A stretch of DNA of 36,334 nucleotides from Sedimentisphaerales bacterium. GTDB taxonomy: Bacteria > Planctomycetota > Phycisphaerae > Sedimentisphaerales > Anaerohalosphaeraceae. The notes under the pieces were generated by a model. The model was not told where the DNA came from. It was given only the letters and a program-made list of their open reading frames with translations, and did no database searches. Location of the stretch: positions 1-36,334 of the forward strand of contig JAFGPC010000027.1 in the NCBI GenBank assembly GCA_016926155.1, written 5' to 3'. Shown here piece by piece: positions 1 through 36,334 of this stretch. The position numbers were made by a program, and so were the translations under genes. Position 1 is the stretch's first letter, and every line of letters begins with the position of its first letter.

Positions 1-554
1 CTGCGGCGTCTCAGCCACCCGACCACACCCGTTCCAATGGAAGCCAGAACCAGCGCTCCCGGAGCCGGGTTTGAAATGGGTTCCGGTGCATCCAGAGGCT
101 CATTGATCGTGAAGTTGTCGACAACAACGGCTCCCAATGCGCCATCGATACGGAACTGGATCAGATTGACATTCGTACCCCAATCCTCAAATCCGAACCA
201 GGCCAGATCCCCGGTCAGATCCACCGTCGAGGTGCCAACGCGGCTATAAACGCCACCGACCAGTTGATAACCTCGTACTTCCACCTCAACAGGGCTTGAA
301 CTCGCACTGGCCAGGTAAGCCCCATTGAACAGGAACGATCCTGACGCATTGGCGGCACGGGTGACAAGAGCGGTGTCTCCTAACGCATCATCGCTCGTCC
401 AAGGGCTGTTGTCCACGGCGCCGGCGCTGGACCAATAGAAGCCCTCATACGAACCGACCGAGCCGCTCAAACCTTCAAAACCAATGATACCCGCTGTAAC
501 CATGGACGACAACCCCAGCAAGCATCCCAACAAGAATAATCTCTTAGTAATCAT
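1..554 (-). CDS. PEP-CTERM-type secreted protein (3' end cut by window edge)
   Basis: The reading frame is open from an ATG at 554 to the left edge (184 codons seen). The start has an AAGGGAAGAG ribosome binding site and begins a signal peptide (MITKRLFLLGCLLGL...). The middle is a Ser/Gly/Val-rich beta-type domain without a recognised fold. The end has the tripartite layout of a PEP-CTERM sorting tail: a PAPGA core at residues 163-167, a hydrophobic stretch at about 167-180 and an RRR cluster at 182-184. A literal PEP also lies just before it at 157-159. PEP-CTERM proteins are cleaved by exosortases, and an exosortase gene lies 9 kb away on the same strand, so this is a plausible in-locus substrate (inference). 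A short inverted repeat (TGCCA/TGGCA, 575-593) sits in the leader. The last residues and the stop are outside the window. Confidence 0.85.
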   Translation of the reverse strand, partial: MITKRLFLLGCLLGLSSMVTAGIIGFEGLSGSVGSYEGFYWSSAGAVDNSPWTSDDALGDTALVTRAANASGSFLFNGAYLASASSSPVEVEVRGYQLVGGVYSRVGTSTVDLTGDLAWFGFEDWGTNVNLIQFRIDGALGAVVVDNFTINEPLDAPEPISNPAPGALVLASIGTGVVGWLRRR

Positions 555-1294
555 TTTCTCTTCCCTTACACTAATGCCACTTCCTTTATGGCACACCCCC
601 GAAAATAGTTCTTAAGTAAGAAATTCACGGATTCTGTTTTCTCCCTTTATACTCCTTTCCGCCCATTGGGCCCTTGAAATTACCTGTTTCCAATTTGTCT
701 TAATCTTGTAGGAAATTAAGATTTCTTTCTTTATCCAATACATCAAAAAAGAAACTCAATCAACCTCGGACTTGAAAAAAGATAAACCTATTTGCCGTAT
801 GTGGAAAAAACGCGGGAACATCATGAAGGGAAGTGTTAGCAAACTATTCTCAAGTCGGTATAACTCCCCAGACACGAATAGAACGAAATTGATTTCTCCC
901 TCCCGGAAAACACGTTTTCTCCACTCCGGGCTTAATTTACATCACAATAATCGAGTATTCCCCTCTAATTACAGTCCCTACTACTGATACAGAGATACAG
1001 TCATTCTCCTTTTCAGAAAACGTAACTATTATAGGATGAAACCAGCCTGGGTTCTATAGGGATTTTTACCTATATCAGTAAAAAAAAGTACCTATAGCGT
1101 TGGTGATCCGACAGATTGGATCTAAAACTTGATATGCTATAACGAAGAAGCTTCCCTGCCCTAATATACGAAAAACGCAAAATCCCCTTTCCATGTATAA
1201 GTACTTCTAACTAATAATGCAATGGCCTTCAAGCCAGTATATTTGACGAGTTCATAAATATCTCTAGTAAATCTATAGGCTTTCCTTCGACGGC
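555..1294. other. 740-bp AT-rich intergenic region
   Basis: No convincing gene is seen between the TPR protein stop and the PEP-CTERM protein start. The stretch probably holds the PEP-CTERM gene's own leader and promoter, but I could not find a convincing sigma-70 or -24/-12 sigma-54 promoter. Visible structure: a dyad GCCCA-T-TGGGC at 661-671, and a cluster of four TATAGG/CCTATA half-sites at about 1030-1097. Of these, 1055-1060 and 1069-1074 form a short inverted repeat. No clear rho-independent terminator follows the TPR gene. Confidence 0.6.
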
Positions 1295-4200
1295 TTAACG
1301 GATCCCTAGCTCCTCCTGTAATTCTGAAGCCTCGTTTACTTCATTCGCTGATAGGCCTCCACGAGTCTTGTTTAATTCCAGTGCTTTTGCCAGGTTTTCT
1401 CGTGCAGAATTGATGTCTCCGAGTTTAGATTCTGTTCTTGCCAAATGAAAATAGGAACCGGTCAATGCAGAAGCTTGCTCTGAATAGGCAAGAATACATC
1501 GTTTTAAATCCTTGGCCGATTGGGGATATTGCCGGAGGCGATAGTAAATTACTCCTCTGGTGTCTAATAGGTCGGTATAATCCGGTGACAGTGTTAATCC
1601 CTTCTGCGCCATTTGTAATGCTTCAGAGTACTTATTTTCCTGTTCGCAAAGAATCCATGCCAGGTTATTTATTGCTACTATGTTTTCCGGCTGTTCTGTC
1701 AACACTTTTCGGTAAAGCCCCACGGCCTCCTGCCAATTCCCGCTCGATTGCAAGGTGACCGCCAAAGCAAGATCAATTCTGTTTCTCTCATTCGATTTCT
1801 CAGAATTCCCGATCTGACTTCCCATGTTCCGGAGCAACCGAATGGCCTTAATGGTCTGCCCGGTTTTTACATACATCTCAGCTAAATTAACACCCACATC
1901 CAATCGATCCGGATTTTGCTCTGCCAGTCTTTCCAGCGTGAGTACTGCCATTTCGGGGGACGAGGTAAGGGCCTCGCATCGAGCTTTTAACCGTGTCAAC
2001 TCAACGCTTTTCGGAAGATATCTAAGCCCAAGATGTATGGTTTCTAAAGCCTTTATCCTTTTCCCTTCGGCCAGGTATATTTCCGCCTGCAGGGTCCATA
2101 CCTGCTCTATTTTTGGATATTTCTTGCTCAATTCAGCCAAGTCATCCAGGGCCTGTTGCGTTGCCTGGGGATCCTTTTGAGCCAACAGATATTGCGCCCG
2201 TAACAACAGAAGCTGAAGATCTTCGCCGATCAGTTGGATCGCCTTTTTTAGAACATCATAGGCTTCTTCTCGTTCGTTTTTATTCGGAGAGGCCGCCAAA
2301 AGAACAGCGGCCTGTCGTATAATCCTTTGGTCCTCAGGATACTTGACCATCGCCGGTTTTATGATTTTTATGGCATGATCGATTTGGCCGGCAAGAATAT
2401 AAAATCCTGTTTCAATCAAAACCGACTTAATCGGATCTGTCTCCATGTCTCGAACCTGCTGCATGTCTCGGGTTGCATCATCAATTCGATCTAATCGAAG
2501 ATAAGCTCTGGCCCGAAGCATATATGCCTCTGAAGTGCCAACACGTTCGATAAACTCATTGCATTCTCTTAATGCCTGCTCTGTATCGGTTCGATCCAGA
2601 TAAAGGGCAACACGCGCGGCTACTACTTCGGCGGAATCTGGCTTTCTCTGAGCCAGATCATCCAGCAGTGCCATTGCCAAATCATACTGTTTTTGTTGAA
2701 TTCGAATCCGGGCTAACACCAGTCGGGCTTGATCATTTTCAGGCATCTTGCTAAGCATGTCTTCAAGAAGCTGACCGGCAGCCGGTAATTGTTCCTTCAT
2801 TAACAAGCCCTGTATTTGCATTTCCGAAAGTCGCAACTCAGGATCATATAATTTCCGCCGGGCGGCATTCTCCAATAAGGCATCGGCTTTTTCTATTTCT
2901 CCCGCTCGATACAGTGCGGAAACGGTCGAAATGAGTAATGTCACATTGTCAGGATCGCGCGTCAGGGCATCCTGATAGTGCGCCACAGCCAAGTGATAGT
3001 CACCCTTTTTAGCTTGGCTGGCCGCCAATAGGGTTCGACTGAGCTGGTCGGCCGGATTCGTTAATAAGTTGGCCTTCAGCAAGTCAACAATTTCAGGATA
3101 ACGTTGGACAAATTGTTCACTATCAAACCACAACCGTGCCTGTTCATATCGCCATTGCCATCCTTTGTCTCCTTCTATGGCCTTGATTTGGTCGATAAAT
3201 GGCTGTAGTTTGTCTTTATATCCCGCACTCCGTGCGCTTTCAATGGCTTTTCGCAATATGGCAATATCTTGGGGCCATTCCTGGATCTGTTTGTCTAGAA
3301 TGCTGAAGGCCTTGTCAGGAAGATCAAGCTCTTTATAGACCTGTGCCAACAACAAAGCCAATTGGCGACGGTCGGAGTCACTTTCCATTTTTGAAAGACA
3401 CTCTTCAATCACTCGCGGGGACTTATGTAACTCATTTAATTGTTCGTACACTGAAACCAGATATTGTATTGGAGCAAAGCTGTCGTTATATCGAGAAACT
3501 AAAATCTCCAGTTGTTGACGAGCCTCGTCAAATCGGTCGGCCGCCATCAACACTTCCACCGGCGCCAAACCAGCGCGTACATCATTGGAAAAAGCCGTCT
3601 CCAATTCCCGTGCAAGAAGGCCGGCCTCATCCAGGTCTTTTTGGTTGCCCATCACTTTGTATCGTTGCAGGAATGCTCGAATGCGTAAAAGTCTGCATGT
3701 CACAGAGTCCGAACCTTCCTTCTCAAGAAAATCGATTCCGGACAGTAGCTTATCCCAGTCCGCCTTTGAAGGGGAAGAATCCATACCGGCAACAAAGAGT
3801 CTCGCCTGCGTCAGGATTAAAAGGGCTCTCTGATCATCAGGATGTCTCTGTAAGATTGCCTGAGCTTGCTGCATGGCTTCACCAAATTGACCGATCTCCA
3901 TTAATAATTCACTCAATAAAAGAGAAGCGCGAACAGATTCGCCCCGGCTCAGAATGTCACGAAGATGTCCGATTGCCGATTGTGTATCTTGGAGGGAATT
4001 GTACGCCACAGACAGGCGAAGGTGAAGTTCTTCCGTGTTCATTCCTTCCTGTAAAGCCCTTTGCCAATGTTCAATTGCCTCCCGATTCCGACTTTGTTTT
4101 TCAGCCAGTAATCCCTCTAAAAACTCGACTTGTCCCTTGACTATTTTCTCACGGCGCAGATCTTCAATGCATTTGCGAGCCGAATCAAAATCCTCCACGA

Positions 4201-5242
4201 GTACAAAAAGCTCTGTCGCGACAGAATATAACAGGATTTTTCCCCTACCTGTTAAACTGAGAATTTGTTGGGCTACCTCTTCCATCTCATCTCGATTCCC
4301 AACCCGTTTAACCAGCACAGCCCACAAACGCCACATGACAAGATTTTCCGGCTCATCCTGCTGCACCAAACGCAATTGCTGTCGCGCATCCTCCAACAAA
4401 GCCGCATTGATCATTACTTCCGCCAAAGACAGCTTGTCCATGATACTTTCCATATCCATCGTTTTGGCGGTGTTGATATCTTCTATTGCCCTGTCGCGGT
4501 GGCCGTTTCGCAAAAAATATTGCGAACGAACAATAAATCCTTTTACATTTATGGGATTTTCTCGTATCGCCTCATCAAGGAATTGCAGAACAAGGCCTTC
4601 CTTGTCGGCATTTGAAATCGGATCACCAAATAATTCCGGCCGTGTTTCCGCCAATTGGCCCAGCATGGCGTAAGCCATGATATCTGTCTTGTCTTCGGCG
4701 ATAATACTTTTTAAAATCGCAATCGCTTCATTGAATTTTCGCTGTTTTTGCAGGGCTGCCGCCAGTAGTCGTTTTAGTTCCTTCTCCGGACTTCGTTGCA
4801 GTTGTCGTTCTAAAACCAACTGGGCTTCCCCTGCATCCGAAATGCTGCCGGCCTGGATATAAATCTGCGCGACAGCGATTGTCGCTTCCCGTCGGATCGA
4901 ATCGATGGAATAACTATCGTCAAGACGCAGGATTTGGCGATATGCATTTCTCGCCTGGATGAGATTCTCGGGAAGGGGAGGAATTCGATTCAATTGCGCT
5001 TCGGCATATTTCATTAACATTTCGGCGTCATCAGGTTTTAAGGTTAGATAACGCCCCAATTGATCCGCCGCAAGATCCCATTGCTTGTTATTGAAGGCTT
5101 CTTTTCCAGTCGCTAAGGCCTGCTCCGCCCGTCCTCCGACATGCCAGCGGCGCAATCCGAAAATTGTTATCACCATGACAATCACTGCAATGAACAACAC
5201 CAGTAACAATTTCCAGTTAACCTTGCCTGTCGATTGTAACAT
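1295..5242 (-). CDS. Very large membrane-anchored TPR-repeat protein of the exosortase/EPS locus
   Basis: This 1315-residue protein has one N-terminal membrane segment (LLLVLFIAVIVMVITIFGL, about residues 12-30) followed almost entirely by tetratricopeptide-like helical repeats. These show typical A..L..L....P.... spacing, with classic units near the end (NNLAWILCE, DTRGVIYYRL, YFHLARTESKLGD). I chose the ATG at 5242 because it follows an AAAGGGA site and clears the upstream stop; an ATG at 5290 would overlap the sugar transferase gene. Large TPR proteins (PrsT group) commonly accompany exosortase/EPS loci. This one is longer than the usual roughly 900 residues, and I cannot assign it to that family with certainty. 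It probably faces the periplasm and acts as a scaffold for polymer export or protein sorting (inference). It is last in the co-oriented export block. Confidence 0.85.
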   Translation of the reverse strand: MLQSTGKVNWKLLLVLFIAVIVMVITIFGLRRWHVGGRAEQALATGKEAFNNKQWDLAADQLGRYLTLKPDDAEMLMKYAEAQLNRIPPLPENLIQARNAYRQILRLDDSYSIDSIRREATIAVAQIYIQAGSISDAGEAQLVLERQLQRSPEKELKRLLAAALQKQRKFNEAIAILKSIIAEDKTDIMAYAMLGQLAETRPELFGDPISNADKEGLVLQFLDEAIRENPINVKGFIVRSQYFLRNGHRDRAIEDINTAKTMDMESIMDKLSLAEVMINAALLEDARQQLRLVQQDEPENLVMWRLWAVLVKRVGNRDEMEEVAQQILSLTGRGKILLYSVATELFVLVEDFDSARKCIEDLRREKIVKGQVEFLEGLLAEKQSRNREAIEHWQRALQEGMNTEELHLRLSVAYNSLQDTQSAIGHLRDILSRGESVRASLLLSELLMEIGQFGEAMQQAQAILQRHPDDQRALLILTQARLFVAGMDSSPSKADWDKLLSGIDFLEKEGSDSVTCRLLRIRAFLQRYKVMGNQKDLDEAGLLARELETAFSNDVRAGLAPVEVLMAADRFDEARQQLEILVSRYNDSFAPIQYLVSVYEQLNELHKSPRVIEECLSKMESDSDRRQLALLLAQVYKELDLPDKAFSILDKQIQEWPQDIAILRKAIESARSAGYKDKLQPFIDQIKAIEGDKGWQWRYEQARLWFDSEQFVQRYPEIVDLLKANLLTNPADQLSRTLLAASQAKKGDYHLAVAHYQDALTRDPDNVTLLISTVSALYRAGEIEKADALLENAARRKLYDPELRLSEMQIQGLLMKEQLPAAGQLLEDMLSKMPENDQARLVLARIRIQQKQYDLAMALLDDLAQRKPDSAEVVAARVALYLDRTDTEQALRECNEFIERVGTSEAYMLRARAYLRLDRIDDATRDMQQVRDMETDPIKSVLIETGFYILAGQIDHAIKIIKPAMVKYPEDQRIIRQAAVLLAASPNKNEREEAYDVLKKAIQLIGEDLQLLLLRAQYLLAQKDPQATQQALDDLAELSKKYPKIEQVWTLQAEIYLAEGKRIKALETIHLGLRYLPKSVELTRLKARCEALTSSPEMAVLTLERLAEQNPDRLDVGVNLAEMYVKTGQTIKAIRLLRNMGSQIGNSEKSNERNRIDLALAVTLQSSGNWQEAVGLYRKVLTEQPENIVAINNLAWILCEQENKYSEALQMAQKGLTLSPDYTDLLDTRGVIYYRLRQYPQSAKDLKRCILAYSEQASALTGSYFHLARTESKLGDINSARENLAKALELNKTRGGLSANEVNEASELQEELGIR

Positions 5243-5267
5243 ATTTGGTTTTCCCTTTATGGTACTT

Positions 5268-6893
5268 TTATAATTGATCAATAAATCCATTGACTAGCTT
5301 CTGAGCCGTCTTCCAAGCAATCCACAAATCCGTCTTGATGGAAAGATGACGAACATACTGAGTGTCGTATAAAACCCATTCCTGAAAATCTCTTGAAGTA
5401 TCTCTCGTACGGCACAACTGCCACAATCCCGTAATTCCCGGTCGGACGGAGAGTCTTGCATCTCTCCAGAAAGGACATTGAGAATTCTCTGCTTCCGGAG
5501 AAGGACGAGGTCCCACAATGCTCATCTGCCCCAAAAGGACATTTAAAAACTGGGGAATTTCATCCAGACATGTGTCTCGTAAAAATTTTCCAATTGGACT
5601 GACGCGAGGATCGTTTTCCATCTTGAATTGAGGCCCATCCACCTGATTCACTGCGCGTAGTTTCTCCTGCATGGCATCCGCCTGTATCATCATAGAGCGA
5701 AATTTTAAGCAATCAAATTCCCGTCCATGCAGACCTTGACGTCTAGCGCGGTAGAATATCGGTCCCGGGGAAGTAAGTTTGATTACCATTGCAATAATCG
5801 GAAAAACAGGCAGAAACAATGTAAGAATAATCATTGATCCTATCACATCAAAAATGCGTTTCGCCATCCGGGCATAAGAATACCAAGGCCAATAACGAAA
5901 CATGTTCTGATTTTTTTGGTTAATGTTTTCATCTTTATAAATTGCTACCTGATTCTGATCCTCTATATCTAAATATCTTTTTTCCGAAAGAATCACTCTT
6001 TGACGAATTATCCTGTTAGGAGCAATGGTAAGGCCAGGACCAATGATAGAATTGCTTACCACGGCGTCTTTTTTAACTACAACTTTAGCACCTATCATAG
6101 CCGGGCCAACTACAACAGATCGATCTTCCAGTTTCACATTGTTTCCGATTCCGACTGGCCCTACGATTCTGGCTCTTTCCGAAATTCGCGTATGGTGTCC
6201 TGTTGCAAAAACCTCGTTTGTCGAAGATAAGACGTGTAACAATCCCTTTTCCGTAGACAAATGAACGACGTGTCCGGCCATACATATGGCGGAAGCGGAC
6301 AGCCCCCCGGATCGACATAAACCCAGAAATGTCTTATAATGTATGGGCAAGCGTTCACATCGACGCAGATGGTTCACGGCCTTGGAGCTGAGCCATATGT
6401 GGTGAGGCCAATTCTCCGGAAATGGAATTGGCGCTATGGAATCGCCATAGGTACGGTGAAAACCGACAATTTGACGATCAGGAGTGATTCGTACTGTTTC
6501 TCGATAGTCAACCAATGATGGTTTTACAATCATTGCCACCATATCGGTATTAATGGCATGAATGCAATTCATTGCTTTTGGCCAGTCTGGACAGGTGATA
6601 AAACATCCATTTGAGACAATCATATCCGAGACATTGCCAAACATTCCACCGTCAAGAGTCAACTCCTCATCAACAAACCGCACGGTAACTTCCGTAGAGA
6701 AAGTAAGACTCTTGGACAAACAGCCATCCATAGTTTTAGGAAATAAGACCATTGTGCGACGATAAGGCGTTAAGGCGGCTCGCTGCTGTTGCATAATCAT
6801 GCCGGCCAGTGAAGAATTGGACAAAACTTCTCGTAGGTCCACTCCATCGGTTTGGACGGCAAAGTCTTTATTGTGGAATATCACCAGATTCAT
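5268..6893 (-). CDS. Priming sugar transferase (polyprenyl-P sugar-1-P transferase) with soluble hexapeptide-repeat N-terminal module
   Basis: The C-terminal part (residues about 345-535) is a clear bacterial sugar transferase domain. It has KRIFDVIGS, a membrane helix at about 351-372, SPGPIFYRARRQG, FDCLKFRSM, GKFLRDTCLDEIPQ, SIVGPRP and RPGITGLWQL. Members move a sugar-1-phosphate onto undecaprenyl phosphate and start the repeat unit. The usual N-terminal four-helix/CoA-binding region is absent. In its place are about 340 soluble residues ending in hexapeptide-type repeats at about 232-300 (ARIVGPVGIGNNVKLED, VVVGPAMIGAKVVVKKDA), which resemble the left-handed beta-helix of sugar nucleotidyltransferases. 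The region before the repeats is only loosely nucleotidyltransferase-like and shows no intact catalytic signature. The gene starts 30 bp after the kinase gene with only a weak ribosome binding site. Confidence 0.9.
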   Translation of the reverse strand: MNLVIFHNKDFAVQTDGVDLREVLSNSSLAGMIMQQQRAALTPYRRTMVLFPKTMDGCLSKSLTFSTEVTVRFVDEELTLDGGMFGNVSDMIVSNGCFITCPDWPKAMNCIHAINTDMVAMIVKPSLVDYRETVRITPDRQIVGFHRTYGDSIAPIPFPENWPHHIWLSSKAVNHLRRCERLPIHYKTFLGLCRSGGLSASAICMAGHVVHLSTEKGLLHVLSSTNEVFATGHHTRISERARIVGPVGIGNNVKLEDRSVVVGPAMIGAKVVVKKDAVVSNSIIGPGLTIAPNRIIRQRVILSEKRYLDIEDQNQVAIYKDENINQKNQNMFRYWPWYSYARMAKRIFDVIGSMIILTLFLPVFPIIAMVIKLTSPGPIFYRARRQGLHGREFDCLKFRSMMIQADAMQEKLRAVNQVDGPQFKMENDPRVSPIGKFLRDTCLDEIPQFLNVLLGQMSIVGPRPSPEAENSQCPFWRDARLSVRPGITGLWQLCRTRDTSRDFQEWVLYDTQYVRHLSIKTDLWIAWKTAQKLVNGFIDQL

Positions 6894-6923
6894 GGGTTAC
6901 GATCCATCGTAATTTTCATTCAA

Positions 6924-9167
6924 TCATTCCTGCTGCAATCCTTCTTCCTCACTTTCAATAACCGAAGATGCCAGCAATAATCTTTTATCACGTTTTTTCT
7001 GTTTTTGCCGACCATATTCCCCATAACCATAACCATAACCGTAACGCCTGTAACTATGACCGACTTTGACATTATTAACCACTGTCCCCAAAACCCTGAC
7101 TCCAACCTGCTCGAGACGAACAATCGCTTCACGTAGGTCGGGTTGGCTGGTATGTCCGACGAAACTGGTCAAGATCGTGGCGTCGGCCATCTTTGCCCAA
7201 ACCAGGGCATCCGCAAACGCCAGAACCGGTGGAGTATCAATAATCACATGGTCAAAATATTTGATGATCGCTTTTATCCGTTCCGTAGTGAAGGGACGAC
7301 GGATCAAGTCCAGCGCGTCAGAAGCATTCCGATCATCAGACGCAAGAACATAGAGTCCCGTCGAGGGCACCTTGACAATGGACTGTTTCAACTCCTTTCC
7401 AAATAAATAATCCTGTAATCCTCGAGCACCACCGGGCAGGTTCAATACCATAGCCACATCAGGTTTGCGAAGATCCCCGTCAATCAATAAAACCTTGTCT
7501 CCTGTTTGGGCAAAACTTGTCGCCAGGTTAATCGAACAGGTCGTTTTACCGTCTCCGGAACTTGGACTGGTTACGGTGATAATCTTGGTTTCCCCTTGTC
7601 CGTCAAACAATCCCAGATTGGCACGAATGGTCTGGTAATCATCATTTAATTGTTGTCCAAGCAATCGCTGATCCACATCTTTGGGACTGGTGGTTGTCCC
7701 GATAATGCGGACCCCGACGCGCTTCACAATTTCTTCCGGACGGTGGAGTTTTTTATCCGATTTCGCCAGGAGGAAAGCAAAGAAAATACCCAATCCAAGA
7801 CTTCCTGCCCCCAGAGCCGCCGCCATTTTTATACGTTTGCCGGTCGCAGGGATGCTGCTGGCTGAATAGGCCACTGTTATACGGGCGGGCCGCTGGCTTT
7901 CCACCTTAATTTCCTCAATCCGCCTCGCTACTTCATTATACATTTCCTTTTTTCGCGCCAGTTGCTCCTGTTGGCTGTCAATTTCCACCTGCTTACGGCC
8001 TATGCCGATAGTTTCGGTATCCATCGCCGCCACTTCCTCACTCAATCGCTTTTCATACTGCTTGGTCTGCTCCAGTTCATTCTGAATTTCTATTAATCGA
8101 CGGTTTCTATTGGAGGCTACTTGCGAACTGAAGTTCTCATCGAATTCCGAAATCACTTCCTGGCGTCGTTGTTCCAATCTCGCTTTGAACGTATCAAGCG
8201 TCTGTTTACGACGCTGAAATTCAGGATTGGTCTCAGTTAAGGTCTCTTCCGCTTCCAATAACAATTGTTCGTATCGCTGTACGTTGGCCTGATAATTCTG
8301 AACCAATGGATCGGAATTGATGATCGCATTTCGACGCTCCATCATTTCCGTCTGACTGACGGCTTGTTCCGGCGCGTTCTTCTCCGTCGCCAAACGGGCT
8401 TCTAACGACATGCGCTGAATGCTTACCGCAATCAGTTGCGACCGAAGACTGGCAACTTGTTCAAGCATCATCTCCTGACGAGGTGTAAGCTGGCCGGTGC
8501 CATATTCGTCCAGTAATCCCCGAATCGTCGCTTCCAAATTTTGAATTTCACTCATCAAGACCTTTTGGCGATCTTCCAAAATTTTAAGGTTCTGCCCGGC
8601 CGCGGTAGATTCCTCAAATACGACAACAGCCATATACGCCTTGATTAATGCATCGATAATCTGTTCCGCTTTGGCCGGCTCCGGACTGGTCATTTTCACT
8701 TTAAGCAGTTCTGTACGGCGTTCCGGATCTAATATTATATCCCCATCCGCTATCATTTTACGCAAAGCGGAAACAGGACCGGACGCGTCCGAAAATGCCT
8801 CCGGAACAATTTGAACAATCTGATCCACAGCTCGATTCAGAACATTACTGCTGGCAATCAATTCGGCCTGCGTATTCTTATAGGCATCATAGTTGGGAAG
8901 ACGATCCTGCATCTCAAACATAATAGGGGCTACGATCGGAGCAATACGAATGGCACCTTCGGTTTCATAGTTTTTAGGCATCAGAAAAAGGATAGCCGGC
9001 ATACCGATTCCCGCAATTACAATAAAGATTAACAGGATAATCGGCCAACGCCTTAGAATAGGCCAAAGCATATCCATGGTGGATTCTTCCGGCGGCTCAG
9101 AAGTCTGCTCATACTGAATTACCTGTCCTTGGATAGGTTGCCCATCATATCGTTCCAAGTTGTTCAT
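6924..9167 (-). CDS. Wzc-like chain-length determinant / BY-type tyrosine autokinase
   Basis: This single-chain 747-residue Wzz plus BY-kinase protein controls polymer length and export in Wzy-dependent pathways. A membrane helix at about 41-63 leads into a periplasmic Wzz region with a long Gln/Glu-rich coiled coil (about 195-425). A second helix lies at about 445-468. The cytoplasmic ATPase has Walker A (SPSSGDGKTT, about 534-543), Walker A' (LLIDGDLRKP, about 560-569) and Walker B (VIIDTPP, about 641-647). A C-terminal tyrosine cluster (YRRYGYGYGYGEYG, about 706-719) is the expected autophosphorylation tail. The start is the ATG at 9167, with AAAGGGCGAG just upstream; an upstream TTG at 9194 is in frame but less likely. 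No partner OPX exporter or tyrosine phosphatase is seen in the window. Confidence 0.95.
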   Translation of the reverse strand: MNNLERYDGQPIQGQVIQYEQTSEPPEESTMDMLWPILRRWPIILLIFIVIAGIGMPAILFLMPKNYETEGAIRIAPIVAPIMFEMQDRLPNYDAYKNTQAELIASSNVLNRAVDQIVQIVPEAFSDASGPVSALRKMIADGDIILDPERRTELLKVKMTSPEPAKAEQIIDALIKAYMAVVVFEESTAAGQNLKILEDRQKVLMSEIQNLEATIRGLLDEYGTGQLTPRQEMMLEQVASLRSQLIAVSIQRMSLEARLATEKNAPEQAVSQTEMMERRNAIINSDPLVQNYQANVQRYEQLLLEAEETLTETNPEFQRRKQTLDTFKARLEQRRQEVISEFDENFSSQVASNRNRRLIEIQNELEQTKQYEKRLSEEVAAMDTETIGIGRKQVEIDSQQEQLARKKEMYNEVARRIEEIKVESQRPARITVAYSASSIPATGKRIKMAAALGAGSLGLGIFFAFLLAKSDKKLHRPEEIVKRVGVRIIGTTTSPKDVDQRLLGQQLNDDYQTIRANLGLFDGQGETKIITVTSPSSGDGKTTCSINLATSFAQTGDKVLLIDGDLRKPDVAMVLNLPGGARGLQDYLFGKELKQSIVKVPSTGLYVLASDDRNASDALDLIRRPFTTERIKAIIKYFDHVIIDTPPVLAFADALVWAKMADATILTSFVGHTSQPDLREAIVRLEQVGVRVLGTVVNNVKVGHSYRRYGYGYGYGEYGRQKQKKRDKRLLLASSVIESEEEGLQQE

Positions 9168-9252
9168 TGTCTCGCCCTTTATAGTTTCTTTCAATACTGT
9201 ATACGTTTTTATATTTCCTCGCCCAGGTCAACCGACAATATACAAAAATACA

Positions 9253-11259
9253 TCATATCTCTCGTTGTCGATAGACTACCTGAGAAGGGACGGTTTGCGA
9301 TTCAACTACCACCAGATTGGATAAGAGCCACAATTCACCAACAATAATGGCCAGCGCAATCGGCATCATTGCCAAACCGCCAAAATCATGAAATATATTC
9401 TCCCATTCCTGTCCATTAATTACCGTAAATGCGATAGAGGTCACTACAAGCCGCACCGTATTGCAAAGCAAAGCAATCGGCACACTGGAAATCATAATCA
9501 GGGCTTTTTCCCACCAAGTCCGATGAGCCACCAATGCCACAAGGCCGCTGATCACAAAAAAAGCCGTCAGCATACGAAGACCGTTACATGCTTCGGCAAC
9601 GGCAACCTGGGTGCCATCTACATTGATTACATTGCCGTCACGTCTCACATCATAACCCAGTGTTTCAAGAGAAAAAACCGCTGATACTGTCGCCCATGAT
9701 TGTAAAGGCTGAGCCGCTCTGGTCTGGATTCGATTTGGCAAAGGGATCATAAATAAAAGGAACAATAACAATCCTTTATTCTTCCAAAAGATATGCCATC
9801 CGAAAAGTAAAATAATCAGAGCATAGATCGTTCCAACCATCGCAAGACGTTCTGCGGAATCGAACATTAAAAACAATCCGAAAAACCGAAATGCTTGGGC
9901 AAGGAAAAGAAACAAGATACCCCAGCCAAGCACCGGATATAGACGGCATCGGATCAAATCATGCCGCCTCGTCCAAAGTATAAAAACAGCAATCGGGAGC
10001 ACGAGCATTCCACTGGAGTATTCATCGCTTTGCCACCACATCCGCCAAAGGTCCGTAAGCGTGGGAGACCAGAATGTCCATAAAAAAGCAAGACATAAAA
10101 GCAAAATCCCTAATATTCTCAGGGAAACAGAGGAAAAAAAGGATCCGGAATGCCATGCACTTGTCTCTGTACTCTCCAAGGCTTGTTCCTTATGATACCG
10201 CCACCAGAATGACGGACACAAACGACAAAACCATGCATCCAATATACGTGAAATGCTCTTAAAAAAACCTGCCGCCCTGGGCAGAATCTGTTGATGAGCC
10301 ATCGTGTGCCCTGGCAGGTTTTGATCTCCTTCCACAAGACATTGCTTAATCTGGGAATTTGGTCCGATTGTCGAATTCTCCCAAATAATACTTTCCACAA
10401 CCGAAGCCCCAGGAGCAACAGTAACATGCTTTCCAAGAATGCTCGGTCCCATGACGAATGCATTCTCTTGAATCCGACATTTCTCTTCCATTAAAACTGG
10501 CCCAATAATCTTCGCCGAAGGATGAATTTCAACTTGGGGCCCGGCCCATACATCGTCCTGATCATGCAAGAGATACCCAGACATTGCACTTCTATTCTTC
10601 GGAAGTGTTGCCAGAAAGGTTCTGCTCGCTTCCATATAGTCGGCCCAGGTCCGGAAATTGCCCACGGGGTGAGATAATGGTTCCATCTGAATCGATAATC
10701 CTGCCCGTACCAGTCTTGAGACCAGATTCTCCTTGAGATCGCAGTACCCTTCTTCAGGAATAAACGGTAATACCGATGTTTTACATGCATAAATCTGAGC
10801 CGGTTCACGTCTCGCAGACTGACTGTCAGAAGGAGGATTGAAAAACACAGTCAAATCGGCATCCGTTCGGAGATGGGTCTCTATTAAATCTGATATGTCC
10901 GGGGGAATAACTATTGCAGCGTGGAAAACCAGCACAATATCATCCTTAGAGGAATCCATAGCATCCCGAAGACAACCCGCTGTTCCTCGAGGCAGTTGAT
11001 CTTCGATGAAAGTAACTTCCATGTTGGAAGGGATGTTTAATGCTGTCTGTATTTCTTCTGTTTCTTCCTCGCAACAAAGAGCTATTTTTTGTATACCCTG
11101 TCGATAAAGGTGGTCCAGTAAACGCTGGAGAACCGGAACGCCGCCTATCGGCCACAAGGCACGGGGAATCCGCGAGGCTACCGGACATCGTCCAAAATCT
11201 TTGGCGCCGACCAGGATTACGGCCTTAATATTCTCCTTGTTTTGTACTGCAAAGACCAC
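9253..11259 (-). CDS. Exosortase fused to a degenerate sugar-nucleotidyltransferase/beta-helix module
   Basis: This 668-residue protein has two halves. Residues about 12-225 follow the fold order of mannose-1-phosphate guanylyltransferase-type enzymes (AVILVGAKDFGRCPV, LWPIGGVPVLQRLLDHL, RGTAGCL, FRTWADYMEAS). However, the GGxGTRL-PK signature and the NGD metal site are altered (FHAAIV). Hexapeptide repeats follow at about 240-312. Residues about 375-655 are a multi-helix exosortase with the catalytic triad intact: Cys558 in EACNGLR, Arg603 in NTVRLV and His624 in FHDFGG. Exosortases cleave PEP-CTERM tails in the inner membrane, and a PEP-CTERM-type protein is present at the left edge. The start is a GTG with an upstream AGGAG about 11 bp away. 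No separate EpsI-type gene is seen. The fusion is supported by one uninterrupted frame. Confidence 0.93.
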   Translation of the reverse strand: MVFAVQNKENIKAVILVGAKDFGRCPVASRIPRALWPIGGVPVLQRLLDHLYRQGIQKIALCCEEETEEIQTALNIPSNMEVTFIEDQLPRGTAGCLRDAMDSSKDDIVLVFHAAIVIPPDISDLIETHLRTDADLTVFFNPPSDSQSARREPAQIYACKTSVLPFIPEEGYCDLKENLVSRLVRAGLSIQMEPLSHPVGNFRTWADYMEASRTFLATLPKNRSAMSGYLLHDQDDVWAGPQVEIHPSAKIIGPVLMEEKCRIQENAFVMGPSILGKHVTVAPGASVVESIIWENSTIGPNSQIKQCLVEGDQNLPGHTMAHQQILPRAAGFFKSISRILDAWFCRLCPSFWWRYHKEQALESTETSAWHSGSFFSSVSLRILGILLLCLAFLWTFWSPTLTDLWRMWWQSDEYSSGMLVLPIAVFILWTRRHDLIRCRLYPVLGWGILFLFLAQAFRFFGLFLMFDSAERLAMVGTIYALIILLFGWHIFWKNKGLLLFLLFMIPLPNRIQTRAAQPLQSWATVSAVFSLETLGYDVRRDGNVINVDGTQVAVAEACNGLRMLTAFFVISGLVALVAHRTWWEKALIMISSVPIALLCNTVRLVVTSIAFTVINGQEWENIFHDFGGLAMMPIALAIIVGELWLLSNLVVVESQTVPSQVVYRQREI

Positions 11260-11328
11260 AGAATCCGATGCTCCTATAGAGAATTTCGACCTTCTTGTCT
11301 CGTTATACGTATTGTCGGTATGTTTCGT

Positions 11329-12117
11329 TCATTTAGAAATTCGTCTCCGGGTCGAATGGACATAGCCTACAAGATCCGCCCAAAGCCCTGGACCGGAAGC
11401 AATCAGTCCCGGTAATTGGGTATCAGCCTGGTTAAATCGCAGTTTTCGACCATTTGTATCCTGCACAGAACCCCCTGCTGCTTCCACCAGAAGCACTCCC
11501 GCAGCAACGTCCCATTCATTCTTTGGTTCCAGAGTAAACGTTGCATCGGCCAGGCCTGCCGCGACCCGTGCTAACTTGTAAGCAACCGATCCCATCGGCT
11601 CCACATGGAAAAGCCCGGTCGTGTAATTCTCCCATTGGCCACGTCGATATTCAGTCCGACTGGCTAAAACCAGAGCATCGTTTAAATTGGTTTTATCGCT
11701 GGCCTTGACAACTCGTCCATTCCGTTGAACACCCATCTGACGTGATCCCAAAAAGATTTCCCCTCGCCAGGGATTACAGACCCCTGCAGCAACGGGGACC
11801 TCATTTTCCACAAGCGCTACAGAGATACTCCACTCATCTATCCCTTCTACAAATTCACGCGTTCCATCCAGGGGGTCAACAATCCAAACACGCCGTTTGT
11901 CAAGACGAGACCGATCATCGGTTGTTTCCTCCGATAACCAGCCTTCCTCCGTTGACCATAGGTGGCGTTGCAGTATTTCATCTAATTCCCGATCCGCCTG
12001 TGTTACAGGATCTCCACCGGATTTCCGTTGCACTTCGATTTGCTCCGGTTTGTACTGCATAACTGCTTCTGTAGCGTGCTGAAAGGCTTGTTCAATTTTT
12101 TTCAGCATCTTCTGCAA
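11329..12117 (-). CDS. cysQ: 3'(2'),5'-bisphosphate nucleotidase CysQ
   Basis: This 262-residue inositol-monophosphatase-fold protein has the metal-binding motifs of the family: EET at about 79-81, DPLDGTREFVEG (about 96-107) and the C-terminal NEWDVAAGVLLVEAAGG. CysQ hydrolyses PAP (and PAPS) to AMP (APS), removing the by-product of sulfotransferases or PAPS reductase. It follows the cysCDN genes on the same strand after a 223-bp gap, consistent with a role in PAPS turnover. The start is either TTG at 12117 (AAGAGGG 7 bp upstream) or ATG at 12108 (MLKKIEQAF); I kept the former because of the ribosome binding site. Other phosphatases of the superfamily are possible, but the gene context favours CysQ. 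Confidence 0.88.
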   Translation of the reverse strand: MQKMLKKIEQAFQHATEAVMQYKPEQIEVQRKSGGDPVTQADRELDEILQRHLWSTEEGWLSEETTDDRSRLDKRRVWIVDPLDGTREFVEGIDEWSISVALVENEVPVAAGVCNPWRGEIFLGSRQMGVQRNGRVVKASDKTNLNDALVLASRTEYRRGQWENYTTGLFHVEPMGSVAYKLARVAAGLADATFTLEPKNEWDVAAGVLLVEAAGGSVQDTNGRKLRFNQADTQLPGLIASGPGLWADLVGYVHSTRRRISK

Positions 12118-12340
12118 ATGTTTGCCCTCTTAGTCGCTTGATATAACTGCTTTCACCTGTTAATTAATATAGAGCTTTGTAATGAATAGCAAGTTGGTCT
12201 TCTGATACTATGATACTCCAATTGCAGTTTTGCAACGAAATTCAAATTCCATTTTTCGATCCACTCTGTTTGCGCAAAAAAGAACCCATGACCTGAGATT
12301 TTCGCCTAAAAAACTGCCTTCTTTACTTATAGGACCATAT

Positions 12341-14176
12341 TTAAGGGCGGAAAATCACACCCTTGTCCTGAAGCAGTCGTTTGATGCCCTGAACCCCCTC
12401 CTGGACATCGTGTAATTGCGAAACAATCACGTCATGGGTTATATCGGTCGGATCGGGCCCTAACCATACTACATATATAGAATCTGTATCAACAGTGGCC
12501 CTGATCATCTCTAAATCTTTCTGGGTTAACGCGATAGCCGTCACCACTAGAATAACCCCCGCGTCCAGCATGATATTGGCCACTTCCGCCAGTCGGCGCA
12601 GATGTTCCGGACGGTTTTCATCGCTGCCGGGTTTTTTGATGTCGGCATCCACACCATATAGGATGTTTCCTATTCCCATAAAGTACACAATTTTGCCTTC
12701 CCCAAAGAGTCTGGCTTCCAACGCCCTAGCCAGGCTTTTTTTTCCAACATTCCGGCGACCCGTCACTAAGAGCAGTGTTGGTTTCTGGTTATATCTCTCA
12801 ATTCGGTCATCCCGGGAGACGGCACTGGTTTCCCAGCGATAATTTCGCTGCATGACAAAATCACGAATCCAGACTTGCTCATCCGGCACGACTTCCCGAA
12901 TGATTCCGCCGCCGCGGATTTCAAAATCGTCCACAATGACGAAACGACCGGTTGGAGCGATATCCTCTATCGGATCAAAAGCGATGGCCCGTCTTGTCCG
13001 AAGGATACAATCGGCCACATCATGATGTTCTACCTGATCTTTTTTTTGTGTTGAGGCCAGATCTGAGGCATCTATTACACTGATCACCTCTTCCAGTTCC
13101 ACCTCTTCTCTGGTAGTGCCAACCTTAATCAAATATGTTGTACCGGATACCATCGGTTTTCGGCCCATCCAGAACAGATTGACTCGAAACCGGCCAGACA
13201 CCTTGGGAGGAACTTGCCCTGCGCGAACAGCCAATTCACCTCGTGAGATATAGATTTGCTTGTCCAGTGTAAACGCAGAGGCATGCCCCGCTATAATTGT
13301 ATTCTTCGGAGGGCCGTTATAGGACTCCATTGTCTTGACTATGCCACTCTTTCCGGAAGGATAGAACACAATCTCATCCCCCACAGAAAGCTGACCCGAC
13401 TCAACCGTGCCCGCAATGATTCTGCGTTTATCGCCATGTTCCGTGAACTTATAGACATCTTGCACCGGCATCCGGAAAGGTTTATCCAGTAGTCTGGCTT
13501 CCTTAGTGAAGGAGTCGACGGCCTGAAGAACCGTCTTGCCTGTGTACCAAGGCATCTGTTTACTGACAGAGGCAATATTATCACCCATTGTCCCACTGAC
13601 AGGGATAAATTCCGCTCGCAAATGAATCTGCTCTAGAAAAGATGTGAACTCTTCAATGATCGCCTGGAACACATCTTCCCGATAACCGATCAAGTCCATT
13701 TTATTGATTAGAACCATCATCTGGCGGATTCCCAGCATGGAAATCATATACCCATGTCTTCGAGAATTTTCCTGTACTCCCTCTTCCGCATCAATTACAA
13801 GCAAAGCTGCATCGGCACGAGAAGCTCCTGTAACCATATTCTTGAGGAACTCAATATGGCCTGGTGCATCGATAATAATGTAATCACGGCGGTTTGTTTT
13901 GAAAAAGACACGTGCTGAGTCAATGGTGATTCCCTGCGACTGTTCTTCTTTGAGAGCATCCAGCAGGAAGGCGTATTCAAAGGGTTTTGCATTCCGCTTA
14001 CAGGTTTCCTTAACTTGATCGAGTTTTCCATCCGGAAGAGAATTTGTATCGACCAGCATACGTCCTATAATTGTGCTTTTTCCGTGATCCACGTGGCCTG
14101 CAATGACAATATTCATCTGCTCTTTGTGAAAGATTTCAGGCGTCATACCTCTGGCTATTTGTTTATCAGTTTGCAT
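12341..14176 (-). CDS. cysN: Sulfate adenylyltransferase large subunit with degenerate APS-kinase-like C-terminus
   Basis: This 611-residue GTPase subunit of ATP sulfurylase drives APS formation with CysD. It shows G1 GHVDHGKS (27-34), G3 DAPGH and G4 NKMD, then EF-Tu-like beta-barrel domains to about residue 450. Residues about 458-611 align in order with the APS kinase of CysNC fusions. There the Walker A reads GRRNVGKKS (473-481), with a Lys at the usual Ser/Thr position. The DGDN motif has become MGIGN (500-504), and the ISP..R substrate-binding region is altered. Kinase activity is therefore unlikely, and a separate intact cysC lies 0.9 kb upstream. The start is an ATG 16 bp after cysD. 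A 223-bp gap separates this gene from cysQ. Confidence 0.93.
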
Positions 14177-14192
14177 AACAATGGGCTTTTAA

Positions 14193-15074
14193 TTACATAT
14201 AACCGTCTCGCCGAAGCGTTTCCAATCCCCCGCCGTCCTCGGCGTCCTGAGCCCGGCCGGATCGTTCGGCAATATTGGCCAATTGGCCACTTTTTAATTC
14301 TTCGATGATCTCTTTGACATTTCGCGACTGGGACTCAATTGGGAAAGTACACGTCTTACAACCCAGCGAACGATATCGTTTACCATCCCCTTGATTATAG
14401 TATAGTGAAACAGTGGGAATCTTCTCTCGATCAATGTACTCCCAGATATTTAATTCCGTCCAATCCAGAAGTGGATGAATTCGGACATGGGTACCCGGTG
14501 CAAAATCCGTCTTGTATTGACTCCACAACTCCGGCGGCTGATCGGCAATATCCCACTCGCTTTGACGATCCCGTGCAGAAAAGTAACGTTCTTTACTTCG
14601 TGAACCTTCCTCATCCGACCGCACGCCGGCAATTACGCCCGTATACGGTTCCGTGTTTGGATCCAGTTCATATTTTCCTTCGCTGTGGTTGAACCGGTAT
14701 CTGGGCCAGCGGCCGCTGAGTGTATTCTTCAAAGCTTCGGTCTTCAAAAGGCGACAACAGGTCAGACGGTCGGCATTCCCATCGGGAAAGGTTTGCTTGG
14801 ATTCCAATGCCTCGGTATTCATCCCATAGACCATATTTAAATGCCATTGACGAGTCAGTTCGTCACGGTATTTGATCATCTCAGGGATTTTATAAGATGT
14901 GTCAATATGCACAAGCGCGAAAGGCACATGCCCTAGAAAGGCCTTCCGCGCCAGCCACAAAAGAACCGTGCTGTCCTTTCCAATGGACCATAACATGCAC
15001 AGGTTTTTAAAGTTCGCATAGGCTTCGCGAAGGATATGAATGCTGATATTTTCCAGTTGATCCAGATGTTCCAT
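14193..15074 (-). CDS. cysD: Sulfate adenylyltransferase small subunit CysD
   Basis: This 293-residue PP-loop ATP pyrophosphatase is the catalytic subunit of bacterial ATP sulfurylase (ATP + sulfate to APS + PPi). It has the pyrophosphate loop [18 protein letters not shown], the [15 protein letters not shown] segment, and the C-terminal [15 protein letters not shown] and ERSGRAQD regions typical of CysD. The second loop residue is Ile where most members have Gly (SIGKDS rather than SGGKDS), which is common in CysD. The start ATG shares one base with the stop of cysC (TGATG), so the two genes are translationally coupled. It works as a heterodimer with CysN, whose gene follows. Confidence 0.95.
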
Positions 15075-15610
15075 CAGACGTCCAGATGTTTTTTTAAATA
15101 ATTTATAATTGTTTGAACCGCTTCCTGCTCCGTCATTTTTTCTGTATCGATCACTAGTTCCGGATTTTCCGGCTCTTCGTAGGGATCATCCAAGCCGGTA
15201 AAATTTCTAACTTCTCCGGCTCGAGCTCTAGTATACAGTCCTTTGACATCACGCCTTTCGCACTCAGCCAAGGAGGCTTTCACATAGACCTCAATAAAAT
15301 TGTGGCACATTTGACGTACTTTTCGCCGGGCCTGTCGGTACGGCGAAATAAATGAACAAACTACAATAATACCATGTTTGGCCAGCAACGACGCCATAAA
15401 GCCCACCCGCAGAATGTGCTCATCTCGCGCTTCCCGGGTAAATCCGGTGGAAGGAAAATAACCACGCAACACATCCCCGTCAAGTCTCTCCACCGCTTTC
15501 CCCCCGCTTTCAAGCTCTCTGGCAATATGCCTGGCCAGAGTGGTCTTACCCGCTCCGGACAGACCGGTCAGCCAGAGAACGAGGGCATTTTTAGAAAGGA
15601 TCATGGCCAT
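15074..15610 (-). CDS. cysC: Adenylylsulfate kinase CysC
   Basis: This 178-residue APS kinase (APS + ATP to PAPS) has all key motifs intact: Walker [37 protein letters not shown], the substrate loop [14 protein letters not shown] and a C-terminal [11 protein letters not shown]. It is a stand-alone enzyme of normal length. This matters because the CysN next door carries a damaged kinase domain. It is the first gene of cysC-cysD-cysN, overlapping cysD by one base. A second in-frame ATG lies two codons in, so the exact start is uncertain by 6 bp. Confidence 0.95.
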
Positions 15611-15759
15611 AGCCCAACCAGATGGATGGTTTTTCTAAATATACTAACGACACACAAAAAGTCACTCACTGTATGAGAGACTTTCATTATTGCAGTATTG
15701 AAGTTGCTGGATAGAAATTTCATATTCCTTCGCAGCGTAAAAAATGACCCTATAAATAA

Positions 15760-16485
15760 TCATGTACGAATTTTTTGAAATTCAAACATATCGTTAGTAT
15801 GCAAAGCAATTGCAATTGGGTATCCATAATCCCCAATCTGGCCGATGTGCTTCATGGATAAACCATGTTCCCGGGCCGCATCATCCATAAATGAAAACGA
15901 ATGCAAATAAAACCTGAATCCATTCCAGTGTGAGTCTTGGACGACCTTATTGGGAGCACCAATAATATCACCATATAAATATGCACCTGGTTTTAAATGA
16001 AGAGACACAGCTTCAAAGAACCGATGGATTGTATCGGGCTCCAGATGATATAAGATCTGACTGGCCCAGATAAAATCAAATTGCTGTCCATTTAATTCTA
16101 TCTTGCCAAATGTATCAGAGAGAATTAGATTTGGATTTTTATATATAAGATCGTATCTGGTCACCTGTTTATACGCTTCAACAAGAGACTCACTTCGAAT
16201 ATCCAATCCGAAATAATGATTGGAATCCAGGAAGGAAATAAACGCGATACCTCCCTGTAAAGGCCCGCAACCCACATCCAACAATGTGTGATGGGATTGC
16301 ATTCCCTTGGATTTAAGAAAATTCAGTTGGTATTCTTGTAATTCGTTCCAATACCCTCTCGGTCCCACAAGACTGTCGAGCCTGTGCTGTTCTCGAATTC
16401 CGGGATGAATTCTGCGCTGAATCGCGAACTTCTTGTTACTCAGATATTCTTTAATTTTCTGAAGGACAAATGATTTTTTCTTCAT
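15760..16485 (-). CDS. SAM-dependent class I methyltransferase
   Basis: This 241-residue protein has a Rossmann methyltransferase core: motif I LLDVGCGPLQGG (SAM-binding glycine loop), the acidic end of the second strand in FGLDIRSESL, FDFIWASQILYHL as motif IV, and LKPGAYLYGDI after it. The N-terminal 40 residues are basic. The substrate is not evident. In this locus a sugar O-methyltransferase acting on the exopolysaccharide is a reasonable guess (inference). The gene lies between the secreted dockerin protein and cysC, with an all-A/T inverted repeat just upstream of its start. Confidence 0.85.
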   Translation of the reverse strand: MKKKSFVLQKIKEYLSNKKFAIQRRIHPGIREQHRLDSLVGPRGYWNELQEYQLNFLKSKGMQSHHTLLDVGCGPLQGGIAFISFLDSNHYFGLDIRSESLVEAYKQVTRYDLIYKNPNLILSDTFGKIELNGQQFDFIWASQILYHLEPDTIHRFFEAVSLHLKPGAYLYGDIIGAPNKVVQDSHWNGFRFYLHSFSFMDDAAREHGLSMKHIGQIGDYGYPIAIALHTNDMFEFQKIRT

Positions 16486-16514
16486 AAATGTATTTTCGAC
16501 GTTTATATAATCGC

Positions 16515-16544
16515 TTTTAAAAAAAATAGATGTTTTTTTTAAAA
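16515..16544. repeat. Perfect all-A/T inverted repeat upstream of methyltransferase
   Basis: A 12-bp perfect inverted repeat (TTTTAAAAAAAA / TTTTTTTTAAAA) flanks the 6-base spacer TAGATG. It lies 30 bp upstream of the methyltransferase start, within the 211-bp gap after the dockerin protein. A stem made only of A and T is weak as RNA. It may instead act as a bent or easily melted promoter element, or as a poor terminator. Confidence 0.6.
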
Positions 16545-16696
16545 ATACTGTTCCTTTTTATGTCCTGGGAAATGAATCTTGCCGGTAAAGCGCCATGTCA
16601 ACTTTCTTGGTGAAATGAATGGATTTCAGCCTGAATCAACTCACACAGATGCTTGTTTGCCTCTCAAAAATCTCCAATATAAAAAACGATAGTCGC

Positions 16697-19414
16697 TCAA
16701 GGATTTTGAATCGTAATCATATTGGATAGATAAGATTGCCCTCCCTGGTCTATCGAAAAGGGTATTACATGGACATTCCATTGATCACCAACATTTGTTT
16801 CCTGGGAAACCACCATATCCCCCCCCTGTTCATACAGGGCCATAATCTGCTCGGTTGACAAGACATAATCATAAATACGTACATCATCAATCCTTCCCTG
16901 CCACCGAAAACTCCCCTGGATCGCGCCAATTAACAAACCGGGGTCAGTCACATCCCTGCTGGATGCACCGGCAACCGCACGATCTACCTCAATTCCGTTT
17001 TTGTAGAGAATCATAGTACCCGTGGAATAGTCATATGTAACGGCTGCAAAATACCAAACATTATTTTCCAGTGGTTGACCATCCTGTACGATTGTCCAGT
17101 TGCCTGAAGGATGCCCCGCCATAAGCCGTCCATCGGTATTTGCTCGGAATGAGTGTCCACCAGTGGAATATTGTGAGCCGCTCAGAATATTATTATAATC
17201 GTTTCCCGTTCGATAAATCCATGCGGCCTTTGTATAGGAAGAAAGGGTAGGAAATACGATCGTTGTGTTTAACTGATTCTGCCCGTCAAACTCAAAACAA
17301 CCGCCTCCATTATACCCTCCTGACGGCAAGAAGACAGGAGTTCCATAGGGAGTAGATGTAGCGCCATTGCCGGAGAAATCGAGGAGTGCGATTTCGGATC
17401 CGCCTTCAAACGGCATATACGCTCGCATCCAAGGCTGTCCATCTTTTTGCCAGGCTACGGCGGCCGTGATGGCATTGCCGGCCAGATCGAAACTGCAGGT
17501 CAGATTATCCGTCGTAAGACCGTTTCCTGAGGTGGAGGAAAGAACCAGATTTTCAATCTGGGGAAAAAGTACTTCGGACACCGAGATTGTATACTCCTGC
17601 AGGTCCTGTCCGCCCTGATTTGTTGCAATAATCGAAACTTCGAAGTTTCCTACAGCAGCGGGAATCCACTCAATCCGTCCCGTAACTTCATCCATGTCCA
17701 TCCCCGCAGGCGCCTTGGAAAGAGAATAAACAGGTAAAGGAATCCCATCCGCCATTACATCATAAACATACATATTCCCTAATGAGGCAAGGAGCAAGGG
17801 ATTGGATGTAATGGAAGGAGGTAACGGTGATACATGCAGTGTAAATGATTGTTCATCGATTCCGGCCAGATTGGAGGCTCGGACTGTAATATCGAAGTCT
17901 CCAATCATGGTCGGCATCCATGTCAAACGACCTGTATGGATATCGATCGCCATGTCCACCGGTCCAACCATCAATTCATATGCCGGGATCGGATTACCCG
18001 TTGCCTGAACATCATAAGAGTATAACTGACCGGCTTCTGTTTGGAGCGTCGGCAACGAGGAAATCAAAGGAGCAGTCGGCTCACTGACAGTCAGTGTAAA
18101 TGCCTGTGCGTCTTCTCCTTTATCGTTAAATGCACGGACAAGTACTTCAAAGGATCCACTTTGAGCCGGCAGCCATGTAATCATTCCCAAGATACCATCA
18201 ATCTGCATTCCCACTGGATAGACATCCAGGGCATATTGTGGTGCAGGGTCTCCTGTTGCTTCCACGTCATAATTGTAATCCAGCCCGACTGTTCCTTGAA
18301 GTATAGGCTCAGATACTATTGTAGCACTACCATACGGATCCAGAGCCCATCCCATTGCAAGCTGGGAAAAATCCTGGATATCAATCACGCCATCGCCGCC
18401 ATCCGGCCTGAGATCGAAAACCGGATTCCAGTTTTCATCGCCCTGGTCAGACAGCCAATTTGCCGCCATGGAGGCCATGTCCTGTATATCCACCCGACAA
18501 TCTCCGGTCACATCCCCAGGGGGCGCCTGGCAACCGTCCCATCCGGCGATACGCGCCAGAAGCCACCACATGGCCTTGGCTTTCATGACACATGCTGCCT
18601 GATTTATATGACACCAACCTTCACCTCCATCATAATCCCCCAACCAATCAGAATGTATGAGAGGCACTTCTATTCCATATAACCAGTCCACAAATCCGTT
18701 TTGTTCCGACCCATCTGCTGACCATGTTTCGAGTTCCCCAAAATCAAACAAGATACGTTCATCTTGTAAAACATGGTTATATATTTGACTCCTCCTTATA
18801 AGCCAGTTGTATCCCCAATGTCCATTCTCATCAAATGGATCATAAGCCTTGTCATCTGTGTCACTCATATAAACAAATGCTGTATCTGGAAATTCAGACT
18901 GTAGGGTCTCCAGTGCATCTATATATTGGTTGATTTTATTTTCAGTTATTTCACGAAAATCCCAACTCCACGTATGCAGGATGATATCTATTCGAACTCC
19001 TTTGGATTGATGGTATTGAAGTGTACGACGAACATTCTGAATGGCCTCCAGGCCATCCCAATAATCGGTCGTATCAATATTTGTCATCCAACCATTCCCC
19101 GAATTTCTCAAGCCTCGAGAGACTCGGAGTCGACCGGAGTATGGAGGTATTTCATCATACGTCATATCAATACCAAGCCGCACATTTTCTTCCGCCAGTA
19201 TTTGCAGACCGTAGGGAATCTGTCTGCCGTGACTCTGTCCTGTATGAACGAGCACCAGTTCTTTTGCTTTCTCGGTCCAGTAAGGGGGGATTTTCCGGAT
19301 GTCGATGCAGGAATGATCTATGATATAAGACTGCGCTTCAGCCGAGTTATCCGCCGCATAGATTACACAAAAAAATACAAGAAGTGATGTAATAGCAATT
19401 CGCTTTTTTATCAT
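16697..19414 (-). CDS. Secreted multidomain protein: putative hydrolase-like N-domain, internal dockerin, three Ig-like repeats, LamG
   Basis: This 905-residue protein starts at the ATG at 19414, with GGAGGTG about 10 bp upstream; an upstream ATG at 19465 would spoil the signal peptide. The signal peptide is at 1-27 (ends ...NSAEA). Residues about 28-295 form an unrecognised domain with LVLVHTGQSHGRQ, IILHTWSWDFRE and VYMSDTDD; an SGNH-like hydrolase is possible but unproven. A dockerin-like pair of calcium loops follows at about 299-358 (GDVTGDCRVDIQDM, DGGDGVIDIQDF), unusually in the middle of the chain. Three putative Ig (He_PIG-type) repeats lie at about 365-635, each with a W.P..G.F...V.A.N core. 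A LamG/concanavalin-like domain ends the protein (about 690-880). It is probably a carbohydrate-binding extracellular protein. There is no PEP-CTERM tail. Confidence 0.88.
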   Translation of the reverse strand: MIKKRIAITSLLVFFCVIYAADNSAEAQSYIIDHSCIDIRKIPPYWTEKAKELVLVHTGQSHGRQIPYGLQILAEENVRLGIDMTYDEIPPYSGRLRVSRGLRNSGNGWMTNIDTTDYWDGLEAIQNVRRTLQYHQSKGVRIDIILHTWSWDFREITENKINQYIDALETLQSEFPDTAFVYMSDTDDKAYDPFDENGHWGYNWLIRRSQIYNHVLQDERILFDFGELETWSADGSEQNGFVDWLYGIEVPLIHSDWLGDYDGGEGWCHINQAACVMKAKAMWWLLARIAGWDGCQAPPGDVTGDCRVDIQDMASMAANWLSDQGDENWNPVFDLRPDGGDGVIDIQDFSQLAMGWALDPYGSATIVSEPILQGTVGLDYNYDVEATGDPAPQYALDVYPVGMQIDGILGMITWLPAQSGSFEVLVRAFNDKGEDAQAFTLTVSEPTAPLISSLPTLQTEAGQLYSYDVQATGNPIPAYELMVGPVDMAIDIHTGRLTWMPTMIGDFDITVRASNLAGIDEQSFTLHVSPLPPSITSNPLLLASLGNMYVYDVMADGIPLPVYSLSKAPAGMDMDEVTGRIEWIPAAVGNFEVSIIATNQGGQDLQEYTISVSEVLFPQIENLVLSSTSGNGLTTDNLTCSFDLAGNAITAAVAWQKDGQPWMRAYMPFEGGSEIALLDFSGNGATSTPYGTPVFLPSGGYNGGGCFEFDGQNQLNTTIVFPTLSSYTKAAWIYRTGNDYNNILSGSQYSTGGHSFRANTDGRLMAGHPSGNWTIVQDGQPLENNVWYFAAVTYDYSTGTMILYKNGIEVDRAVAGASSRDVTDPGLLIGAIQGSFRWQGRIDDVRIYDYVLSTEQIMALYEQGGDMVVSQETNVGDQWNVHVIPFSIDQGGQSYLSNMITIQNP

Positions 19415-19490
19415 TCCTTTCACACACCTCCAGCCGGATGTACGCCTCATCCTCCATTCAGACATTCACTTGTTTATATGAAGCATTATA

Positions 19491-20222
19491 TTATATTTCA
19501 TTTTCTTGTTCACTGCAAGCGGTTTGTTCGCTCGAATCAATCGTATCCCTTTGGATCAATTGATGTGCAGTTACATATGCCTCATAGGGTTGCGTATATT
19601 CCTCTAAATGTCCATTGATTTCTTGAATATCTTTTTCCCACCATTTTGATTTTAATAACAATGCGATTGTATCAGGAGGAAAACGATATCGAACAATTCT
19701 TGCCGGGTGCCCTAAGGCGACTGCATAGGGGGGAAGATTTCTTGAAACTACTGAATTGGCACCAATAACCACTCCATCTCCAATTTCTGTTACATGAGGC
19801 AGTATGACAACATTTCTTCCTATCCAAACATCATTCCCGATGACGAGTGGTTGATGTCCTACTTTATCTTCTTTTACATGTCCTATCTGTGCATTAAAGA
19901 AAAAAGCATGCGTCGACTTGAAATCTACCGGATGGTCCCTGTTATGCACATACACGCCTTGAGCAATGGAGCAATACCGACCCACTGTAGTGAACTTGTC
20001 GAAGTTGCCCGGGACAAAGCATGAGCCATGTGTATACATGCCAATCTCAACTCCATGGAATTTCTTGAAGATACGGCGCAACGTGTTTGAATAGATTGGC
20101 CCCCCTTCAAGACCCATTATAATAGAAAGAAGCACATGGCGTAATTTCCGGCTCTTAATTCCATACAAAGCCATAATGAGCTTGCTCAGTATTCTGCTAT
20201 CTCGCCCTTCTTTGACTGGCAT
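19491..20222 (-). CDS. Hexapeptide-repeat (left-handed beta-helix) O-acetyltransferase
   Basis: This 243-residue protein has the features of xenobiotic/sugar acetyltransferases: repeated [LIV]G.... turns, VGRYCSIAQGVYVHNRDHP with the catalytic-type His, GNDVWIGRNVVILPHVTEIGDGVVIGANSVVSRNLPPYAVALGHPARIV. It probably transfers acetyl from acetyl-CoA to a sugar hydroxyl or amine in the polymer or its precursor (family knowledge plus context). The gene lies in the glycan block downstream of a methyltransferase. The C-terminal 40 residues are Glu/Gln-rich and outside the fold. Confidence 0.88.
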   Translation of the reverse strand: MPVKEGRDSRILSKLIMALYGIKSRKLRHVLLSIIMGLEGGPIYSNTLRRIFKKFHGVEIGMYTHGSCFVPGNFDKFTTVGRYCSIAQGVYVHNRDHPVDFKSTHAFFFNAQIGHVKEDKVGHQPLVIGNDVWIGRNVVILPHVTEIGDGVVIGANSVVSRNLPPYAVALGHPARIVRYRFPPDTIALLLKSKWWEKDIQEINGHLEEYTQPYEAYVTAHQLIQRDTIDSSEQTACSEQENEI

Positions 20223-20428
20223 AGTTCACATCTTCAATTAGTATCAAATACGGTACAGTAATCCAGAATCAATATTTTCTTTCCCTTCGGAAACGATTAT
20301 AACCACTTCTACTATATCTTGTATACCAAATATTCCATTGTCAGATGGGATTCAAAAAACTTACCAAATTGGTACTTTCAGCGCGAAATTTCTTGAGATC
20401 CATCAATTGTTTTTTATTCCGTTTTCCG

Positions 20429-21091
20429 TTACTCCGTAAAGGCATCTCCACCCACAGCAATAATCGTCTCCGGCCAAAACGTGACTTTCTGCAGAATTAA
20501 TCTGCTTCCGGGAAAACAGACTTTTATCTCTCTAGCCGTAAGTAAGCGAAGATGCTTGTGCTTTGCCGAGAAAAACGTATATTTTTCCCTTGCATGATTA
20601 TAACACATGATTTGACCGGCATATAAATATCCACTGCCCGGCAACCAGGTTACAAAAGGCAAGCGCAAATGAAACTCAAAAGGATACCATCGATTGGGAG
20701 TCGTTACAAACCAATTCTTCCCGACACGCATTATCTCTGACGCCATTTTCTTTTGTCGTTCGAAATCTCCTACGTGCTCTATTACGGCATTGCTATAGAT
20801 TATATCAAAGGATTTATCCGGAAACGGCAACTGGCAGGCGTCTGCAACAAACACAGAGATTTCCGGATATGTTCCACGAATCTTTTCAATATGATTTTCG
20901 TCAATATTGAGTGCCGATAGGCTTGGCCTCCAAGGATAAGAATCAATCAATTGTAACTGTTGATCGCCATCGGGATCGATTTCTGCTCCAATGTCCAGTA
21001 CTTTAGAATGTTTCTCTGGCTTGAATAATTCATAAAACATTCTTATCTTGCGCCGCCGGCTTTCCATGGATAGTCGAGAGAAAAGGCTCAT
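20429..21091 (-). CDS. SAM-dependent methyltransferase (Methyltransf_11-like)
   Basis: This 220-residue class I methyltransferase has motif I KVLDIGAEIDPDGD, VADACQLPFPDKSFDIIYSNAVIEHVGD (motifs II-IV) and MRVGKNWFVTTPNRWYPFE after it. An AGGAAA site precedes the ATG. The motif-I loop is DIGAEI rather than DxGxGxG, a variant seen in glycan-locus methyltransferases. The target is unknown; a sugar or lipid-linked intermediate is likely from context. It lies 55 bp downstream of the deacetylase gene on the same strand. Confidence 0.82.
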   Translation of the reverse strand: MSLFSRLSMESRRRKIRMFYELFKPEKHSKVLDIGAEIDPDGDQQLQLIDSYPWRPSLSALNIDENHIEKIRGTYPEISVFVADACQLPFPDKSFDIIYSNAVIEHVGDFERQKKMASEIMRVGKNWFVTTPNRWYPFEFHLRLPFVTWLPGSGYLYAGQIMCYNHAREKYTFFSAKHKHLRLLTAREIKVCFPGSRLILQKVTFWPETIIAVGGDAFTE

Positions 21092-21146
21092 ATTGGTTTC
21101 CTGATCATGTAGCGATATTGAAAAAGTTACATTCTATGGTTGTATC

Positions 21147-21821
21147 TTACAACGCCGTCGCTTTTATTTGTTTCTCTTGCACATATTTTAACACTTTTTC
21201 ACACAACTCAAAAACATAGTTGTTCCGTTCTGTATCCGGGTAATAAAGATCATGGAATAAGACGATTCCAGTGCCGCTTGTTTGAATAAATTCTTCCATC
21301 CGCGAATCTACATCCGGAATATTCTCCCATGTATCTCCACTATCAAATGTCCAGTAAACAATCTTTACTCGTTTAAACCACAAATAGAGTAACGTGAAAA
21401 GAGTCACTTTTCCATATGGAGGACGAAATAATCTCCATTGGTCAAGTGGGCGATTATTAAAGTCCTCAATGGCCTTAAAGCCAAGCTGTATGTCTTTCCA
21501 TGCCCGCCACGGAAAACACTTCCAATGGTTTACATGGTCATATCCATGCGAAGCTACAGCGTGGCCTCGGCTCTGTATTTTTTCCAAAACGTCCCTTTTG
21601 ACTTTGCTCCCTGTGACAAAAAAAGTAGCTTTAACAGAATAGCGATCAAGAAGGGAAAGAATTTTATCCGTATTTCTGCTCGGGCCGTCGTCAAACGTTA
21701 GAGCGATTTTGTTACCCCTACTAAAACCCAAGGAATCTCTGTACCTCATCGCTTTCAGGATACACCAGGGAAATCCAAAGTAGAATCCAATAATACATAT
21801 AATAATTATGCATATTATCAT
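21147..21821 (-). CDS. Membrane-anchored NodB-type polysaccharide deacetylase
   Basis: This 224-residue protein has one N-terminal membrane helix (residues 2-20) and a NodB homology domain. Motif 1 is LTFDDGPS (Asp44, Asp45), motif 2 is SHGYDH with metal-binding His92 and His96, motif 3 is RPPYGK, motif 4 is WTFDSGDTW and motif 5 is GIVLFHD. All catalytic residues are present. The family removes N- or O-acetyl groups from glycans. The start codon overlaps the stop of the acyltransferase gene (ATGA), so the genes are coupled, one adding and one removing acyl groups. It is probably anchored in the inner membrane facing the periplasm. Confidence 0.92.
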   Translation of the reverse strand: MIICIIIICIIGFYFGFPWCILKAMRYRDSLGFSRGNKIALTFDDGPSRNTDKILSLLDRYSVKATFFVTGSKVKRDVLEKIQSRGHAVASHGYDHVNHWKCFPWRAWKDIQLGFKAIEDFNNRPLDQWRLFRPPYGKVTLFTLLYLWFKRVKIVYWTFDSGDTWENIPDVDSRMEEFIQTSGTGIVLFHDLYYPDTERNNYVFELCEKVLKYVQEKQIKATAL

Positions 21822-22813
21822 CTAATTATCCTGTTTAGACAGGGAATTTTTTGAATGATATATCTTTGGAGAATAATTGGTCCAACTAAACCAGAAGCAA
21901 AAAGAACGGGACCCACAATAAGAAAATGCCATCCATCCCAACCCCAGGTTTTCTGGGCAACCATCCTTATAAAGCCCATTATAATCATATGCAACAGATA
22001 AATAGGAAATGTGTATTTTCCGATTCGGACCAGCCATTCAAATTTTAAAACACCTTTTATTCGCACAAGTGCATGGAGTCCGAGGGTGGCTATAAAACCT
22101 TGTAATATTTTCGGCACATCGACGAAATAGCACACGAGCAAGCTTACAAAAAACAACAAAATAAAAGCTATTTTGCCCCGCTCCACAATCTCAACAAAAC
22201 GGACATCACTGGCGGCCAAGATGCCTAAAGAAAACATAAACATGTACTCCATTACCTGATCGGAGGCGAGTACGCTGTTTCTCGGTAAAAAATATATGAC
22301 AAACGAACCAAGGACGATCCATTTTACTTGATGTTTAAAAAGCTGGATCAGTGGTGGAAAAATTACATAATATATGAATAGGACATATATATACCACAGG
22401 AAACCACAATAACTATATCTTGGTTTAATAAAAACGTAGGCCACTTTTTCCCAACTGACTGCATTGGGTATCTCAAAAAATGTCTGGAATAATAGCTTCC
22501 CAACAAGAATAATCAACGCAAATAATAAATAGGCTGGCATAAGCCGATTAAATCTCCCCCCTACATAACTGCCATATTCCTTGAGAGTATGCAAAGGCCG
22601 ATAGGTGTACATCATGACAAAACCAGATAAATACATAAAAAAAGGCATATGGAACTTATATAATATGCTCCACATGTCTAAAAACCACTGGTTATCTTTT
22701 GGGAATGTATCCTTGGCCAGAACATGGCCCAGGACAACAAGAGAAATACCCAATCCCTTAGCAACATCGATATCGCGTAATCGGGGGGCTTTCTTTGCCG
22801 TTTTTTTCAGCAT
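21818..22813 (-). CDS. Acyltransferase family 3 membrane protein (sugar O-acyltransferase)
   Basis: This 331-residue multi-pass protein has about ten hydrophobic segments. The family signatures are RDIDVAKGLGISLVVLGHVL (catalytic-type His in the first helix) and FHMPFFMYLSGFVM. OafA/ExoZ-type relatives move acetyl or other acyl groups across the membrane onto surface glycans. The gene overlaps the end of the polymerase gene by 56 bp. No later start keeps the conserved first motif, so the overlap is probably real. It overlaps the downstream deacetylase by 4 bp. Confidence 0.9.
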   Translation of the reverse strand: MLKKTAKKAPRLRDIDVAKGLGISLVVLGHVLAKDTFPKDNQWFLDMWSILYKFHMPFFMYLSGFVMMYTYRPLHTLKEYGSYVGGRFNRLMPAYLLFALIILVGKLLFQTFFEIPNAVSWEKVAYVFIKPRYSYCGFLWYIYVLFIYYVIFPPLIQLFKHQVKWIVLGSFVIYFLPRNSVLASDQVMEYMFMFSLGILAASDVRFVEIVERGKIAFILLFFVSLLVCYFVDVPKILQGFIATLGLHALVRIKGVLKFEWLVRIGKYTFPIYLLHMIIMGFIRMVAQKTWGWDGWHFLIVGPVLFASGLVGPIILQRYIIQKIPCLNRIIR

Positions 22814-24107
22814 AGATTATACCTACAGATAATGCATATACTACAAAATGTACTTTGATTAAGGCGCCAAATGGAGTGACGGAAAAATGAGCCATTAAAA
22901 TGGCGAGAACACTAACAAAACATGCCCATGCAATTCCGGATCGTAGCTTATCCGACAACTTGCTGGTTTTGTAAAGCTTATATAAAATTAATCCCATTGA
23001 CCAAAGGTACAATCCCATGGCAAATACTCCATAGGTGATGGCCATATAGATGTAATATACACACACATCGGTATAGTCAAGACCGGTTATTTCCCTTCCC
23101 CAGCCGGGATCCACTAATCCATATCCGAATAACCAGTATTCCCCTATTCGCTCTATCGCAATATCGATCAATCTTGCCCTTGCATACGCCGTCCAAGGAT
23201 CCAAAGCAAGCCATTCTCCAAAGACATGGTAAAAAGGTCTGTTACTATAGAACTGGAGGAAGACCATTGCCGATATCAACAGAATCAGGACGGCTTTAAA
23301 CCACTTCTTTAAGGATTCAACAAGAAGTCCGGCAATGACTATTATTATTCCAATAAGCGTACCACTGGATAAACTGGACATGCTACCCAATAAGATGACA
23401 CAAAAAAAGAGGATGGCATAGCCCCTTTTCTTATAAAGAAATTTTCGCAATCTCCAGAGAAAAGGTAAGAACACCGTAAGACTCAATCCATAAACTAAAG
23501 GATGTCCATGAGGGCCCTGAGCACGATAAAGACCAAAACGTTCCTCTCCTCCGTGTCCTTTGACCCGATCCTCGAAATGTTTTGCGGCCAACGCTCGATC
23601 ACTGTAAAAACGGTACTTCAATAATCCATCATACGGGCTATGGTTTTGCGTCGTCTCATATATTCCTAGGAGCGCGGCAGGCAGTAAAATAATTCCAATC
23701 CACTTAAGACTGTGCAGGAATAAGTTTTTTTGTACATAGATATTTCGAAAAGCAAAATAGGGAATGGTCGTATCCAGCACAAAACCGAGTCGATATTTCA
23801 AAGCCTCCTCAAAACTCCTATGCGTAAAAGTTAAACTAATCAAAAATACAATTTCGCCAATCACAAATATAGTGTCAATAAAGCGCCATTTAAATACTAT
23901 GAATTTTTGCTTTGTCAAAAAAAACTTCAACAAAACCGCCAAGATAACCACACGACTGACAGGGAAAGTTAAACCTGCAACGATAAAACGCAGATAGTCC
24001 GGATAATAAAAGAGAACAATTATATATATCAGGGGGCTAATCCACAAAGGTAAACATAAAACAAACAAAACACACACAACTGCAACTAATATGGTAACAA
24101 GTTCCAT
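22758..24107 (-). CDS. O-antigen ligase/polymerase-like membrane protein (Wzy candidate)
   Basis: This 449-residue integral membrane protein has about eleven hydrophobic helices and one large loop (about residues 160-205: HSPYDGLLKYRF ... RAQGPHGHPLVYG). That is the arrangement of the O-antigen ligase/Wzy superfamily (PF04932-like). In this setting it is the best candidate for the polymerase joining lipid-linked repeat units in the periplasm. Sequence alone does not separate polymerase from ligase. It is followed by the overlapping acyltransferase gene and preceded by the PssE-like transferase. Confidence 0.85.
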   Translation of the reverse strand: MELVTILVAVVCVLFVLCLPLWISPLIYIIVLFYYPDYLRFIVAGLTFPVSRVVILAVLLKFFLTKQKFIVFKWRFIDTIFVIGEIVFLISLTFTHRSFEEALKYRLGFVLDTTIPYFAFRNIYVQKNLFLHSLKWIGIILLPAALLGIYETTQNHSPYDGLLKYRFYSDRALAAKHFEDRVKGHGGEERFGLYRAQGPHGHPLVYGLSLTVFLPFLWRLRKFLYKKRGYAILFFCVILLGSMSSLSSGTLIGIIIVIAGLLVESLKKWFKAVLILLISAMVFLQFYSNRPFYHVFGEWLALDPWTAYARARLIDIAIERIGEYWLFGYGLVDPGWGREITGLDYTDVCVYYIYMAITYGVFAMGLYLWSMGLILYKLYKTSKLSDKLRSGIAWACFVSVLAILMAHFSVTPFGALIKVHFVVYALSVGIIYAEKNGKESPPITRYRCC

Positions 24108-24161
24108 ATACTATCTTCTTATTGATTTACACTTTTCTCTACTGACTTTCCTGCCGGCCAA

Positions 24162-24644
24162 CTACGCGTGTTCTTGGGATAAAAAATTTTGAATTGCCTG
24201 TACGATACTGGAAACTGTTTTCTCGCGTGGACGCGGTGTAAAAGAAGGCAATTGTTGTATTTTCCTGCCAAATTCTTCGGCATTTCTTGCCGCCAACAAA
24301 TACCCCTCCCTTTCAAAGAAGTCTGCTATATGGGACTGATGATCATTGACTACTTCGTTATATTGCGACAAACGCGGTATTACTAAAATCCGTTTATTCA
24401 AACTGAACGCCAATGAAATCGTTCCCATGCCGGCATGCGAGATGATATATTCCGCTTCATGAAATACCTGATCATACTCTTTTTTTAGCATAACATCGAC
24501 ACTGGGAAAATGCATGGGTGAGACAGCCCCAACTCCAATCTGTCCGAAAACCTCTTTATCAATCAAACCTTTCTCGCACGCATCGTCCACGAATTGAACC
24601 ATACGATCAAATGGAAGTTGTGTTCCAACTGTTACAAAAATCAC
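24162..24644 (-). CDS. PssE/Alg13-like glycosyltransferase subunit (GT28 C-terminal fold)
   Basis: This 160-residue protein matches the small catalytic half of split GT28 transferases: MIFVTVGTQLPFDRMV at the N-terminus, and YIISHAGMGTISLAFSLNKRILVIPRL with the UDP-binding HAGxGT signature, then NDHQ. It starts with a GTG overlapping the stop of the PssD-like gene by 4 bp (GTGA), as expected for subunits made in equal amounts. It should transfer a UDP-linked sugar (often glucuronate or GlcNAc in relatives) to the lipid-linked intermediate at the cytoplasmic membrane. Confidence 0.92.
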   Translation of the reverse strand: MIFVTVGTQLPFDRMVQFVDDACEKGLIDKEVFGQIGVGAVSPMHFPSVDVMLKKEYDQVFHEAEYIISHAGMGTISLAFSLNKRILVIPRLSQYNEVVNDHQSHIADFFEREGYLLAARNAEEFGRKIQQLPSFTPRPREKTVSSIVQAIQNFLSQEHA

Positions 24645-25144
24645 AGTACGGTCCCTAAATATTGTACTTTTTTATATTTCTCTTCTAATTCGGGCCATTG
24701 TACAAAGAATAAGTTGGATATGGGGCGCACAAGTCTCCCCGACAAACTCAATGTATGTACATTTGTAATGCTGTCCATCCATATTATTTTGCCACGGCAT
24801 AGAAACTTGCATAAAAAACACATGATACATCCAACGGAGGCGCCTGTGGATATCACAATTGTCGGTCTTTCCCGAAGGATAATTCTGATACATTTTAATA
24901 AAACGGATATAATCCGAAATGGATGATTACGATTGGATTCTCCAACCACATAGGTCTTTCCCGTTTTCTCCAACTCCCGCCTTAGAACCTCCGTCGTCGT
25001 AGTCCAGAATATGGGATATCCTTCCCATGCCGCCGCCAAAGCCCGTAATTGACTGGCATGACCACCCGCCGAAGCAGCAAGGCAGATTTTGACATGACGA
25101 GGAGGTTTCACATTACCATTTCTCAATTCGCGATTGGCTTTCAC
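24641..25144 (-). CDS. PssD/Alg14-like membrane-recruiting glycosyltransferase subunit
   Basis: This 167-residue partner of the next gene has KICLAASAGGHASQLRAL, TTTTEVL, RPTIVISTGASVGCIMCFL and KIIWMDSITNVHTLSLSGRL, the typical Alg14/PssD order. This subunit binds acceptor and membrane and recruits the catalytic PssE-like half. It starts at a GTG with TAAGGT about 5-8 bp upstream. No classical N-terminal membrane helix is seen, but a hydrophobic segment lies at about 105-120. It lies 60 bp after the GT2 gene. Confidence 0.92.
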   Translation of the reverse strand: MKANRELRNGNVKPPRHVKICLAASAGGHASQLRALAAAWEGYPIFWTTTTEVLRRELEKTGKTYVVGESNRNHPFRIISVLLKCIRIILRERPTIVISTGASVGCIMCFLCKFLCRGKIIWMDSITNVHTLSLSGRLVRPISNLFFVQWPELEEKYKKVQYLGTVL

Positions 25145-25204
25145 AATATACCTTATAAGATTTCTTCACTACTATTTTGACGACATATGGAAGAATCAAC
25201 CAAA

Positions 25205-26104
25205 CTATGAATCGACCGAATGATCCGCCGGCACCGCATTCAAAGCAAATATTCTATTGATTTGTTCCTTGCGAAGAAAACGCACGACTTCATCAGGAAT
25301 TTGTCTCTTTTCATGCAGGATATAACCATAGATATATCCAAACAGACGGCTTATTCCGCCTAGTAAAAATGGGCGTTCACGAAAACATCTTCGAATTGAC
25401 TTTACAACCATGAAAAGAGGATGCGTTGCAAGTCCATATTCATTCAGCCCTTGCTTAAAACGGATTCCAATATAGTTGCCGGTATGCCCTGTTCCTATGG
25501 GTTTATTGTGAATCGCAACGAATTCCGGAAATGACCAGCTCTTCCAGCCTTTCATCCTGGCCATTATACAGGTGCACGTATCTTCGCCACCATATTTCAA
25601 GGGGACATAGCCGCCAATTTGTTCATAACATTCCCGACGAAACACCTGAATCGCTTTCGGTGTTGATCGACGATCATTCAGGACTTTCCGCAGGCCTCCA
25701 TTAATTCTGTCCACATATACACCGGATGCGACCCCCAATCTTTTATCGCGTTCAAATTGATCCAGTATGTTTTTATAATAGTCTGAAGGGAGTGATATAT
25801 CCGCGTCAAGAATAGCAAGATAGGTATAGGAAAGATCGGATACAAATTTGATTCCTTCTAGCAATGCATATACGTTACTGGCATAGTAACTGTCTTCCGA
25901 AATTTTTTCCCGACGTAGATAATGAATCCAACCATATTTTTCCATAGCCTCTTTAACAATTTCTCCGGTACCATCCGTCGATCCATCATCCACAATTACC
26001 CATGAAATCGGTTGAAGCGACTGCGCAAGAACTCCTTCGATTGTAGTCTTAATATATTTGGATTCGTTAAAAGCCGGTGTAATAATTACGTAATGCCTAT
26101 CCAT
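25205..26104 (-). CDS. Glycosyltransferase family 2
   Basis: This 299-residue GT-A enzyme has VIITPAFNESKYI at the N-terminus, WVIVDDGSTDGT, LAILDADISLP with the DxD metal motif, and GGEDTCTCIMARMKGWKSW as the acceptor-side ED motif. The C-terminal 60 residues are basic and amphipathic, suggesting peripheral membrane binding. I prefer the ATG at 26104, with AGGG 6 bp upstream, over the ATG at 26110, which abuts the AGGG directly. It should add one sugar to the lipid-linked repeat unit; donor and linkage cannot be told from sequence. Confidence 0.92.
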   Translation of the reverse strand: MDRHYVIITPAFNESKYIKTTIEGVLAQSLQPISWVIVDDGSTDGTGEIVKEAMEKYGWIHYLRREKISEDSYYASNVYALLEGIKFVSDLSYTYLAILDADISLPSDYYKNILDQFERDKRLGVASGVYVDRINGGLRKVLNDRRSTPKAIQVFRRECYEQIGGYVPLKYGGEDTCTCIMARMKGWKSWSFPEFVAIHNKPIGTGHTGNYIGIRFKQGLNEYGLATHPLFMVVKSIRRCFRERPFLLGGISRLFGYIYGYILHEKRQIPDEVVRFLRKEQINRIFALNAVPADHSVDS

Positions 26105-26252
26105 ATCCATCCCTGCAACAACAATAAGGTAAAGATCCAGGAAGTTTCAGAAAGTCTCTGAATCTCACACTGTTCACTTTTTTTATAATAGTCCATTGCG
26201 TTTTTTATACTTTTTTTCGACTGGGTCCTAAATAATACAGGGAGTGACTCAA

Positions 26253-27155
26253 TTAGATATTATTTTGGCTCTCATGCATATGTTCAGCCTGAAAACGTCG
26301 TTTTGCCGTCCCCAACCGACATAGGCTTTTAATCAGCTTGCGCAGAAAAAAGATCCAGGTATATCCTCCGGCACAAGTGAGAAAATATTCAATTCGCCAG
26401 GCACTCGGAGACATGGAAAATCGACCAATAACTTCTTTATCGGAATTCGGAAAGAGCATGGGAACTAGGGTGAATATCTGTCTGTAACCCGCCTCTTTCG
26501 CCGCCAAGATTACATGGTCATCAAAAGATCCATGAGGCAAGGCCATCTGCCAGATTTGTCGCCCAGTTAATCTTTCTAATTCCTGCTTCGATTCAATCAT
26601 CTCCCGGTTTAGTTGGTTGCCTGAAAGAGAAGTCAAACGGGCATGTGTTCTGGAGTGAGAACCAATCCCGAGATGGCTGTCCTGCAACATTTGCATTATT
26701 TCTTCTTCTGTCATCACCCTCTCTCCTGCCTCAGGATGCCCCAAGGGCATTTCCCAGGCGGGTTGAGCGCCTAAATTACCGGTTGGAATAAAAACTGTCG
26801 CACAGATATCCAATTGACGAAGTGTGGGAAAGGCATTGTCAAATAGATTTGAAAACGCATCATCAAAGGTTACACATACCTTTGGGCGGCGCCCAAAGCG
26901 TAATCGTCCTTCCTTTGTCAGAGCAGAAGCGGATAAAGTCCGATTTGCTATATGAGTCATTTGCCACTGAAACGCCTTAGCTTCATATTCTTTTATTCCA
27001 TGATAGCAAAGGACAATGACTTCCCCCCGGCCAAAACGTCCTCCCAAGGTAAAAAGATACCAGAATATGGCTCCGATCAAATAGGATACCCGGACAAAAA
27101 GTCCTCTTTTTCCGTATGGACCCAAAAGAATGCCTTTATTACTCTGTCTTCTCAC
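26253..27155 (-). CDS. NodB-type polysaccharide deacetylase (second copy, PgaB/PEP-CTERM-locus type)
   Basis: This 300-residue protein has a hydrophobic N-terminal stretch (about 23-38), VLCYHGI, motif 1 VCVTFDDAFSN (Asp98, Asp99) and motif 2 GSHSRTHARL (His167, His171), then ALPHGSFDD. It differs from the other deacetylase in the locus by its long insert between motifs 1 and 2 (WEMPLGHPEAGERVMTEEEI), a layout common in deacetylases beside exosortase/EPS genes. It probably acts on N-acetyl sugars of the polymer. The start is a GTG without a good ribosome binding site, so it is uncertain. About 140 bp of AT-rich DNA separates it from the GT2 gene downstream. Confidence 0.88.
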   Translation of the reverse strand: MRRQSNKGILLGPYGKRGLFVRVSYLIGAIFWYLFTLGGRFGRGEVIVLCYHGIKEYEAKAFQWQMTHIANRTLSASALTKEGRLRFGRRPKVCVTFDDAFSNLFDNAFPTLRQLDICATVFIPTGNLGAQPAWEMPLGHPEAGERVMTEEEIMQMLQDSHLGIGSHSRTHARLTSLSGNQLNREMIESKQELERLTGRQIWQMALPHGSFDDHVILAAKEAGYRQIFTLVPMLFPNSDKEVIGRFSMSPSAWRIEYFLTCAGGYTWIFFLRKLIKSLCRLGTAKRRFQAEHMHESQNNI

Positions 27156-27203
27156 AAATGATCACGATAGACCAACACATCCAAGGGGATACAAAACATC
27201 TCC

Positions 27204-28133
27204 CTACGATAGAAAAGCGGTGCTCCTGGCTTGTTTTAATTTATCATAACTCGTGGGACGTTTGCCTGAGGGACCAATAGTCCATTTAAGCGTCCAATAT
27301 CCCATCCGCAGGACACCGGAGATAAACAGTAACATCCGTGAAATAATTCGTGCCAATAGACCTTGTCGTTTTTCGATAAAACGTAGAATGCTCTTTTGAT
27401 ATTCGACTCGCATTTGCCCCGGATTCTGAGCCGATGACATTCCTCCGTAATGAATTATATGCGCATGAGGATTATACACATTTTTCCATTTTGCATTTTG
27501 AAAACGCCAGCACCAGTCCATTTCCTCCGCATACATAAAATATCCTTCATCCAACAATCCAACTTGTTCAATGGCCTCCCTCCTCACCAGCATATAACAT
27601 CCCCCAATAACATCAACCTCTCGGATATCATCAAAATCCCACCACGTCATGTGTTCTCGGCCAAAAAAGCGGCTTCGCGGAAACATCCTGTGAAAACCCG
27701 GAAGAGAAATCATAAGATTCAGAACACTGCAGAATTGATAGCAGTCTCTTTTCATCCGGCCGTCAGAATCTTCAATACGAACCCCCAGCACCCCTATTTG
27801 AGGATCCTCATCGGCAAACGCAACACACTTCTGAATCGCTTCATCAAGAACAACCGTATCCGTGTTTAACAGAAGAACATACCGTCCACTGGAAATGTGG
27901 TAACCCTGATTATTGGCGGCGGCAAATCCAAGATTTTTCGTGTTCTCCAGAAGAGTCACATCCGGAAATTCGGATTTGACCATTTCCGCTGAACCATCAC
28001 TGGAAGCATTGTCAATAACAATGATCTCGAAAGAGATGTCTCTTGTTTGTTCATAGACAGAGACTAAACAGTCCCTCAACAAGTCTTTTGTATTCCAGTT
28101 CACAATAAGAATCGAAACATCCAGGGTTTCCAT
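27204..28133 (-). CDS. Glycosyltransferase family 2, rhamnosyltransferase-like (WbbL group)
   Basis: This 309-residue enzyme has VSILIVNWNTKDLLRDCL, IIVIDNASSDGSAEM, NLGFAAANNQGY, VLLLNTDTVV (metal-binding NTD) and YFMYAEEMDWCWR. This set is typical of WbbL-like transferases, which often add rhamnose or related deoxysugars (family tendency, not proof). A GGGAG site lies about 9 bp upstream of the ATG. It follows the pyruvyl transferase after a 200-bp gap containing two palindromes. Confidence 0.9.
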   Translation of the reverse strand: METLDVSILIVNWNTKDLLRDCLVSVYEQTRDISFEIIVIDNASSDGSAEMVKSEFPDVTLLENTKNLGFAAANNQGYHISSGRYVLLLNTDTVVLDEAIQKCVAFADEDPQIGVLGVRIEDSDGRMKRDCYQFCSVLNLMISLPGFHRMFPRSRFFGREHMTWWDFDDIREVDVIGGCYMLVRREAIEQVGLLDEGYFMYAEEMDWCWRFQNAKWKNVYNPHAHIIHYGGMSSAQNPGQMRVEYQKSILRFIEKRQGLLARIISRMLLFISGVLRMGYWTLKWTIGPSGKRPTSYDKLKQARSTAFLS

Positions 28134-28218
28134 ATGACGGCTCCCAGAATTGGATAAAAAGTTCCGCTGTTATTTAACAAGACACATAAAACATGCTGTC
28201 GGCGGTTCATGTTTCAAT

Positions 28219-28248
28219 GAACACGGTGTTCTCTGTAGCGATATCGCT
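28219..28248. repeat. Two adjacent palindromes in the gap upstream of a GT2 gene
   Basis: GAACAC-G-GTGTTC (28219-28231) and the perfect 12-mer AGCGATATCGCT (28237-28248) lie 5 bp apart in the 200-bp gap between the pyruvyl transferase stop and the GT2 start. They resemble protein-binding sites more than a terminator, since their loops are too short for stable hairpins and no T-run follows. No binding protein can be named. Confidence 0.5.
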
Positions 28249-28333
28249 GCCGTTATCTTCGTCCTTATTTGAGCGGCATTATCGTATGTTACACAGTGGA
28301 GCTTCATGGTTTGAGAGTACATTTTGCCGGTTA

Positions 28334-29632
28334 TCATAACGGAGAACCAGAAGGGGAAAGAAGGCTTTCTTGCAGTTTTGTTACACCCTGTAACGTCTTG
28401 GCTGAAATACAATCACGATTGGCATAGAGTTCTTTGACTGAGAGTAAAATCTGTTCGAGATCCAATCGTCTTAAATCCACGACACATTCTTCCAAGCCGA
28501 CAGACTCATATACACCTTTGAACTTTTTACTGTAAGCCAACCCTACAGTGGGTATCCCCTGGGAAATAGCGGCTATCGTCGAATGCATCCGACTACCAAG
28601 AAAGAAATCACAAGAACCAATTATATATTTGATCGTACAGGCGTTAAAATTCCACCCTTCTTTATCGTTCACTACCCATACCTTTTGTTGCAGGTCGCTG
28701 CTCAGCTCATCATAAATATGTTCACATGCAAGCAGATCATTTTCCGTTTCCCATGCGACGGGAACAACATGGGGCACAAGAGCCATGCGAACATTTGGCA
28801 TGGTGCAGAAATAGCGTATAAGTGAATGAACTATGTTGTGATAGTCCGTTTTCAATCCGAATTCGTTTTTCCCGGTGTATCCGCCATGATATAGCAATCC
28901 GCTTATATTCAATCCGACCAGCACACCTTCACGTTTCAAGTGATTCATGGATTCCACCGCCTTCGGAACAGCGGATTCGGGATCCAATATGAAAGCAAGG
29001 TCGGGGAAGAAACGGACTTTCGAGTTCGGGCCTAAAAGCGTATTAACACATGCTGCGCTTTCCGTATCTCTGGCACAGATAACATCGGCCTTTTTAAATA
29101 TTCTCCCTGCCAACACTTTCGCCAGCTTGCTCTTGAAAGGGCCATATGTCTGAGGCAATAAAACAAAAGGTCTCGCCGTTAACTGACAGGCTCGTTTCAG
29201 AAGATACCCTTTAATATACCGGCTCAATCCGTATATATCACTAAAACTATCTCCACCCGTTATATCACAAATAAGATCTGCTCTACAGATGGAACCAAGT
29301 GTGCTTTGCTGGCGGGCAAAAACACTCCGAATCGGTCTGAGCATTCGCGCAAGTATAATGCCCAGAGATATTCGTATGATACTATTGGCACAAAACTGGT
29401 TGATCCGATATCGAACCGGCCAGTTCTTTATAACGATCTGGTTTCCGGAAACACGGACACTTTCTTCCTGGGGAGCAACTCCGGTTCCAACAATCTCGAT
29501 GGTTACACCGGGAAAGTGATGCCGTAAATATTTAATGCTGGACCAGGCAAGAGCGGAAACTCCAAGATTGCCCGTGGAAAAGGAGGCTCCGAGAAGAACC
29601 ACATGTTTAATATTTCCTCGATTGTTTCGCAT
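28334..29632 (-). CDS. Polysaccharide pyruvyl transferase family protein (CsaB/WcaK-like)
   Basis: This 432-residue protein has VVLLGASFSTGNLGVSALAW at the N-terminus, LICDITGGDSFSDIYG, RPFVLLPQTYGPFKS, VICARDTESAAC, VALVPHVVP-type strands and FLGSRMHSTIAAISQGIPTVGLAYSKKFKGV near the end. These are the conserved landmarks of the PF04230 family, which transfers pyruvate from phosphoenolpyruvate to sugars as a ketal, adding negative charge. I chose the ATG at 29632, coupled to the flippase stop through TGATG, over an upstream GTG at 29656 that would overlap by 25 bp. Confidence 0.9.
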   Translation of the reverse strand: MRNNRGNIKHVVLLGASFSTGNLGVSALAWSSIKYLRHHFPGVTIEIVGTGVAPQEESVRVSGNQIVIKNWPVRYRINQFCANSIIRISLGIILARMLRPIRSVFARQQSTLGSICRADLICDITGGDSFSDIYGLSRYIKGYLLKRACQLTARPFVLLPQTYGPFKSKLAKVLAGRIFKKADVICARDTESAACVNTLLGPNSKVRFFPDLAFILDPESAVPKAVESMNHLKREGVLVGLNISGLLYHGGYTGKNEFGLKTDYHNIVHSLIRYFCTMPNVRMALVPHVVPVAWETENDLLACEHIYDELSSDLQQKVWVVNDKEGWNFNACTIKYIIGSCDFFLGSRMHSTIAAISQGIPTVGLAYSKKFKGVYESVGLEECVVDLRRLDLEQILLSVKELYANRDCISAKTLQGVTKLQESLLSPSGSPL

Positions 29633-31140
29633 CAGGTTGCTGCTTTTTTCAACCACAATATCTTATAGACTTCCGGCAGAGTGAAAAGCCCGGTTGTCAT
29701 CAACAATATATACGCTCCCGTTCCAATCGCCAATGCATACCCTTCCCTTATACTCGACCATGAAGTGAGGGGCAATAATACCCCGATCAGAACTGCTCCT
29801 ACCACTCCTCCCGAGATCCAATGACGAAAGTAATGTCCGATCGAAAGATGAACCGTTTTCTTTGCGAGGAATAGATGGATTCCTAATCCAATTGAATTTG
29901 CAAAAGCAAGCACTCCTGCTGCACCTGTAATGGAGAATTTTTTTAACATTGGCCATATCAATATAGAAATGATGCAGAGCCGAATGAGTACATAGATACG
30001 AACCAGCCCGGGTTTCCCAAGAGCATAACACAACGTCACAAAAACCATGGAAAGAACGATCATGAAAATACTTAACGCATAGAGGCTGAAGGCTACTCCC
30101 ACCTCCTGGAATTCGTCTCCAAATATTATTTTCAATAGGGTTTTGTTATATATTACGACGTAAACAAGTGTAGGAAAACCAATGAAAAAAGTTACACGAG
30201 TTATAGCATGAATTGATTCACGGATTGCATCCAATCGATCTTGTTGATGTGCTAAAACGGGCAATAACGCCGGAAGTACGACACGGGAATAAAGTTCGCG
30301 CGGAGTTCCGGCAAGCGCTACTGCAAAACCATACATTCCCAACAATTCAGCGCTTACAACTTTCGCGCCGACAATAATATCAACATTGTAGGCAACATAT
30401 GTCAATATGGGCGCACCAAACATTCCTCGAGCAAACTTGATTAACTCCCGCGCACTGGAATAATCAATGTTTAATCTGGGCATAAAGGGACAAATCAAAA
30501 AAGACATGACAAGCCGGCTAAACGCTTGACAGGTAAAACCGATCACCATGGCCCACGCATTCCGAAGAAGAAACGCAAGTATGATTGTTATAATCGTGCC
30601 AAAAATGATGCTGCCCTGAAACAGGAGTACTACCTTCTTGAATTTAAATTGCCTTTCAAGCAGATGTATTCGTGGGCTTACTAAGCCGTTGAATAAAATC
30701 GAAAGGAATGCCACTTGGAGCATTTGAGGAACAGAGGCCCAGTTTTGAATTGTAGCAGCGTCCAGTTTGCCGGACAAATAAAACCTGCAGATTGCAGGAC
30801 TCGCAAGATAAGCAATAATATAGATGGCCGCAGCACGGATTGATTGTAACCACCAGGCAGCATTCAGATATTCTCCTTTGGCGCCGGACTCATTCTGAAT
30901 GATCGATTGTTTGACTCCTACCTCGGTAATACACTCAAAAAGGGCCGTTAAACTGGCAATCAATACTACAATACCCCGTTCATCGGGAATGAGTAGCCTT
31001 GCAAGGATGATTTTCGCCGCAAAAGCCAGTAACTTCTCTACAAAGGAGCCTATTGCCAAATAAAAACTACTTCGCAAAAATTTTGCTTTAAGCGAGTTCT
31101 TATCAAAACCATATCGGACTTGTTTTAGGACACCAAGCAT
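29632..31140 (-). CDS. Wzx-type polysaccharide repeat-unit flippase
   Basis: This 502-residue integral membrane protein has about fourteen hydrophobic helices in the MOP/MATE layout. It has LIPDERGIVVLIASLTALFECITEVGVKQSIIQ in pieces typical of PF01943/PF13440 flippases and a basic first 20 residues. It should move the lipid-linked repeat unit to the periplasmic face for the polymerase. It is the first gene of the long minus-strand run. No clear ribosome binding site precedes the ATG, so the start is likely but not certain. Confidence 0.9.
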   Translation of the reverse strand: MLGVLKQVRYGFDKNSLKAKFLRSSFYLAIGSFVEKLLAFAAKIILARLLIPDERGIVVLIASLTALFECITEVGVKQSIIQNESGAKGEYLNAAWWLQSIRAAAIYIIAYLASPAICRFYLSGKLDAATIQNWASVPQMLQVAFLSILFNGLVSPRIHLLERQFKFKKVVLLFQGSIIFGTIITIILAFLLRNAWAMVIGFTCQAFSRLVMSFLICPFMPRLNIDYSSARELIKFARGMFGAPILTYVAYNVDIIVGAKVVSAELLGMYGFAVALAGTPRELYSRVVLPALLPVLAHQQDRLDAIRESIHAITRVTFFIGFPTLVYVVIYNKTLLKIIFGDEFQEVGVAFSLYALSIFMIVLSMVFVTLCYALGKPGLVRIYVLIRLCIISILIWPMLKKFSITGAAGVLAFANSIGLGIHLFLAKKTVHLSIGHYFRHWISGGVVGAVLIGVLLPLTSWSSIREGYALAIGTGAYILLMTTGLFTLPEVYKILWLKKAAT

Positions 31141-31268
31141 CTATAATTCAACAAATAATAAAGAAATTCCCATGAATTGATCCCGAACTTACATATCCAA
31201 AATATTGACACACTCCGTGCTCCTGGGTTGCGCAAAGCAATCCTTTTGTCACTGTATTCGTCAAGTAC

Positions 31269-31290
31269 TATACATTCGGCGATATGTATA
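31269..31290. repeat. Operator-like inverted repeat TATACAT-N8-ATGTATA
   Basis: Perfect 7-bp arms (TATACAT / ATGTATA) surround TCGGCGAT in the middle of the divergent intergenic region. Arm length and spacing suit a dimeric regulator able to control both directions. No regulator gene is present in the window. Confidence 0.5.
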
Positions 31291-31354
31291 CACTAGTTTA
31301 AAACTTGCTTAACCGACCTTTTCAAAATACGGCCATAAAAAGTCCGATAACAAC

Positions 31355-31382
31355 TTGACAAACAATGAAATCTCTTTACTTT
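31355..31382 (+). promoter_or_regulatory. Candidate sigma-70-type promoter for the plus-strand secreted protein
   Basis: A perfect TTGACA (31355-31360) is followed after 16 bp by TACTTT (31377-31382). That would give a leader of about 110 bases before the ATG at 31502. This is the best -35/-10 pair I can see there; planctomycete promoters are poorly characterised, so confidence is moderate. Confidence 0.45.
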
Positions 31383-31501
31383 TCCGGAAATATTTTGTAG
31401 TTTGATGGTTTCTCAAAGAGCGTTGGCAAATGAGCGTATTGTTTCGTAGCTTTTAGTGTATGAAATTCACTTTAACTGGCAGACCATAAAGGAGCGTGAT
31501 T

Positions 31502-34500
31502 ATGGCATGTTCCAAGCAGTGGGCCAGCCGTATAATAGGAATTCCTGTAATTTTACGTCTGAGCCTTATATTTTTAGCCGGCCATTCTTTGGCGTTTGGC
31601 GCTACACAAGTAACAAAAAATGGGATTGTATGGTACTTTGACAAGGATTACACCGTCGGAGAATACATCAATGGAGATTTTTGGGTCAGGGATAACGGAC
31701 AAGGTGTAACGGTTACACGAGTAACTCCCTCACCACAAGGAAGTGGAATTAACTTCCGAAATGGCTCAGAAGTGAATCCGATCGCTCACGGACGGATAGA
31801 TTATCGAAGTGGTTTTGATGGCCGGGCTCTGAGTTTTGATTCTTCCCTCTCTGTTGTCTTCCCTGTCGTTTTGCACTCCGGAGATTCCCTCGTTTCTACG
31901 ATTTCGGCACCTGCTGGTGACGAGGTTGACTATGACGTCTATGGCGCTAAAGTTCATCCTACTGAAAGAGGGACAAAATATGCGGCAGTTCTGACCTGTG
32001 TATCAACACTGCCTCAAAATGATGAATTTCGTCCACCTTATGCCGGGCAAACCAAAACCGTATATAGGGCCGGACAAATCAAATGGGATTTGCTGCCTGA
32101 ACTTCATTTTGCAGGTACGCCCACGATCACGGAAGTGAATACTATCACTCGTATGCTCCGGGAAGTCTGGCTTGATCATATTAACCAATGGCCTTGTGAA
32201 CGAATACACAATTACGGAGACATGCCTCATTACGGACGTGAAATTGGACACGTTATGAGTCGTGCCGGTGTTTTGCTCTGTCTGGATTATACGAAAGAGC
32301 AATTGCATGATTTAACCATTCATTTCATCCAGAGAGGGATAGATTTTTATGGCATGAGTCGTAATGGACGAATTTGGAATGGGGATCATGGCGGGTATCA
32401 TAATGGAAGAAAATTTTCCATATTCATCTCTGGAGTATTACTCGATGATCAGAATATGAAATCGATAGGATTTGGAGACGTGCCTTTTGGCGAAGACGAT
32501 CAAACCTATTACGGTACTACCCCCAGTAAAAACGCAAGCCAACAACATGTCGCTTATTTTGGTGCTGATTGTCCAGACATATACTATCAGAATGGGTGTT
32601 CAGGTTCAGGTGAAAAGACCTGTCGTCCCAGAAGTCTTGATGCAGACGCGTGTCCTGACTACAGAGGAAATCAAACCTCTGCAACATGGGTTGGACAGTG
32701 CATCTCTGTGAGAGTATTTGGACTTGAGAATCTCTGGGGGCATGATGCATGGTTTGATTACGTTGACCGCTGGATGGCGTATGGGGATGATCCCCCCGTC
32801 GTCGGTGGTGATTTTTGCACCAATACGTACGTTGAGATGTTTTGGGATACTTTCCGACCTTTGTTTAATGCCCAGTTTATGGCGGATGCCGGTTCCGACC
32901 AAACGGTTGATTCAGGTGAGGATGGATATGCTGAAATCACTCTTCACGGCAACGAAATCCATGGATACGATGTGCAAACTTGGATTTGGGAGGATAATCT
33001 GGGAGATTCGATCCCTGACAGTCAGACAAGCGTTGCACGACTTTCTGTCGGCGATCATTCGATAACCTTAACGATTACCGACCAGCAAGGTCAAAGCGAT
33101 TCGGATACGGTGCGTGTCTTAGTCCGCTCGGAAAACGACACTCCCCTGATCTATAGTAATCCAGATAGTTTTCAACTGGATACTCCTCTGGATTTTGAAG
33201 AAATTTCGATCCTTGGATTACCTTCGAGTCAGGGAACGATTTTATTATGGGCCCAACCCGCTCAATTAACCGGAACACAATATCTTTTCGGGCATACTGT
33301 CGGGTCGTGGAGCAATCGTATTCAACTGTATTTAAATGATGGAAACCTTTGTTTGGGACTTGGGGATTCCCATACTGTAGCAACAAATATCCAACCTTTT
33401 ACAACCAATCTTCGAAGACATGTTGCACTGACATGGAATAACAGGCAATATTCTTTGTATTTCCAGGGAGAAAACATCCGGTCCGGTAATTACGCCGGTT
33501 TATCATCACTAAACAGCTATGCCGATTTCGGGAATACAGGTCATCCCGATTTTCGCAATGAAGGATTCAGCGGCGTCATTTCGGACGTCAGAATCTATAA
33601 TACGGCCCTTGATTCCACTGAAATTCAACAGATTTATACCGAAGGAATCCAGGTCCAGGAAACATATCAAATCACAGCTTCTGCCGGTACAGGTGGAAGT
33701 ATAAGCCCCTCCGGAACAGTTACCGTTGTCGAAAGTACAAGTCAGACATTTACTATTCAATCCGATACCGGCTACTATCTTTCCGGCGTTACTGTTGATA
33801 GCATTAATGTAGGGACGATGGAAACATATCTTTTTAATAACGTTACTGAAGACCATACCATTGCAGTCAGTTTTTCCAAAAATCAATATTCACTCCAGAT
33901 CGAAGCCCAGAATGGCACCGTCTTATGTAATCCAAGTAAAGCCATGTACGAACACGGAGATACCGTCACACTGACGGCGACACCCGCCACCGGCTATAAA
34001 TTCGTCGGTTGGAATGGCGTGAATAGCAGCAATGGGAATATTGCATCGGTCGTTATGGATAAAGACAAGACCGTCACAGCCACCTTCGACCTCAAGACAT
34101 ACGCCTTAACGATTTCTACCGTCAATGGTTCGGTGACCAGAACGCCTGCCAAAACCGAATATCAACATGGCGAAACAGTCACTCTGACAGCAATCCCCAA
34201 CACCGGTTATGTATTCACCGGCTGGAACGGAGACCTGATTGGCAGTTTGAATCCCAGGACGTTCATAATGGACGACGATATATCCGTTACAGCAAGTTTT
34301 ACCGCCCTGGGTTACAGCATTAATGTGTCTGCTACAAACGGCAATATTATAAAGATTCCTGATAAGACCGCATATACCTTAGGCGAAACGGTTACCCTGA
34401 GAGCGGCAGCACAGAATAACTTCCACTTTTCGGGGTGGGGAGGACATATCGACGGTTCTGTCAATCCTTTCCAACTGGTAGTGGATGGCAATAAGACTAT

Positions 34501-35461
34501 TTCCGCATCCTTTACCGAAAACCTAGCCTTTGCGGATAGCATCCAGGATAATGGCATGATAGGCCATTGGAAACTCAACAATCATGAAGGAACAGACAAC
34601 AGTGACTCTACCGGAATCAGCCAGTTCGCCAGATTGCTGAATGGAGCCACATGGGGCATACCCTATGAAAACCTGGCCAAAGACGAATTCGTGATTCTCG
34701 GTGGAGAGGATGACGCCATTGCTATTCCCATGCACAGGATGAACGCCGAACAAGGTACTGTCTCGATCTGGGCACGTTGGGATAATGTCGCCGGTTCACA
34801 ATATCTGTTTGGTCACGAGACAGATACAGATACCAACTGTATCCAGTTGTATACTAATTACAGGACACTCCATGCAAAAATCGGCAATGCAGATTCTTCA
34901 ATCATCAGTATTGAGCAGAATCGGCTTATGATGATTACTTTGACCTGGGATGGAATCAATTTCAATGTTTATCTTGATGGACAGATTTATAGAACAGGTG
35001 TATATGCGGATTTGAACTCATTGAACAGCATCGCATTTGTGGGAAACAACCCCCAGATGTCCGCAGGTTTGCAGGGGGAAGTGGAAGATATTCGTATCTT
35101 TAATCGAGCTTTGGATTACACTGAAGTACGGGATCTGTTTCTTACCTATGAAGCCACGGAAGACCGACTTCTGTGGGAGGAATTGCCCTTGCCTACAACC
35201 GCCCTTGACGGCAGTGGGATTGTATACACAGCACAGAATGTACCTATCGGAGCTTTAGCTCTGTCCGGCACAAATACACTTACCTGGCGTCCCAGTTTCG
35301 ACCAGGGCGATCTTTTCTACGAGATTTTCTTTACCGCCAGTGGACAATCCGAAATGGATAGAAAGATTACAATTCTTGTCGATGATAGACCTCAGTTACA
35401 ATGGCATAAGGATTTCCGGGATGCAGCACAAGGGCAGGGATTGGTCCTGTTGAATGATTAA
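31502..35461 (+). CDS. Secreted multidomain glycan-active candidate: novel N-domain, PKD, two LamG, InlB-type repeats
   Basis: This 1319-residue protein starts at the ATG at 31502, with AAAGGAG about 7 bp upstream; an in-frame GTG at 31496 is too close to it. The signal peptide is 1-33 (cut after LAFG). Residues about 34-460 form an unrecognised domain rich in His, Asp and Trp, with PHYGREIGHVMSRAG, WNGDHGGYHNGRKFSI and WGHDAWFDYVDRWM. It resembles alpha-toroid polysaccharide lyases in composition only. A PKD-type domain follows (about 461-542), then LamG (553-715), four divergent InlB B-type beta repeats (about 721-1005, with GY.F.GW.G cores), a second LamG (about 1018-1215) and an Ig-like tail. 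The two LamG units are clear duplicates (GTQYLFGH/GSQYLFGH; DVRIYN/DIRIFN). No dockerin or PEP-CTERM tail is seen. It is probably an extracellular glycan-binding or glycan-cutting protein. Confidence 0.88.
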   Translation: MACSKQWASRIIGIPVILRLSLIFLAGHSLAFGATQVTKNGIVWYFDKDYTVGEYINGDFWVRDNGQGVTVTRVTPSPQGSGINFRNGSEVNPIAHGRIDYRSGFDGRALSFDSSLSVVFPVVLHSGDSLVSTISAPAGDEVDYDVYGAKVHPTERGTKYAAVLTCVSTLPQNDEFRPPYAGQTKTVYRAGQIKWDLLPELHFAGTPTITEVNTITRMLREVWLDHINQWPCERIHNYGDMPHYGREIGHVMSRAGVLLCLDYTKEQLHDLTIHFIQRGIDFYGMSRNGRIWNGDHGGYHNGRKFSIFISGVLLDDQNMKSIGFGDVPFGEDDQTYYGTTPSKNASQQHVAYFGADCPDIYYQNGCSGSGEKTCRPRSLDADACPDYRGNQTSATWVGQCISVRVFGLENLWGHDAWFDYVDRWMAYGDDPPVVGGDFCTNTYVEMFWDTFRPLFNAQFMADAGSDQTVDSGEDGYAEITLHGNEIHGYDVQTWIWEDNLGDSIPDSQTSVARLSVGDHSITLTITDQQGQSDSDTVRVLVRSENDTPLIYSNPDSFQLDTPLDFEEISILGLPSSQGTILLWAQPAQLTGTQYLFGHTVGSWSNRIQLYLNDGNLCLGLGDSHTVATNIQPFTTNLRRHVALTWNNRQYSLYFQGENIRSGNYAGLSSLNSYADFGNTGHPDFRNEGFSGVISDVRIYNTALDSTEIQQIYTEGIQVQETYQITASAGTGGSISPSGTVTVVESTSQTFTIQSDTGYYLSGVTVDSINVGTMETYLFNNVTEDHTIAVSFSKNQYSLQIEAQNGTVLCNPSKAMYEHGDTVTLTATPATGYKFVGWNGVNSSNGNIASVVMDKDKTVTATFDLKTYALTISTVNGSVTRTPAKTEYQHGETVTLTAIPNTGYVFTGWNGDLIGSLNPRTFIMDDDISVTASFTALGYSINVSATNGNIIKIPDKTAYTLGETVTLRAAAQNNFHFSGWGGHIDGSVNPFQLVVDGNKTISASFTENLAFADSIQDNGMIGHWKLNNHEGTDNSDSTGISQFARLLNGATWGIPYENLAKDEFVILGGEDDAIAIPMHRMNAEQGTVSIWARWDNVAGSQYLFGHETDTDTNCIQLYTNYRTLHAKIGNADSSIISIEQNRLMMITLTWDGINFNVYLDGQIYRTGVYADLNSLNSIAFVGNNPQMSAGLQGEVEDIRIFNRALDYTEVRDLFLTYEATEDRLLWEELPLPTTALDGSGIVYTAQNVPIGALALSGTNTLTWRPSFDQGDLFYEIFFTASGQSEMDRKITILVDDRPQLQWHKDFRDAAQGQGLVLLND

Positions 35462-35515
35462 CTAATCACCCGGATGGAACTACTTCTCTTGCAGGGAATT
35501 AGTCTTCTAAGGGCC

Positions 35516-35543
35516 TACTATTTGTTTAATCGAACAAATAGTA
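35516..35543. terminator. Perfect inverted repeat between convergent genes (possible bidirectional terminator)
   Basis: An 11-bp perfect stem (TACTATTTGTT / AACAAATAGTA) with the 6-base loop TAATCG lies 54 bp after the plus-strand gene and 63 bp after the end of the convergent RCC1 gene. The position fits a shared terminator. The stem is AT-rich and lacks a flanking T-run, so a protein-binding or other role is also possible. Confidence 0.5.
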
Positions 35544-35606
35544 ACACGGATATTAAATAGTATGCATGCTTCATTAATAATGTCAATACCCACAGGCAGA
35601 ATACTT

Positions 35607-36334
35607 TCAATAATACATTAACCAATCTTCAGAAAGGATCATTAAATCTGAAATCGTGAAAGACTTTAACCATTCATTTGAAAGGATTGATAAATCGAGC
35701 AGATTAACGGAACAGTTATGATCATAATCTCCTTTTAACACTCCCGCGCAACTATCACAAACAGCAATATTGTACCACCATCCGGCCGACAATTCCGTGC
35801 AAATTCTATCCTTAGATATGGCTTGTCCATAATAATTATTCCCCCAGCCCAGCAGTGTGCCATCTGTTTTTAATGCGACACTGTGAAGATAACCGGCCGC
35901 CACGGCAATGTAATCATTGCCCGGAGGATTCGATGCCTGCCCGTACTCGTTGTTTCCCCATCCTATGATAGAACCGTCTTGTTTCAGCGCCAGACTATGA
36001 AAACCACCCGCGGCAAGGGCGATATAATCCTCTCCTGAAGGTGGAGTTGCCTGCCCGAAATCATTCCTGCCCCAACCGAGTATTGATCTATTCTTCGTTA
36101 ATGCCAATCCGTGATAAGCGCCCCCTACAACGCTTCTAAATTCATTACCGCCAGGAACTCGAGACTGTCCATAATAATTATTCCCCCACCCCAGCAGTGT
36201 GCCATCCGTTTTTAATGCAATACTGTGAAGATAGCCGGCCGCCACGGCAACGTAATCATTGCCCGGAGGATTCGATGCCTGCCCGTACTCGTTGTTTCCC
36301 CATCCTATGATAGAACCGTCTTGTTTCAGCGCCA
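35607..36334 (-). CDS. RCC1-repeat protein with C-terminal dockerin (5' part outside window)
   Basis: The frame stays open to the right edge (242 codons plus stop seen), so the real start is beyond the window; the internal ATG-like position at 36245 is not a true start. The visible part has RCC1/BNR-type propeller repeats of about 57 residues with HS.ALK.DG...GWG.N..GQ cores. A Cys-containing unit without the GWG core (SAGWWYNIAVCDSC) follows, then a dockerin-like end (GDYDHNCSVNLLDLSILSNEWL and a shorter second half, FTISDLMILSEDWL). The second calcium loop is degenerate. Such proteins are extracellular in planctomycetes; binding partners are unknown. DNA-level repeats lie inside the gene. 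Confidence 0.85.
   Translation of the reverse strand, partial: ALKQDGSIIGWGNNEYGQASNPPGNDYVAVAAGYLHSIALKTDGTLLGWGNNYYGQSRVPGGNEFRSVVGGAYHGLALTKNRSILGWGRNDFGQATPPSGEDYIALAAGGFHSLALKQDGSIIGWGNNEYGQASNPPGNDYIAVAAGYLHSVALKTDGTLLGWGNNYYGQAISKDRICTELSAGWWYNIAVCDSCAGVLKGDYDHNCSVNLLDLSILSNEWLKSFTISDLMILSEDWLMYY
35824..35992. repeat. Direct repeat copy A within the RCC1 gene
   Basis: These 169 bp match 36166-36334 with six mismatches. The offset is 342 bp, exactly 114 codons or two RCC1 units, so the frame is preserved. The last roughly 80 bp are identical. Confidence 0.9.
36166..36334. repeat. Direct repeat copy B within the RCC1 gene (continues past edge)
   Basis: This is the second copy of the 169-bp unit, cut by the window edge, so the true repeat may be longer and more copies may follow. 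Differences from copy A are confined to the first half of the unit. Confidence 0.9.

Follow-up and report, generated by a model that had tools for sequence, protein, structure and literature searches.

The window analysed here, a stretch of 36,334 nucleotides, derives from a genome that is 96% complete and whose relatives are Phycisphaerae/Sedimentisphaerales MAGs of the phylum Planctomycetota. Its reverse strand carries a gene in which a nucleotidyltransferase-like head, a linker and an exosortase are fused, together with the other genes of an exopolysaccharide cassette (Table 1). Within a single frame, Pfam detected NTP_transferase at residues 12–144 (E 1.2e-8), LbH/hexapeptide repeats at residues 236–318 and Exosortase_EpsH at residues 390–646 (E 4.9e-53). 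The description of all modules as one unbroken frame, given in an earlier note made from the sequence alone, was thus borne out.

Table 1. Positions of the fused gene, its parts and the remaining cassette genes in the window.
Feature	Position	Strand	Remarks
Fused pseudo-nucleotidyltransferase/LbH head, linker and exosortase	9253..11259	−	668 aa; GTG start, 668 codons, no internal stop; full-length homologs
Nucleotidyltransferase-like (GT-A fold) part of head	10585..11229	−	residues 11–225; catalytic residues lost, GxAG kept
Left-handed beta-helix (hexapeptide) part of head	10306..10554	−	residues 236–318; LbH_EIF2B, Hexapep
Linker, low-confidence, fast-evolving	10135..10284	−	residues about 326–375; pLDDT < 50
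Exosortase domain	9304..10110	−	residues about 384–652; TIGR02602 above cut-off
Exosortase Cys558	9586–9588	−	
Exosortase Arg603	9451–9453	−	
Exosortase His624	9388–9390	−	
Wzz-type chain-length protein, C-terminal BY-type tyrosine autokinase	6924..9194	−	cassette gene 2; conserved order
Monotopic PGT (initiating polyprenyl-phosphate sugar-phosphate transferase), likewise bearing a degenerate nucleotidyltransferase/LbH head	5268..6893	−	
PGT head	5937..6893	−	residues 1–319; GMPPA/GMPPB fold (model)
PGT catalytic domain Bac_transf	5271..5894	−	residues about 334–541; PF02397 E 5e-60
PrsT-like TPR protein, final cassette gene	1295..5290	−	TIGR02917 252 bits, under the 312 cut-off; conserved position

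The exosortase domain exceeded the cut-offs of TIGR02602 (128.7 against 105.55), PF09721 (180.5 against 25.7) and TIGR04178, and Cys558, Arg603 and His624 were invariant in an alignment of 14 sequences, in agreement with the earlier description of a complete exosortase. The nearest subfamily by E-value was XrtA, and the fused protein scored 149.3 against its profile TIGR03109, below the cut-off of 208. About six to seven membrane segments were separable by hydropathy and about ten helices were present in the predicted model, the expected number being about eight.

With the exosortase/EpsH family, the protein shares the complete C-terminal domain, the invariant Cys/Arg/His residues, the presence of PEP-CTERM proteins in the genome (27 matches to PF07589 above cut-off) and a location in an exopolysaccharide locus that also encodes a TPR protein of PrsT-like type. 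It differs from that family in bearing a soluble-type N-terminal head of 330 residues and in its score under the XrtA cut-off, and no EpsI-like family was found among the window ORFs scanned. An ORF at the very start of the window (3–68, reverse strand) gave a PEP-CTERM match below threshold. A second, stand-alone exosortase is present in the same genome (L002, G000:C212), as it is in most related genomes.

Exosortases have been known beside exopolysaccharide genes since 2006, and we know of no established reason for this gene neighbourhood. Haft et al. (2006) relate that disruption of EpsH had no effect on methanolan production (PMC1569441).

Other genes of the reverse strand were also annotated. 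Genes at 11329–15610 for CysQ, CysD, a free-standing APS kinase and a CysN that ends in a partial APS-kinase-like tail adjoin the exopolysaccharide genes, suggesting a supply of PAPS for sulfation. The ORF at 16697–19465 encodes a surface-type protein that combines LamG and Ig-like domains with repeats resembling dockerin (DCRVDIQD, DGVIDIQD), while a 449-aa ORF in the polysaccharide cluster (22758–24107), which had no Pfam match, could be a polymerase.

Degenerate heads on the exosortase and on the transferase

In the predicted model of the fused protein (mean pLDDT 67), the front end adopted a nucleotidyltransferase and beta-helix fold. Residues 11–327 matched GMPPB (7d73_F) with Z 25.2 and 3.7 Å over 309 residues, and further fold matches of the same model were eIF2B epsilon and VTC1. 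The sequence profile of the head also matched 8x7s, a uridylyltransferase of known structure, with E 2e-39. The head is therefore like sugar-1-phosphate nucleotidyltransferases in its predicted fold, a GT-A-like domain with a left-handed beta-helix, but unlike these enzymes it lacks the GGxGTRL...PK signature and the NGD aspartate.

In the window, GAKDFGRCP...PR stands in place of GGxGTRL...PK, and FHAAIV in place of NGD. The loss of both signatures, which the earlier note had read from this single protein, proved to be family-wide. Among 104 non-redundant head sequences, the GTR arginine was kept in 3, the PK lysine in 4 and the NGD aspartate in 2 (L054 and the single-chain L173), and both metal-binding aspartate positions were lost in nearly all heads. 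An intact nucleotidyltransferase site was not encountered; the site was degenerate in every lineage.

Other positions were strongly kept. The GxAG base-recognition loop retained its glycines in all 104 heads and its alanine in 99, and a K-E pair was kept in 101–102. G92, G95, D174 and E177, all located in what was once the base and sugar pocket, were among the most conserved positions, and the motif that replaces the lost signature, DFGRCPxxSRxxxALWP, is itself conserved. Across ten pairs, dN/dS was 0.16–0.37 for the head and 0.11–0.24 for the exosortase, with the linker above both flanking domains in most pairs. The lost catalytic residues, the kept GxAG glycines and the purifying selection together mark the head as a pseudoenzyme that has been conserved.

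Stand-alone heads and single-chain head-PGT proteins were equally degenerate; the catalytic loss therefore predates the fusion, and a recent decay following it was rejected. In four single-chain proteins (L173, L174, L178 and L183), an A3-type head is directly fused to the PGT, which may show an ancestral arrangement.

The PGT of the cassette carries a head of its own. In a model built with 43 relatives (pLDDT 83), residues 1–319 were best matched by GMPPA (7d72_A; Z 17.6, 6.0 Å over 285 residues), followed by GMPPB (Z 17.1), and residues 334–535 matched WbaP (8t53_A; Z 17.3, 2.4 Å over 156). At the NGD position, the PGT of the window has NGC, and the consensus of its relatives has NGR. In profile-profile comparison of the two heads, the beta-helix halves aligned (probability 99.4), and the N-terminal half of the PGT alone gave no signal against the exosortase head (probability 0.3). 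Since only the beta-helix halves align by sequence, the kinship of the two N-terminal halves rests on predicted structure.

The PGT resembles the large monotopic transferases WbaP and EpsZ in its catalytic domain and in having an N-terminal domain of regulatory type. It differs from them in that this domain is predicted to be a pseudo-nucleotidyltransferase/beta-helix rather than a WbaP-type domain.

Distribution of the fusion and its association with the headed transferase

Full-length fusions were found in 14 of the 39 genomes of the host's own family, and about 75 non-redundant Planctomycetota proteins, chromosome-level records among them, share the fusion. A contig scan with a single sequence as query returned no matches, and the scan succeeded with an alignment as query: in the named genomes it yielded 80 loci, at most of which a single frame spans the head and the exosortase. 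Once duplicates had been removed, the fused form accounted for 77 of 127 exosortase rows. The fusion occurs in at least two clades of the phylum, and three genomes outside the class (L169, L170, L172) carry it in the same cassette.

A sequencing or assembly join of two genes, raised in the earlier note as a possible source of the frame, was ruled out because so many non-redundant proteins have the fusion. Many of these planctomycete homologs showed the same losses as well. Homologs are likewise not always split, though some split forms occur: head and exosortase are separate but adjacent at L097/L163 and L102, and several families from other orders also have them split. Headless orthologs of the exosortase were also present (L108, L110, L114 onward).

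Several loci were irregular. On a short contig, head, exosortase and Wzz/BY-kinase share one open frame of 1384 aa (L033:2-4153), which is either a fusion or a frameshift. Two loci titled Pelotomaculum (L039) and Candidatus Kuenenia (L085) contain a typical Phycisphaerae cassette, and these MAG names are probably wrong. Three headless exosortases (L120, L134, L145) have frames of 473–503 aa with an additional part of no assigned identity. At L057 (12005–14900), no PGT was found near the fused exosortase, which is followed by a truncated Wzz, a rearrangement or an assembly error.

In fused cassettes, the order of head-exosortase, Wzz/BY-kinase, headed PGT and TPR gene was nearly constant. Across 298 Phycisphaerae genomes, in which the headed PGT was set apart cleanly by score, the head was found in 81, the headed PGT in 67 and both in 66. 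In the sole genome with a headed PGT and no head (G248), the contig ends exactly at the expected site of the fused gene. Where a genome had two heads, it mostly also had two headed PGTs, and the contigs of the two matched (G038, G104, G115, G183, G228, G290, G305, G315, G316).

The association extended to stand-alone heads, which mostly precede a PGT, or Wzz/BY-kinase and a PGT. A downstream PGT on the same strand lay within 6 kb in 22 of 26 non-redundant cases; of the remaining four, three reach a contig end and one (L177), with no PGT nearby, is a true exception. Among 87 complete exosortase loci, a PGT was present in 62 of 63 with a head and in none of 24 without one; these counts are not independent, and a phylogenetically independent test did not reach significance because the tree supplies no more than two to three contrasts, each of which points the expected way. 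Two of the headless loci (L108, L110), both also without a PGT, nest within the fused clade, where support is modest. In a second fused clade, represented by five complete loci, the PGT head had no detectable beta-helix.

From these observations, the main partner of the head is the initiating PGT rather than the exosortase. As the head tracks the PGT, it was probably borrowed from the machinery of exopolysaccharide initiation and is not mainly an exosortase accessory. Partial correlations of the head's rate covariation were 0.34 with the BY-kinase, 0.25 with the TPR protein, 0.20 with the PGT head and 0.06 with its own exosortase. The weak covariation with the BY-kinase, and none with the exosortase, indicates that the tie to the exosortase may be recent or loose. 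The signal was too weak for a partner of the head to be named from it.

Interpretation and alternative explanations

The presence of dead heads on both proteins suggests a coupling of protein sorting and polysaccharide initiation, either physical or regulatory. Three precedents led to the proposal that the heads pair and sense. GMPPA is described as a paralogue of GMPPB that lacks catalytic activity, binds GDP-mannose and regulates its partner (PMC11228364). Nucleotide sensing has been reported for the regulatory N-terminal domain of WbaP, a large PGT (UMP IC50 4.1 uM; PMC10942596), and a partner protein activates EpsZ (PMC12802240).

According to the preferred explanation, to which a probability of roughly one half was assigned, the heads pair in the manner of GMPPA and GMPPB and tie the exosortase to the PGT assembly. 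The head would be a dead module of nucleotide-sugar pyrophosphorylase type, a pseudo-nucleotidyltransferase with a left-handed beta-helix, that arose as the partner of an exopolysaccharide-initiating monotopic PGT bearing a second degenerate head. The two heads would most likely pair on the cytoplasmic side of the inner membrane and either control the PGT or serve as its scaffold, and they would probably still bind a nucleotide or NDP-sugar through the kept GxAG loop; for binding of an NDP-sugar or a paralogue as in GMPPA, this loop is only suggestive. The fusion would then tether the exosortase to the PGT/Wzz/BY-kinase assembly, and PEP-CTERM processing would consequently coincide in place and time with the start of exopolysaccharide synthesis. 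This reading is favoured by the predicted folds of both heads, the dead but selected head with its kept base loop, the cassette order, the co-occurrence of head and headed PGT and the PEP-CTERM proteins of the genome. Counting against it are the small number of independent contrasts, the PGT head of the second fused clade, the weak rate covariation, the lack of a nearby PGT at L057 and L177, and the unaltered methanolan production after EpsH disruption.

The heads are like GMPPA/GMPPB and eIF2B gamma/epsilon in their predicted two-domain fold, in the degenerate partner or partners and in their putatively paired, paralogous heads. They are unlike them in being carried by membrane proteins that belong to a bacterial exopolysaccharide system and, compared with GMPPA/GMPPB, in the additional degeneracy of the PGT head.

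The earlier interpretation, a sensor for sugar nucleotides or a docking module tying protein sorting to glycan supply, stood in so far as the fusion is genuine and widespread and the site degenerate; it had overlooked the second degenerate head on the neighbouring PGT. Its sensor version, in which the head gates the exosortase alone by glycan supply and makes no contact with the PGT, agrees with the GxAG glycines and K-E pair, with the reported nucleotide sensing of WbaP and with the ligand binding described for GMPPA. However, many genomes have the head beside a PGT and no linked exosortase, and the head was already dead before the fusion, so that exosortase gating cannot have been its original role; we consider this version unlikely. 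Similarly doubtful is a pure docking scaffold, in which ligand binding would also be lost and the heads would only hold exosortase, PGT and Wzz/BY-kinase together. The loss of catalytic residues, the constant cassette and the recurrence of the fold in two of its membrane proteins accord with it, as does the participation of beta-helix domains of known relatives in oligomerisation, but the conserved G92, G95, D174 and E177 are left unexplained by docking alone.

Continued activity of a non-canonical kind, whether as a nucleotidyltransferase that works with replaced residues or as an acyltransferase of the beta-helix type, might account for the purifying selection and for the conserved DFGRCPxxSRxxxALWP motif. 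It appears highly improbable, since the metal-binding aspartates and the catalytic arginine and lysine are lost in nearly all heads, the helix is short and the top matches are not acyltransferase-specific families. Even less credible is a neutral relic, a harmless fusion with a decaying domain: the exosortase domain is indeed complete without a head, as in the headless orthologs, but the dN/dS of the head, the dozens of divergent species, the occurrence in at least two clades and the strict linkage to the headed PGT all stand against it.

The pairing of heads may also be extended to a two-headed, NDP-sugar-responsive pseudo-pyrophosphorylase hub, with one head on the initiating PGT and the other either alone or on the exosortase, that, in Phycisphaerae and some relatives, would start exopolysaccharide synthesis and switch on the exosortase at the same site. 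This extension is put forward tentatively; if true, it would link protein sorting physically with polysaccharide assembly.

The exosortase, the PGT and the head fold each are of an already known kind. No description of an exosortase-nucleotidyltransferase fusion was found in the literature searched, and the earlier remark that no described exosortase with such a front end was known was consistent with this. To the extent of that literature, neither the fusion to an exosortase nor the occurrence of matching dead heads on two membrane proteins encoded in the same operon has been described. O'Toole et al. (2021) reportedly dealt with monotopic PGTs fused to pathway and regulatory domains; neither the exosortase fusion nor the head pair is known to be among them.

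The system adds a bacterial, membrane-bound case of putatively paired pseudo-pyrophosphorylases, for which GMPPA/GMPPB and eIF2B are the best-known other examples. Because an exosortase is fused, in a conserved manner, to the partner module of a polysaccharide-initiating enzyme, the link between exosortases and exopolysaccharide has become directly testable.
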